DNA from: Archangium sp. | GTDB lineage: Bacteria > Myxococcota > Myxococcia > Myxococcales > Myxococcaceae | Assembly: GCA_016792935.1 (NCBI GenBank) | Contig: JAEUJS010000475.1 | Location: 1-44,600 of the forward strand | DNA length: 44,600 nt | Direction: 5' to 3' | In this document: positions 1 through 44,600 of the stretch, piece after piece | How the letters are laid out: every line of letters starts with the position of its first letter | Numbering within the stretch: position 1 is the stretch's first letter | Made by a program: the position numbers and the translations under genes | Notes under the pieces: model-generated | What the model was told of the DNA's origin: nothing | What the model saw: only the letters and a program-made list of their open reading frames with translations | Databases searched by the model: none

Positions 1-144
1 CGCGACGATGACCACGTCGTCAGCGCGAACGGTCTCGTCCCAGTTGCGCATCAACGGCCCGGGATGTTCGAGCCAGCCGAAGCGGTCCATGTCCTTCTTC
101 CGCTCGGAAGGAAGGTGGGTGTCACCAATCGCGAAGAGCCGCAT
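1..144 (-). CDS. Metallophosphoesterase (calcineurin-like), N-terminal part
   Basis: Reading leftward from an ATG at 144 gives 48 residues that run off the window edge. They begin MRLFAIGDTHLPS and end ADDVVIVA. The beta-strand followed by GDTH is the first metal-binding motif (D-x-H) of calcineurin-like phosphoesterases, and DDVVIVA matches the strand that normally precedes the second metal motif (GD), which lies outside the window. Substrate cannot be told. The ATG lies 2 bp after the stop of the lipoprotein gene at 147-926, so the two are probably co-transcribed. Family assignment rests on the first motif and the spacing only. Confidence 0.7.
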   Translation of the reverse strand, partial: MRLFAIGDTHLPSERKKDMDRFGWLEHPGPLMRNWDETVRADDVVIVA

Positions 145-146
145 CG

Positions 147-926
147 TCAGTAGCGGCAGTACGTCTGACAACCCGGGTTCATCGCCATCGTCTGACCCGT
201 CGCGCAGTTTGCTGCCGACGTCGGCACGCAGAAACCAGAAGTGCCGCACGTCTGCCCCATCGGACACGCCGCGCCCGTCCCGCAGCTGCAGCGACCGCTG
301 GTGTCGACCGGCTCCATCATGCACGACGACTGGTTGATGGACTGGCAGAGCTGCCCGCCCGCGCACGCGAGACCGCAACCGCCGCAGTTGCTGGTGACCA
401 AGGTGGTGTTGACGCACGTGCCGCCGCAGCAGCGATCAGCCGGACGCGAGCCGCAGCTCGTTCCATCGGACAGCGGCGCGTGCAGACAGCGCCCAGTGCC
501 CGCTTCACACGTGCCGTTCGTCGCCTGACACGGGGACGGCGGCGTGTTGCACACCTTCGGCGTTCCGCGCTGGCACGTGGTGCCCATGCAGACGTCGCCC
601 ACCGTGCACGGATCGTTGTCGTTGCAGGCCTGCGCAGCACAATCGGAGTCAGCGCAATCGCGCGCGCCGTCGTTGTCATCGTCCAGCCCGTCGGCGCAGT
701 TCGTCTCGCGCCCGCCGCCTCCATCGGTGCCACCGCCGCCACCACCGCCGCCGTCAAACGACGTACCGGCGTCGCCGCCCTTGCACACGTTGTTCACGCA
801 CGTGAAGCCAGGGAGACACTCGCCCGCCGAGTCACACGGCTGGCTGTTGGGATCGAACTGCGTGAGGAGCGTGCAGCCACTCGCCAGAATCAGCGCGAAC
901 GGGAGCGCGTTTCGAAGGCCAAACAT
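147..926 (-). CDS. Cys-rich secreted lipoprotein with Gly-linker
   Basis: Predicted 259-residue lipoprotein. I start it at the ATG at 926 because this gives a classic signal peptide ending in the lipobox L-A-S-G-C; an upstream in-frame start at 1016 would add a 30-residue tail unlike a signal. After the acylated Cys come a short Cys-containing segment (PCDSAGECLPGFTC), a Gly-rich linker near residues 65-80, and a motif of the type NCADGLDDDNDGARDCADSDC split over about 20 residues, an Asp-rich Cys repeat common in myxobacterial surface proteins. The rest holds many C-x(2-6)-C pairs and ends QTYCRY. It is likely a surface-exposed, disulfide-rich protein; no enzymatic domain is visible. It is 2 bp upstream of the phosphoesterase gene and divergent from the ceramidase-like gene. 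Confidence 0.8.
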   Translation of the reverse strand: MFGLRNALPFALILASGCTLLTQFDPNSQPCDSAGECLPGFTCVNNVCKGGDAGTSFDGGGGGGGGTDGGGGRETNCADGLDDDNDGARDCADSDCAAQACNDNDPCTVGDVCMGTTCQRGTPKVCNTPPSPCQATNGTCEAGTGRCLHAPLSDGTSCGSRPADRCCGGTCVNTTLVTSNCGGCGLACAGGQLCQSINQSSCMMEPVDTSGRCSCGTGAACPMGQTCGTSGFCVPTSAANCATGQTMAMNPGCQTYCRY

Positions 927-1036
927 GCGGTGACTATTCCACGTTTCTGCCGGCCTCGCCGTGGAACCAACACGCTCGCGCGGTTTTTCGTGCAGCGAGT
1001 TCGTGGTGCACCACAAGACGTGACATACGCGCCGCC

Positions 1037-2890
1037 ATGCGCGCCTTCGTGTCTGTCTTGATGCTCGCCGCCGTCTCGTCGTGCAGCGCTCCGCCGAAGA
1101 TGGGCAAGGGCACTCCGCCGACGAACTTCTGCCCCGGCGGGCCCGGCTGCGAGAAGGGCAACGACGGCAAGTTCACGGTCGGCATCGCCGCGCGCGCCAC
1201 CAGCCCCACCGCGTGGGAACAACCGCGCGCCGACTTCCTGAAGAGCATCGGCGACATCTGTCCCGAAGGGTCTCCGGTCGGGAGCGATGGGCTCCCGCAC
1301 TGCGCGGAGCTGATCGACGACGCGTGGAAGGACTGTGGCCTCGACACGCTGTGCCCGGGAGCCGTTGGCTACACCGCGCCCGACGCCGACGGCTCGCAGG
1401 GTGACGGCAAGCTCGACTGGTTCTTCGACTGCGGGAGAGACCGCAAGTGCCCGGGCTCCGCGGGCTACACCGCGCCCGACGCCGACGGCACCGAGGGCAA
1501 CGGAAAGTTCGACGGCTTCTGGCTCGCGGGCTTCGGCAACAACATGCCGATGTGGGACGTGCACGACGACACGTTCGCGCGCGCGCTGGTGATGACGAAC
1601 GGAGACGTCAGCATCGCCATCGTCAGCATCGACGCGGTCGGTCTCTTCAACGACGACATCCTGAAGATTCGCGCGCGCGTGGCGAAGAAGATGGAGAGCC
1701 CTCCGGACTTCATCCTCATCTCGTCTACGCACACCCACGAAGGGCCGGACACCATGGGCCAGTGGGGACCGCGGCCGGTGTTCATTCCCGAGCGCGGCGT
1801 CGACGACGTGTGGTTCGACCAGGTGCTCATCGAGAACGCCGCGCAGGCCGTGGTCGATGCAGCGACGAGCGCGCGTGAGGCGAAGGTGTTCTCCGCGGTC
1901 GGTCATCTTGGAGCGCGAACCCGCGAGACGTTGCGCGACTCACGCGACCCGCAGGTCATCGACGACACGGTCAACGTGCTCAAGTTCACCGAGAAGGCGA
2001 GCGGAGACGTCATCGGCACGCTCGTGAACTGGGGCAATCACCCCGAAGTGTTGAGCGACGTGAACAACCGCGCGTCGAGCGACTTCTCGTGGGGCATTCG
2101 CGAGGCGATGGAGAAAGGCGTGTTCAACGAGGCCGGTCAGTTGCTCACGCCGGGCGCGGGCGGCACGTGCGTCTTCCTGCAGGGAAAAGTCGGCGGGCTG
2201 ATGACGCCGCTCGGAGTGAACACGGTGAGCGTCGACGGCACGATGCCCAGGCAGCGCTCGTACGCGAAGACCAGGGCCGTCGGAGATCTCGTCGCCGGCA
2301 CCGCGCTCGAGGCGCTCAATGGCGCGCAGGAAATCACCGCTCCGCTGCTCGCGTTCGGTCACCAGCCGCTGCAGTTCCGCGTCGAGAACACCTCGTTCCA
2401 GTTGGTGTTCATCAACTTCTCCATCTTGAAGCGGCGGCTGATCGACTTCGACAAGATGAAGGTCATCAGCGAGACGAACTTCCCGAAGGTGCAGAGCGAG
2501 GTGTCGAAGATTCAGCTCGGCCCCGTGCGCTTCCTCGGGGTGCCCGGTGAGTTGTTCCCCGAGCTCGGCATCGGCTTCGACCCCGCGTTCGCGTTCGGGA
2601 GAGATCAGATCAACCCGATGAATCCGAACCCGCCGGATCTCTCGATGGCGCCCGCTCCGCCGTATCTGCAGGAGCAGCTGGGCGGAGAGATCAACATGGT
2701 GGTCGGTCTCTCTGGAGACGAGGTCGGATACCTGGTGCCGCCGTACGACTACAAGGTGCACCCCACGATGCCGTTCGCCGAAGAGGCCGATGGCGACCAC
2801 TACGAAGAGACGAACTCGCTGGGTCCTTCGACCGTGCCGACGTTGCTCGAGGCCGCACAGAAGTTGATGTCGTGGGAACCGGGGCTCTGA
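1037..2890 (+). CDS. Neutral/alkaline ceramidase-like secreted lipoprotein
   Basis: 617 residues. The N-terminus MRAFVSVLMLAAVSSCS is a signal peptide with a plausible lipobox, so the protein is exported and probably lipid-anchored. The core resembles the neutral/alkaline ceramidase family (zinc-dependent amidases releasing fatty acid from N-acyl sphingosine). The SSTHTHEGPD segment near residue 230 corresponds to the conserved T-H-T-H zinc region, followed by a GNHPEV segment near 335 and a GVPGELFPELG segment near 500 typical of the family. An unusual insertion at residues 100-163 consists of two 32-residue repeats, each containing GYTAPDADG and a D-G-K-x-D end, resembling calcium-binding loops. 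True substrate is unproven; N-acyl lipids are the family expectation. Its stop is 3 bp from the stop of the convergent sigma54 activator gene. Confidence 0.75.
   Translation: MRAFVSVLMLAAVSSCSAPPKMGKGTPPTNFCPGGPGCEKGNDGKFTVGIAARATSPTAWEQPRADFLKSIGDICPEGSPVGSDGLPHCAELIDDAWKDCGLDTLCPGAVGYTAPDADGSQGDGKLDWFFDCGRDRKCPGSAGYTAPDADGTEGNGKFDGFWLAGFGNNMPMWDVHDDTFARALVMTNGDVSIAIVSIDAVGLFNDDILKIRARVAKKMESPPDFILISSTHTHEGPDTMGQWGPRPVFIPERGVDDVWFDQVLIENAAQAVVDAATSAREAKVFSAVGHLGARTRETLRDSRDPQVIDDTVNVLKFTEKASGDVIGTLVNWGNHPEVLSDVNNRASSDFSWGIREAMEKGVFNEAGQLLTPGAGGTCVFLQGKVGGLMTPLGVNTVSVDGTMPRQRSYAKTRAVGDLVAGTALEALNGAQEITAPLLAFGHQPLQFRVENTSFQLVFINFSILKRRLIDFDKMKVISETNFPKVQSEVSKIQLGPVRFLGVPGELFPELGIGFDPAFAFGRDQINPMNPNPPDLSMAPAPPYLQEQLGGEINMVVGLSGDEVGYLVPPYDYKVHPTMPFAEEADGDHYEETNSLGPSTVPTLLEAAQKLMSWEPGL
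1334..1525 (+). repeat. Two 96-bp tandem repeats within the ceramidase-like gene
   Basis: Two in-frame units of 96 bp (32 codons), residues 100-131 and 132-163. The best-conserved stretch begins at 1367 and again at 1463 and is nearly identical over about 27 bp. It encodes C-x5-CPG-x2-GYTAPDADG-x2-G-x-GK-x-D. The Asp-rich loop suggests Ca2+ binding (inference). Confidence 0.85.
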
Positions 2891-2893
2891 ATT

Positions 2894-4186
2894 TCAGCGG
2901 AAGTCGTCGGGCGAGAGTCCGTGCGCTTCGAACAGCCGGTACAGATAGCTGCGCGCGATGCCGGCTTCCTTCGCGACGGCTGAGGCCGAGCCCTTGTGCT
3001 TGCTGAGCAGCGACTCGAGGTAGCTCTTCTCGAACGCAGCGAGCGCCTTGTCGCGCGCTTGATGAAAGTCGTCGGCAGCTTTTCCACCTTCCGAGCTGTC
3101 CGGCGGCTTCACCTCGCCGAGCGTCACCGCGCGCTCGACCGCGTTCGCGAGCTCGCGCACGTTGCCGGGCCAACGCCAGGCGGCGAGCGCTCCGAGTGCT
3201 GAGGCAGACAGCGGAGCCTTTGCTCCCGCACGATTCGCGAAGTGCGCGGCGAGCAACGGAACGTCGTCGAGGCGATCTCTCAACGCAGGCACCTCGAGCG
3301 CGATGCTCGCGAGGCGGAAATACAAATCAGAGCGGAAGCGGCCGGCCTTCACTTCGGCCTGCAGGTCTTTCGTGGTGCTGGCGAGCGTTCGGAAATCTCC
3401 CGTTCGCACCTTCGCGTCGCCGACGCGTTGGAAGGTCCCCGACTCCAGCACGCGCAACAACACCGGCTGCAGCTCGAGCGGGAGCGACGCCACTTCGTCG
3501 AAAAACAACGTGCCGCCGCTCGCGCTCTCGACGAGCCCGATGCTGTCCTTCACCGCTCCGGTGAACGCGCCGCGCACGTGACCGAACAACACCGAGCTCA
3601 CCAACGAGCCGGTGAGATTTCCGCAATCGACGACCACGAACGGCGCCTTCACGCGCGGAGAGAGCTCATGAATCGTGCGCGCAACGAGTTCCTTGCCGGT
3701 GCCGGTCTCTCCGGTGATGACGCACGTCGCATCCGTCGGCGCGACGGCTTCGAGCTGCGCGAACAACGTCCGCATCGCGGTGCTGCGACCGAGGAGCGCG
3801 CCGAGTGACGGCTTCTCGCTCACCGCTCCAGCTCTCATCAGAGGAAGCAACGCGAGGGTGGTGTTGCCGAGATCGATCGTCGCTCCGACGGGAACGTCGA
3901 GACGGGTGAACTTCGCGCCGAGGTACCGCGTGCCGTTCTTCGAGCCTTGATCCACCACGCGCACGCGGGCGCCCGTCAGCTCGAGGGTGGCGTGGCGGCG
4001 CGAAATACCTCCATCAGTCAGCCGAACTGCGCAGTCAGAGTGGGTGCCGACGAGCACCGTGCCTTCGCGCACCTCGAACGAAGCGCCGGCATCGGGCCCG
4101 GCCTGCACGACGACCCGAATCGGCCGCGGCGCCGCGCTCAGCAGACTCGGATCGAGCGTGTCGGTGCGACCGTCGTTCTCGTGCAC
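2894..4186 (-). CDS. FHA-domain sigma54-dependent transcription activator
   Basis: About 430 residues from a GTG at 4186. An ATG at 4261 is also in frame but would place the start 12 bp from the divergent gene's ATG and add a tail unlike an FHA domain. Order: an FHA phosphothreonine-binding domain at about residues 22-118 (GISRRH and GSKNGT motifs), an AAA+ sigma54-interaction domain with Walker A GETGTGKE (about 159-166), the loop GAFTGA (about 206-211) that contacts sigma54, Walker B FFDEV and the WPGNVREL segment, then a C-terminal Fis-like helix-turn-helix. Such FHA-bEBPs are known in myxobacteria to respond to Ser/Thr kinases; which kinase feeds this one is not visible. No receiver domain is present. 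It is divergent from the PqqD/HlyD-like gene, a possible target. Confidence 0.9.
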   Translation of the reverse strand: MHENDGRTDTLDPSLLSAAPRPIRVVVQAGPDAGASFEVREGTVLVGTHSDCAVRLTDGGISRRHATLELTGARVRVVDQGSKNGTRYLGAKFTRLDVPVGATIDLGNTTLALLPLMRAGAVSEKPSLGALLGRSTAMRTLFAQLEAVAPTDATCVITGETGTGKELVARTIHELSPRVKAPFVVVDCGNLTGSLVSSVLFGHVRGAFTGAVKDSIGLVESASGGTLFFDEVASLPLELQPVLLRVLESGTFQRVGDAKVRTGDFRTLASTTKDLQAEVKAGRFRSDLYFRLASIALEVPALRDRLDDVPLLAAHFANRAGAKAPLSASALGALAAWRWPGNVRELANAVERAVTLGEVKPPDSSEGGKAADDFHQARDKALAAFEKSYLESLLSKHKGSASAVAKEAGIARSYLYRLFEAHGLSPDDFR

Positions 4187-4255
4187 GTCGCGACGTGTAG
4201 CACTGTGCCCGCCATCGCGACGCAGCAGGCAACTTCGACCAAACGAGCGCGCGTG

Positions 4256-4261
4256 TATCAT
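4256..4261 (+). promoter_or_regulatory. Candidate -10 box for a leaderless transcript
   Basis: TATCAT lies 11 bp before the ATG of the gene at 4273. It fits the TANNNT pattern seen before several other genes in this window. No convincing -35 was found. Inference only. Confidence 0.4.
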
Positions 4262-4272
4262 GCGCCTCTGAG

Positions 4273-6078
4273 ATGTCAGTGCCGGGGCTCAAACCGACGG
4301 TGGAGTTCGAAGAGCAACCGACGCCGCGGTTGCTCGACACGACCACGGGTCAGGCGCTCCCGCTCACCGAGACCGAAGCGCAGCTGCTCAAGTCGTGGGA
4401 CGGCTCGGCTTCGGCGACGCGACTCTCAGCCGCGGTCTTCATGCACGGGCTCGACATCGAGCCGTGGCAGATCGAACAGTTCTTCGAGCGGCTCGAGCGC
4501 GCCGGAGTGCTCGCCACCGCGCGCCCCAACATTCCGAACTACACACCCGCGCAGCCCGGCGTCGAAAACCCCGAAGACATCGTGCCGAGTCTGCGCGCGG
4601 ATCTGATCATCACGCGCCCCGAAGGCATGAAGGGCACCATGCAGGTGAAAGACCCGATCGCCGATCGCGTCTTCACGCTCTACGACTTCGAGGTGTCCAT
4701 CGCGCGCATGCTCGACGGCAAGCGGTCGGCCGCCGAGGTGCTCACCGCCGCCAACCGCCTCGGCATTCCGGTCAACCTCGGCACGCTCAAGACGTTCTTG
4801 CAGCAGCTCAAGGCGTACAAGTTCATCGACCAGGACGTCACCGGCGGCGACTCGACGTGGGCCAAGCGCTCGCAGTGGACCGAAGAAGTGCGGCAGCTCT
4901 ACCAGGGCGCGCTGCGCATGATGCGCTCGGGAAAATTCGACGAGGCGCTCTCGTACGCCGACGCGATGGCGGAAGCAGACCCCACCAACCCCGAGGCCAA
5001 AGAGCTCCGCGCGCGCATCGAGGAAGAGGCGAAGGGTTCGCACGAGCTGCGCGTCGACTTCGAGACGCTGCACACGCCGATCGCCGCCACGAAAATCCCC
5101 GCCGACGAGACTGGCCCGTTCGCGAGCTTCGGCTTCAATTCGTCGCCGCCGGCGCTGGCCGAGCTGCCACCGATTCCCAGCGCGCTCAACAACCCGGTGG
5201 TGACGTTGCCGAAGGTGTCGCTCGGCGAGCGCCTCAAGCAGAACAAGAAGCTCGTCATCGGAGCCGGCGCGGCGCTGGTGCTGCTGATCGTCCTCTTCCG
5301 GCCGGTGTCGGTGACGCAGGTCGTGGCGTGTGAGCTGCAGCTGGCTCCGCTCGGCACGCCTCGCACGGCGCGCGGTGGAAAGGTCATCAAGAAGGAAGTC
5401 GCTCCGGGCGCGAAGGTCGAGAAGGGCGCGGTGCTCGCGCGGCTCGGTGCGGGCGAGTCGATGGAATCACTCGACGCGAAGGAAAAGGAACTCAAGGACA
5501 AGCTCGCCGCGCTCCCGCCCGCGCAGGAAGGCAAGAAGGTCGACGCCGCGCGCGCCAACGTGCGCAAGGCCGAAGCCGCGGTCGCCACGCTCGAGAAGAT
5601 CGGCAAGCAGAGCGCGAAGAACGCCAGGCTCGTCGCGGGGAAATTGAAGGCGAAGAGGAAAGCGCTCGATCAAGCGAAGGCGCAGCTCGACAAGCTGACG
5701 CACGACGGCGCGAAGACCGCGCTCGAAGAAGAGCTCAAGGGCGTCGCCACGCGAAAGATGGGCGTGCAGGCCGAGCTCGAGAAGTCGATCGTGCTCGCTC
5801 CGGTCGCAGGCGTGTTCGTCTCGGTCGGCCCGCTGCCCGAAGAGCTCGCTCCGAATGATCCGTGGGGGCAGATCGCAGCGCCGTTCTTCACGGTCATCAC
5901 GCGCGAGCCGCTCATCGCCGGAGCGCAGAGCGCCACCTTCAAGGGCCCCGGCCTCGACGCCGAGGTCACCATCGTCGAGGGAAAAGCACAGGTCCCCGTC
6001 GCGCCCGCACTGGTCGGCGCGAAGGGCACCCTCGAGCTCAGCGCAGGCCGCACGCCATGGCTGTTGTCGCTGTTCTAG
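4273..6078 (+). CDS. PqqD-like / TPR / transmembrane / HlyD-like fusion protein
   Basis: 601 residues with an unusual domain order. Residues about 15-85 and 128-190 look like two PqqD-type winged-helix domains (LPLTETEAQLLKSWDG; VSIARMLDGKRSAAEVL), folds that bind peptide precursors in PQQ and RiPP pathways. Residues about 203-255 form a short TPR-like helical segment (ALRMMRSGKFDEALSYADAM). A single transmembrane helix lies at about 327-343 after a basic stretch. The exported part has a biotinyl-lipoyl-like half motif (GGKVIKKEVAPGAKVEKGAV, 368-387), a long Lys/Ala-rich coiled coil (about 398-500), and a return beta region (VLAPVAGVFVSVGPLPEEL), as in HlyD membrane-fusion proteins. It may couple cytoplasmic peptide or protein sensing to an envelope export or tethering role; no ABC transporter is adjacent. 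Domain calls are by eye. Confidence 0.65.
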   Translation: MSVPGLKPTVEFEEQPTPRLLDTTTGQALPLTETEAQLLKSWDGSASATRLSAAVFMHGLDIEPWQIEQFFERLERAGVLATARPNIPNYTPAQPGVENPEDIVPSLRADLIITRPEGMKGTMQVKDPIADRVFTLYDFEVSIARMLDGKRSAAEVLTAANRLGIPVNLGTLKTFLQQLKAYKFIDQDVTGGDSTWAKRSQWTEEVRQLYQGALRMMRSGKFDEALSYADAMAEADPTNPEAKELRARIEEEAKGSHELRVDFETLHTPIAATKIPADETGPFASFGFNSSPPALAELPPIPSALNNPVVTLPKVSLGERLKQNKKLVIGAGAALVLLIVLFRPVSVTQVVACELQLAPLGTPRTARGGKVIKKEVAPGAKVEKGAVLARLGAGESMESLDAKEKELKDKLAALPPAQEGKKVDAARANVRKAEAAVATLEKIGKQSAKNARLVAGKLKAKRKALDQAKAQLDKLTHDGAKTALEEELKGVATRKMGVQAELEKSIVLAPVAGVFVSVGPLPEELAPNDPWGQIAAPFFTVITREPLIAGAQSATFKGPGLDAEVTIVEGKAQVPVAPALVGAKGTLELSAGRTPWLLSLF

Positions 6079-6095
6079 AAGTTGTTTCGCTTCGC

Positions 6096-6395
6096 TCAGC
6101 TCGCCGCGCGAATGTGACCCGTCGGGCAGATGTAATTGCCGTCCTCGGCCACCTTCATGCCGCGACCACACATGCGGCACGAGGGGAGCATCGAGTGCGT
6201 GGGCGGAGTGGGCGGCGCCCCGTTGCCCTTCATCGATGAAGTGGGCTTGAGCCGCATCAGCTCGTCACGCACCTTCGCGAGCAACTCGGCGCGCACGCCG
6301 CGGTACTTCGCCTGGAGCTGTGCGAGCCCCTTCATCATGTCCTGGAACTGCGCTTCGCGACCGTCGTCGAACGTGGCTTTCATGACGAATTGCAT
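6096..6395 (-). CDS. Small zinc-ribbon protein
   Basis: About 99 residues. The start at 6395 is preferred over two upstream ATGs because GAGGA sits 8 bp before it. The N-terminal two-thirds is helical (KATFDDGREAQFQDMMKGL), and the C-terminus carries C-x2-C (PSCRMCGRGM) followed by a YICPTGH segment, a single-ended zinc ribbon with the last Cys replaced by or combined with His. Function unknown. It converges on the PqqD/HlyD-like gene, with stops 17 bp apart. Confidence 0.7.
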   Translation of the reverse strand: MQFVMKATFDDGREAQFQDMMKGLAQLQAKYRGVRAELLAKVRDELMRLKPTSSMKGNGAPPTPPTHSMLPSCRMCGRGMKVAEDGNYICPTGHIRAAS

Positions 6396-6537
6396 GGTGA
6401 TCATCCTCGGCGATCGCCGCAACCCCCTTTCGATGCGGCCCGAGGCGGCAGATCGGCCTCGCGCGAGAACTGTCGTGGCTCTCAGCAGTTCCGTGCGCGC
6501 GTCTGATCGGACTTTTTTCGACCCTGATCCGAAAAGT

Positions 6538-8052
6538 TCAGAATTCGACGCGAACCGCGGTCACCGCGCCTTCGTTCACGGTCACGGTGCGCTTCTTCGT
6601 CTCTCCGCCGGGGCCCTTGAAGAGCAGCGTGTGCTTGCCCGCGGGTAGCGGAAATTTCGCGAACGGCGTGCGATCGAGCAGCTTGCCGCCGAGCATCACC
6701 TCGGCCCACGGAGACGCGTCGGCGCTCAAGTAGCCGACCTTCACAGCTGGAAGCGGCTGTTTCACCGGCGTCGGTCGCTTCGCCACCACGACCGGCACGG
6801 GCCTCACGCTCGGCGGCTCGGGCTTTGGATCGTCCGGCGCAGGAATCGGCGGATCCGGATCCAGTTTCGGTTGCGTGACCTCGACTGGCCTGGGCCTCGG
6901 CGCGACCAGCGGTGGATCGACCACTGCGGGGATGGTGAGCGGCGCGTCACTCTTCGGCTGCTGTGACGTGTACACGCCCCACGACAGGCCGCTGATCAGC
7001 AGCAGCGCCGCGACCGTCACCAGGCCCCTGCTCCGCGCAGCCGACTTCGCGGGCCGTGGCGCCGCGAGCTGCTGCGCCGGAAGCTCGAGCTGTGTCGGCG
7101 TGACGGTGATGACCGAGCGCGTGCCCTCAGCGAGCTCTTCACCTTCGGCGCTGCCGAGCGCCTCGTTGCAATGCGCGAGCACGAACTCGGCGAGCTCGGG
7201 AGAGGTCGCCACCGGCCCATCGACGAGCGCTTCGCGAAACGCCTTCGCCGACGCAAAACGCTCCTCGGGTTTGCGAGAGAGCGCCTTGCGCAGCGCGGCC
7301 GCGAGACCGGGCGTGACGTCCTGGCGCAGCGACTCGATGGGCTCGACCTTCCCTTCCACCACCGCCTTCAACGACTCCGAGAAGTGGTCGCGCTTGAACG
7401 GGTGCACGCCGGTCAGTGCTTCGTAGAGCGTCAGCGCAGCCGAATAGACGTCGGCGCGCGCGTCGATGCGCGACGAACGCGTCACCTGCTCGGGCGCGAC
7501 GTAGGCCGCTTTTCCACGCACCACGCCGGGCTCCGTCATCGAGCCGTCGTGAATGCGCGCGATGCCGAAGTCGGTGAGCAGCACGGCGCCGTTGCGCGAG
7601 ACGAGGATGTTTCCGGGCGTCACGTCGCGGTGCACCACCTGGAGCGGCTTGCCCTGCCCATCTGCCAGACCGTGCGCGTAGCCGAGCGCTTCACACAGGC
7701 CGGTGCCGAGCAGGCGCACGATGGGAAGTGGCAGCTCGACGCCCTGCTTCGAGAGGTCGCGCAGCAAACGCCCGAGCGTCACGCCGTCGACCAGCTGCAT
7801 GGCGATGAAGGGCCGGCCGTCGGCCTCTCCGACGTCGAAGATCTCGACGATGTTCGGGTGGTGCATGCGCGCGGCGAGGCGAGCCTCTTCGTGAAAGCGA
7901 CGCACCAATTCGGCCGAGTCAGCGAGATGCGGGAGCAGGAACTTCAGCGCGACCCGCTTCTCGAAATTCCCGACGCCGGTGAGGCGCGCGACGAACACTT
8001 CTCCCATGCCGCCGCCGGCGATCTTCCTGATCAGCTCGTAGCCGCGGTCCAA
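6538..8052 (-). CDS. Membrane Ser/Thr protein kinase with PEGA-like tail
   Basis: 504 residues starting at a TTG (8052); no better start is available ahead of the glycine-rich loop, which begins at residue 11 (IAGGGMGEV). Catalytic Lys is K37, the catalytic loop is HRDVTPGN (141-148), with Thr where most kinases have Lys, the DFG is at 161-163 and APEQ at 186-189. After the kinase domain comes a linker, one transmembrane helix (about 343-361), a Pro-rich periplasmic stalk and a C-terminal beta-rich PEGA-like domain (about 435-504). It is the last gene of a minus-strand operon (9777 to 6538) behind a lipoprotein gene (25 bp gap) and a TPR-TM gene. A second kinase at 19277-20614 has the same plan and similar neighbours. 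Likely role: phosphorylating cytoplasmic targets in response to an envelope signal. Confidence 0.93.
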   Translation of the reverse strand: MDRGYELIRKIAGGGMGEVFVARLTGVGNFEKRVALKFLLPHLADSAELVRRFHEEARLAARMHHPNIVEIFDVGEADGRPFIAMQLVDGVTLGRLLRDLSKQGVELPLPIVRLLGTGLCEALGYAHGLADGQGKPLQVVHRDVTPGNILVSRNGAVLLTDFGIARIHDGSMTEPGVVRGKAAYVAPEQVTRSSRIDARADVYSAALTLYEALTGVHPFKRDHFSESLKAVVEGKVEPIESLRQDVTPGLAAALRKALSRKPEERFASAKAFREALVDGPVATSPELAEFVLAHCNEALGSAEGEELAEGTRSVITVTPTQLELPAQQLAAPRPAKSAARSRGLVTVAALLLISGLSWGVYTSQQPKSDAPLTIPAVVDPPLVAPRPRPVEVTQPKLDPDPPIPAPDDPKPEPPSVRPVPVVVAKRPTPVKQPLPAVKVGYLSADASPWAEVMLGGKLLDRTPFAKFPLPAGKHTLLFKGPGGETKKRTVTVNEGAVTAVRVEF

Positions 8053-8077
8053 AACGCGACGAGGTTACAGCACGCGA

Positions 8078-8851
8078 CTACGGAGGGCAGCCGCCCACGT
8101 CAGCCACCGAGAGCCACGCGTCGTCGACGTACACGCCATCGCCCGCATCGAAGCGGCTGTTCGCGGTGAGTCGCAGCTGAATGGTGCTCACGCCGATCGA
8201 CGCGTATTCCTCTTTCACCTGCACCCAGGCGTTGCGCACCGTGATGCGGGAGCCCGAGCTGGTGGCGGTGCCTCCGTCGAAGAAGCGGTCTCGCACCGTG
8301 AGCGTGAGGTCCACACCCGCGTCGCTGTCGCTGCGAAGCCACAGCGAGCCGCAGAACAACATGCCGAGCTCCGCACCGGGCACGTCGTTGTTGGGAATGA
8401 GAATCGGCTGCTGCTGGTACGCGGTCGACTGGAAGCGCCCCGAGCGATTTCCCGAGTGGCCTGCGTCGCTGGGCATCAGACGGCCGGTCGAAGCGCGCCA
8501 CTGCGACACGCTCGCGTCGGCGGTGAGCGACTCGAAGCCCGGATTCGCGAGGAGATTGACGCCGCGCGGAATTCCCGCGTCGAGTGGGCCGGCGTCTTGC
8601 GGTCCTGCGTCGACGCCTGCATCGCTGCCAGCGTCGATGCCCGCGTCGAACCCGGCGTCACGGCCTGCGTCGGGGCGGCCTGCATCAGCGCCCGCGTCGA
8701 AGAGCGTGTCTTCGTTCACGCACACCGCTTCGATGCACTCGAAGCCATCTCCACACGGGCGGGCGTCGTCGCAGCGCAGGCCCGTCACGTCGAGCGGCGC
8801 GAGCTCGCAGCCCGCCACCAACATCGACAGCAGGAGCGCGCGTCGGCTCAC
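8078..8851 (-). CDS. Lipoprotein with Asp-Ala-Gly linker and galactose-binding-like domain
   Basis: 257 residues from a GTG at 8851 whose sequence GTGA overlaps the stop of the upstream TPR gene, a typical coupled start. The signal peptide MSRRALLLSMLVAGC ends in lipobox V-A-G-C. A small Cys-rich knot (CDDARPCGDGFECIEAVC) follows, then about eleven copies of an Asp-Ala-Gly unit between residues 50 and 95. The C-terminal 150 residues (beginning NLLANPGFESL, ending DDAWLSVADVGGC) look like a carbohydrate-binding, galactose-binding-like jelly roll of the CBM4/CenC type. Probably a surface carbohydrate-binding or sensing lipoprotein working with the adjacent kinase and TPR protein. Confidence 0.8.
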   Translation of the reverse strand: MSRRALLLSMLVAGCELAPLDVTGLRCDDARPCGDGFECIEAVCVNEDTLFDAGADAGRPDAGRDAGFDAGIDAGSDAGVDAGPQDAGPLDAGIPRGVNLLANPGFESLTADASVSQWRASTGRLMPSDAGHSGNRSGRFQSTAYQQQPILIPNNDVPGAELGMLFCGSLWLRSDSDAGVDLTLTVRDRFFDGGTATSSGSRITVRNAWVQVKEEYASIGVSTIQLRLTANSRFDAGDGVYVDDAWLSVADVGGCPP

Positions 8852-9777
8852 CACGCGAGCACCAACCCGAGCGTCAGCGTCAGGCCCGCTCCGATGAACA
8901 GGCCCAGCGCCCACGTCTGCTGCGAGACGCCGTCGCGCTCGGCCTGCAGCGCGGTGAATGCGTAGTCACCCGGAGGACGAATGCGATCTCTGGCCGCCTG
9001 CCGCAGATTGAAGCCCGCCACCTGCAACCCGCTCGCGAGGCCCGCGGTGACGACGGCGGCTCCGGCGAGAATGAAGCCCGCGATGCGTCGCCCCGGGATC
9101 ACCGCCGGCGGTGCCTTCACCGGCTCGGTCACCGTCTTCGGCTGCGCGTCGATGAGCGGCACCTTCTCGATGCGCGGCTCCTCTTTCGTCGCCAGTGACC
9201 ATTTCACGAAGTCGTCCACGCCGCGCGCTTCGACGTACCACTCGAGCTGACCGCCCATCGCGACCACCAGCGGAAACACGTATTGGTGGCGCTTGCCGTC
9301 GAGCACCGAGCTTTCCCATTCACCGCTGTTCCGACGCTGCACCAGCACCACGCGAATCACTTCGTGCCACGGGTCGATGAGCCGCACCGTCACGCTGCCG
9401 CGCGCGCTCGGCCGCTCCTCGAGTCGCACGTAGCCTTCGGGGAAGTGACTCTTCTTCGCGGCGTCGAACACCTCGGTCACTTTGGGAGAAGCGACGTCGC
9501 GTGAGAGCTCCGCGGATGGGTCGAGTTCGAGCATCGCGATGAACGTCGCGCTCGCCGCGTCGCGCTGACCTTCGGCGATCTGACAGTACGCGAGCAGCTC
9601 GAGAATCGACTTCTGCTCGGCGTCGTCGAGGCCACGCACCTTGCGCGCGATCTCGAGCCGCTCGATCGCTTCGGCGAACTTGAGCTGCGCCATCAACGCG
9701 CGCGCTTCGTCTCGCCACGGGTTCGCGGGCTGCGCCATCAAGACGATCGCAGCCGCGAGGGCGAACATGATCCGCAT
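8848..9777 (-). CDS. TPR protein with signal peptide and C-terminal membrane helices
   Basis: 309 residues from the ATG at 9777, which gives the signal-peptide-like MRIMFALAAAIVLMAQ and has GGGGC upstream; the longer in-frame reading to 9897 has no signal. Residues about 20-90 are TPR-like (LKFAEAIERLEIARKVRGLDD; LLAYCQIAEGQRDAASATF). A beta-rich domain follows (about 115-215), then two hydrophobic helices at about 230-250 (IAGFILAGAAVVTAGLASGL) and 285-305. First gene of the operon with the lipoprotein and the Ser/Thr kinase. The predicted place is the periplasm, anchored in the inner membrane. A TPR-TM protein of the same style occurs in the second kinase operon. Confidence 0.8.
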   Translation of the reverse strand: MRIMFALAAAIVLMAQPANPWRDEARALMAQLKFAEAIERLEIARKVRGLDDAEQKSILELLAYCQIAEGQRDAASATFIAMLELDPSAELSRDVASPKVTEVFDAAKKSHFPEGYVRLEERPSARGSVTVRLIDPWHEVIRVVLVQRRNSGEWESSVLDGKRHQYVFPLVVAMGGQLEWYVEARGVDDFVKWSLATKEEPRIEKVPLIDAQPKTVTEPVKAPPAVIPGRRIAGFILAGAAVVTAGLASGLQVAGFNLRQAARDRIRPPGDYAFTALQAERDGVSQQTWALGLFIGAGLTLTLGLVLAW

Positions 9778-9949
9778 TTGCCCCGCCCCAAGTGTGCGAC
9801 GCAAGAGCGGAAATCCGCTGTCACCTCCCGGGGGACAGTGACGTGAGCGAGCGCAGTCCACATCGCCTGCGCCGCGTGGAAATCGGCTCCTAACCACCCA
9901 GAACCACGACCCAATTCAACTGGCCCCGACCTTGCGAAGGGAACGCGTC

Positions 9950-11203
9950 ATGCGTTGCTCTTCTGTCCTCGTCTTTCTGGTCGCCAGCGGGTGCATGGGC
10001 TCCATCAGATCAGCCGACGAGTCGGCTGGGGCACACGAGATGAAGCCGGCGCCCGTCGAAGTACCGGCCATCGTCGTGGTGAACGGCGCGCCGATCGACA
10101 CCACGCGGCCGATGCGGAGCAATCAGGGAAACTGGTCGGCGCCCTCCGCGCTGTGGCTGCAGAGCGGAGCGGCGACGGTGCTCGACGGCGACTCGGTGAA
10201 GCAGTCTCGGGCAACGACCAATGGAAACGGCTTCGAGGTCATCCTCGTCGGCACCACCGATGATGCACGCGCTCCGGGCAGCGTGCGCGCGATGACGGTG
10301 CGCGGTGACGGCGTTTTCCTCGCGGGCACCAACGGCTTCTTCCACGACGCGCCGGGCCGCTTGCTCCGCTCGCCGCTGTCGGACTCGTTCAACATGGCCA
10401 CCATTCGCTTCGTCGACTTCACCGACGGCGCGTTGTGGGTGACGACTTCCACCGAAGCGGTGCGCGTGCTCGACGGCCAGCGCGCGACCGTGAAGGTGAA
10501 CGACGCAGAAGAGAGCGGCGCGTTGCAGGCGGTGGTGGGCCGCTCTGCTTCGCGCGCGCTCGTGGTGAAGGGCGCCTCGCTCTACGCGGTCGACCTGGTC
10601 GCGCGTGAAGTGAAGACGCTCGCGCGTGGGCTGACGACGGTCACCGCGATTTCGCACCGCGATGGCGTGGTGTTGCTCGGCACCGACGACGGCCTCGTCG
10701 AAGTTGCTGCCGACGACGTCGTCTCGCGCCGCACGCTCGCCGCCGCCGGAGCGAATGCCGCCAACATCGTCGACCTCGAGGGCTCGCTGGTGACGACGTC
10801 GAGTGCCGTGCTGCACGTCACGAACGCGAGCGCGGTCATTCTCTCTGACGTCGCGTCGCCGTGGCCCGACTCGCTGGCGAAGGACGCGACCGGCGACGTG
10901 TGGTTCCTCGACGGAGCGAGCGTCACGCGCCTCACCACGTCCATCGCGCCGCCGCCCCCGTCGTTCGCGGCCGACGTGAGGCCGTTCTTCGCCGCGCACT
11001 GCAAGAGCTGCCACGCGACGGGCGCGAGCTACGCGCCGGTGCTCGACCTCGAGAACTACGGAGTCGCCAGGACCTGGGCGCAGGCCACCGTGCGCCGCCT
11101 CACCGACACCCTTTCGCCGATGCCTCCCGCCTCGGCCGAAATCCTCACACCCGCCCAGTACGACGTCGTCGTGCGCTGGGTCGACGGAGGGCTGCTGCCA
11201 TGA
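9950..11203 (+). CDS. Propeller lipoprotein with C-terminal c-type cytochrome domain
   Basis: 417 residues from the ATG at 9950, preceded by AAGGGAA; an in-frame TTG at 9932 is less likely. The signal peptide ends in lipobox A-S-G-C. Residues about 30-330 are repeated beta-strand blades (DGALWVTTSTEAVRVLDG; GVVLLGTDDGLVEVAADDVV), suggesting a beta-propeller. The C-terminal 80 residues carry one heme-attachment motif CKSCHATG and end WVDGGLLP, typical of the single-heme cytochrome domains found with DUF1549/DUF1501 proteins in planctomycetes and myxobacteria. First gene of a four-gene operon to 15095; its stop overlaps the next start as ATGA. Likely an outer-membrane or periplasmic electron-transfer or substrate-sensing protein. 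Confidence 0.8.
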   Translation: MRCSSVLVFLVASGCMGSIRSADESAGAHEMKPAPVEVPAIVVVNGAPIDTTRPMRSNQGNWSAPSALWLQSGAATVLDGDSVKQSRATTNGNGFEVILVGTTDDARAPGSVRAMTVRGDGVFLAGTNGFFHDAPGRLLRSPLSDSFNMATIRFVDFTDGALWVTTSTEAVRVLDGQRATVKVNDAEESGALQAVVGRSASRALVVKGASLYAVDLVAREVKTLARGLTTVTAISHRDGVVLLGTDDGLVEVAADDVVSRRTLAAAGANAANIVDLEGSLVTTSSAVLHVTNASAVILSDVASPWPDSLAKDATGDVWFLDGASVTRLTTSIAPPPPSFAADVRPFFAAHCKSCHATGASYAPVLDLENYGVARTWAQATVRRLTDTLSPMPPASAEILTPAQYDVVVRWVDGGLLP

Positions 11204-12813
11204 AACCCATGAAGGTCATCCTGACGTTGTGCACGCTTCTCTCTTCCGTCGCCGCTGCGCAGGTGAGCGCGTCGTGCGACCAGCCGCGCGAAATCGACAA
11301 GTACCAGCTGCTGCGCCGCCTGAGCCTCGACCTGCGCGGCAAGGCGCCGAGCTACGACGAGTACCTCGCGCTCGATGCGCAGAGCACCATTCCGCAATCG
11401 ACCATCACCGCGTGGCTGGCGAGCGACGACTTCCGCATCGCGATGCGCCGCTACCACGAGGAACTCTTCTGGCCGAACGTCAGCAACGTCGCGCTCAACA
11501 ACGTCAACGCGCAGCTGGTGCAGCTCACCGGCCCCGACGCGTGGGCGATTTCGTCGGCCGGCAAGCGCCGCATCTTCCGCGGGCTGACCGACATCAACAC
11601 CGTCAACGGCGTGCAGTGCGGTGACTTCGAGCAGACACAGTTCACCGCGGGCTTCGTGCCGGTGGCGAGCGCGGTGCGCACCGTCGTCGTGAACGGCACC
11701 ACGGTGAAGCAAGAAGGCTGGCGCATGGTGACGCCGTACTGGTCCACCACGCCCATCAAGGTGTGCGCGTACGACGCGATGGAGACCACCAGCGTCACCG
11801 TCAGCGGCCGCGTCATTGCGTGCAACAGCGTCGACGCCGACGCGCGCGCGGAATGCGGCTGCGGCCCCGGCCTCGCGTACTGCTACGGCCCGACGGCCAG
11901 CGTGCGCACCGTGATTCAGCAGGCGATGCGCGAGCAGCTCAACCTGATGGTGGACCGCGTCAGCACCGGCGGTCAGCCGTACACCGAGCTCATCACCGCG
12001 CGGACCGCTCCGACCAACGGGCCGCTGACGTTCTGGAAGAAGAACCTCGCGCCGCACTTGTCCTACTCGCGCATCGTCGCGCTGCCCGACCCCAACGAGC
12101 CGCTCACCAACGCGACCTGGAGCGATGCCACGTGGCGTCAGGTCGATCGCGGCTCCGCGCTGCATGCGGGAGTGTTGAGCACGCCGGCGTACCTGCTCCG
12201 CTTCCAGACCAACCGCGGCCGCGCGAACCGGTTCCGCATCGACTTCGAGTGCGAGAGCTTCGTGCCGCCCTCTCAGCTGGAAACGCCGGCCCAGGGCTGC
12301 AGCGATTCTTCGGGCGACCTCACGCAGCGCTGCACCTGCCGCTACTGCCACCGTCAGCTCGAACCGCTCGCCGCGGGCTTCGGCAACTTCGCCGAAGCGG
12401 GCACCACGCTGATGACCGACCTCACGATGTTCCCCCGCACGCGCGCTTCGTGCGTGAACAACGGTGGAACGTTCTGCAACCGCTTCTACGTGACGGACGA
12501 TTCGGCGGACAACCCGGGCGCGTTGTTGCCGTACCAGTACGCCGACGCCGCGCACCCCGACATCACCAGCGCGCTCGCCGCGGGCCCTCGTGGCCGCGCG
12601 GACGCCATCATCGCCGACGGCACGTTCGCTCGCTGCGCGGTGAAGCGCACCTGGTCGTACTTCATGAAGCGCGACCTGCGCGTCATCGGCACCGACCCCG
12701 ATGAGAACGCGACGCTCGCCACGCTCACCAGTGGCTTCACCGCCAACGGCCACAGCCTCCCGTGGCTGGTCGAACAAATCGTCTCGCAGCCGACGTACCG
12801 GAGGGTCCGATGA
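11200..12813 (+). CDS. Exported DUF1549/DUF1588-like protein with CxxCH motif
   Basis: 537 residues; starts at the ATG of an ATGA overlap with the upstream gene. It has a Sec signal peptide (MKPMKVILTLCTLLSSVAAA). The region at about residues 25-90 (LLRRLSLDLRGKAPSYDEYL) resembles DUF1549 (PSCyt2), where LDLRG/LDLTG and P-T/S-xxE motifs are typical. The region around residues 310-410 resembles DUF1588, including HAGVLSTPAYLLRF and CRYCHRQLEPLAAGFGNF; the CRYCH motif could bind heme. These families are known in planctomycetes and myxobacteria but have no settled biochemical role. Co-transcribed with a cytochrome lipoprotein before it and a lipoprotein and DUF1501 protein after it. Confidence 0.75.
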   Translation: MKPMKVILTLCTLLSSVAAAQVSASCDQPREIDKYQLLRRLSLDLRGKAPSYDEYLALDAQSTIPQSTITAWLASDDFRIAMRRYHEELFWPNVSNVALNNVNAQLVQLTGPDAWAISSAGKRRIFRGLTDINTVNGVQCGDFEQTQFTAGFVPVASAVRTVVVNGTTVKQEGWRMVTPYWSTTPIKVCAYDAMETTSVTVSGRVIACNSVDADARAECGCGPGLAYCYGPTASVRTVIQQAMREQLNLMVDRVSTGGQPYTELITARTAPTNGPLTFWKKNLAPHLSYSRIVALPDPNEPLTNATWSDATWRQVDRGSALHAGVLSTPAYLLRFQTNRGRANRFRIDFECESFVPPSQLETPAQGCSDSSGDLTQRCTCRYCHRQLEPLAAGFGNFAEAGTTLMTDLTMFPRTRASCVNNGGTFCNRFYVTDDSADNPGALLPYQYADAAHPDITSALAAGPRGRADAIIADGTFARCAVKRTWSYFMKRDLRVIGTDPDENATLATLTSGFTANGHSLPWLVEQIVSQPTYRRVR

Positions 12814-13670
12814 AGACCGTGACCAATGTCTCCCTCTCCTCCGCGATGCGGGGTGAGGGGCAGTTTCGAGCACTCACGCTCGGAGCCGTGCTCATCGCGT
12901 TCGCAGCCTGTGACGAAGCACCGACCGTCACCCAGCCAACCGGCCCGCAGCTCGGAGTGGAAGACACCGCGCCCGTGATGCCGCTCGATCATCCTCCCGT
13001 CGACGGAATGGGCGGAGGCACCGGCGGTGGTCTCACCGGCGGCGGCACTGGCGGCGGAACCGGCGGCGGCACCGGCGGTGGCACGACGGGCGGCGGAACC
13101 GGCGGCGGCGCGACTGGCGGAGGCGGAGGCGTCGCGACGCCGATGAGCGCCGGCGTGCAGCGCCTGACGGTGCGTCAGCTCGCGCAGAGCCTGCCCATCG
13201 TCCTCGGCGGCAACACGTGGATGATTGGCACCACCAACGGCTTCAACGCCCGCAGCGCGACGCTCGGTGAGCCCGACTACATCAACGTCGTCGACGAGAA
13301 CCTCGAGGCGAGCTCGCTGTACCAGAAGTTCATGGGCGACATGGCGCGCGACGGCTGCACCCGCACCGCGAACGCCGACGCCGCGCTCGCGGCGAACTCG
13401 CGCGTGTTGATGCGCTTCGTCGCGCTCACCGACACCACCACCACCAATCGCACCGGCATCGACGCCAACCTGCGCTACCTGAAGCTGCGCTTTCACGGCG
13501 TGAAGATTCCCGACACCGACACTGCTTCTCTTGACGGCCTGCGCACGGTCTTCGACGCGGCGGTTCGCGGAGCCGCCGGCACCAACACTCCCACCGCGGC
13601 TCACGTGAAGGAGGGCTGGCGCGCCGTCTGCGTCTCGCTCCTCACCGCGCCCGAGTACCACCTGTACTGA
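12810..13670 (+). CDS. Lipoprotein with Thr-Gly-Gly-Gly linker, partner of the DUF1501 operon
   Basis: 286 residues; the ATG overlaps the upstream stop (ATGA) with GAGGG 4 bp ahead. The signal peptide ends in lipobox F-A-A-C near residue 35 and has an unusually long N-region (residues 5-20) that is encoded by a degenerate copy of a dispersed palindrome (12830-12860). Residues about 70-112 are a Gly/Thr linker made of TGGG units. The rest (RLTVRQLAQSLPIVLGG through LTAPEYHLY) is helical and resembles the segment that in larger DUF1592-type proteins precedes the core, so this may be a split-off part of that family. Function unknown. Confidence 0.7.
   Translation: MKTVTNVSLSSAMRGEGQFRALTLGAVLIAFAACDEAPTVTQPTGPQLGVEDTAPVMPLDHPPVDGMGGGTGGGLTGGGTGGGTGGGTGGGTTGGGTGGGATGGGGGVATPMSAGVQRLTVRQLAQSLPIVLGGNTWMIGTTNGFNARSATLGEPDYINVVDENLEASSLYQKFMGDMARDGCTRTANADAALAANSRVLMRFVALTDTTTTNRTGIDANLRYLKLRFHGVKIPDTDTASLDGLRTVFDAAVRGAAGTNTPTAAHVKEGWRAVCVSLLTAPEYHLY
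12830..12860 (+). repeat. Degenerate dispersed palindrome inside a signal peptide
   Basis: CTCCCTCTCC (12830-12839) and GGGGTGAGGG (12850-12859) match the ends of the palindromes at 39649 and 43622. Here it lies in frame within the first 20 codons of the lipoprotein gene. Identity of origin is inferred from the arms only. Confidence 0.4.
13012..13132 (+). repeat. GC-rich coding microsatellite (TGGG units)
   Basis: Irregular 12-15 bp units of the GGCACCGGCGGC type, encoding (T)GGG repeats that form the flexible linker of the lipoprotein at 12810-13670. Such runs are prone to in-frame length change. Confidence 0.85.
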
Positions 13671-13688
13671 TTCCTCGAGGACACCAAC

Positions 13689-15095
13689 ATGTTCACCACA
13701 CGACGCGGATTCCTCGAGGTGCTGGGCCTGGCGACGGGCGGGCTGGTGTTGCGCTCGACGCCACTGGGCAATGCCTACGCGCAGACCGCCGACCCGAAGT
13801 ACCTGCTGCTCGTCTATTTCTCCGGCGGCTGGGACCAGCTGCTCTCGCTCGATCCGCGCAACGCGACGCTCGCGCAGTACCAGCGGGTCGCGGGCCGCGC
13901 GCCGACCTCGGGCATCGAGCCGGCGTACGTGCAGACCGCGGCGGAAACTCCGTTCGTCGACACGGTGATGACGGCCACCGGAGGCAGCGGCGTGCAGGCG
14001 CGCGGCAACCTCACGTTCGGTCCCGCAGTGCCCGACACCATGCTCGCGCACTCGCCTGACCTCTGCGTCATCCGCGGCATGAACATGGACACGCTGACCC
14101 ACGAGGTCGGCCGTCGCTACCTCCTGACCGGGAAATTTCCCCGCGGGCTGGCGGCGTCGGGCAGCTCCATCAACACCGTCGTCAGCGCGCAGACCGGAGC
14201 GAACGGCGACATCCCCAACATCTCCATCGGCAACGAGTCGTACAACGAGGGGTTGTTGCCAGCGGCGTCGGCGGTGCGCGTCGCGTCGTACCGCGACATG
14301 TTGACCGTGATGCAACCGCAGGCCGGCACGGTGTTGCCGACCGCTTCCGAGAACGCAGTGCGTGCGTTCGAAGACAGCGACGACACGTGTGAGCAGCACG
14401 GCTACGACGTGAGCGGCCTCGTCACCGCGTTCAAGGACTCGCGCACCATGTCGCGCCAGCTCGCGCAGCCGGCGAAGGCGACGCTGTTCGACTTCAAGTT
14501 CCCGACTCCGGCGCCGCTCACCGACTTGTTCGGCGCGTTCAATCTCAACGCGTCGGCTGACTTGAACACCGTGCGTGGCCGCGCGGCGGTCGCGGGCCAG
14601 GCCATCGTCAACGGCGTGTCGAACGTCGTCTCGGTGGAGCTCGCGAACGGTCTCGACGACCACTTCGACCTCTTCAGCCAGCAGGCCGTCTCGCAGCGCG
14701 ACGGCTGGGACGCGCTCGGTCGCCTCATCACGTACTTGAAGGGCAAGTCGGTGCCCGGCAGCGCGAAGAACTTCTGGGAATGCACGACGATGATGGTGTT
14801 CAGCGAGTTCAGCCGCACGCCGCTCATCAACACGCGCGAGGGCCGTGACCACCACCTCACCTCGAGCTGTCTGCTCGCCGGACCTGGCATCAAGGGCAAC
14901 ACGGTGTTCGGCGCGTCGTCGAACACGGGCATGCAGGTGCAGAAGTGGAACTTCGCCAACGGCGCGCTCGATGCGGCAGCGGGCAACCTGATTCGTCCCG
15001 CTGACGTGCACGCCACGGTGCTCGACTCGATGGGCTTGTCGTTCTCACACCTCTCGAATCAGTCGCCGCGCGTCATCGGGGCCATCAAGCGCTGA
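13689..15095 (+). CDS. Tat-exported DUF1501 family protein
   Basis: 468 residues, with GAGGA 8-12 bp before the ATG. The N-terminus MFTTRRGFLEVLGLATGG carries a twin-arginine motif (R5-R6), so it is exported folded. The body is of the DUF1501 type, an alkaline-phosphatase/sulfatase-like fold. Diagnostic segments are LLLVYFSGGWD (about 36-46), VIRGMNMDTLTHEVGRR, and VFSEFSRTPLINTREGRDHH near residue 370, which carries the His residues conserved in the family. Last gene of the operon starting at 9950. DUF1501 proteins in other genomes are usually paired with DUF1800 or DUF1549 partners; here the pairing is with the cytochrome and DUF1549/1588-like proteins. Substrate unknown. Confidence 0.88.
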   Translation: MFTTRRGFLEVLGLATGGLVLRSTPLGNAYAQTADPKYLLLVYFSGGWDQLLSLDPRNATLAQYQRVAGRAPTSGIEPAYVQTAAETPFVDTVMTATGGSGVQARGNLTFGPAVPDTMLAHSPDLCVIRGMNMDTLTHEVGRRYLLTGKFPRGLAASGSSINTVVSAQTGANGDIPNISIGNESYNEGLLPAASAVRVASYRDMLTVMQPQAGTVLPTASENAVRAFEDSDDTCEQHGYDVSGLVTAFKDSRTMSRQLAQPAKATLFDFKFPTPAPLTDLFGAFNLNASADLNTVRGRAAVAGQAIVNGVSNVVSVELANGLDDHFDLFSQQAVSQRDGWDALGRLITYLKGKSVPGSAKNFWECTTMMVFSEFSRTPLINTREGRDHHLTSSCLLAGPGIKGNTVFGASSNTGMQVQKWNFANGALDAAAGNLIRPADVHATVLDSMGLSFSHLSNQSPRVIGAIKR

Positions 15096-15098
15096 GGC

Positions 15099-15656
15099 TC
15101 ATGGCGGCTCGGGGTACGCGTTCAGCAGCGCTTTGACCTTCGCCTCGAGCGCGTTGCATTCGGCGCAGCCGCTGATCAGCTCCGGCCGTTGCGCTCTGAG
15201 TGCGACCGAGAACGCGCCCGCGCGATGAAAGCGCGGCACTGCGAGCCACTTCTCACGCGTGGCCCGGTACTGCACGACGCGCTTCTCCTGCGCGGCACTC
15301 TTCGCGCGGAAGCACAGACCGTCCATGTACTTGTCGGTGAACTCCATGCCGTCGCACTCGAGCGCGGCGACGGTCTTCCACGCGGTGCGCTCGGCCGAGG
15401 CCGTCTTCTTCACCAGGGCCTGCTGCGCTTTCTCGTCGAGGAACTCGGAGAGCGTGAGCGTGACGATGAACGTGTGCGTCTCGAGGCTCGCAGCCGACGG
15501 TGCATTCGCCGGCAGCACCCGCACTTCGCGCGAGAGGCGAATCGTCACGCCGTCTCTCGTGACGCTCACCTCGGGCCCGACGGCTTTCAAGTCCGAGAGC
15601 AACGCGACCACGTTCGGTTCGGGAATCGCAGTGAGCACCAACAGCAGCGCGAGCAT
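15099..15656 (-). CDS. Small secreted protein of unknown function
   Basis: 185 residues. The start MLALLLVLTAIPEPN is a short signal peptide. The mature part has a beta-strand region (VSVTRDGVTIRLSREVRVLP), a Lys/Glu-rich helical centre, and two Cys pairs, including SGCAECNAL near the C-terminus. I do not recognise a family. The ATG is only 20 bp from the divergent Nudix gene, so their promoters must overlap. It ends 3 bp from the DUF1501 stop. Confidence 0.7.
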   Translation of the reverse strand: MLALLLVLTAIPEPNVVALLSDLKAVGPEVSVTRDGVTIRLSREVRVLPANAPSAASLETHTFIVTLTLSEFLDEKAQQALVKKTASAERTAWKTVAALECDGMEFTDKYMDGLCFRAKSAAQEKRVVQYRATREKWLAVPRFHRAGAFSVALRAQRPELISGCAECNALEAKVKALLNAYPEPP

Positions 15657-15661
15657 CGCCG

Positions 15662-15667
15662 TAGACT
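15662..15667 (+). promoter_or_regulatory. Candidate -10 box for the Nudix gene
   Basis: TAGACT lies 9 bp before the ATG at 15677, within the 20-bp gap to the divergent gene. No Shine-Dalgarno sequence is present, so a leaderless mRNA is likely. Inference. Confidence 0.45.
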
Positions 15668-15676
15668 GACACCACC

Positions 15677-16042
15677 ATGGCGGACGCGGCCATCGTCGTC
15701 ATCGAGAACGAGCGCGGCGACGTGCTCGGCGTGTCGCGGCCTGGTCTGCCCGACGACGTGGGCCTTCCAGGCGGGAGCATCGACGACGGCGAGACACCCG
15801 AAGCCGCTGCGATTCGCGAAGTGAGAGAAGAGACGTCGCTCGAGGTCAGCGTGCGCCTGCTCTTCTCCGAGCCGTACCACGGGCATCTCGTGCATGTGTT
15901 CGTCGCTACGTCGTGGACGGGCACGCCGCGCTCCACGCCCGAAGGTGAAGTGAAGTGGACGACGTGGGCCGAGGTTTCGCGCGGGCGCTACGGCGACTTC
16001 AATTCGCGCATCTGCGAGCAGATTCCGCGCGTCTCGCGCTGA
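15677..16042 (+). CDS. Nudix hydrolase
   Basis: 121 residues, normal for a single-domain Nudix protein. The Nudix box spans about residues 33-55: G-x5-E-x7-REVREETS, with Ser in place of the usual Gly after EE-x. These residues bind Mg2+ and hydrolyse nucleoside diphosphates linked to another moiety. The N-terminal strand AAIVVIENERGDVLGVSRP and LPGGS lead into the box as expected. Substrate cannot be assigned. The FHA gene follows 25 bp downstream on the same strand. Confidence 0.92.
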   Translation: MADAAIVVIENERGDVLGVSRPGLPDDVGLPGGSIDDGETPEAAAIREVREETSLEVSVRLLFSEPYHGHLVHVFVATSWTGTPRSTPEGEVKWTTWAEVSRGRYGDFNSRICEQIPRVSR

Positions 16043-16051
16043 TCAGCGACG

Positions 16052-16057
16052 TACACT
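16052..16057 (+). promoter_or_regulatory. Candidate -10 box for the FHA gene
   Basis: TACACT lies 10 bp before the ATG at 16068; no ribosome binding site is seen in between. Part of the TANNNT series in this window. Confidence 0.4.
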
Positions 16058-16067
16058 CGGCGGCACG

Positions 16068-16607
16068 ATGGCCGCCTCCGCGTACATGTTGTCGCTCCTG
16101 GTGCGTCAGTACCTCTTCCTCGTCGACGCGTTCCGCACGCGCTACCCGTCGAGCTGGATCATCTGGGAACCCGGAGCCTGGCGCCCCGCGCGCACCGCCG
16201 CCGAGGGAGACCACGCCGCCACGCAGCAGGCGACCAAGGCGCCCGCCCGTCCCGTCGGCACCGACGCGTTGTGCTTCGAGCTCAAGAACGACAGCAAACA
16301 CGAGCTCACCGTCGGCCGCATCTCCGAGAGCGACATCTTCATCAACGACATGACGCTCTCGCGCGAACAGCTGCGGCTGAGCGTCAGCAACGGTGCGTGG
16401 TCGGTGAAGCTCGCCGACGAAGCCGGCGCCGTAACCCACTTCGACGGAGTGCCCGCGCAGCTCGGCAAGCCGGTCCCACTCAAGTCGGGCTCGTCCATCA
16501 CCTCGGGCGACGTGCGCTTCACGTTCTACGACACGGCCGGGTTCATCGCGCGGCTCAAGGCCGAGTCGGCCGCCACGCCGGCTCCAGCCACCACGCTTCC
16601 GAAGTAG
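16068..16607 (+). CDS. FHA-domain protein
   Basis: 179 residues. The N-terminus (about 1-70) is a short helical segment and a Pro/Ala linker. Residues about 70-160 form an FHA domain: VGRISESDIFINDMTLSREQL contains the GR and S-R (SREQ for the usual SRxH) phosphopeptide-binding positions, and the domain ends with a GDVRFTFYD strand. His of SRxH is replaced by Gln. FHA domains bind phosphothreonine, so this is a candidate adaptor for the Ser/Thr kinases nearby, one of which ends its operon just 3 bp away on the opposite strand. Partner not shown by sequence. Confidence 0.85.
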   Translation: MAASAYMLSLLVRQYLFLVDAFRTRYPSSWIIWEPGAWRPARTAAEGDHAATQQATKAPARPVGTDALCFELKNDSKHELTVGRISESDIFINDMTLSREQLRLSVSNGAWSVKLADEAGAVTHFDGVPAQLGKPVPLKSGSSITSGDVRFTFYDTAGFIARLKAESAATPAPATTLPK

Positions 16608-16609
16608 GT

Positions 16610-18613
16610 CTACTGGCAGGTCCCGGCCGTGCAGTTCAAGCTGCCGCAGCCGACGCAGGTCACGCCACCGGAGCCGCACGCGTTCTTCGCGGTGCCTGCA
16701 GCGCAGTTGCCCTGCCCCGTGCAGCAGCCAGCGCACGTCGTCGAATCACAGACACAGCTGCCGTTCACGCAGTGCTTGCCGTTGGTGCACGCGTTGCCCG
16801 TGCCGCAGCTGCAGCGCCCCGCGCGACAGGAATCGGCGAACAGCGGGTCGCACGCGGTGCACGCTGCGCCGCTCGCGCCGCACTCGGCCGTGGTGGGTGA
16901 AGCGACGCAGACGCCGTTCGCGCAGCAGCCGCTCGCGCAATTGACCGCCGAGCACCCACCCGAACACGAGCCACCGTCACAAGCTGCTCCACCAGTGCAC
17001 GTCATGCATGCCGCTCCGCCCGTTCCGCAGGCGCTCAGGCTCGTGCCCATCTGACACATGCCGCCCTGGCAGCAGCCACTCGGGCACGTCGTGGCATCGC
17101 ACACAGACGCAACGCACAAACCGCCATCGCAGCCGCCGGGAGCGCAGTTGATGCAGACCGCTCCGCCCGCACCGCACGCCCCGCTCAGGGTTCCCGGCTC
17201 GCACACGCCGTTCACACAGCAGCCGTTGGGGCACGTCGCAGGGGTGCACGTCATCTCGCACTGCCCTGCGTCGCAGGTTCCACCGCCACAGCTCACGCAG
17301 GTGCGCGCGCCGCTGCCGCACGCGCTCGCGGTGTCGCCGGCAACGCAATCACCCAGCGCGTCGCAGCAGCCGGAACACGTCGCCGCAGAACAGCCTCCGA
17401 CGCACTGGCGCGAGGTCGCGTCGCACGTACCGGAGCCGCACGAAACGCACGCCGCGCCACCGCCACCGCATGCTGCGTTCTGCCGGCCGTTGCGGCACAC
17501 CCCGTCCTGGCAACAACCGTTCGGGCAAGTCGCAGGCCCACACGCTTGCTGACACGTGCCCGCATCGCAGCCTCCCGGGCAGTCGACGCAGGTGCCGCCG
17601 CCCATGCCGCACGAGACGGCATCGGTGCCGCTCAGACACACGCCGTTCGAACAACACCCGCTGCACGTCGCGGGGCCGCAGCTGTCCACGCACGCTCCGC
17701 CGTCACAGCCACCCGCGCCGCAGCTCACGCACGCCATCGCGCCGACACCGCACGCAGCCATGTCACGACCCGACAGGCAGCTCGAGCCCGAGCAACACCC
17801 CGAGGGGCAGTTGGCGGCGTTGCACAGCGCCGTGGTGCACGTACCGCCGTTGCATGCCGTCGCTCCGCAGTCGAGACAGGCGCGACCACCAGTGCCGCAC
17901 GCGCTGCCCGACGAGCCGGTCAGACATTCCCCGTTGAAGCAGCAGCCCGCGCACGAAGACGGCGTGCACTGACAAATCTGCTGCAGGCATTCCTGGCCGG
18001 GGCCACACGCAGGGCCGCTTCCGCACTGGCACTGGCCGTTGATGCAGCGATCTCCACCGAGCGCCAGACTGCACGGAGGCCCGTCGCCGCACGCGCACCG
18101 TCCATCTGCTCCGCACGAATCAGCGCTGAGCGGATCACACGTGGTGCACACGCCACCAGCCGCGCCGCACGCCGCCGAGGTGGGCGACAGACAATCACCC
18201 AGGTCCGAGCAGCACCCCGCACAGGACGAATCGCACCCGCTCATCGGCACGTTGAGATCGATGGCCACGCCCACTTCGCGCCCGAGCTTGATGTCGGCGA
18301 TGGCCGCTCCATCGACGGCGACCACACCCTGGGCGAGCCCCTCGACGTAGAAGGTGAGCGTCTGACCAGCGAGCGCATCAGGCAGCAAGATGCGCACCGT
18401 CACGTCGGCGGGAATCGTGCCGCCCGGCGCTTCGGGACGCACGGACGGAGCGACGACGCGCGCGCCAGTGGCATCGGTCGCGGAATAGCGGAGCTGGTCC
18501 AGGTCGACCATCGCGTGCGTGGTGATGAGCACCGCCGTGCCCTTGAGCGACGCAGCGTCTTTGCAGGTGAACGCGAGCGCCAGACTCGCGACGAGGAGCA
18601 GCCGACGGTTCAT
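16610..18613 (-). CDS. Secreted protein with ten Cys-rich GCC repeats
   Basis: 667 residues. The N-terminal signal peptide is MNRRLLLVASLALAF; the Cys after it (A-F-T-C) is a poor lipobox, so it may be a plain secreted protein or an atypical lipoprotein. Residues about 20-120 form a beta-rich head (VRILLPDALAGQTLTFYVEG). The remaining 540 residues contain ten repeats of about 40-50 residues with the pattern C-x(2-3)-C-x-GCC-x(2-5)-C-x(8-12)-CG-x-GG-x-C-x2-C, interrupted twice by a different Cys module (CACGDGPPC; CSCGTGNAC). All Cys are probably paired in disulfides, giving a long rigid stalk on the cell surface. It overlaps the TPR-TM gene by ATGA and ends the kinase operon. Confidence 0.85.
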   Translation of the reverse strand: MNRRLLLVASLALAFTCKDAASLKGTAVLITTHAMVDLDQLRYSATDATGARVVAPSVRPEAPGGTIPADVTVRILLPDALAGQTLTFYVEGLAQGVVAVDGAAIADIKLGREVGVAIDLNVPMSGCDSSCAGCCSDLGDCLSPTSAACGAAGGVCTTCDPLSADSCGADGRCACGDGPPCSLALGGDRCINGQCQCGSGPACGPGQECLQQICQCTPSSCAGCCFNGECLTGSSGSACGTGGRACLDCGATACNGGTCTTALCNAANCPSGCCSGSSCLSGRDMAACGVGAMACVSCGAGGCDGGACVDSCGPATCSGCCSNGVCLSGTDAVSCGMGGGTCVDCPGGCDAGTCQQACGPATCPNGCCQDGVCRNGRQNAACGGGGAACVSCGSGTCDATSRQCVGGCSAATCSGCCDALGDCVAGDTASACGSGARTCVSCGGGTCDAGQCEMTCTPATCPNGCCVNGVCEPGTLSGACGAGGAVCINCAPGGCDGGLCVASVCDATTCPSGCCQGGMCQMGTSLSACGTGGAACMTCTGGAACDGGSCSGGCSAVNCASGCCANGVCVASPTTAECGASGAACTACDPLFADSCRAGRCSCGTGNACTNGKHCVNGSCVCDSTTCAGCCTGQGNCAAGTAKNACGSGGVTCVGCGSLNCTAGTCQ

Positions 18614-19299
18614 CGAGCGTTGATGTCAGGGAAGGTCGTCGGCGCAGGCTGGGGAGCCGTGGCGACCGCGACTGAAGTGGTGACTGCTCCAGCGACGACG
18701 ACGCCGATGGCGCCCCAGAACCACCAGCGCTGGTACACGGGCGGCGGAGCCTTCGCGGCTTCCTGCGCCTGCAATGCGCGCTCGAGCTCGAGGCGACGTG
18801 ACGCAGCTTCGGCCTCGGCCTGCTTCACGGCGAGCTTCGCGTGCTCGACCTGCAGAGCGCGCGCCGATGCTTCCTTCGCGAGCCGTTCCTGCTCGGCGCG
18901 GGCCTCACGTTCCTTCGCTTCCTTCGCGGCCTGTTCCGCGCTCGCTTCCTTCTCCGCGCGCTCCGCTTCGGTCTGGGTGATGAGCGTCTCGACCGCGTCA
19001 GCCTGCGGCTTCGCCGGGTTCGTCTCGAGGTAGCGCTTGAAATACGAGAGCGCCTCGTCGAGGTGGCCCGCCTTGCGGTGACTCTGCGCGAGGTTGAAGA
19101 GCAGACCCGGCGCGGGCTTGAGCCGGTAGGCCTCTTCGTATTTCGAAATCGCCTTCACGAAGTCGTTGGTGTCGAACGCCTTCTTGCCTTCGAGCGCAGC
19201 GGCGCGGGCGCGCACCTCGACCTCGTCTGCGTGTGCGACGCCGGCCACGAGCAGGAGCGCGACACCGAGTGCCAGCTCAGTACGGGTCGAGAACGCCAT
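18610..19299 (-). CDS. TPR protein with signal peptide, coiled coil and C-terminal membrane helix
   Basis: 229 residues. The signal peptide (MAFSTRTELALGVALLLVAGVAHA) is followed by TPR units (about 35-105: GKKAFDTNDFVKAISKYEEA; LFNLAQSHRKAGHLDEALSY), a long Ala/Glu/Lys coiled coil (about 108-185) and one transmembrane helix (WWFWGAIGVVVAGAVTTS, about 191-210). The start overlaps the upstream kinase gene by 23 bp, and its stop overlaps the Cys-repeat gene start (ATGA), so the three are translationally coupled. Likely a periplasmic, membrane-tethered link between the kinase and the surface protein (inference). Confidence 0.85.
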   Translation of the reverse strand: MAFSTRTELALGVALLLVAGVAHADEVEVRARAAALEGKKAFDTNDFVKAISKYEEAYRLKPAPGLLFNLAQSHRKAGHLDEALSYFKRYLETNPAKPQADAVETLITQTEAERAEKEASAEQAAKEAKEREARAEQERLAKEASARALQVEHAKLAVKQAEAEAASRRLELERALQAQEAAKAPPPVYQRWWFWGAIGVVVAGAVTTSVAVATAPQPAPTTFPDINAR

Positions 19300-20614
19300 C
19301 GGTCACCACGCGCCTGGGCTTCGGTTTCACCGCCGCCGGGATGGCCTTGAGCGTGAACTCGAGGCGTTGGTTCGAATCGAGGACCACCGCGCGCTCGAGC
19401 GGCTCGAAGCCGTTGAGCTCGACGCGCAGCGGCGTCGGCATGGTGCGGCGCGCCGACTTGAAATCGAGCGGCGTGACGCCCAGCACTTCACCGGTATCTC
19501 CGCGGGTGACGCGCGCGCCTTCGGGCTGGGTGGTGATCTTGAGCGTGACTTCATCGAGCAGCACGACGGGAGGCGGAGGCGGAGGCACCACCTCGAGCTG
19601 GGTCGGGCTTTCCTTCGGCCGCAGCGCGAGGCCGCCGGCGACCAGCGCGACGAGCACCGCAGCTGCCAGCGCGATCGGCTTCCACGGACGAGCGCTGCTC
19701 GGCTGAATGACGGCTCCACCGGTCAGCGCACCATCGACCGCGCCCATCGACGCGGGCCGATCAGCGGGCTTCTTCGCCAGACACGCCGTCACCAGCGCCG
19801 CGAGCGAAGGCGGAATCGGTTCCTGGCTGGTGCTCAGCTTCGGCAACGGCGGAGGCGGCTGCGTGATGATGTCGGCGGCGAGCTGCCCGAAGGTAGACGC
19901 CTCGAAGGGCACCTTCCCGGTGAGCATCTCGTAGAGGATGGTGCCCAGCGCGTAGACGTCGGTGCGCGCGTCGACGTCGAGGCCGGCGACCTGCTCGGGC
20001 GCCATGTAGCGCGGCGTTCCGAGCAGCACGCCCTGCTGGCTCTGCACCAGATTGACCTCGCCCTGATCGGGCGCGCTCTTGGCGACGCCGAAGTCGAGCA
20101 CCTTCACCCAGTCGTCGCGGCCCTCACGCTCGACGAGGAAGATGTTGTCGGGCTTGAGATCGCGGTGCACCACGCCCGCGGCGTGCGCGGCGCCGAGCGC
20201 GCTGGCGATCTGCCGGGCGATGGTGATGATGCCTTCGATCGAAGTCGCGCGCGTCGCGAGCCGGTGCGAGAGCGTCTCACCGCGCAGGAACTCCATCACG
20301 CAGTACACGCGCTCCGGCATCAGCTCTTCGACGAAGTCGTGCACCTCGACGATGTGGCGGTGGTTGATCTGATTGACGAGGCGCCCCTCGAGCATCAAGC
20401 GGTCGACGAGCTGGCGATCCCGCAGCAGGCGATCGTGCAACACCTTGAGGGCGACGTTGCGGCCGAGGCGTTGGTGGCGCCCAAGGTACACACGTCCCAT
20501 GGAGCCCTCGCCGAGGACTCGTTCGATCACGTACGGCCCGAGCGCTTCTCCAACTTCCAGCGGTGGAGCGTCGGGGATCGATTGTGGCTGTGATTCCACA
20601 AGCGAGAGAGACAT
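19277..20614 (-). CDS. Membrane Ser/Thr protein kinase with PEGA domain
   Basis: 445 residues from the ATG at 20614, which has a strong AGGGGGCC ahead; an in-frame ATG at 20695 would add 27 residues of low complexity. Glycine loop at 34-41 (LGEGSMGR), catalytic Lys 57, HRDLKPDN at 150-157, DFG at 174-176, APEQ at about 205-208. A transmembrane helix at about 313-331 is followed by a Pro-rich stalk and a PEGA domain (355-425) with a literal PEGA at 364-367 and the typical GVTPLDF. All kinase catalytic residues are intact. First gene of the operon with the TPR-TM and Cys-repeat genes. Likely senses envelope state through the PEGA domain. Confidence 0.95.
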   Translation of the reverse strand: MSLSLVESQPQSIPDAPPLEVGEALGPYVIERVLGEGSMGRVYLGRHQRLGRNVALKVLHDRLLRDRQLVDRLMLEGRLVNQINHRHIVEVHDFVEELMPERVYCVMEFLRGETLSHRLATRATSIEGIITIARQIASALGAAHAAGVVHRDLKPDNIFLVEREGRDDWVKVLDFGVAKSAPDQGEVNLVQSQQGVLLGTPRYMAPEQVAGLDVDARTDVYALGTILYEMLTGKVPFEASTFGQLAADIITQPPPPLPKLSTSQEPIPPSLAALVTACLAKKPADRPASMGAVDGALTGGAVIQPSSARPWKPIALAAAVLVALVAGGLALRPKESPTQLEVVPPPPPPVVLLDEVTLKITTQPEGARVTRGDTGEVLGVTPLDFKSARRTMPTPLRVELNGFEPLERAVVLDSNQRLEFTLKAIPAAVKPKPRRVVTDGVLDPY

Positions 20615-20742
20615 GGCCCCCTGAGATTGTCCGACTGCAGACAGCGCCACACCAGTACCACGCCCGAGGGAAGACGACGTGGGGAACGCGCTCATTGGAA
20701 AAGTGCGATGCGCCGGTTGGTTGACGCTGATTTAGTCACGGA

Positions 20743-21891
20743 ATGCCCTTCACCGAGGTGAAGCTGTTCTTTCAGGAAGGCAATTCCGACAAGGTCTACT
20801 ACGCGAAGATCGTCCCCGCGGGAGCCGGCGTCTTCGACGTCGTCGTGCAGTGGGGTCGCCGCGGCTCGACGCTCCAGTCGGGAAAGAAGGCGCTCAAGGT
20901 CCCCCTCGACAAAGCCGAGTCGACGGTCGCGAAGCTCAAGCGCGAGAAGATGAACAAGGGCTACGAGGAGATGACCGGCTCGGTGAAGCCCGCCGAGGTC
21001 GCGCCTCCGATGGGCGAGGGCTCGGGCAGCAAGGCGGGCGGCGTGCGCAAGCGCGTCGGTCGCGTCGCGCAGTTGCTCAACCCGGTCGACATTCACGAGG
21101 TCGAAGCGCTGCTCAACGACCACAAGGTGGTCGCGCAGCAGAAGCTCGATGGCGGCCGCGTGCTCTGTCACATCGACAACGGAGAAGTGCTGCCCACCAA
21201 CCGCTCGGGTCAGAAGACGACCATGGGCGGCGGCGTGCTCAAGGGCCTCATTCACCTTCCCAATGGCACGGTGGTCGATGGCGAGGTGATGCGGGAAGAG
21301 ACCGGCGAGGTGTACTGGCTCTTCGACGTGCTCGAGTTCGCGGGAGAAGACGTGAGCGGAGAGACGTACGAGCAGCGCTTCGCGCGCCTCACGGATGAGA
21401 TCGAACCGGGGCTCTCAGAGCCGGTGCGTGTGTTGGAGACGGCGACGACTCCCAAGGCAAAGCGCGCGTTGTACGAGCGACTGATGGCGAGCGGCGCGGA
21501 AGGCATCGTGTTCAAGCGCAAGGACGCCCCGTGGAATGCGGGGCGGCCGTCGTCGGGCGGCACACAGCTCAAGTGCAAGTTCGTCGCGTCGGCTGACGTG
21601 CTCATCGTCGAGAACGCGGGCAACGCGTACCGCATGCAGGTCTACGAGAAGGGCAAGCTGCGCGACGTCGGCAACGTGTTCAGCGGCACGACCAACGAGT
21701 CACGCGCCGCGCTCGATGCGCAGCTCGGCAAGGGCAAGAGGGTGGTGGCCGAGGTGCGCTACCTCTACGCGACCGACAGCATGAACTTGTTCCAGCCCGT
21801 GTTCGTGCGCTCGCGAACGGACAAGCCCGAGAAGGACTGCACGCTCGAACAGCTCAAGCAGACCAACCGCGACGTGGTGGACCATGACTGA
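20743..21891 (+). CDS. WGR-domain ATP-dependent DNA (or RNA) ligase
   Basis: 382 residues. N-terminal WGR domain, residues about 5-78, with the signature W37-G38-R39 and KGYEEM at its end; WGR domains in PARPs contact nucleic-acid ends. A Lys-rich linker leads to an ATP-ligase nucleotidyltransferase core: motif I KLDGGR with the AMP-accepting K134, motif III VVDGEV (about 177-182) and WLFDVL, motif IV EGIVFKRK (253-260), motif V LKCKF (276-280). A C-terminal beta-rich segment (about 283-365) fits an OB-fold. The adenylylation residues are intact, so it is probably active in joining nucleic-acid ends, perhaps in break repair. It overlaps the next lipoprotein gene by 8 bp, an unexpected partner. 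Confidence 0.9.
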   Translation: MPFTEVKLFFQEGNSDKVYYAKIVPAGAGVFDVVVQWGRRGSTLQSGKKALKVPLDKAESTVAKLKREKMNKGYEEMTGSVKPAEVAPPMGEGSGSKAGGVRKRVGRVAQLLNPVDIHEVEALLNDHKVVAQQKLDGGRVLCHIDNGEVLPTNRSGQKTTMGGGVLKGLIHLPNGTVVDGEVMREETGEVYWLFDVLEFAGEDVSGETYEQRFARLTDEIEPGLSEPVRVLETATTPKAKRALYERLMASGAEGIVFKRKDAPWNAGRPSSGGTQLKCKFVASADVLIVENAGNAYRMQVYEKGKLRDVGNVFSGTTNESRAALDAQLGKGKRVVAEVRYLYATDSMNLFQPVFVRSRTDKPEKDCTLEQLKQTNRDVVDHD

Positions 21892-22372
21892 ACAAATGAG
21901 AGTCACTCTCACTTTCCTTTTCGTGGCGCTCTCGCTGTGCGCGTGCCCGAAGAAGCCCGAAGGCACGGCGGCCGGCACGCGCGTCATCGACTGGAAGCTC
22001 GCGCAGTCAGATCGCGAATCGATTCGCGGCGCGACGACGGCCGAGGTGGCGAAGAAGGACGTTCCGTTCACCGCGCACCCCACGCCCGACAGCACGGTGG
22101 TGCTCGCGCTGCACCTCGAGGTGGCCACCGTCACGTTCACCGAAGACGGAAAGCCGGCCACGCACACTGCCGCCATTTCGGTGAGCGCCGACGTCACCGA
22201 GAACGGCGGCTATTCGTTCGGAACGCCCCAGTGCGCGGGACCGCACTACCAGCTTGCCGCGCCCGGCGAAGCGCCTCGCGAGATGATGCTGATGTGCAAC
22301 GTGCGCGTGAAGAAGAGCGATGCTGACGTGCTCATCTCGTTCACCGTGCGCGGAGACGGCAAGGTCGAGTGA
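21884..22372 (+). CDS. Small lipoprotein of unknown function
   Basis: 162 residues from an ATG inside the end of the ligase gene; a second ATG at 21896 would give a cleaner signal peptide (MRVTLTFLFVALSLCAC). The lipobox is L-C-A-C. The mature part is beta-rich with two Cys that could pair (FGTPQCAGPH and LMCNVRV). I do not recognise a family. The codons just after the second ATG form the 15-bp palindrome that also makes up the TetR/ABC1 operator at 42651, so its expression may be controlled separately from the ligase. Confidence 0.7.
   Translation: MTEQMRVTLTFLFVALSLCACPKKPEGTAAGTRVIDWKLAQSDRESIRGATTAEVAKKDVPFTAHPTPDSTVVLALHLEVATVTFTEDGKPATHTAAISVSADVTENGGYSFGTPQCAGPHYQLAAPGEAPREMMLMCNVRVKKSDADVLISFTVRGDGKVE
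21897..21911. promoter_or_regulatory. 15-bp palindrome identical in type to the 42651 operator
   Basis: TGAGAGTCACTCTCA, two 7-bp arms around one base, lies at the second possible start codon of the lipoprotein gene. The same arms occur at 42651-42665 and, with one central change, at 29165-29179. Confidence 0.5.
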
Positions 22373-22376
22373 CCTT

Positions 22377-22399
22377 CACGCCGACGAGTCGACGGCGTC
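22377..22399 (+). terminator. Weak hairpin after the lipoprotein gene
   Basis: ACGCCG (22378-22383) and CGGCGT (22393-22398) can form a 6-bp GC stem with a 9-nt loop directly after the stop at 22372. No T-run follows, so at most a weak or Rho-assisted stop. Confidence 0.25.
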
Positions 22400-22450
22400 A
22401 CGCTGCGTGAGTCGCACCCACAGCGGAGACGAGGAGAGGTGCGCCACCGC

Positions 22451-22630
22451 TCAACTCCGCAGGCGGTGCCAGAGCGCGAGCGTGTGCACCGCGGTGGCAA
22501 ACGCGAAGGCTGAGACGAGAAAGCCGACGTTGCGAGTCATGGCGCGAATGGTGGAGCCGCACGGAGACAGCCCCGCGGAGCGCCCGCAAAGAGCCTGCGA
22601 CGCGAAGGTGACGAACACGTAACCACCCAC
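22451..22630 (-). CDS. Possible small two-helix membrane protein (59 residues)
   Basis: A GTG at 22630 opens 59 codons ending in TGA at 22451. The product has a hydrophobic start (VGGYVFVTFASQAL), a short Cys-containing loop (CGRSAGLSPCGSTI) and a second hydrophobic helix (NVGFLVSAFAFATAVHTLAL), ending WHRLRS. The first helix continues upstream in frame (NPISAVLVAV) back to a TAA without a normal start codon, so either the start is unusual or the frame is damaged. No ribosome binding site. It fills most of the 320-bp gap before the MarR gene. Support is the membrane-protein-like composition only. Confidence 0.35.
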   Translation of the reverse strand: MGGYVFVTFASQALCGRSAGLSPCGSTIRAMTRNVGFLVSAFAFATAVHTLALWHRLRS

Positions 22631-22671
22631 AGCGACGAGGACCGCGCTGATCGGGTTGCATTACATCGAAC

Positions 22672-22695
22672 CATCGATATATCTAAGTATCGATG
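22672..22695. promoter_or_regulatory. Promoter/operator of the MarR gene
   Basis: CATCGATA (22672-22679) and TATCGATG (22688-22695) are perfect 8-bp inverted arms 8 bp apart; the second arm contains the MarR ATG. A TTGCAT -35 at 22656-22661 and TATATC -10 at 22678-22683 (16-bp spacer) overlap it. The AT-rich patch stands out from its surroundings. Fits autorepression by MarR (inference). Confidence 0.65.
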
Positions 22696-23163
22696 CAATC
22701 GAACAAGCAGACGGAGGCCGACGCAAAGCTGTGGGACGCGCTGGCGGCCTTTCGCGGGGCGATGGTCGATCAGATGCAGGGCGACCTCGCGGCCATGCCC
22801 GGTCTTCAGCTCTCGCTGCCGCAGTCGATGGCGCTGAACATGGTGGCGCAGGCGGGACCGCAGACGGTGGCTGAGTTGCAGGCGCGGCTCCATCGCTCGC
22901 AGGCCACGACCAGCCACCTCGTCACCCAGCTCGAGCTCCGCGGTCTGGTCGCCCGGGCAGAGGACCCGGCGGACGCCCGGCGCACCCGGGTGCAGCTCAC
23001 GCGCGAAGGCAAGGCGCTCATCGGCCGACTCGAGAAGGCCCGCAAGCGCGCCTTCAGCGGGCTGTTGGGAAGGCTCCCCGTCGAGCTGCGCAACCGACTC
23101 AGCGCGGCGCTCAGCGAGACCGTCGCAGTGCTCTCGAAGTCGAAAACAAGGAGGCAGTCATGA
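22693..23163 (+). CDS. MarR family transcriptional regulator
   Basis: 156 residues, standard MarR length. The winged helix-turn-helix spans about residues 45-110: MVAQAGPQTVAELQARLHRSQATTSHLVTQL in the recognition region and the wing segment RAEDPADARRTRVQLTREG, whose D-x-R-x4-R pattern is typical. Flanking helices at both ends form the dimer interface. A palindrome covers its start codon, suggesting autorepression relieved by a small ligand. It overlaps the downstream methyltransferase-like gene by ATGA, so it likely controls that gene. Confidence 0.93.
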   Translation: MQSNKQTEADAKLWDALAAFRGAMVDQMQGDLAAMPGLQLSLPQSMALNMVAQAGPQTVAELQARLHRSQATTSHLVTQLELRGLVARAEDPADARRTRVQLTREGKALIGRLEKARKRAFSGLLGRLPVELRNRLSAALSETVAVLSKSKTRRQS

Positions 23164-23831
23164 TCACCCTCTTCTTCGTCGCCACGCGGTTCCTCGTGCT
23201 CTCAGCGCTCTTCCTCGGCGTGTTGCTGCTCTCGGCAGGCCGCATCGACTTCCCTGGCGCCTGGGCGTGGTCCGCCATCGTCTTCTCCGTCGCTCTGGGC
23301 ACGTATGCGTGGCTGCTCCGCGTGAACCCCGGCCTCGTGCAGGAACGGCTGGCGCCACCGAAGGGCACTGACCGCGACGCCGCGACGCGCCGCCTCGTGA
23401 TTCTCCCCATCCTCGGGCACCTGGTGCTCGCCGGCCTCGACGCGCGCCTGCGCTGGAGCACCGTGCCGCTCGCCGCGCAGCTCGCCGGTCTCGTCTTCGT
23501 CGCGTCGGGCTTCATGCTCGTGACCTGGGTGCTGGCGAACAACCCGTTCGCGTCGTCACAGGTGCGCATTCAGACCGAGCGCAAGCAGGCGGTCATCAGC
23601 TCCGGTCCGTACCGCCTCGTGCGCCACCCGATGTACCTCGCGGTGGTGCTGGTCGCGCTCGGCTCGGGCATCGCGCTCGGCTCGTGGTGGGCCAGCCTCT
23701 CGCTCGTGCCCCTTGTGGCCGTCTTCATCCGTCGCACGGGCATCGAAGACCGCATGCTCCACGACGAGCTCGACGGCTACCGCGCCTACGCCGAACGCGT
23801 GCGCTGGCGCGTGGTGCCGCTCGTCTATTGA
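23160..23831 (+). CDS. Isoprenylcysteine carboxyl methyltransferase-like membrane protein
   Basis: 223 residues with about five transmembrane helices. The C-terminal half holds the ICMT/PEMT-type signature GPYRLVRHPMYLA (about 144-156), where the RHPxY segment binds S-adenosylmethionine, followed by a helix pair and the acidic EDRMLHDELDGYRAYAERVRWRVVP segment characteristic of the family. Bacterial members methylate unknown small molecules or lipids, and some are linked to solvent or antibiotic tolerance. Translationally coupled to MarR, so probably inducible. Converges on the peroxidase-like gene with an 8-bp gap. Confidence 0.85.
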   Translation: MITLFFVATRFLVLSALFLGVLLLSAGRIDFPGAWAWSAIVFSVALGTYAWLLRVNPGLVQERLAPPKGTDRDAATRRLVILPILGHLVLAGLDARLRWSTVPLAAQLAGLVFVASGFMLVTWVLANNPFASSQVRIQTERKQAVISSGPYRLVRHPMYLAVVLVALGSGIALGSWWASLSLVPLVAVFIRRTGIEDRMLHDELDGYRAYAERVRWRVVPLVY

Positions 23832-23839
23832 TCAACTGA

Positions 23840-24883
23840 TCAGAAGTACTTCTCTTTGATCAGCTCCTTCTCTGCCGCGACCGTCAGCGCGAGCGTGCTC
23901 GACGCCCAGTCGTGGCTCGACTTGGTCCAGCTCTCCCAGCCCGGCGGGAACTTCTTTTCCTTGAACATCATCGTCAGCTCGGCGACCGAATACGCAGGCT
24001 CCCCGCCGACCTGCCTGGTGTTCGGAGAGTTCGCCAACAACGCCGCCATCAACCCGAACTCGCCCGCGGAACCGATGAGGTTGTCCTCGCCGAGCAGCCT
24101 GGTGAGCTTCTCGTAGACCTGTCGCGACTCGACGGGGTTGGAGTTGCCAGTCGCCTTGCGCGCGCCCTGCTCCACCACTTCACCGGTGAGCTTCGCGAAG
24201 TCTCTGATGAGCAGGCCGGCCGTCTTCAATCCCGGCGCGTTCGCCCTGGGGTCATTCATCACGTTGTGCGCGATGAACTTGCCGATGTCGGAGCGCTTCA
24301 CGCGGCCATCCTTCGCGCCCGCGATGAGCCTGGCGAACGCCTCGTCACTGAAACGGCCGGAGTTCGGAGCACGCGGGTCACTCTGCAAGATGCCGCTGTC
24401 GCCAGCGTGCGACCCCTGTGAGCCCGGAAAATCGAGCGAGAACGTCCCCGGAGGCACCGGCATGTCGAGCTTCCCGCCCATGCCCATCATCTGCGCGTGA
24501 TTGCCCTTCGCGAAGAGCCGCAACACCTCTCCCAGGTCCGAGTTGGGACCCGTGTTTCCCAGCCTGGCCACGTCGTCGATGCTCGCCAGCGGCTTGTCGG
24601 CGCTGTTGCGAACGGGCAACCCACCGCTCTGAACCGCGGTGCCGATGAACGGGCACGTCGCCTTCTTCTGCACCACCGCTTCCTTCTGCACATCGGACAG
24701 CTGCGCGACGTTGGTGCTCACGCCGGTCGCCTTCTCGCGACGCTCAGCCGCGCTGGTCGATGAAGCGCCGGCACCCCACCCCGCGGGTTTCGATGCTGGC
24801 TGCGACGAGGTGTCCGGAGTACGCGCGGTGTCGTGGCGAGGGGTGGCGACGGCAGGAGTGGCTGGACCGCTGATTCGGGGCAT
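23840..24883 (-). CDS. Possible heme-thiolate peroxidase (Peroxidase_2)-like protein
   Basis: 347 residues from the ATG at 24883, which has GAGGACACC ahead; the longer reading begins at a TTG. The first 65 residues are low-complexity (Ala/Pro/Ser/Thr) with no signal peptide. From residue 77 there is CPF followed 8 residues on by G-x-LP and then SIDDVARLG, resembling the Cys-Pro heme-ligand region (PCP...NHGxLPRDG) of chloroperoxidases and unspecific peroxygenases. Further on, FSLDFPGSQGSHAGDSGILQ followed by a SDEAFARLI segment and DGRVKRSDIGKF parallels the family's EHD-S-L-x-R-x-D and following helices. The acid-base Glu is not obvious. This is a by-eye resemblance; a caleosin-like or unknown family is also possible. 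It is divergent from a TetR gene that probably represses it. Confidence 0.45.
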   Translation of the reverse strand: MPRISGPATPAVATPRHDTARTPDTSSQPASKPAGWGAGASSTSAAERREKATGVSTNVAQLSDVQKEAVVQKKATCPFIGTAVQSGGLPVRNSADKPLASIDDVARLGNTGPNSDLGEVLRLFAKGNHAQMMGMGGKLDMPVPPGTFSLDFPGSQGSHAGDSGILQSDPRAPNSGRFSDEAFARLIAGAKDGRVKRSDIGKFIAHNVMNDPRANAPGLKTAGLLIRDFAKLTGEVVEQGARKATGNSNPVESRQVYEKLTRLLGEDNLIGSAGEFGLMAALLANSPNTRQVGGEPAYSVAELTMMFKEKKFPPGWESWTKSSHDWASSTLALTVAAEKELIKEKYF

Positions 24884-24908
24884 GGTGTCCTCGATACGGA
24901 GCAACGAG

Positions 24909-24921
24909 ATAAACGGTTTAT
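24909..24921. promoter_or_regulatory. TetR operator candidate
   Basis: ATAAAC-G-GTTTAT is a perfect 6-bp inverted repeat around one base. It overlaps the TetR ATG (24920) and lies 25 bp from the start of the divergent peroxidase-like gene. AT-rich in a GC-rich region. Confidence 0.6.
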
Positions 24922-25522
24922 GTCGCGCAGCAAATTACCCGTCAAGCCCACGAGTTCCGCTGCATTGGCCGCCGAGAAGACGCGGGGCAATCTGGTGCGT
25001 CATGCGCGCCGGTTGTTCGCGAAGGGCGGTCAGCGGGCGGTGGGCGTCATCGAGGTCAGCAAGGCCGCGAAGGTGACGACCGGCGCGCTGTACCACCACT
25101 TCGCCAATCGAGAGGCGCTGCTCCGCGCGGTGCTGGAAGACGTCGCGCAGAGCGTGGCTGACCGCGCGGCCGAAGCGATGGGCAAACACGCCGAGCCGTG
25201 GGCGCGGCTGGAGGCCGGCATCGAGGCGGTGCTCGACCTGTGCCTCGAGCCCGATGTGCGGCTCGCGTACAACGAGGCGTCAGCGATTCTGGGCCTCGAG
25301 GCGTGGCGTCAGCTCGAAGAGTCGAAGAGCGGCGCGCTGCTGGTGCAAGCGCTGGCCGCCGTCGCGATTCCCTCGGTGTCGCTGGAGCTGCTCGCCTCGA
25401 TGGTCAAGGGCGCGCTGGTCGAAGCGGCGATGGCGATTACGCGCGCGAAGGACCCGCAGAAGATGCGGGCCGAGGCCGGGGTGATGCTGCGCGCGGTGAC
25501 GGCGTCGCTTCGAGGGAAGTGA
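24920..25522 (+). CDS. TetR family transcriptional regulator
   Basis: 200 residues from the ATG at 24920 (MSRSKLPVKP). Residues about 20-65 form the TetR helix-turn-helix: RGNLVRHARRLFAKGG, VSKAAKVTTGALYHHFANRE and LLRAVLED, with G-A-L-Y-x-H-F being the recognition helix. The C-terminal ligand and dimer domain is helical without recognisable specificity. A palindrome overlaps the start, and the peroxidase-like gene is divergent, so autorepression plus control of the neighbour is likely. Confidence 0.93.
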   Translation: MSRSKLPVKPTSSAALAAEKTRGNLVRHARRLFAKGGQRAVGVIEVSKAAKVTTGALYHHFANREALLRAVLEDVAQSVADRAAEAMGKHAEPWARLEAGIEAVLDLCLEPDVRLAYNEASAILGLEAWRQLEESKSGALLVQALAAVAIPSVSLELLASMVKGALVEAAMAITRAKDPQKMRAEAGVMLRAVTASLRGK

Positions 25523-25529
25523 GGAATTT

Positions 25530-25554
25530 CCCTCGGGGAGAGGGGCAGGGAGCG
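25530..25554 (+). repeat. Partial dispersed GC-rich palindrome
   Basis: CCCTCGGGGAGAGGGGCAGG and the following GAGCG match the right-hand part of the element at 39649-39692 read on the other strand. It sits between the convergent stops of the TetR and M56 genes. Confidence 0.45.
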
Positions 25555-25559
25555 TGACC

Positions 25560-27944
25560 TCACTCGTCGACGTCGATGTCGAAGTCGTCGCCGCCCTGGC
25601 TCTTCACCTTCACCTTGAGCGTCTTCTTCAGCTCGCGCATCTGCGACTCGAGCTGAATCGCCTCGTTCTTGAGCTCCTGCGCGCGCTCGTCGAGGCGTTC
25701 CTTCTCGCGCTGCAGCTCACGCAGTTGGTCGGCGTATTCGCGCGCCTGCTCCGCCTGTTCACGGCGCGCCTCGGCTTCACGGCGGCGGTCTTCGGCCTGA
25801 CGGCGCAGCTCATCGCGCGTCTGCTTCGCGGCGTCGCGCATCGCACGCGAGTATTCCTTCATCGCGTCACGCGCGGCGGCCTTGTCGGTCCACGCGAAGC
25901 GCTTGAAGAACTTCCCGTTGCTGGCGGCCGCTTCGTCCCAGCGCTCCTGCGCATCGGCCTGGAGCCGTCCGTCGAGCTTCTTCAGCAGCGCGCCGTAGAG
26001 CGCAGGCACGTTGCCGGCGAGCTGCTGGTGGTCGGTCACTTCGATGAGCACCGGCGCGAGCAAGTCGCCATCGAGAGAAGCCGCGAGGCCGAGCGCGCGC
26101 TCCACGGCCGCCTGCTCGACGGGAGAGGGATGGAGCAGCTCACGCAACGCATCGCTGAGCGCTTCCTGCGACTGCAGCTTCGCGGCGAGGTCGAGGTAGT
26201 CGTTGGCGTACGGGCCACGCACCAGCTCGCTCTCGCGGATGGTGTGCATGCGGTGGAGGAACGCCACGCGCTCCGCGTCACGCGAGAACTTGCGCGCTTC
26301 GGCCATCACGCCTGCGCCGGTCTGCTCGCTGATGGGCGCTCCGACGAGGAGCCCTTCCAGCGCCACCCAGCGAGCGAGGTCGTCTGTGATGCGCGACATC
26401 GCCGCGAGGTACGCCTGCCGCGTCGCCTCGTCGTCGAGGTCTTCCTCGTGCGCGATGCGCTTGAGCGCGGTGCCGAGCGACGAGTCGTCGCGCGCGGTGC
26501 GCACCGCGGTCTCGATGCGTGCGCGCACCGACGCCTCGCCGTCACCCTCACCGTCTTCGTCGCACTCTCCAGCGACCAGCTCGATGTCGGGAGGCGGTGT
26601 CACGTCCCCGTCGGTTGATCTGATCGGCGCAGCGGTCCGGGGCAAACGCGGAGGCGGGGGCGGAGCAGCGAACGGCGCAGGCGCCGGCGCATCGGGAGGC
26701 GGCGTGACCTGACGCTGCGCCGATTCCTTCGGCGTCAGGCGCGGCAACGTTCCACCCTTGCTCTTCGGCGTATCAGCGGCCGCGGGCTGCACGACCACGA
26801 GAGATGCGGTCAGCACCACGGCCATGATCGCCATCGACCACGCACGCGGCTTGGCGAGACGCGCACGGCGCACGGCCGGGTCGAGCATCGCGAAGAGACG
26901 TTCCTTGAAGTGCGACTTGCGAGCCATCGCCAGCGTCGCACCCGACATCGTGTCGCGGCGCTTCACGTTCTGAACCAACTGGAGCAACTCCTCGGCGTAC
27001 GAACTGGGGCGAACGCCGTGCGTGATGACCTCGTCGTCGCACGCGTATTCGCGGAGCACCCTCAGCTGCCGCGCGGCGAACCAGACCATCGGGTGAAACC
27101 AGTACGCGGCACACGCGAGCTGGGCCAGGAACTGAGTGAGCGTGTCGCGGCGGCGCACGTGAGCGAGCTCGTGGAGAAGAACTGCCTCCAGCCGTTCCTC
27201 GGGCCATTCGCGCGACGACATCGGCACGGCGACGGTGGCCTCGACCACTCCCCACGTCATCGGCAGCTCGATGTCGGCCTCGACGAAGCGCACTGAGCCG
27301 AATGGCCACCCAACGGCGTCGCCCCAGGGGGCTTTGCTTTCCACGCCGAGCTTCAGCACCGAGCGCATGAAGACGTCGCGGCGCTCATCGACGACATCAC
27401 GCGAACGCTGCGCGAGGAAGAAGACGCGAATGCGATCGATGAGCGTCCATTCCAGCACCGCGAGCACGCCGGCGAGCCACACGAGCATCAACCATTGATC
27501 GATGCGCAGCTTCGGCAACGTGAAGCCGCTGACGGTCTCACTCGGAGCGGTCGGAGCATCGCCGATCGGCGCGCGCGTCCACTCGGAAGGAACGACCGCG
27601 CGCGGGCGCACGTCGTCCCAACCCGCCCACTGTGAACGTGAAGCGACGGGCGAGCGCGCGGGCCACTCGAAAGGAACCGTTGCAGGCCGAGTCTGAGAAG
27701 GCGTCTCGCGCGCCGGCAGCACCTTCAGCTCGAAGCGCGGAAGCACGAGCGTCGCGACGGGCACCAACAGGCACGCGACGATGGCGAGCTGCCAGACGAA
27801 GTGGCGCACGTTGGCCGCGGCGCGATTCAGCACGAGCGCGACGGCGCCTGCGGCAAAGAGAATGAGCGTCACGCGCGAGGCCGTATCGACCAGCGCGAGC
27901 AGCCAGGACGGAGCGTCGAGGAACGAAGAGGCGTCGGGGATCAT
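25560..27944 (-). CDS. BlaR1/MecR1-type M56 metalloprotease with long C-terminal extension
   Basis: 794 residues, longer than most BlaR1/MecR1 proteins (about 580-600). Transmembrane helices at about 20-40, 50-68 and 150-170 precede the cytoplasm-facing M56 domain with zinc motif HELAH (258-262) and third ligand region REYACDDE (E299). A further helix (about 375-393) follows. Instead of a beta-lactam sensor domain, the exported C-terminus has a Pro-rich linker (about 400-450), a helical repeat region (about 460-680) and a highly charged Arg/Glu coiled coil (about 690-780) ending DDFDIDVDE. The stop and start overlap with BlaI (TGATG) shows it is the partner protease. Likely cleaves the repressor upon an unknown envelope signal. 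Confidence 0.9.
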   Translation of the reverse strand: MIPDASSFLDAPSWLLALVDTASRVTLILFAAGAVALVLNRAAANVRHFVWQLAIVACLLVPVATLVLPRFELKVLPARETPSQTRPATVPFEWPARSPVASRSQWAGWDDVRPRAVVPSEWTRAPIGDAPTAPSETVSGFTLPKLRIDQWLMLVWLAGVLAVLEWTLIDRIRVFFLAQRSRDVVDERRDVFMRSVLKLGVESKAPWGDAVGWPFGSVRFVEADIELPMTWGVVEATVAVPMSSREWPEERLEAVLLHELAHVRRRDTLTQFLAQLACAAYWFHPMVWFAARQLRVLREYACDDEVITHGVRPSSYAEELLQLVQNVKRRDTMSGATLAMARKSHFKERLFAMLDPAVRRARLAKPRAWSMAIMAVVLTASLVVVQPAAADTPKSKGGTLPRLTPKESAQRQVTPPPDAPAPAPFAAPPPPPRLPRTAAPIRSTDGDVTPPPDIELVAGECDEDGEGDGEASVRARIETAVRTARDDSSLGTALKRIAHEEDLDDEATRQAYLAAMSRITDDLARWVALEGLLVGAPISEQTGAGVMAEARKFSRDAERVAFLHRMHTIRESELVRGPYANDYLDLAAKLQSQEALSDALRELLHPSPVEQAAVERALGLAASLDGDLLAPVLIEVTDHQQLAGNVPALYGALLKKLDGRLQADAQERWDEAAASNGKFFKRFAWTDKAAARDAMKEYSRAMRDAAKQTRDELRRQAEDRRREAEARREQAEQAREYADQLRELQREKERLDERAQELKNEAIQLESQMRELKKTLKVKVKSQGGDDFDIDVDE

Positions 27945-28324
27945 CAGCGACCGTCCTTTTTGGACTTCTCGATGAGCTTGGTGAGCATTTCCAAATCGCC
28001 CTTCGACAACTTCGACTCGGGCAGTTCAGCGAGCGCGGCGATGGCGGCGCGCGGTTCCCCACCGAAGAACGTCTCGACCACACGCTCGAGCGCGTTCTTG
28101 CTTGCGCGCGAGTGGGTGGTCGTGGGTCGGTAGACGTAGGCAGCGCCTTCCTGCTCGATCTGAACCACGCCCTTTTGCTTGAGGATGCCCATCAGCGCGC
28201 GAATCGACGAATAGCTGGGCGGGTCTTCGAGGTGCTCGAGCACCTCGGCCACGGTGGCTTTTCCGAGCTTCCAGATCACGTCCATGATCTGTCGCTCGCG
28301 GCGTGAGAGGTCAGTCTCGTCCAT
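27944..28324 (-). CDS. BlaI/MecI family repressor
   Basis: 126 residues, standard for the family. The winged helix domain spans about residues 5-72 (LSRRERQIMDVIWKLGKATVAEVLEHL; SSIRALMGILKQKG), and the C-terminal helices (about 80-122) form the dimer and contain the region normally cleaved after induction. A palindrome (28336-28350) just upstream is the probable operator. Co-transcribed with the M56 protease gene; together they form a signal-relieved repressor switch. Its regulon here is unknown since no beta-lactamase is nearby. Confidence 0.95.
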   Translation of the reverse strand: MDETDLSRRERQIMDVIWKLGKATVAEVLEHLEDPPSYSSIRALMGILKQKGVVQIEQEGAAYVYRPTTTHSRASKNALERVVETFFGGEPRAAIAALAELPESKLSKGDLEMLTKLIEKSKKDGR

Positions 28325-28335
28325 ATGCTGAATTC

Positions 28336-28350
28336 TTAGCAGCCTGCTAA
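28336..28350. promoter_or_regulatory. BlaI operator candidate
   Basis: TTAGCAGCCTGCTAA, 7-bp perfect arms around one base, lies 11 bp upstream of the BlaI ATG; a further half site TTAGCA is at 28355. On the minus strand TTGCTA and TAAGAA, 17 bp apart, make a plausible promoter that overlaps it and would start transcription almost at the ATG. Confidence 0.65.
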
Positions 28351-28368
28351 AAACTTAGCAAGACCTGA

Positions 28369-31293
28369 TCAGTCAAAGAGCGCGAGGAGATCATCGCGCG
28401 TGAGCGCAGCGGCACCAGCTGCGCCATCGCCATCGAGCGCTGCTTCGAAGAGCGCACGCTTCTTCTCCTGCAGCGCGAGGATGCGCTCTTCCACGGTGCC
28501 CTGCGCGACGAGGCGATAGACGAAGACCGGCTTCTCCTGGCCGATGCGGTGCGTGCGGTCGGCGGCCTGCGCTTCGGCAGCCGGGTTCCACCACGGGTCG
28601 ACGAGGAAGACGTGATCAGCCGCGGTGAGCGTCAGTCCAACGCCGCCGGCCTTGAGCGACATCAGCATCACCGTCGGACCGTCGGCGCTCTGGAACTGCG
28701 TGACGAGCTCTCCACGATTCTGCGTCGAGCCATCGAGGCGGGAGAACGTGAGCCCCGCCTTCTTCAGTTCTGGCTCGATGAGGTCGAGCATCGAGGTCCA
28801 CTGCGAGAACACGAGCGCACGGTGGCCATCGCTCGCGGCGGTCGTCAGTGACTCCACGAGCGCCGTGACCTTCGAAGACGTCCCGCCAGCCTGCTGGCCC
28901 GGAACGAGCGCCGGATGACACGCGGCCTGACGCAAACGCAGCAACGCCTCGAGCGCCTTCATCACGCTGCCGCCACTTTCGAAGAGCGACTGGACTTCCT
29001 TGCGGGTCGCCATGAAGACCGCGTCGTAGACCGCGCGTTCCTTCTCCTCGAGCGTGACGAAGCGAACGGCCTCGGTGCGCGGCGGCAATTCGGGAGCGAC
29101 GTCACGCTTCAAGCGCCGCAGCACGAAGGGAGCAATCTTCTTTCGCAGCGTGGCCGTGGCTTCCTGAGAGCCACTCTCAATTCTTTCGCCGAGCCCGTCG
29201 CGGAACTCCGAACGCCCACCGAGCAGGCCCGGGTTGGTGAAGTGCATCAGCGACCACAATTCATCGAGCCGGTTCTCGAGTGGAGTACCCGTCACCGCCA
29301 CCTTGAAGTCGCCCTTCAACCGATACGCCGCGCGCGTGGCCTGCGAGTCGGGGTTCTTGATGTTCTGCGCCTCGTCGAGCACCACCACGCGCCACTGCTT
29401 CGTCGCGAGCGCTTCGATGTCGAGCCGCAGTATCGCGTAGGTCGTCAGCGTGACGTCGGCGTCTCCGAGTGAACGCGACGCGCCGTGGTACGCGTTCACC
29501 GACAACGCTGGGCGGAAGCGCGCGAGCTCGGCCTTCCAGTTCGGCAACACGCTCGTGGGGCACACCACCAACGTGCCCTTCTCCAGGGCGCAGATGGTCT
29601 GCAGCGTCTTGCCAAGGCCCATGTCGTCGGCGAGCACTCCGCCGAGTCCCGCTGACTTCAAGAACGCGAGCCAATCGACGCCATGCTGTTGATACGGGCG
29701 CAGCGTCGCCGTCATCCCTTCGGGCAACGCCACGCGCGGGAGTGCCGAGAAGCCCTCGGCGAGCGGCTTCAACTTCTCCAGACCAGCCGGCGCGGGGAAA
29801 TCGAGCTCACGCGAGAGGTCGGCGAGCAAGGGCAGCACGTGATTCGCGACCGCGCCGTTCTCTCCACGCGCAGCGAGCAACTGCTGCACGCGCGCGCCGT
29901 GTGTCTCGAGCCACGTCTGGGGAAGCGGAGCCCAACCGCCCCCTTCGATGGGAACGAGCCCCAGCCCTTCCTTCCACGCTCGGAGGACCGCTTCTCCACT
30001 CACCGTCCCTTTGACGCCGCCCTCGACCTCGAACTCCAGCGCGACATTCGCGCGTGGAACACCGAACGCATCGAGCACTGACTGCACGTCGAACTTCGGC
30101 TTCAGCTTGAGCCCGCTGCCGACGACCTTGCGCGCGTCTCCACTCAGCCCACCGCGCCAGGTCTGCAGCTTGTCGACGAAGCGCGAGAGCTCGGGCCCAT
30201 CGAACGTGGTGCGACGCCCGGGCAACAACCCGAGCGACTCACGAAGATGCGCGACGAGCTTCGTCTCCGCGTTCTCCTTTCGCAGCGGCAGCGGCCCACC
30301 CAGATGCACCAGCTTGTCGCCATCGACACGCGCGTTCGGAGGAGAGCCGTACACCACGATCGGCAAGACGCTCAGGCCGGTGTCCATCTGCGCGAGCTGC
30401 AGCTCGATGCGCGGCTCGAGCGTGCGGTCGATGCGCGGCAACCGCTTGCTGTAGTTGTCGATGGGGAAACGCTGCGCGAGCTCGGGCAACACGCGACTGG
30501 TCAGCTCGCCCAGTTGTGTCGCCTGATACCTCCGCACGCTCGGCAGCAAATGCAGCCACGGCCCGGTCAGCGCGGTCTCTCCGAGACGACACACAATCTC
30601 TCCGCAGCGCGCGACGCCGGGCGAGACGACCTCCGACACGCGCGGGTCCGCGTGCACCGTGACGACGACTTCATTGCCGTCATCAGTCACCTTCACGCGC
30701 GGCAACATCACGTCTTGCGTGAACGCCACGGGCTGCCCCTCGAGCAGAACGTGCTTCGAGTGTTCGAGCAGGCCGAGCAGTCCTTCCAACCGCTCCGGAG
30801 TCAGCGCGCCACGCCACGGCCGCTCGAGCACGCGGTCAGCGAGCAAGTCTCCGTTCTCGACCTGCAGGTTCGCGGTCTGTCCGTTCGCCATCATCGACTG
30901 CAGCGATGCGGGGAGCGGTTCGACGCGGCCATCGGCGTGCAGCAACTCGCGGGTGACGGTCAGCCCGCCTTCGACTTTCACGAAGCGGTACACCAGCCGC
31001 GTCCACGTCTGTGCGGCGGTCTTCGTCACGCCTTGCGCGAGCGTGATGGCGGCGGCGACCACGTGCTCGCAAGGGTCGAACGCGGAATCGCACGAGCATT
31101 CCCACGCGTCGTCGGGCGTCAAATACACGGTGAGCGCGACGGGCTTGCCGGTCGGCTTCACGCGGAAGACGTGCTCGTTCTGACCTTGAATCTTCTCGAG
31201 CGCGGCGGCGTTCGCGCGCGCGAGCTTCACGCCGTTGGCCCACAACGCGGGCTTCGCTTCAGCGCGGATGGCATCGAGCAACGCTTGCGACAT
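28369..31293 (-). CDS. SWIM zinc-finger SNF2-family helicase
   Basis: 974 residues. A SWIM zinc finger near the N-terminus has C67-S-C69-x5-C75-E-H77. A 450-residue middle part of the bacterial SNF2-associated type leads to the two-lobed ATPase: motif I ADDMGLGKT at about 555, the DEAQ box (VVLDEAQNIKNP) at about 640, and lobe 2 motifs SQWTSMLDL and LMSLKAGGVGLTLTAADHV, DPWWNPA, and QAADRTHRIGQ. All helicase motifs are present. These proteins translocate on double-stranded DNA and remodel protein-DNA or RNA polymerase complexes (HepA/RapA relatives). The start is 3 bp after the stop of the Cys-rich lipoprotein gene, an odd pairing. Confidence 0.95.
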   Translation of the reverse strand: MSQALLDAIRAEAKPALWANGVKLARANAAALEKIQGQNEHVFRVKPTGKPVALTVYLTPDDAWECSCDSAFDPCEHVVAAAITLAQGVTKTAAQTWTRLVYRFVKVEGGLTVTRELLHADGRVEPLPASLQSMMANGQTANLQVENGDLLADRVLERPWRGALTPERLEGLLGLLEHSKHVLLEGQPVAFTQDVMLPRVKVTDDGNEVVVTVHADPRVSEVVSPGVARCGEIVCRLGETALTGPWLHLLPSVRRYQATQLGELTSRVLPELAQRFPIDNYSKRLPRIDRTLEPRIELQLAQMDTGLSVLPIVVYGSPPNARVDGDKLVHLGGPLPLRKENAETKLVAHLRESLGLLPGRRTTFDGPELSRFVDKLQTWRGGLSGDARKVVGSGLKLKPKFDVQSVLDAFGVPRANVALEFEVEGGVKGTVSGEAVLRAWKEGLGLVPIEGGGWAPLPQTWLETHGARVQQLLAARGENGAVANHVLPLLADLSRELDFPAPAGLEKLKPLAEGFSALPRVALPEGMTATLRPYQQHGVDWLAFLKSAGLGGVLADDMGLGKTLQTICALEKGTLVVCPTSVLPNWKAELARFRPALSVNAYHGASRSLGDADVTLTTYAILRLDIEALATKQWRVVVLDEAQNIKNPDSQATRAAYRLKGDFKVAVTGTPLENRLDELWSLMHFTNPGLLGGRSEFRDGLGERIESGSQEATATLRKKIAPFVLRRLKRDVAPELPPRTEAVRFVTLEEKERAVYDAVFMATRKEVQSLFESGGSVMKALEALLRLRQAACHPALVPGQQAGGTSSKVTALVESLTTAASDGHRALVFSQWTSMLDLIEPELKKAGLTFSRLDGSTQNRGELVTQFQSADGPTVMLMSLKAGGVGLTLTAADHVFLVDPWWNPAAEAQAADRTHRIGQEKPVFVYRLVAQGTVEERILALQEKKRALFEAALDGDGAAGAAALTRDDLLALFD
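29165..29179. other. Intragenic copy of the TGAGAG-N3-CTCTCA palindrome
   Basis: TGAGAGCCACTCTCA inside the SNF2 gene differs from the 21897 and 42651 copies only in the central bases. Its reading frame differs from that of the copy at 42001, so it is not explained by a shared peptide motif. Confidence 0.4.
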
Positions 31294-31296
31294 GAC

Positions 31297-33420
31297 TCAC
31301 GGAGGACAACCCAGCGCGCCATTTCCAGTGGCGGGCGGGCTGGTGTTACCACCGAGCACCTGACAGCTGGTCGTCGCGTTGAGTCGAATGCGACCGGTCG
31401 CTCCGCCGCCCGCGCCGTGACCCGAGCCGCCGCCACCTGCGGCAATCCCGTTCTGCGGAGGAGTGAACGCCGCGCCGCCGTTGCCGCCGTTACCCGCGCT
31501 CGAGCTGCCTGCGCCACCGAGCGCGGCCATGGTCGAGGTCTCGTTGCCGTCAGCACCGTCGGCGCCACCAGTCCCGCTGATGGGCGTGCCTTCCGCTCCA
31601 CCACCACCGTTGGTGCTCAGCCAGGCGCCGTTGAGCAGCATGACGTTGCGCCCCTCGAGGAGGATGGAGCCTCCGCTCCCGCCACCGCCGCAGACGTCGA
31701 GGAACATGCCCGCCGCGCCGCCCCCGCCAATGGCCGCGATGACGCCATTGATGGTCACGTCGTCACGCGCAGAGATTTGAATCGCGCCGCCACCCTCGCC
31801 TCCAGTGTCCGAGCCTCCGCCCGGACAACCCGACAGCAACGGAATGAGAGTGGTGGACCCGTACGCGCGACCACCAGGCGGACCCGAGCCCGTATTGGTT
31901 CCCCCATTTCCACCAGGCGTGGCGTGGCCTCCACCGCCCGAGCCGTTGCCGAGCGTCTGCCCGTTCGAGCCCGTTCCCATCAGCGAGGTGCACAGCGCGG
32001 CCGTCATCGGATTGCGCGCGCGGATTCGACCGTTGATGTTCGCCGAACCGATGACCGCGAAGATGACGGGGCGCGTGCCGGTGATGGTGAACGTCGCCGA
32101 CGCGCCCAACGTGAGCGGCCCGGTCTCGATGAGCAGATAGTCCGGAGTTCCGACCGAGACCGAGTTGATGACCACCATCGCCGGCTGTGCACCGATGCAC
32201 GAGCCACTGAGCGAAGGCTGGTTGGCGCTCGAGTTGAGCGTGACGTCGCACGTGATGTTGAGCGCGTTGGGTGACGGTGCCGGAAGCTGCGACTCGGTGA
32301 AGTTGCTGGGCGCGTAGCTGAACACCGCCGTCGGCACGCAGGTGCCGGTCGGCGAGCAGACGCCCGGAATCCCCGCGTCACACGTCGCTCCGCTGCGAAT
32401 CATGAATTGGCAGCCGGCATCGGCGGCGCACCCGAGCACCGAGTGGCACTGCGAAGGCGCAGTGCACGTCACGGGCTGGCCGACACACCCTCCATCGCCG
32501 TCGCAGCGATCCATCGTGGTGCACGCGTTGTTGTCGTTGCAGTTCGTGAGCGCACTGCGCGGGGTGTAGACGCAGCCGGCGTCTTCGATGCACATGCCGT
32601 TGTTGGTGAGGCACTGATTCTGCGGGTTGTTGCAGCTGACGCGCGGGCCAGAGATGCACGTGCCGCTGCTGCACACGTCGTTGTTGGTGCAGACGAGGCC
32701 GTCGTCGCAGCTGCCTGCTCGCGGCGAATATGTGCACATGCCCGCATCGAACGAGCACACGCCCGTGCTCGCGTAACAAACGTTCGGAGGCGTCATGCAC
32801 GCCAGAATCGACGTCGGCGCACAGCCGCCATCACTCACGCACGCAGAAGCGGTGGAGCACATGTTGCCGTCTTCGCACTGCGCGCCGACGGGACAGTCCG
32901 GGTCTCTGCAGTCGATCAGCGAGTCGTTGTCGTTGTCGACGCCGTCAGAGCAGCTCACCTCGGTCGCCGCCATGCACGCTTGATTCACACACGTGCCGCC
33001 GCCGGCGCAGGTCATCGCGTTGCACGAGAGCTGCTCGCAGTCGCGCTGCCTGTCGCAGTCGTCGTCGATGCCGTTCGAGCACGACTCGGTCGCGCCGGGA
33101 TTCACGAAGCGATTGGTGTCGTCGCAATCGACGCCGAACACGTAGCCGTCGCCGTCTCCGTCGAAGCCCGCGTCTGCTCCGCCGTCGTCTCCACCACCAC
33201 CGGTGCCGCCGCCTGTGCCTCCGCCCGTGCCGCCGCCGCGACCGGAGTCGGTGACGAGCGCATCACTGACGCACTCTCCGTTCTGACAGACGTAGCCGGA
33301 TCCACACTCGGGAGTGGTGGTGCACGCAAAGCGCGTCGCCGGGTCGAGCACGCCACACGTACATCCGGCAGCGAGAACCGCGAGCGCTGAGAGCGCGACG
33401 AGGGTTCGAACGAAGTGCAT
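31297..33420 (-). CDS. MopE-like Cys-rich lipoprotein with Gly-rich C-terminal domain
   Basis: 707 residues. The signal peptide ends in lipobox L-A-A-G-C (about residue 20). A Cys knot follows (CTTTPECGSGYVCQNGEC), then a TGGG linker (about 60-80), and a DGDGDGYVFGVDCDDTN segment with the following NPGATESCSNGIDDDC, the putative metal-binding motif found in MopE-like proteins. A long Cys-rich middle (about 140-375) has repeated C-x-DGGC and CNDNNAC modules. The C-terminal 300 residues are a Gly-rich beta-helix-like domain (NGRIRARNPMTAAL; GAIQISARDDVTINGVI) resembling the Gly-rich fibres of surface adhesins. Predicted outer surface. It precedes the SNF2 gene by 3 bp and is divergent from the DUF2378 gene with 29 bp between starts. 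Confidence 0.85.
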   Translation of the reverse strand: MHFVRTLVALSALAVLAAGCTCGVLDPATRFACTTTPECGSGYVCQNGECVSDALVTDSGRGGGTGGGTGGGTGGGGDDGGADAGFDGDGDGYVFGVDCDDTNRFVNPGATESCSNGIDDDCDRQRDCEQLSCNAMTCAGGGTCVNQACMAATEVSCSDGVDNDNDSLIDCRDPDCPVGAQCEDGNMCSTASACVSDGGCAPTSILACMTPPNVCYASTGVCSFDAGMCTYSPRAGSCDDGLVCTNNDVCSSGTCISGPRVSCNNPQNQCLTNNGMCIEDAGCVYTPRSALTNCNDNNACTTMDRCDGDGGCVGQPVTCTAPSQCHSVLGCAADAGCQFMIRSGATCDAGIPGVCSPTGTCVPTAVFSYAPSNFTESQLPAPSPNALNITCDVTLNSSANQPSLSGSCIGAQPAMVVINSVSVGTPDYLLIETGPLTLGASATFTITGTRPVIFAVIGSANINGRIRARNPMTAALCTSLMGTGSNGQTLGNGSGGGGHATPGGNGGTNTGSGPPGGRAYGSTTLIPLLSGCPGGGSDTGGEGGGAIQISARDDVTINGVIAAIGGGGAAGMFLDVCGGGGSGGSILLEGRNVMLLNGAWLSTNGGGGAEGTPISGTGGADGADGNETSTMAALGGAGSSSAGNGGNGGAAFTPPQNGIAAGGGGSGHGAGGGATGRIRLNATTSCQVLGGNTSPPATGNGALGCPP

Positions 33421-33436
33421 CGAGGAACCCGCACGC

Positions 33437-33442
33437 TACTCT
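33437..33442 (+). promoter_or_regulatory. Candidate -10 box for the DUF2378 gene
   Basis: TACTCT lies 7 bp before the GTG start at 33450, within the 29-bp divergent gap. No Shine-Dalgarno sequence. Inference. Confidence 0.4.
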
Positions 33443-33449
33443 GCGACCC

Positions 33450-34004
33450 GTGGCGGAAGAACACCTCGTCTTCGGACAGATTCTCGAGGCGCTCTTTCTC
33501 AAAGGGCTCAAGGGGAAGATCAGCCCCGAGCTCACGGTGAAGCTGCGCAAGCTGGGGCTCGACCTCGAGAAGCCGCTGCTCCCTGCCTACCCACGAGCGA
33601 CGGTGCACGAGTGCATCTCGCTGACCGCGCGCACGCTGTATCCGGATGTGCCGATCAGCGACGCGTTCTACCTCGTGGGGAAATCCGTCACCCCGGGCCA
33701 GCGCTCGACGTTCCTTGGCAACGCGATTCTCACGGTGGTGAGTCTCATTGGGCCGCACCGAACGCTCGAGCGCGTGGCGCGCACCTTCCGCACCACCAAC
33801 AACTACATGAACGTGGTGCTCGAGCGCGTGGGCGACACCGAGTACCTGCTGCGGCTCGACCCGAGCAACGAGTACCCGTCGTACATGCAGGCGGTCATCG
33901 AAGATCTCCTCGGCGTCGCGAACGCGAAGAGCTTGCGCGTCATCGTCGAGAAACACGACCTCAAGACCCAACACTGCACGTACCGTATTACCTGGAGCAA
34001 GTAG
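33450..34004 (+). CDS. DUF2378 (TIGR02265) family protein
   Basis: 184 residues from a GTG. The pattern FGQILEALFLKGL, KLRKLGLDLEKPLLPAYPRAT, ARTLYPDVPISDAFYLVGK and ARTFRTTNNYMN is the hallmark of the TIGR02265/DUF2378 family, known as a many-copy paralogous family in Myxococcus and relatives. Function unknown. No signal peptide, so cytoplasmic. It stands 29 bp before a histidine kinase/response regulator pair on the same strand and may form an operon with them. Confidence 0.92.
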   Translation: MAEEHLVFGQILEALFLKGLKGKISPELTVKLRKLGLDLEKPLLPAYPRATVHECISLTARTLYPDVPISDAFYLVGKSVTPGQRSTFLGNAILTVVSLIGPHRTLERVARTFRTTNNYMNVVLERVGDTEYLLRLDPSNEYPSYMQAVIEDLLGVANAKSLRVIVEKHDLKTQHCTYRITWSK

Positions 34005-34033
34005 GTCCTGGAGGGGCGGGAGCCCGAGCAACG

Positions 34034-35527
34034 ATGACGACCTGGGCGGCGGTGCACCTTCTGGCGGCGGCGAGCGGCCTGGTGGTCATCGCGCTGGCGT
34101 TCGGGAGCGACCCTTCTCCACTCCGTCGGCCACTGGCGCTGTTGGCTGCTGATCAATTCGCGTGGAACGCCGCGTCGGTCGGCATGGAGTTGACCCACGT
34201 CGAGACGTTCGCGTTGCTCGGCGCGATCGCAGCTCCTTTGTTCCCGCCCATCGCGCTGCACTTCGTCTTGTCGTTTCTGGGGAGACGACGCGAGCTGAAG
34301 TGGTTGTTGTGGATCGCCTACGGCGTGTTCGGCGCGCAGTCGCTCGTCGTGCTCGGCGAGCTGTTGATTCCGTTTCAGCAGGTGCCGGGCGGGCTGCACA
34401 CGTTTGCGATTCTGTTGCTCGCCGTCAGCGTGCCGCTCGCGCTCTTCTCGTTGGTGCTGGTGATTCAACATCTGCGGCGCACGGCGTCTGACGTCGAGGC
34501 GCTGCGCACGCGGTGGTTGTTGGCGGCGTTGATGTTGGTGGTGGCGTTGCTCGTGACGGATCCGCTCGCTGATCTGGACCTGCCCGTGCCGCGGCTCGCC
34601 ACGCTCGGGAGCTTCTCGTTCAACGCGATGCTCACGCACCTCACGCTGGGCCTCGGGCTGTTTCACACCGTGCGCTCTCCCCGCGTCGCGCTCGGACAGG
34701 CGGTGGTGCTCGGGCTCTTCTTCGCCGTGCTGTACCTGGTGGTCTTCAATTCACTGAACGCGCAGACGAGCGTGCTGGTCACCGCGATGACCGCCATCTC
34801 GCTGGTGCTCGCGGTATTCGGTTGGCTGTTCCTGAAGTCCACTCAGGTCGCGCGCACGGGGCTCGAACGCTTCGCCTCGCTCGGTCGCTTCTCTGCGCAG
34901 ATGGCGCACGACCTGAAGAATCCGCTCGCCGCCGCCAAGGGCGCTGCGGAGTACCTGAAAGAGGAGATGCGCCGCTCGGGCAACACGGCGAACGAGGAAT
35001 TCGCGACGCTGGTGGTGAGCCAGCTCGATCGCCTGCACACCGTCATCGATCGCTATCAGCGGCTGTCGAAGTTGGAGCCGCAGCTCGACGCCCTCGACGC
35101 GAATCAGCTGGTCGCGAAGGTGCTCTCGCTGCAGCGCTTCGCGGTGGACTCGAACGTGAAGATCGAAACGACGCTGGTCGAGCCGGCTCCGAAGTTCAAA
35201 GGTGATGCGGATCTACTCGCGAGCGCGCTGGAGAACCTGGTGAAGAACGGCTTCGAGGCGATGCCGAAGGGCGGGACGCTGACGGTCGCGACGTCGATCA
35301 CCGATGAAGATCATCCGCGGCTGTGTTTCTCGGTGACCGACACCGGGAGTGGTCTCGACGCACGCGCGCGGGAGCAGGCGTTCGAGCTGTTCTTCACGAC
35401 GAAAGCGACGGGCAGCGGGCTCGGTCTGGCGTTCGTGCGGCAAGTCGCGCGCGCGCATGGAGGCGAAGCCACGCTCAGTTCGAGTGAAGGGAAAGGGACG
35501 ACGGTCTCTGTCATGGTGCCGCTATGA
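34034..35527 (+). CDS. Membrane sensor histidine kinase, NtrB-like
   Basis: 497 residues from the ATG at 34034. About eight transmembrane helices occupy residues 5-267, forming the sensor. Then comes a HisKA domain with phospho-acceptor H292 in MAHDLKNPLAAAKG, and a HATPase domain with N box LENLVKNGFEAM and G boxes DTGSGLD and GSGLGLAFVRQV. The overlap (ATGA) with the downstream sigma54 activator that has a receiver domain makes that its partner. Signal unknown; the membrane-embedded sensor suggests a membrane or hydrophobic stimulus. Confidence 0.93.
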   Translation: MTTWAAVHLLAAASGLVVIALAFGSDPSPLRRPLALLAADQFAWNAASVGMELTHVETFALLGAIAAPLFPPIALHFVLSFLGRRRELKWLLWIAYGVFGAQSLVVLGELLIPFQQVPGGLHTFAILLLAVSVPLALFSLVLVIQHLRRTASDVEALRTRWLLAALMLVVALLVTDPLADLDLPVPRLATLGSFSFNAMLTHLTLGLGLFHTVRSPRVALGQAVVLGLFFAVLYLVVFNSLNAQTSVLVTAMTAISLVLAVFGWLFLKSTQVARTGLERFASLGRFSAQMAHDLKNPLAAAKGAAEYLKEEMRRSGNTANEEFATLVVSQLDRLHTVIDRYQRLSKLEPQLDALDANQLVAKVLSLQRFAVDSNVKIETTLVEPAPKFKGDADLLASALENLVKNGFEAMPKGGTLTVATSITDEDHPRLCFSVTDTGSGLDARAREQAFELFFTTKATGSGLGLAFVRQVARAHGGEATLSSSEGKGTTVSVMVPL

Positions 35528-36891
35528 GCGACGAAATTCTCGTGGTCGACGACGACGAGGCGGTCGGCAAGGTGCTGGCTGCGCTGCTGACGCAGGCGGG
35601 GAACAAGGCGACGTGGGTGGGCTCGGCGGAAGCGGCGCTCGCGACGCTCGACAAGCGGCCGTTCGATCTCGTCATCAGCGACGTGCGCATGCCGGGGCTC
35701 TCTGGCCTCGACTTGCTGAAGCTGCTGCGTCAGCGGTCTCCGGATTTACCGGTGGTGTTGCTGACGGCGCACGGCACGGTGCAGATGGCCGTTGAGGCGA
35801 TGCGCGAAGGCGCAGCAGATTTTCTGCTCAAGCCCTTCAACCGCGACGAGGTGCTGTTCGTCGTGAAGAAGTGTCTGTCGAGCAGTGAGACGGAACGGGC
35901 TGCGCCTCCGAAGGCGCCGAGCGCGAAGGTCGAGAGCGCGGATGGGATGATTGGAGCATCTCCTGCGCTCGATGAAGCGCGTGGGTTGATCAGACAGGCC
36001 GCGCCGTCTCCAGCGACCGTGCTCGTGCTCGGAGAAACCGGCACCGGCAAGGAACTCGCCGCGCGTGCGATTCATGCGCTGTCCGGTCGCGCGAAGGGTC
36101 CGTTCGTTCGTCTGAACTGCGGAGCGTTGCCTGAGGCGCTCTTCGAGTCCGAGCTGTTCGGTTACGAGAAGGGCGCGTTCACTGGAGCAGTCGCGCGCAA
36201 GCCGGGCCGTGTCGAGTTGGCGAACGGCGGCACGTTGTTCCTCGATGAAATCGGTGAGCTCTCCGCGGCGTCGCAGGTGAAGTTGCTGCGGCTGCTGCAG
36301 GAGAAGGAATACGAGCGCCTTGGCGGAACGGAGACGCTGAAAGCAGACGTGCGCGTCGTCGCGGCGACGCATCGCAATCTGGGCGAGATGGTGAAGGCGA
36401 ACACCTTCCGCGAAGACCTGTACTACCGGCTCAACGTGGTGCCGATCTCGTTGCCGTCGTTGCGTTCGCGGCCCGGCGACATTCCGCTCCTCGCTGCGCA
36501 CTTCCTCACGATGCTGGGAGCGCAGAACGCGCGTCCGAAAGCAGTCTTCGCGCCTGACGCTTTGGCACTCCTCGGAGCCCAACAATGGCCCGGCAACGTC
36601 CGCCAGCTGCAGAACTTCATCGAGCGCGTGCTGGTGCTCGCGCCTCCAGGAGACGTCATCGACGCGGCCTCAGTGCAGAAGGAACTCGCGCGCGCAGGAC
36701 TCGAGACGAAAGCTGCCGCTCCAGTTCCGGGCGCTGCTGATTCGTTGCCCGAGCGACGCAAGGATGCTGAGCGGCAAGCGGTCGAAGAAGCGCTGCAGAA
36801 AGCCGGCGGCAATCGCAGCGTCGCCGCGCGTTTGCTCGGCGTTTCGCGACGCACGCTCTACAACAAGCTCGAAGCGCTGGGCCTCGGCTGA
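35524..36891 (+). CDS. NtrC-family sigma54 response regulator
   Basis: 455 residues. The receiver domain (1-118) has the acidic pocket D9-D11 and phospho-acceptor D53, with Lys 103 conserved. The AAA+ domain has Walker A GETGTGKE (170-177), the sigma54-contact loop GAFTGA (217-222), Walker B FLDEIGEL and WPGNVRQLQ. The C-terminal Fis-type helix-turn-helix ends NRSVAARLLGVSRRTLYNKLEALGLG. All key residues are present. Coupled to the membrane histidine kinase before it. Target promoters are not visible in the window. Confidence 0.96.
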   Translation: MSDEILVVDDDEAVGKVLAALLTQAGNKATWVGSAEAALATLDKRPFDLVISDVRMPGLSGLDLLKLLRQRSPDLPVVLLTAHGTVQMAVEAMREGAADFLLKPFNRDEVLFVVKKCLSSSETERAAPPKAPSAKVESADGMIGASPALDEARGLIRQAAPSPATVLVLGETGTGKELAARAIHALSGRAKGPFVRLNCGALPEALFESELFGYEKGAFTGAVARKPGRVELANGGTLFLDEIGELSAASQVKLLRLLQEKEYERLGGTETLKADVRVVAATHRNLGEMVKANTFREDLYYRLNVVPISLPSLRSRPGDIPLLAAHFLTMLGAQNARPKAVFAPDALALLGAQQWPGNVRQLQNFIERVLVLAPPGDVIDAASVQKELARAGLETKAAAPVPGAADSLPERRKDAERQAVEEALQKAGGNRSVAARLLGVSRRTLYNKLEALGLG

Positions 36892-36906
36892 TTCCAGATC
36901 TTGGGC

Positions 36907-37311
36907 TCAGTGGGCGCGCAGGCGGTCCAAGTCGAGAGCCAAGCGATACAGAATGTGCTCCGAAATGTAGTCAGGCGCGGTCAAGCTTCGTGCCTGGTAT
37001 TCAGCAGCTCGACCGGCATCGCCTCGCTGGTAATGAAGGTGCGCGAGAGCGCGCAGCACAGTCTGTTCCGGGTGAGCAGCCTCAAGCGAACTCTCCAAAA
37101 CAGCGAGATTCGGGTCATCCAACAGTCGGCGGCTGACTGCGACGATGCTGATCACTCCGACACCAAGCGTGAGGAAGGCATGCCCTTCGCACGACCTCAC
37201 TGCCAAAACGGCCTTCACTGCGGCGCTGAGCGTGTGTGGTTCAACACGCTGTCGCAACGCGACAGTTGCTTCTGCAGCTCGTGGCTCAAGTTCGGAACAG
37301 TCTTGGTCCAT
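36907..37311 (-). CDS. Small TPR-like helical protein
   Basis: 134 residues from the ATG at 37311 (GGGG ahead); a GTG at 37332 would add seven residues. The sequence is helical and includes a TPR-like pair (VLRALAHLHYQRGDAGRAAEYQARSL) near residue 90. One hydrophobic stretch (HAFLTLGVGVISIVAVS) could be a membrane helix. Base composition is slightly less GC-rich than its neighbours. No family recognised. It converges on the NtrC-type gene with a 15-bp gap. Confidence 0.55.
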   Translation of the reverse strand: MDQDCSELEPRAAEATVALRQRVEPHTLSAAVKAVLAVRSCEGHAFLTLGVGVISIVAVSRRLLDDPNLAVLESSLEAAHPEQTVLRALAHLHYQRGDAGRAAEYQARSLTAPDYISEHILYRLALDLDRLRAH

Positions 37312-37386
37312 CCCCGTTGTATTTGAGCACACGAGTCAGATCCGTGACGGTTCCACAGGGATGATCGGGCGTTATTGGTTCTCCCG

Positions 37387-37884
37387 ATGGACTCGAGTTC
37401 TGTTCGGGCGGCGTTGGCGGAGCAGTCGGCACGTGCGACTGCGATGGCGATTCGCGTCCGCTTCTTTGGTGTCGCGGCGTTCCTCCCGCTTCTCGGCATT
37501 CTGCACGCCATCGGGAGCCAGGGCTGGGACTCGTACTTCGTTCCCGTAGCGGTCTTCGGCGTTCTCGCGAGCGTGTTGTTCGTCTTCCGTGAAAGCAAAC
37601 CGGTCATCGCGATCGGCCCGTTCACGTTCGTGCTCGACGTCTTGCTGATCTTCGACGTGCAGCGCTTGAGCATGCCGGGCTCGCAATTCCCCGCGGGTGT
37701 CGCCGGCTTCTCGCTCGGAATCTTCGCGCTGCTCTGCGCGATGACGGCTTCGACGATGCACCGCTCGGCGACCTGGGTGGTGACGATCACCGCAACCGCC
37801 GCGCAGGTCACGTTGATGCGGCTCGCCGGAGTCTCGATCGCCGCACAATCTCCGCCGTCGTCGTGCTCGGCATTCTCGCGGTGA
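37387..37884 (+). pseudogene. Membrane sensor half of a frameshifted histidine kinase
   Basis: From ATG 37387, about 165 codons give four to five transmembrane helices (for example FFGVAAFLPLLGILHAIG; SYFVPVAVFGVLASVLFVF; GFSLGIFALLCAMTAS). Near 37846 the frame runs into a tail SPPSSCSAFSR and stops. Restoring one base near here would continue smoothly as ISAVVVLGILAVTQG, the last helix, into the kinase domain encoded in the other frame at 37863. So the two reading frames are halves of one gene. A sequencing error, a true mutation or programmed frameshift are all possible. Confidence 0.65.
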
Positions 37885-38735
37885 CGCAGGGCTCGGTCGG
37901 CGCACGGCTGCGTCGCATGGTGAAAGATCTCCGCGCGGAGCGAGATCAGGTCAGCGAACTCACGGTCGCGCAGCGGCAGATCGAAGGTCTGCTCGAGCGC
38001 TCTCGTCAGCAGAACGAACAACTCCGCTCGCTGCAGAACGACAAGGACGCACTGACCTCGCTCCTCATCCACGACCTGCGCGCACCACTCGGAGCACTGC
38101 GCGCCAACATCGAATGGCTCAAGCAGGAGCTCGCCAGCACCGACGATCCCGACATCGTCGACGCGCTCGTGCAATCGCGACAGGTGACCGATCGCGTGAC
38201 CGGAATGATCGGCGACCTCCTCAACATCAATCGGCTCGAGAACGGAGACATGCCCTTCGTCGCCGAGGAAAAACCGAGCCGCATGATTCTCGAGGTGCTC
38301 CATCAACAGCTCACCGCGCTCGCGCGTGAACGCCGCATCAAAGTCGAGCTTCACGCTGAAGACGCGCTGCTCAGCGCCGACCACGCGCTCCTGCAACGCG
38401 CGCTCGAGAACATCTCGGCCAATGCGCTGCGCTACACGCCCACGGGTGGCACGATTCGCATCGAAGGCATCGTGCGAGACGGACAGCTCCAGTATGCAAT
38501 TCGCAACTCGGGCCCGGTGATTCCCGCGCACGTGCGCGCGACGCTCTTCGAGAAATACGTGCAGGCCGGAAACGCGCAAGACAACCGACGCGCGGGCTGG
38601 GGTCTGGGCCTCTACTTCTGCAAGCTCGCCGTCGACGCACATCGCGGCACGATTGGAGTGGAGGACGTCGAGGGCTGGCCGACCTCCTTCGTGCTCCGCA
38701 TTCCGGGTGTCGTCGGAGCCCTTCGCGCCGCGTAG
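37863..38735 (+). CDS. Histidine kinase catalytic half (HisKA-HATPase)
   Basis: 290 codons from a GTG at 37863 that is probably internal to the original gene. After a partial helix and a coiled coil (about 20-60) comes the HisKA domain with LLIHDLRAPLGALRANIEWL (phospho-acceptor His about residue 70) and a HATPase domain with N box ENISANALRYTP and G box GWGLGLYFCKLAVDAHRG. The catalytic parts are complete. The membrane part is in another frame upstream (37387-37884). No response regulator gene is adjacent, so its partner lies elsewhere. Confidence 0.8.
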   Translation: MLGILAVTQGSVGARLRRMVKDLRAERDQVSELTVAQRQIEGLLERSRQQNEQLRSLQNDKDALTSLLIHDLRAPLGALRANIEWLKQELASTDDPDIVDALVQSRQVTDRVTGMIGDLLNINRLENGDMPFVAEEKPSRMILEVLHQQLTALARERRIKVELHAEDALLSADHALLQRALENISANALRYTPTGGTIRIEGIVRDGQLQYAIRNSGPVIPAHVRATLFEKYVQAGNAQDNRRAGWGLGLYFCKLAVDAHRGTIGVEDVEGWPTSFVLRIPGVVGALRAA

Positions 38736-38771
38736 TGATCACTTTTCGCAAGTCCGTGACACCTACGTTTC

Positions 38772-39644
38772 ATGCGACTCACGCCTGGGCTGTGCGCCGC
38801 GGTTCTCATTGGTTGCGGCACTGCTCCACCGACTCCCATCACGCTCGCTGACGGCGGGACGCTCATCGACCTCGCCGACGGAGGCCGCGCCGTTCAGCTC
38901 GAAGACGGCGGCGTCGTGCCTGCGTTTTCGTTCTTCGTCACTTCGCTCAAGGCGCTGCAGGAATTGAGCGGCTCACAAGCCGGCTTCGGAGGAGATCTCC
39001 GCTACGGCGAAACGGGCACGGGCGCAGGGCTCCGTGGCGCAGACAAATTGTGTGCAGTGATTGCCGAACGCTCGATGCCCGGCGCTTCCGCAAAGCCGTG
39101 GCGCGCGTTTCTCTCGGCGACCAACGACGGCAACGGCAATCAGGTGAACGCCATCGATCGCATCGGAGAAGGTCCCTGGCTCGATCGCCTCGGCCGCGTC
39201 GTCGCGCTTCAGAAAGCCGAGCTCATCGCGGGTGACCGTCCCTCGTCCGTCGACGCCACCATCAAGAACGATTTCCCCAACGAAGACGGCGTGCTCAATC
39301 ACGATCCCGACGGCACGGGGCAAGTCGACAACCACGACACGCTCACCGGCAGCAACGCACAGGGAAAGCTCTACTCGGCCACCGCGACGTGCGCGGATTG
39401 GACCGGCAAGTCCGGCTCCGAGGGAAAACCGCGGGTCGGGCACTCGTGGATTCGAAGCGGCGGCGGCGGAATGGGAGGCCCCGGCGGCAACATCAGCCCC
39501 AACAACTGGATCTCTTCACTCGATGAATCGGGCTGCGCGCCCGGAGTGAACTTGATCGAGATGGGTCCACCGATGGCGACCTCGAACACCGTCGGCTCGG
39601 GCGGTGGCTACGGCGGCTTCTATTGTTTCTCGATGGTGCCGTGA
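38772..39644 (+). CDS. Lipoprotein with endostatin/DUF1554-like domain
   Basis: 290 residues with lipobox L-I-G-C in MRLTPGLCAAVLIGCG. After a short Asp-Gly-Gly-rich stretch (ADGGTLIDLADGG, LEDGG), the segment from about residue 55 (FFVTSLKALQELSG) through GLRGADKLCAVIAERSM and KPWRAFLSATNDG is typical of collagen NC10/endostatin-like or DUF1554 domains, a C-type-lectin-like fold. The pairs DKLCAVIAE, TATCADWTG, SGCAPGV and FYCFSMVP supply the Cys pairing seen in that fold. Likely a surface-binding protein; ligand unknown. Converges on the WGR-like gene, with a palindrome overlapping its 3' side. Confidence 0.7.
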   Translation: MRLTPGLCAAVLIGCGTAPPTPITLADGGTLIDLADGGRAVQLEDGGVVPAFSFFVTSLKALQELSGSQAGFGGDLRYGETGTGAGLRGADKLCAVIAERSMPGASAKPWRAFLSATNDGNGNQVNAIDRIGEGPWLDRLGRVVALQKAELIAGDRPSSVDATIKNDFPNEDGVLNHDPDGTGQVDNHDTLTGSNAQGKLYSATATCADWTGKSGSEGKPRVGHSWIRSGGGGMGGPGGNISPNNWISSLDESGCAPGVNLIEMGPPMATSNTVGSGGGYGGFYCFSMVP

Positions 39645-39648
39645 GGAT

Positions 39649-39692
39649 GCGCTCCCTCACCCTGACCCTCTCCCCGAGGGAGAGGGGAGCGC
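39649..39692. repeat. Dispersed GC-rich palindrome (44 bp)
   Basis: Outer arms GCGCTCCC and GGGAGCGC are perfect, and inside is a perfect 9-bp stem CCCTCTCCC-CGA-GGGAGAGGG (39666-39686) plus CCCTCACCCTGA. It lies over the convergent ends of two genes and supplies the last codons and stop of the minus-strand gene. Similar elements are at 43622-43663, 25530-25554 and 12830-12860. Confidence 0.8.
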
Positions 39693-40415
39693 GTTCATGA
39701 TGACGGAGAGCAACACCTGCTCCGGTGACCGGCCGTCTTCTTTCAGCCCGCCGTCGTGTTCCCACGAGTGCGCGGCCCAGGGCGCCTGCTCGCGCGTGAA
39801 CCAGTACTTCTCGTTCGGAGCGAACGTCTGCACGAACCAATCGACGTCGCCGTTCACTTCGTCGGGCGTCTCGGGCGGCCCGGCATCGACTCCGAAGAAC
39901 ACCACGTGGTCGTTCGACTCGAAGGCCTTCGCGTCGCGGTAGAGCCACAGCGAATCGAGCGGCTGGTCTTCGCCATCACCACACACCCAGCGCACCGCGC
40001 CGCCATTGGTGAGGCGGACCACGAAGCCACTCTCATCGGCGTCTTCGATGAGCTCGACGAGCGCGAGAAACGCGGCGACGTCTTGCGCGTCGGCGTCGGA
40101 GAACCAACGGCCTCCCGCTTGTCGCAGCGCCGTCCGTGGATCCGCCGCGGCCGCGAGCGCTTCGTTCTTCGTCTTCAGACGCGCGCGATGTTCAGCGGCT
40201 GCGCGGCGCTTCTCGCGCTCGGCCTTCAAGTCGGCGCTCTCTTCCCAACCGTCGCTCAGGAATTGATCGACCCGCACCTGCAGCTGCTCTTCCGCTGCGT
40301 CGTCGTCGAACGCGCCGTGGTCTTCAGTGCGGCCGTCTCCGAACTCGACCGTCACCACGCGTCCGTGCCGCACCACTTCCACTCGCTCGGTACCGCGCTC
40401 CAGCCGGTATTTCAC
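39657..40415 (-). CDS. Protein with degenerate WGR-like N-terminal domain
   Basis: About 252 residues from a GTG at 40415 with GGGGGCG ahead; a TTG at 40427 is also possible. The first 65 residues (MKYRLERGTERVEVVRHGR; VVTVEFGDGRTEDHGAF; AEEQLQVRVDQFLSDGW) follow the WGR domain layout, but the W-G-R triplet reads F-G-D. A charged helix and then a beta-rich C-terminal region follow (VVRLTNGGAVRWVCGD; YWFTREQAPWAAHSW). The last residues, ALPSPSGRGSG, are encoded by the palindrome at 39649-39692, so the natural C-terminus may have been replaced. Function unknown. Confidence 0.6.
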   Translation of the reverse strand: MKYRLERGTERVEVVRHGRVVTVEFGDGRTEDHGAFDDDAAEEQLQVRVDQFLSDGWEESADLKAEREKRRAAAEHRARLKTKNEALAAAADPRTALRQAGGRWFSDADAQDVAAFLALVELIEDADESGFVVRLTNGGAVRWVCGDGEDQPLDSLWLYRDAKAFESNDHVVFFGVDAGPPETPDEVNGDVDWFVQTFAPNEKYWFTREQAPWAAHSWEHDGGLKEDGRSPEQVLLSVIMNALPSPSGRGSG

Positions 40416-40431
40416 GTTCGCCCCCAACGAG

Positions 40432-40437
40432 TATGGT
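40432..40437 (+). promoter_or_regulatory. Candidate -10 box
   Basis: TATGGT lies 7 bp before the ATG at 40445; part of the TANNNT series. It would be inside the coding region if the ATG at 40433 were used. Confidence 0.35.
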
Positions 40438-40444
40438 GTCTCGC

Positions 40445-41005
40445 ATGACGTTCCGTTCGCTTCTCTTCCTTCTCGGGACCGCCCTGCTCTGCGTCGCTTG
40501 TCCTCAGTACACAGGCCCGCAGGCCAACGCGACGTACTTCTGGCAAATCAAGACCAGCACCGTCGAGTTCGGAGCCTGCAGCGACGCGATGGATTTCCGC
40601 ATGGGCATCAACGCCGTGCCCATCAGCGACAACACGTTCCTCATCTACAAGGTGTCGGCTGACGGCAAGAAGGCGGCGACGCAGGCGTGTTCGCGGCTCG
40701 ACACTTCGACGTGCACCGATTCCGACGCGGGCGTGGTGTTCGACGTCGCGGGTCGCGAGCTCACGTTCACCGAAACCGAGAAGTCGCCGGTCGGCACCAC
40801 TGGCTGCTCGCTTCAGCAGACCCAGACGTGGACGGCGCTCGACGCGACGCGCACCATCACCGTGGACATCAACAACGTGCTCACGCTCGTCGACTCGCGG
40901 CCCGGCTGCGACATGGTCGAGGCTGACTTGAAGATGCGCTCACCCAACGGACTCGGCGTCGAGGGGTGCGTCATCACGAGCAAGCTGACGGGCGAGTTGA
41001 AGTAG
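40445..41005 (+). CDS. Small lipoprotein of unknown function
   Basis: 186 residues from the ATG at 40445; another ATG at 40433 adds four residues. The signal peptide MTFRSLLFLLGTALLCVAC ends in lipobox C-V-A-C. The mature part has paired Cys (FGACSD, QACSRL, TSTCTDSD, TGCSLQ, PGCDMVE, GVEGCVIT), consistent with a compact disulfide-linked beta protein. No family recognised. Divergent from the WGR-like gene and convergent on the TerB-like gene with a 3-bp gap. Confidence 0.72.
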   Translation: MTFRSLLFLLGTALLCVACPQYTGPQANATYFWQIKTSTVEFGACSDAMDFRMGINAVPISDNTFLIYKVSADGKKAATQACSRLDTSTCTDSDAGVVFDVAGRELTFTETEKSPVGTTGCSLQQTQTWTALDATRTITVDINNVLTLVDSRPGCDMVEADLKMRSPNGLGVEGCVITSKLTGELK

Positions 41006-41008
41006 CGC

Positions 41009-41341
41009 TCACCCGTCGAGCAGCGACTGCACGGTCGACAGGAAGTCCTTCTCCATGTCGTCGATGACGCCGTCGACGCCGACGAACCACTCGGCCGCGG
41101 CCATCACCACGTCGCGGTGCTGACGCAGCAAGCTCAAGTTCGGCTGCGGGAGCGGCTTGCCCATGTCGAGGTGCTTGAGCAGGTGCTCCATCAAGTCCGG
41201 AGCGATGCCCCACTTCGGCCCGAGGTCCGCGATGGTCTGCCGCTCGGCTTTGTCCAGCGTGTCATCGGCCCACGCCACCTGGAGCAGCAGCTTCATCGTC
41301 TCGACGTTCACTTCGGGAATCTCGGACGGTCGCTTCACCAT
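41009..41341 (-). CDS. TerB-like (tellurite-resistance domain) small protein
   Basis: 110 residues of helical type. MKLLLQVAWADDTLDKAERQ and AEWFVGVDGVIDDMEKDFL are the paired Asp-rich helices typical of TerB/DjlA-N domains, which can bind metal ions. Function in bacteria without a full Ter operon is unclear. The start lies 7 bp inside the end of the ABC1 kinase gene, so the two are translationally coupled under the TetR-type operator at 42651. Confidence 0.7.
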   Translation of the reverse strand: MVKRPSEIPEVNVETMKLLLQVAWADDTLDKAERQTIADLGPKWGIAPDLMEHLLKHLDMGKPLPQPNLSLLRQHRDVVMAAAEWFVGVDGVIDDMEKDFLSTVQSLLDG

Positions 41342-42636
41342 GCGGCGAGTTTAGCCGGTGCCCGCGAAGCGCACGCAGTTTCGAGCGCTCCCCAGTCGGC
41401 GCGCGCGCCCAGCGACGAGAGCACCGCGTAGAGCCCAAAGCGCAGCCGGAGCAGGAAGAGCAGATGCGGAGGCAACCCCAACTTCGCGAGCGCGCGCTTG
41501 TCTCGCATCATCTGTGAGGCCTCGACCGCGCCGTCGGGCGGAATCGCGTTTGTGCCGCGCACCAACATCGGCGCAAAGAAGCTGCGCGCGAAACGCTCGA
41601 ACACCGCCTCCCGCTCGGCGTCTTGGAGGCCGAAGCCGAAGTCTCTCGCCGCGCGGAGGAGGTCGGATCGTTGCCCCTCGCGGAGCGCCGTCGCCATCGC
41701 CGAAAACGCACGGGTGTGGCGTGCCTCGTACCGACGCACGCAGCCGAAGTCGTAGACGACGACGCTGTCCTCTCCGCGGAAGGCGAAGTTGCCGGGGTGT
41801 GGGTCGGCGTAGAGGAGTCCGAGCTCGTGGAAGCCGCCGACCATCACCTCGAACAGTCGCGTGCCGACGGTGTCGCGCTGGGCCTGCGTCGGGGTGCGAG
41901 CGAGGAAGGCCTCGAGGTGCTCTCCTGGCTCGTAGCGCGTGGTCAGCACCGCCTCGCTCGACCACGCCTCGACCACCTCGGGCACCACCACTCCAGAATG
42001 TGAGAGCCACTCTCGAAAGTTCTGTTGATGCCGGGCTTCACGCCCGAAGTCGCACTCACTGAGGAACGTCGAGCGGCATTCCTCGAGCAGTTCCTTCGCG
42101 CCGCCGGCGAGCCCGAAGAGGACGGTGTTGGCGAGCCCCAGCCCGCCGAGCGCGGCCGAGAAGTCCGCACCGAGCGCCTTGTCGATTCCGGGGTGGCGCA
42201 CCTTCACCACCACCTCGTCGTGGCCGAGCCGCGCGCGGTGCACCTGACCGATGCTGGCGACCGAGAACGGCTTGCGTTCCATCGTCGCCAGCAGCGTGTC
42301 GGCGCGCGCACCGAAGGCGTTGCGCACCACTTCCTGCACGGCACCCCACTCGCTCGCCGGAGCGTTCCGCTGCAACACGCTCAACACCTGCCGCGTCCGC
42401 GGAGGGAGCGAGGGATCGATGAAGCTCAGAATCTGGCCCATCTTCATGCCCACGCCCTTCAGCTCACCCAGGCGCGAGGTGAGCTGCTCGAGCACCTCGA
42501 CCTCCGGGTCGCCGCGGCGGAGCACCGTGCTGGCCAGGTCGAACGCCGACCGCCCCGAGCGCCACAGCCTGCTGAGACCACCCGTGGGAACTGCCTTCTC
42601 CTGACCGCGCAGCTTCGAGCCGAATTCGTCGCCCAT
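41335..42636 (-). CDS. ABC1/UbiB-family atypical kinase
   Basis: 433 residues from the ATG at 42636 (AAGG ahead); a longer reading starts within the operator and is unlikely. Family signatures are all present: the KxGQ motif (GMKMGQILSF) near residue 75, A-S-I-G-Q-V-H-R-A in place of a glycine loop (about 140), VVVKVRHPGID (catalytic Lys), the catalytic D-P-H-P-G-N (YADPHPGNFAF) and VVYDFGC. UbiB-type kinases/ATPases act in quinone or lipid handling. Not next to ubi genes, so a lipid or stress role is more likely. First gene of an operon with the TerB-like gene, divergent from TetR. Confidence 0.93.
   Translation of the reverse strand: MGDEFGSKLRGQEKAVPTGGLSRLWRSGRSAFDLASTVLRRGDPEVEVLEQLTSRLGELKGVGMKMGQILSFIDPSLPPRTRQVLSVLQRNAPASEWGAVQEVVRNAFGARADTLLATMERKPFSVASIGQVHRARLGHDEVVVKVRHPGIDKALGADFSAALGGLGLANTVLFGLAGGAKELLEECRSTFLSECDFGREARHQQNFREWLSHSGVVVPEVVEAWSSEAVLTTRYEPGEHLEAFLARTPTQAQRDTVGTRLFEVMVGGFHELGLLYADPHPGNFAFRGEDSVVVYDFGCVRRYEARHTRAFSAMATALREGQRSDLLRAARDFGFGLQDAEREAVFERFARSFFAPMLVRGTNAIPPDGAVEASQMMRDKRALAKLGLPPHLLFLLRLRFGLYAVLSSLGARADWGALETACASRAPAKLAAW
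42001..42015. other. Intragenic near-copy of the TetR operator palindrome
   Basis: TGAGAGCCACTCTCG inside the ABC1 kinase gene differs at the last base from the copy at 29165 and in the centre from 42651. Could be a downstream (auxiliary) binding site about 640 bp from the operator, or chance. Confidence 0.35.
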
Positions 42637-42650
42637 GGCATCCAACCTTG

Positions 42651-42682
42651 TGAGAGTGACTCTCAATTGATAGTCACTCTCA
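42651..42682. promoter_or_regulatory. Tandem operator between ABC1 kinase and TetR genes
   Basis: Two 15-bp palindromes: TGAGAGTGACTCTCA (42651-42665) and TGATAGTCACTCTCA (42668-42682, one mismatch), 17 bp from centre to centre. They fill the space between the divergent starts (42636 and 42684). Fits a TetR dimer pair repressing both directions. Confidence 0.8.
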
Positions 42683-42683
42683 C

Positions 42684-43271
42684 ATGATTGCGCAACTCGA
42701 CGGCCGCACCCGGAAAAAGCTCAAGCTGATGACCACCATCCAGGACGCGGCCATCGCGCTCTTCAAGAAGCGCGGCTTCGACGCCGTGACGGTGGAAGAC
42801 GTGGCGAAGGCCGCCGACGTCGGAGTGGCCACCATCTTCCGCAACTTCGGCAGCAAGGAAGGCCTGGTGCTGTGGGACGACTACGACCCCGCGCTGCTGG
42901 CCGCCATCGCGCGGCACCTCGAAGCCCAACCCGCGCGGAAGAAGCGCCCGCTCGAGGCGGTGGTGCTGGCGGTGGTCGAGGAAGTCGCGGCCGTCTACGA
43001 GAACGAGCGCACGCGCATTCTGACGCGCGCCGATTTGATCGCGCGAACTCCGGCGCTGCGGAACGCTGCGCGTCTGGGCACCCACTCGCTGCGCGAGGGC
43101 CTGGAGCGCGTGCTCGAGCCCCACGTCTTCGGCCGACTCCACCGCGACCTGCTCGCCGCGGTCATCGCCTCGACGCTCGAGGTGGCCGTCGAAGAGTGGC
43201 GCCGCAGCCGCGCGAAGGTCGCGCTCGATGGCATCCTGCGCTCAGCGTTCGACACGCTGGAACGCCTGTAA
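42684..43271 (+). CDS. TetR family transcriptional regulator
   Basis: 195 residues. Helix-turn-helix at about residues 15-60: IQDAAIALFKKRGFDAVTVEDV, AKAADVGVATIFRNFGSKE, with V-A-T-I-F-R-N-F the recognition helix. The C-terminal domain is helical (AVVLAVVEEVAAVYENERTR; TSLREG-type turns). The start codon is one base after the second operator palindrome, so it almost surely represses its own gene as well as the ABC1/TerB operon. Inducer unknown. Confidence 0.94.
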   Translation: MIAQLDGRTRKKLKLMTTIQDAAIALFKKRGFDAVTVEDVAKAADVGVATIFRNFGSKEGLVLWDDYDPALLAAIARHLEAQPARKKRPLEAVVLAVVEEVAAVYENERTRILTRADLIARTPALRNAARLGTHSLREGLERVLEPHVFGRLHRDLLAAVIASTLEVAVEEWRRSRAKVALDGILRSAFDTLERL

Positions 43272-43580
43272 ACCAGACGAGCCGGGCGTCATCCGTCGCG
43301 CTGACGCTCAACCCGTGGCGGAGGTGCGGGTGGCGCGTATGCGACGGGCGGACGAGAGGGTGTCGCGCCACAGCAACTCGTGCTCCGCGTTCGGCATGCT
43401 CGAACCTTCGTCATCCGTCACGCCGCCGCAGTTCGCGTGAGGCGTTCGGCACGGTGGAACGTTCGTCATCGTCGCGCTGGGGTCGCGCCGCGTTCGGTAC
43501 GCCGTTCGTCGCCCGTTGCGCTGTGGTCGCGCCGGGTTCGGCACGCTCGTCGTCCATCGCGCTCTCGTCGCGCCGCGGCA
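43272..43580. repeat. Degenerate tandem repeat in a 425-bp spacer
   Basis: The gap from 43272 to 43696 has no convincing gene. Degenerate units starting GCGTTCGGC at 43387, 43442, 43490 and 43534 (spacing 55, 48 and 44 bp) share TTCGTCRTC and GTCGCGC parts; a weaker unit begins near 43280. Readings across this region are Arg-rich and not protein-like. Confidence 0.6.
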
Positions 43581-43621
43581 GCTCGCGCTCCACGCAAGCC
43601 TCGTCTGGCGCCGCGCTCGTC

Positions 43622-43663
43622 ACTCCCTCACCCCGGCCCTCTCCCGAACGGGCGAGAGGGAGT
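43622..43663. repeat. Dispersed GC-rich palindrome (42 bp)
   Basis: Outer arms ACTCCCTC and GAGGGAGT and an inner CCCTCTC/GAGAGGG stem with CCCG-AA-CGGG between. Same arrangement and sequence as the element at 39649-39692. Ends 33 bp before the next gene's ATG. Confidence 0.75.
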
Positions 43664-43683
43664 TCGCATCGCGCGAAGTCGAG

Positions 43684-43689
43684 TAGGGT
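43684..43689 (+). promoter_or_regulatory. Candidate -10 box
   Basis: TAGGGT lies 7 bp before the ATG at 43697, directly after the palindrome. No Shine-Dalgarno sequence between it and the ATG. Inference. Confidence 0.35.
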
Positions 43690-43696
43690 CCGCGGC

Positions 43697-44254
43697 ATGC
43701 GAACGCTCTTGCTGTTCGTCGTGCTGCTCCCCGTCGCGGCCCTCGCGGAAGACTGCGCGTTCGAGCTCAAGGACATCAAGCCGCAGTTCGCCGCGAAACT
43801 GCCGAGCGGCTTCAAGCTGGTGTCGACCAGGAAGGACAAGCGCAAGGTCACGCAGGTGCTCAAGACGCCCGACGGCTTCGACGTCACCGTCGAGCTCGGG
43901 GGCTGCTCGCACGTCGCGTACAGCATCGCCATCAAGGGCGGCACGCTGACGCCGAAGACCGTCGGCTCCGAGCTCGTCGCGGTGAGCAAGCGCGTGCTGC
44001 CGACGCTGCCGATGATTGCCGACGCCATCGCCTCGCCCGAGCGGTTCCTCAAGGCCATCGAAGACGGGAACATCATCACGCTCCCTGCGCAGCTGCCGTG
44101 CGGAGACGCGACGTGCACGCTCGCCATCGAGGCGGAAGAGACCAAGCCCGACAAGAAGAAGGCCCCACCCAAAAAGCTGAAGAAGGGCGAGAAGCCCGAG
44201 CCCGAGAAGGAACCAGCGGGCGTCTTGAAGCTGTCCTACGACTTCGCACTCTGA
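43697..44254 (+). CDS. Secreted protein with Lys-rich C-terminal stretch
   Basis: 185 residues with signal peptide MRTLLLFVVLLPVAALA, cleaved before EDCAFEL. The mature part has a beta-rich domain with Cys pairs (DCAFEL and ELGGCSHVAYSI; LPCGDATCTLAIE) and then a Lys/Pro/Glu linker (about 152-172: TKPDKKKAPPKKL) followed by a final strand GVLKLSYDFAL. No family recognised. Upstream of a DUF2330 gene by 18 bp on the same strand, so probably co-expressed. Confidence 0.75.
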   Translation: MRTLLLFVVLLPVAALAEDCAFELKDIKPQFAAKLPSGFKLVSTRKDKRKVTQVLKTPDGFDVTVELGGCSHVAYSIAIKGGTLTPKTVGSELVAVSKRVLPTLPMIADAIASPERFLKAIEDGNIITLPAQLPCGDATCTLAIEAEETKPDKKKAPPKKLKKGEKPEPEKEPAGVLKLSYDFAL

Positions 44255-44272
44255 CGCGAGGAAAAACCCACC

Positions 44273-44600
44273 ATGAAACGCCTCTCCTTCGCCGTGACGC
44301 TGCTCACGGCTTTCGCTGCGCACGCCTTCTGCGGCTTCTACGTCTCGAGCGCGGGCGCTGATCTCTTCAACGACGCCACCATGGTGGTGCTCATGCGCGA
44401 CGGCACCCGCACCGTGCTCTCGATGCAGAACAACTACCGCGGACCGCCGAGTGACTTCGCGCTCGTGATTCCCGTGCCCGTCATCTTGAAGAAGGAAAAC
44501 GTGAAGACGTTGCCCAAGACCGTCTTCGAGCGCATCGACACGCTGGCCTCACCGCGCCTGGTCGAAGACTACGAGCCAGGAGAATGTCCTCCGATTCCCG
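44273..44600 (+). CDS. DUF2330 domain protein, N-terminal part
   Basis: Runs off the right edge after 109 residues. GAGGA lies ahead of the ATG. The signal peptide MKRLSFAVTLLTAFAAHA is followed by FCGFYVSSAGADLFNDATMV, then RTVLSMQNNYRGPPSDFALV and IPVPVILKKENVKTLPKTVF, which is the conserved start of DUF2330 proteins, common in myxobacteria and of unknown function. The Cys of FCGFYVS is conserved in the family. Predicted exported, with the larger C-terminal part missing from the window. Confidence 0.9.
   Translation, partial: MKRLSFAVTLLTAFAAHAFCGFYVSSAGADLFNDATMVVLMRDGTRTVLSMQNNYRGPPSDFALVIPVPVILKKENVKTLPKTVFERIDTLASPRLVEDYEPGECPPIP

Follow-up and report, generated by a model that had tools for sequence, protein, structure and literature searches.

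A conserved gene set for a PEGA kinase, a TPR membrane protein and a lipoprotein in Archangium sp., likely one cell-envelope sensor of Myxococcota

Gene organization of the two modules

The window analysed here, a stretch of 44,600 nucleotides of an Archangium sp. contig, carries two minus-strand operons that each encode a Ser/Thr kinase, a TPR or TPR-like protein and a lipoprotein. Each of the six genes is an open frame where an earlier note on this DNA placed it and, as described there, all junctions overlap except one, a 25 bp gap between the lipoprotein and kinase genes of operon A.

Module B runs from 20695 to 16610 (minus strand). Its kinase gene (19277..20695) starts with an ATG at either 20695 or 20614 and is open to 19277; the product has a Ser/Thr kinase domain (residues 55–317), one predicted transmembrane (TM) segment, a PEGA domain (residues 383–450) and a C-terminal LDPY tail, and its kinase motifs, judged by eye, are intact. 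The Asp-Pro-Tyr motif of the tail (19280..19288, minus strand), a predicted periplasmic docking peptide, is encoded by DNA that also carries the beginning of the TPR protein gene (TPRb; 18610..19299, minus strand), which overlaps the kinase gene by 23 bp. TPRb consists of a signal peptide, two TPRs, a long helix, one predicted TM segment with WWFW and a short C-terminal tail. The positive charge that precedes this TM helix would fit an orientation opposite to the one considered below. The third gene (16610..18613, minus strand), overlapping the TPRb gene by 4 bp, encodes a predicted lipoprotein with an N-terminal beta-sandwich (NTD; 18251..18547, minus strand) and Cys-rich repeats, with 112 cysteines after residue 20. 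Convergent with it is a plus-strand gene (16068..16607) for an FHA protein whose linker, preceding the FHA domain, contains a threonine (Thr52), and gene order supports its assignment to module B.

Module A comprises operon A (9777 to 6538, minus strand) and, by gene order, a gene for an FHA-sigma54 activator (2894..4261, minus strand), which in six relatives shares a 4 bp overlap with the kinase gene. The TPR-like protein (TPRa; 8848..9777, minus strand) has a signal peptide, weak TPR similarity and two predicted TM segments; the lipoprotein (8078..8854, minus strand; GTG start at 8854 or 8851) has an LVAGC box, Asp-Ala-Gly repeats and a CBM_4_9-like domain; and the kinase (6538..8052, minus strand; TTG start) has one predicted TM segment and a PEGA-like tail. 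A sigma54-like box (9921–9935), lying upstream of the gene that diverges from operon A, was left aside. A box of equal score is found at the matching place in two related loci (L069 and L070), a score reached by only three of 89,200 window positions; against it, the window holds one box with one mismatch, fewer than its shuffles (mean 3.7), no box occurs in a third locus (L074), and inspection by eye would place the transcription start past the ribosome site.

Both kinases clear the Pfam Pkinase cut-off of 31.7 bits (111.6 and 172.3 bits; E-values 5.7e-32 and 1.7e-50). The best NCBIfam match of both kinase regions is the PASTA kinase model NF033483, at 231.2 and 246.1 bits, far below its cut-off of 450 bits. 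The PEGA or PEGA-like tails that the earlier note had seen in the kinases are clear in module B (27.5 bits, Pfam cut-off 20.8) and borderline in module A (19.7 bits as a protein, 24.4 in the genome search). Its TPR label likewise holds for TPRb (TPR_2, 32.8 bits, cut-off 27), the model of which has a pLDDT of 86.5 and TPR designs as its best Foldseek matches, and is weak for TPRa (TPR_16, 19.1 bits, cut-off 32.7; TPR_19 matched weakly by 10 of 16 alignment members). The FHA protein exceeds its Pfam cut-off (28.7 versus 20.7 bits), and all eight members of the family alignment (A1) match FHA. The NTD matches no Pfam family, and searches of the PDB sequences and Pfam gave best E-values of 0.23 and 0.24, which do not imply a novel fold. 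For its fold a relation to secretin pilotins was considered, which would call for a fold match together with a secretin partner.

The operons had been taken for two copies of one cassette. The two TPR proteins, however, match one another in BLASTP only at E=34, the module A lipoprotein gives no profile match to the module B NTD, and the alignment of the two kinases is confined to the kinase domain (33 % identity). By these comparisons operons A and B are two different modules.

Conservation of the gene sets

The conservation of module B was assessed with 20 loci named before they were read (17 outside the family, 19 readable) and a background of 218 random genes. A kinase gene lies directly upstream of the TPRb gene in 17 of the 19 readable loci, and beside 8 of the 218 random genes; among the 20 top relatives it adjoins the TPRb gene in 16. 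An exported Cys-rich protein is encoded beside the kinase–TPRb pair in 13 of 19 loci, compared with 48 of 218 random genes that have one within three genes. TPRb was the usual search query behind these counts, which are not independent, as relatives share history. At least four loci with both TPRb and NTD (L092, L295, L311 and L321) have no recognized adjacent kinase.

The third gene is defined by the NTD and not by Cys repeats, which are dispensable (L101, L108 and L310); the NTD replaces Cys-richness as its mark. Among 195 genomes, with thresholds of E<=1e-35 for TPRb and E<=1e-10 for the NTD, both are present in 74, TPRb only in 2, the NTD only in 6 and neither in 113. The NTD gene is far from the TPRb gene in many genera; among 106 NTD rows, at least 44 lie no more than 3 kb from one of the listed TPRb genes. 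Sixteen named genomes retain the kinase: eight of them have TPRb, NTD and kinase tail together, and the other eight, of the Myxococcus type, lack all three. Myxococcus xanthus has the kinase and the FHA protein and neither TPRb nor NTD. Mapped on the kinase tree, the tail takes eight changes, of which the starred branches force at least five. The proposal that kinase, signal-peptide TPR membrane protein and lipoprotein are a functional set is thus supported for operon B, as a set conserved across Myxococcota, and to it we add the kinase tail and the N-terminal beta-sandwich by which the lipoprotein is defined.

For operon A the same proposal survives in part. A kinase lies within three genes of the TPRa gene in 12 of the 18 loci called, and gene order ties the FHA-sigma54 gene to the module. 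With that activator (EBP) as the starting point a kinase is found within three genes in only 7 of 20 loci; two further EBP loci (L178 and L187) show no more than a PEGA fragment where the contig ends. A predicted lipoprotein occurs within two genes of the module A TPR gene or kinase in 8 of 18 loci (within three genes of 82 of 218 random genes), and an exported Cys- or Asp-Ala-Gly-rich protein in 7 of 18 (48 of 218 random genes, within three genes). The earlier note had held that a lack of enrichment for such neighbours would make the pairing coincidence, and for the module A lipoprotein this is largely what was found, since the counts are close to those of random genes. Its carbohydrate-binding-like domain gains some support from CBM_4_9 matches in three of five alignment members (best E-value 3.2e-5), the window's own protein not being among them, and a profile search of the PDB gave nothing convincing (best E-value 0.014).

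The kinase tail and the FHA protein

A [DN]P[FY] tail is present in 50 of 52 pooled kinases encoded beside TPRb and in 4 of 58 other kinases. Among the 17 pre-named loci with the kinase upstream, the motif lies within the last 14 residues in 14 and within the last 16 in 15. The exact motif is missing in L114, in L307 (LSPF) and in L313 (IDAF), the last being pooled among the 58 others because its TPR gene failed the export filter. The tail might be a by-product of gene overlap, the DNA of the TPR protein start also spelling IDPF in the kinase frame. The window and most of its near relatives do have overlaps of 23–35 bp in which S[ST]RS and IDPF come from the same DNA, a possible TPR start would cover the motif DNA in 4 of 17 loci (L300, L302, L308 and L312), and in L314 the called start covers it. 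Yet 10 of the 17 test loci have no TPR-frame start codon inside the kinase gene and nine of these 10 carry the tail, which rules out overlap as its sole source; the tail is also present in L107, although the TPR gene is there upstream of the kinase, and in L285, as NPY with no overlapping start. We regard this explanation as very improbable.

A contact between PEGA and the TPR protein had been the first guess; the sequence evidence points to the short tail after PEGA as the contact point of TPRb, and our inference is that this tail docks into TPRb. The TPRb residues F68, N69 and Q72 occur in 49, 50 and 49 of 50 motif-linked proteins and in 11, 12 and 11 of 13 others, and thus do not single out tail binding, being nearly as frequent without the motif link. 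In the FHA protein, Thr52 is found in 37 of 37 module members compared with 2 of 19 others, and is a candidate phosphorylation site of the module B kinase.

Interpretation

The data show the module B gene set, the kinase tail, their co-occurrence and their joint absence; the rest of this reading is predicted. Operon B is the local copy of a Myxococcota three-gene set that probably (at roughly 0.6) forms one envelope receptor, with the TPR groove as the predicted docking site of the kinase tail; as read from sequence, the kinase, the TPR membrane protein and the lipoprotein would together make one cell-envelope sensor. The kinase domain would be cytoplasmic, with PEGA domain and tail in the periplasm, and the periplasmic TPR head would stand on a long helical stalk ending in the inner membrane. 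The lipoprotein beta-sandwich may bind, or present to, the kinase–TPRb complex, with the exchangeable Cys-rich part carrying the input. Such an input would alter the contact between TPR and tail and the dimerization or activity of the kinase, which would then phosphorylate the convergent FHA protein at Thr52, and phospho-Thr52 would bend back onto the FHA domain of the same protein in a switch of the OdhI/GarA type. Module A, made up of the TPR-like protein, a PEGA kinase of the KinA type and the FHA-sigma54 activator, would act as a receptor in its own right, with transcription as its output.

Two other readings were considered. The three genes could be chance neighbours in a kinase-rich genome, which has at least 154 kinases, and lipoproteins are common, as the random genes show; chance may indeed explain the module A lipoprotein. 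For module B it is refuted by the adjacency and co-occurrence counts, TPRb and NTD being present or absent jointly even where their genes are unlinked, and we consider it highly improbable. Only 22 TPRa or TPRb matches accompany the 154 or more kinases, so most kinases of this genome lack such partners. Alternatively, the TPR protein and lipoprotein may form an envelope assembly, as part of secretion, a stalk or a surface coat, with the kinase regulated alongside this assembly and not by it, and with the tail as a localization tag that brings the kinase there; this we think unlikely, with perhaps one chance in four.

The module B set might further represent a new class of multi-part Ser/Thr kinase receptor, a tentative proposal to which we give somewhat less than even odds. 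Its elements would be a [DN]P[FY] plug of the kinase in the periplasm, a TPR reader on a stalk and a lipoprotein sensor of constant beta-sandwich and swappable Cys-rich repeats, the three acquired and lost together in the history of Myxococcota, with the kinase and FHA switch re-usable without them, as in M. xanthus.

Comparison with known systems

Signal reception by bacterial Ser/Thr kinases is largely an open question, and few relatives of this genome's kinases have known inputs or targets. For one kinase type, module B supplies a specific protein partner, a candidate sensor, a short peptide open to mutation and a candidate substrate residue; the Myxococcus genomes, in which the kinase persists and the rest is missing, offer a natural control. 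No paper on the module was found among titles and abstract openings of the open-access literature, a search mostly outside subscription journals that does not imply absence from print; a paper on ambruticin concerns histidine kinases, and passages of reviews yielded nothing on the module.

PASTA kinases (PknB/Stk1) carry PASTA domains, where the kinases of both modules have PEGA instead. FHA-containing sigma54 activators of Myxococcus were reportedly described by Jelsbak in 2005; like them, the product of the gene at 2894 has FHA and sigma54-activator domains, with a weak HTH_8 match, and here gene order links the activator to a single kinase type and a single TPR-like protein.

The Corynebacterium GlnH-GlnX-PknG-OdhI system places a lipoprotein sensor, a membrane relay and a Ser/Thr kinase in one putative operon, with OdhI as the FHA target, which receives its phosphate on an N-terminal threonine (PMC9769921). 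Module B resembles it in its proposed logic of lipoprotein sensor, membrane relay, kinase and candidate FHA target. The Corynebacterium kinase is soluble, GlnX as the relay contains four TM segments and the GlnH lipoprotein binds amino acids, whereas the module B lipoprotein belongs to another family and its kinase and putative TPRb relay have one predicted TM segment each, so control of the GlnX type, with a soluble kinase and a four-TM GlnX, does not describe module B. PknS of Xanthomonas citri is a Hanks-type kinase with a cytoplasmic kinase domain, one TM segment and periplasmic TPRs; forms without the periplasmic side failed to complement, and its output is an ECF sigma factor (PMC13147305). 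The TPRs of PknS thus lie within the kinase, whereas those of module B are on a separate protein that would be joined to the kinase by the tail peptide.

Two modules of similar build

The window comes from a draft genome (8.83 Mb in 740 contigs, completeness 81 %); the named relatives of this genome are myxobacteria. All six ORFs described in the earlier note were matched in the window: in operon A a TPR-like protein (8848–9777) with a signal peptide and two predicted TM helices, a lipoprotein with Asp-Ala-Gly repeats (8078–8854) and a kinase with a TM helix and a PEGA-like tail (6538–8052), and in operon B a PEGA kinase (19277–20695), a TPR protein with a signal peptide and one TM helix (18610–19299) and a Cys-rich protein (16610–18613). 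A Pkinase domain scored in both kinases. TM helices and signal peptides were predicted with a basic hydropathy script, and a purpose-made gene caller predicted the gene starts and neighbours. The operon B Cys-rich protein is a predicted lipoprotein because its Cys17, invariant in 18/18 aligned rows, falls in the same column as the lipobox Cys in related proteins; its own lipobox (AFTC) is unusual. The same note's view of two copies of one cassette has to be given up: the two TPR proteins show no match to one another (E=34), a profile built from residues 1 to ~150 of the module B lipoprotein family (the N-terminal beta-sandwich domain, NTD) does not match the module A lipoprotein, and the two kinases occupy separate regions of a tree made from 80 membrane kinases. 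Operons A and B are two modules of similar build and not two copies.

Gene neighbourhood of module B

The kinase, the TPR protein with its homologues (TPRb) and the lipoprotein are well supported as a functional set in module B. Of the 20 highest-ranking TPRb places beyond the window, 16 have a kinase next door; there is none in L092, L104 and L105, and the contig of L100 holds only the end of one. Either the TPR gene or its kinase has a predicted lipoprotein within two genes in 13/20 and an exported Cys- or DAG-rich protein in 9/20. The proposed pairing of kinase and TPR protein was borne out in a test set fixed beforehand, comprising 20 new TPRb loci, of which 17 (in 15 genomes) belong to different families or classes. 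The kinase gene immediately precedes TPRb, in the same orientation, in 17 of the 19 called loci (L305 was uncalled), the exceptions being L295 and L311. An exported Cys-rich protein adjoins the pair in 13/19, and a lipoprotein or Cys-rich one in 17/19. Four loci (L092, L295, L311 and L321) have TPRb and NTD with no kinase recognized alongside.

As a control, 20 seeded random 20-kb regions of six related genomes (343 genes, eight kinases) were examined. Among 218 interior non-kinase genes, a kinase is next door for 8 and within three genes for 25, a predicted lipoprotein is within three genes for 82, and an exported Cys- or DAG-rich protein for 48; two of the regions run into TPRb loci, and certain contigs had been known to carry TPR hits, which tilts the comparison against enrichment. 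Divergent from the module B kinase lies a gene (20743–21891) encoding WGR and ATP-dependent DNA ligase domains.

The NTD profile matches lipoproteins whose C-terminal regions vary widely, from CC-rich repeats or DUF4215 to sequence with few cysteines. All matches in the loci collected by the time of that search lie at most two genes from TPRb; once 20 more loci were added, most of them chosen because NTD was remote from a listed TPRb, the same holds for 38 of 52 NTD genes. Across 195 genomes of the phylum, TPRb occurs in 108 at E≤1e-20 and in 76 at ≤1e-35, and NTD in 80. At the strict cut 74 genomes have both, 2 TPRb alone, 6 NTD alone and 113 neither, and the two with TPRb alone are G017 and G128, the NTD gene of the latter being truncated by a contig end (L312); at the loose cut the figures are 78, 30, 2 and 85 respectively. 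In several genera NTD is far from TPRb, yet both still co-occur in the genome. At L315, L318, L319 and L320, unlinked NTD lipoproteins of 255–318 aa adjoin a kinase for which no TM helix is predicted. The window also encodes a second Cys-rich protein (31297–33351; 47 Cys, MopE-type motif), near a SNF2 helicase (28369–31293) and a BlaR1-type M56 peptidase (25560–27944).

The kinase tail and its absence

On first reading, a [DN]P[FY] motif near the kinase C-terminus (the tail) was seen in 26/27 kinases followed by TPRb versus 2/53 others. This rule was set down before the test loci were read; in these the motif is in the last 14 residues of 14/17 kinases and the last 16 of 15/17; the exceptions end in LSPF (L307) and IDAFGQ (L313). 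Pooled over all loci, it is present in 50/52 kinases with an adjacent TPRb versus 4/58 without, the 58 including L313, a true TPRb neighbour that lacks the motif and was counted there through the export filter. The four tailed kinases (L103, L284, L299 and L305) are all inside TPRb loci in which TPRb is partial, uncalled, missed by the same filter or three genes away. By called starts, which may be miscalled, kinase and TPRb genes do not overlap in 16/17 test loci; in 10/17 the TPR frame has no start codon within the kinase gene, and nine of these ten carry the tail. On the kinase tree the tail requires eight changes, at least five of them forced by starred branches. More specifically, we infer that the tail docks in TPRb.

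A kinase–FHA locus is common to 16 named genomes (the L143 FHA gene was seen by tblastn and not called). Eight of these, namely two Archangium, Hyalangium, two Corallococcus, two Pyxidicoccus and Myxococcus sp. RHSTA-1-4, carry NTD, tail and a TPRb match of E 2.3e-78 or better. In the other eight (M. xanthus, M. vastator, M. sp. CA023, L138, M. llanfair..., M. eversor, M. qinghaiensis and Citreicoccus) the best TPRb match is no better than 3.7e-22, NTD gives no hit at 1e-5 and the kinase lacks the tail. The latter eight are not monophyletic in the kinase tree, and two or more losses are therefore likely. In the five of their loci that were read, the kinase is beside a Cys-rich lipoprotein and a 399–411 aa protein with a signal peptide and two TM helices; in M. 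xanthus the lipoprotein matches the MopE motif, and the other protein matched no Pfam family. Both the kinase tree and gene order place L138, whose record bears the title Comamonas sp. KCTC 72670, within Myxococcus; the record is possibly mislabelled.

Gene neighbourhood of module A

The 20 best places outside the window for the module A TPR protein (TPRa) come from 31 genomes surveyed and gave 18 called genes (L071 and L087 were uncalled). The suggestion that module A too is a set stands in part: a kinase is within three genes of TPRa in 12/18 and next door in 5/18, but lipoproteins, at only 8/18, are not enriched. The six loci with no kinase within three genes are L069, L074, L078 and L085, near contig ends, L082, where one is four genes away, and L086. 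Among the nine loci with full flanks a kinase is within three genes in eight (P=2e-7), and next-door kinases are not enriched (1/9, P=0.29). The family of the module A lipoprotein is itself present in a few TPRa loci, with CBM_4_9 in some members. Seven more TPR-like hits in the window's own genome have a kinase adjoining (L279, L282, L283, L285), two genes off (L281), three genes off (L284) or none (L280). Distant TPRa relatives in L270, L271 (M. xanthus), L272 and L286 have no adjacent kinase, that of L270 being two genes off; these four loci, M. xanthus included, share a similar neighbourhood with a 162–167 aa lipoprotein.

Homologues of the FHA-sigma54 activator (2894–4261) share 4 bp with the kinase gene in L072, L075, L079, L080, L082 and L083, and lie within three genes of 14/26 PEGA kinases of the module A type (KinA) versus 12/222 random genes, the 26 being those in loci picked by TPRa, activator or other hits. 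With the activator as query, 7/20 further homologues have a kinase within three genes. Divergent from operon A is a cluster of exported proteins (10040–15095) with DUF1549-like and DUF1501 matches, kept beside the operon A counterpart in L069, L070 and L074.

The convergent FHA protein and known systems

An independent search of the species genomes with the FHA gene convergent with module B (16068–16607) gave 67 loci with 64 genes called. A kinase is within three genes in 37/64, and in 30 of the 46 with at least three genes on both sides. Of the best 41 loci (L109–L149), read by eye, 30 converge on a kinase of the module B type (KinB) within three genes; the more distant ones (L150–L173) mostly do not. 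Thr52 lies in a variable linker that precedes the FHA domain; threonine occupies this position in 37/37 module members versus 2/19 others, and in 5/12 proteins set aside at contig edges. At L164, L172, L173, L148 and L161 distant relatives directly follow a 613–718 aa kinase and have no Thr at this position.

Phosphorylation of OdhI on Thr14 alters the shape of the protein and ends OdhA binding (PMC9769921). By analogy the FHA protein may be a switch of the OdhI type, with Thr52 as a putative phosphorylation site. The closest known systems have the same way of working as module B and are built from different families.
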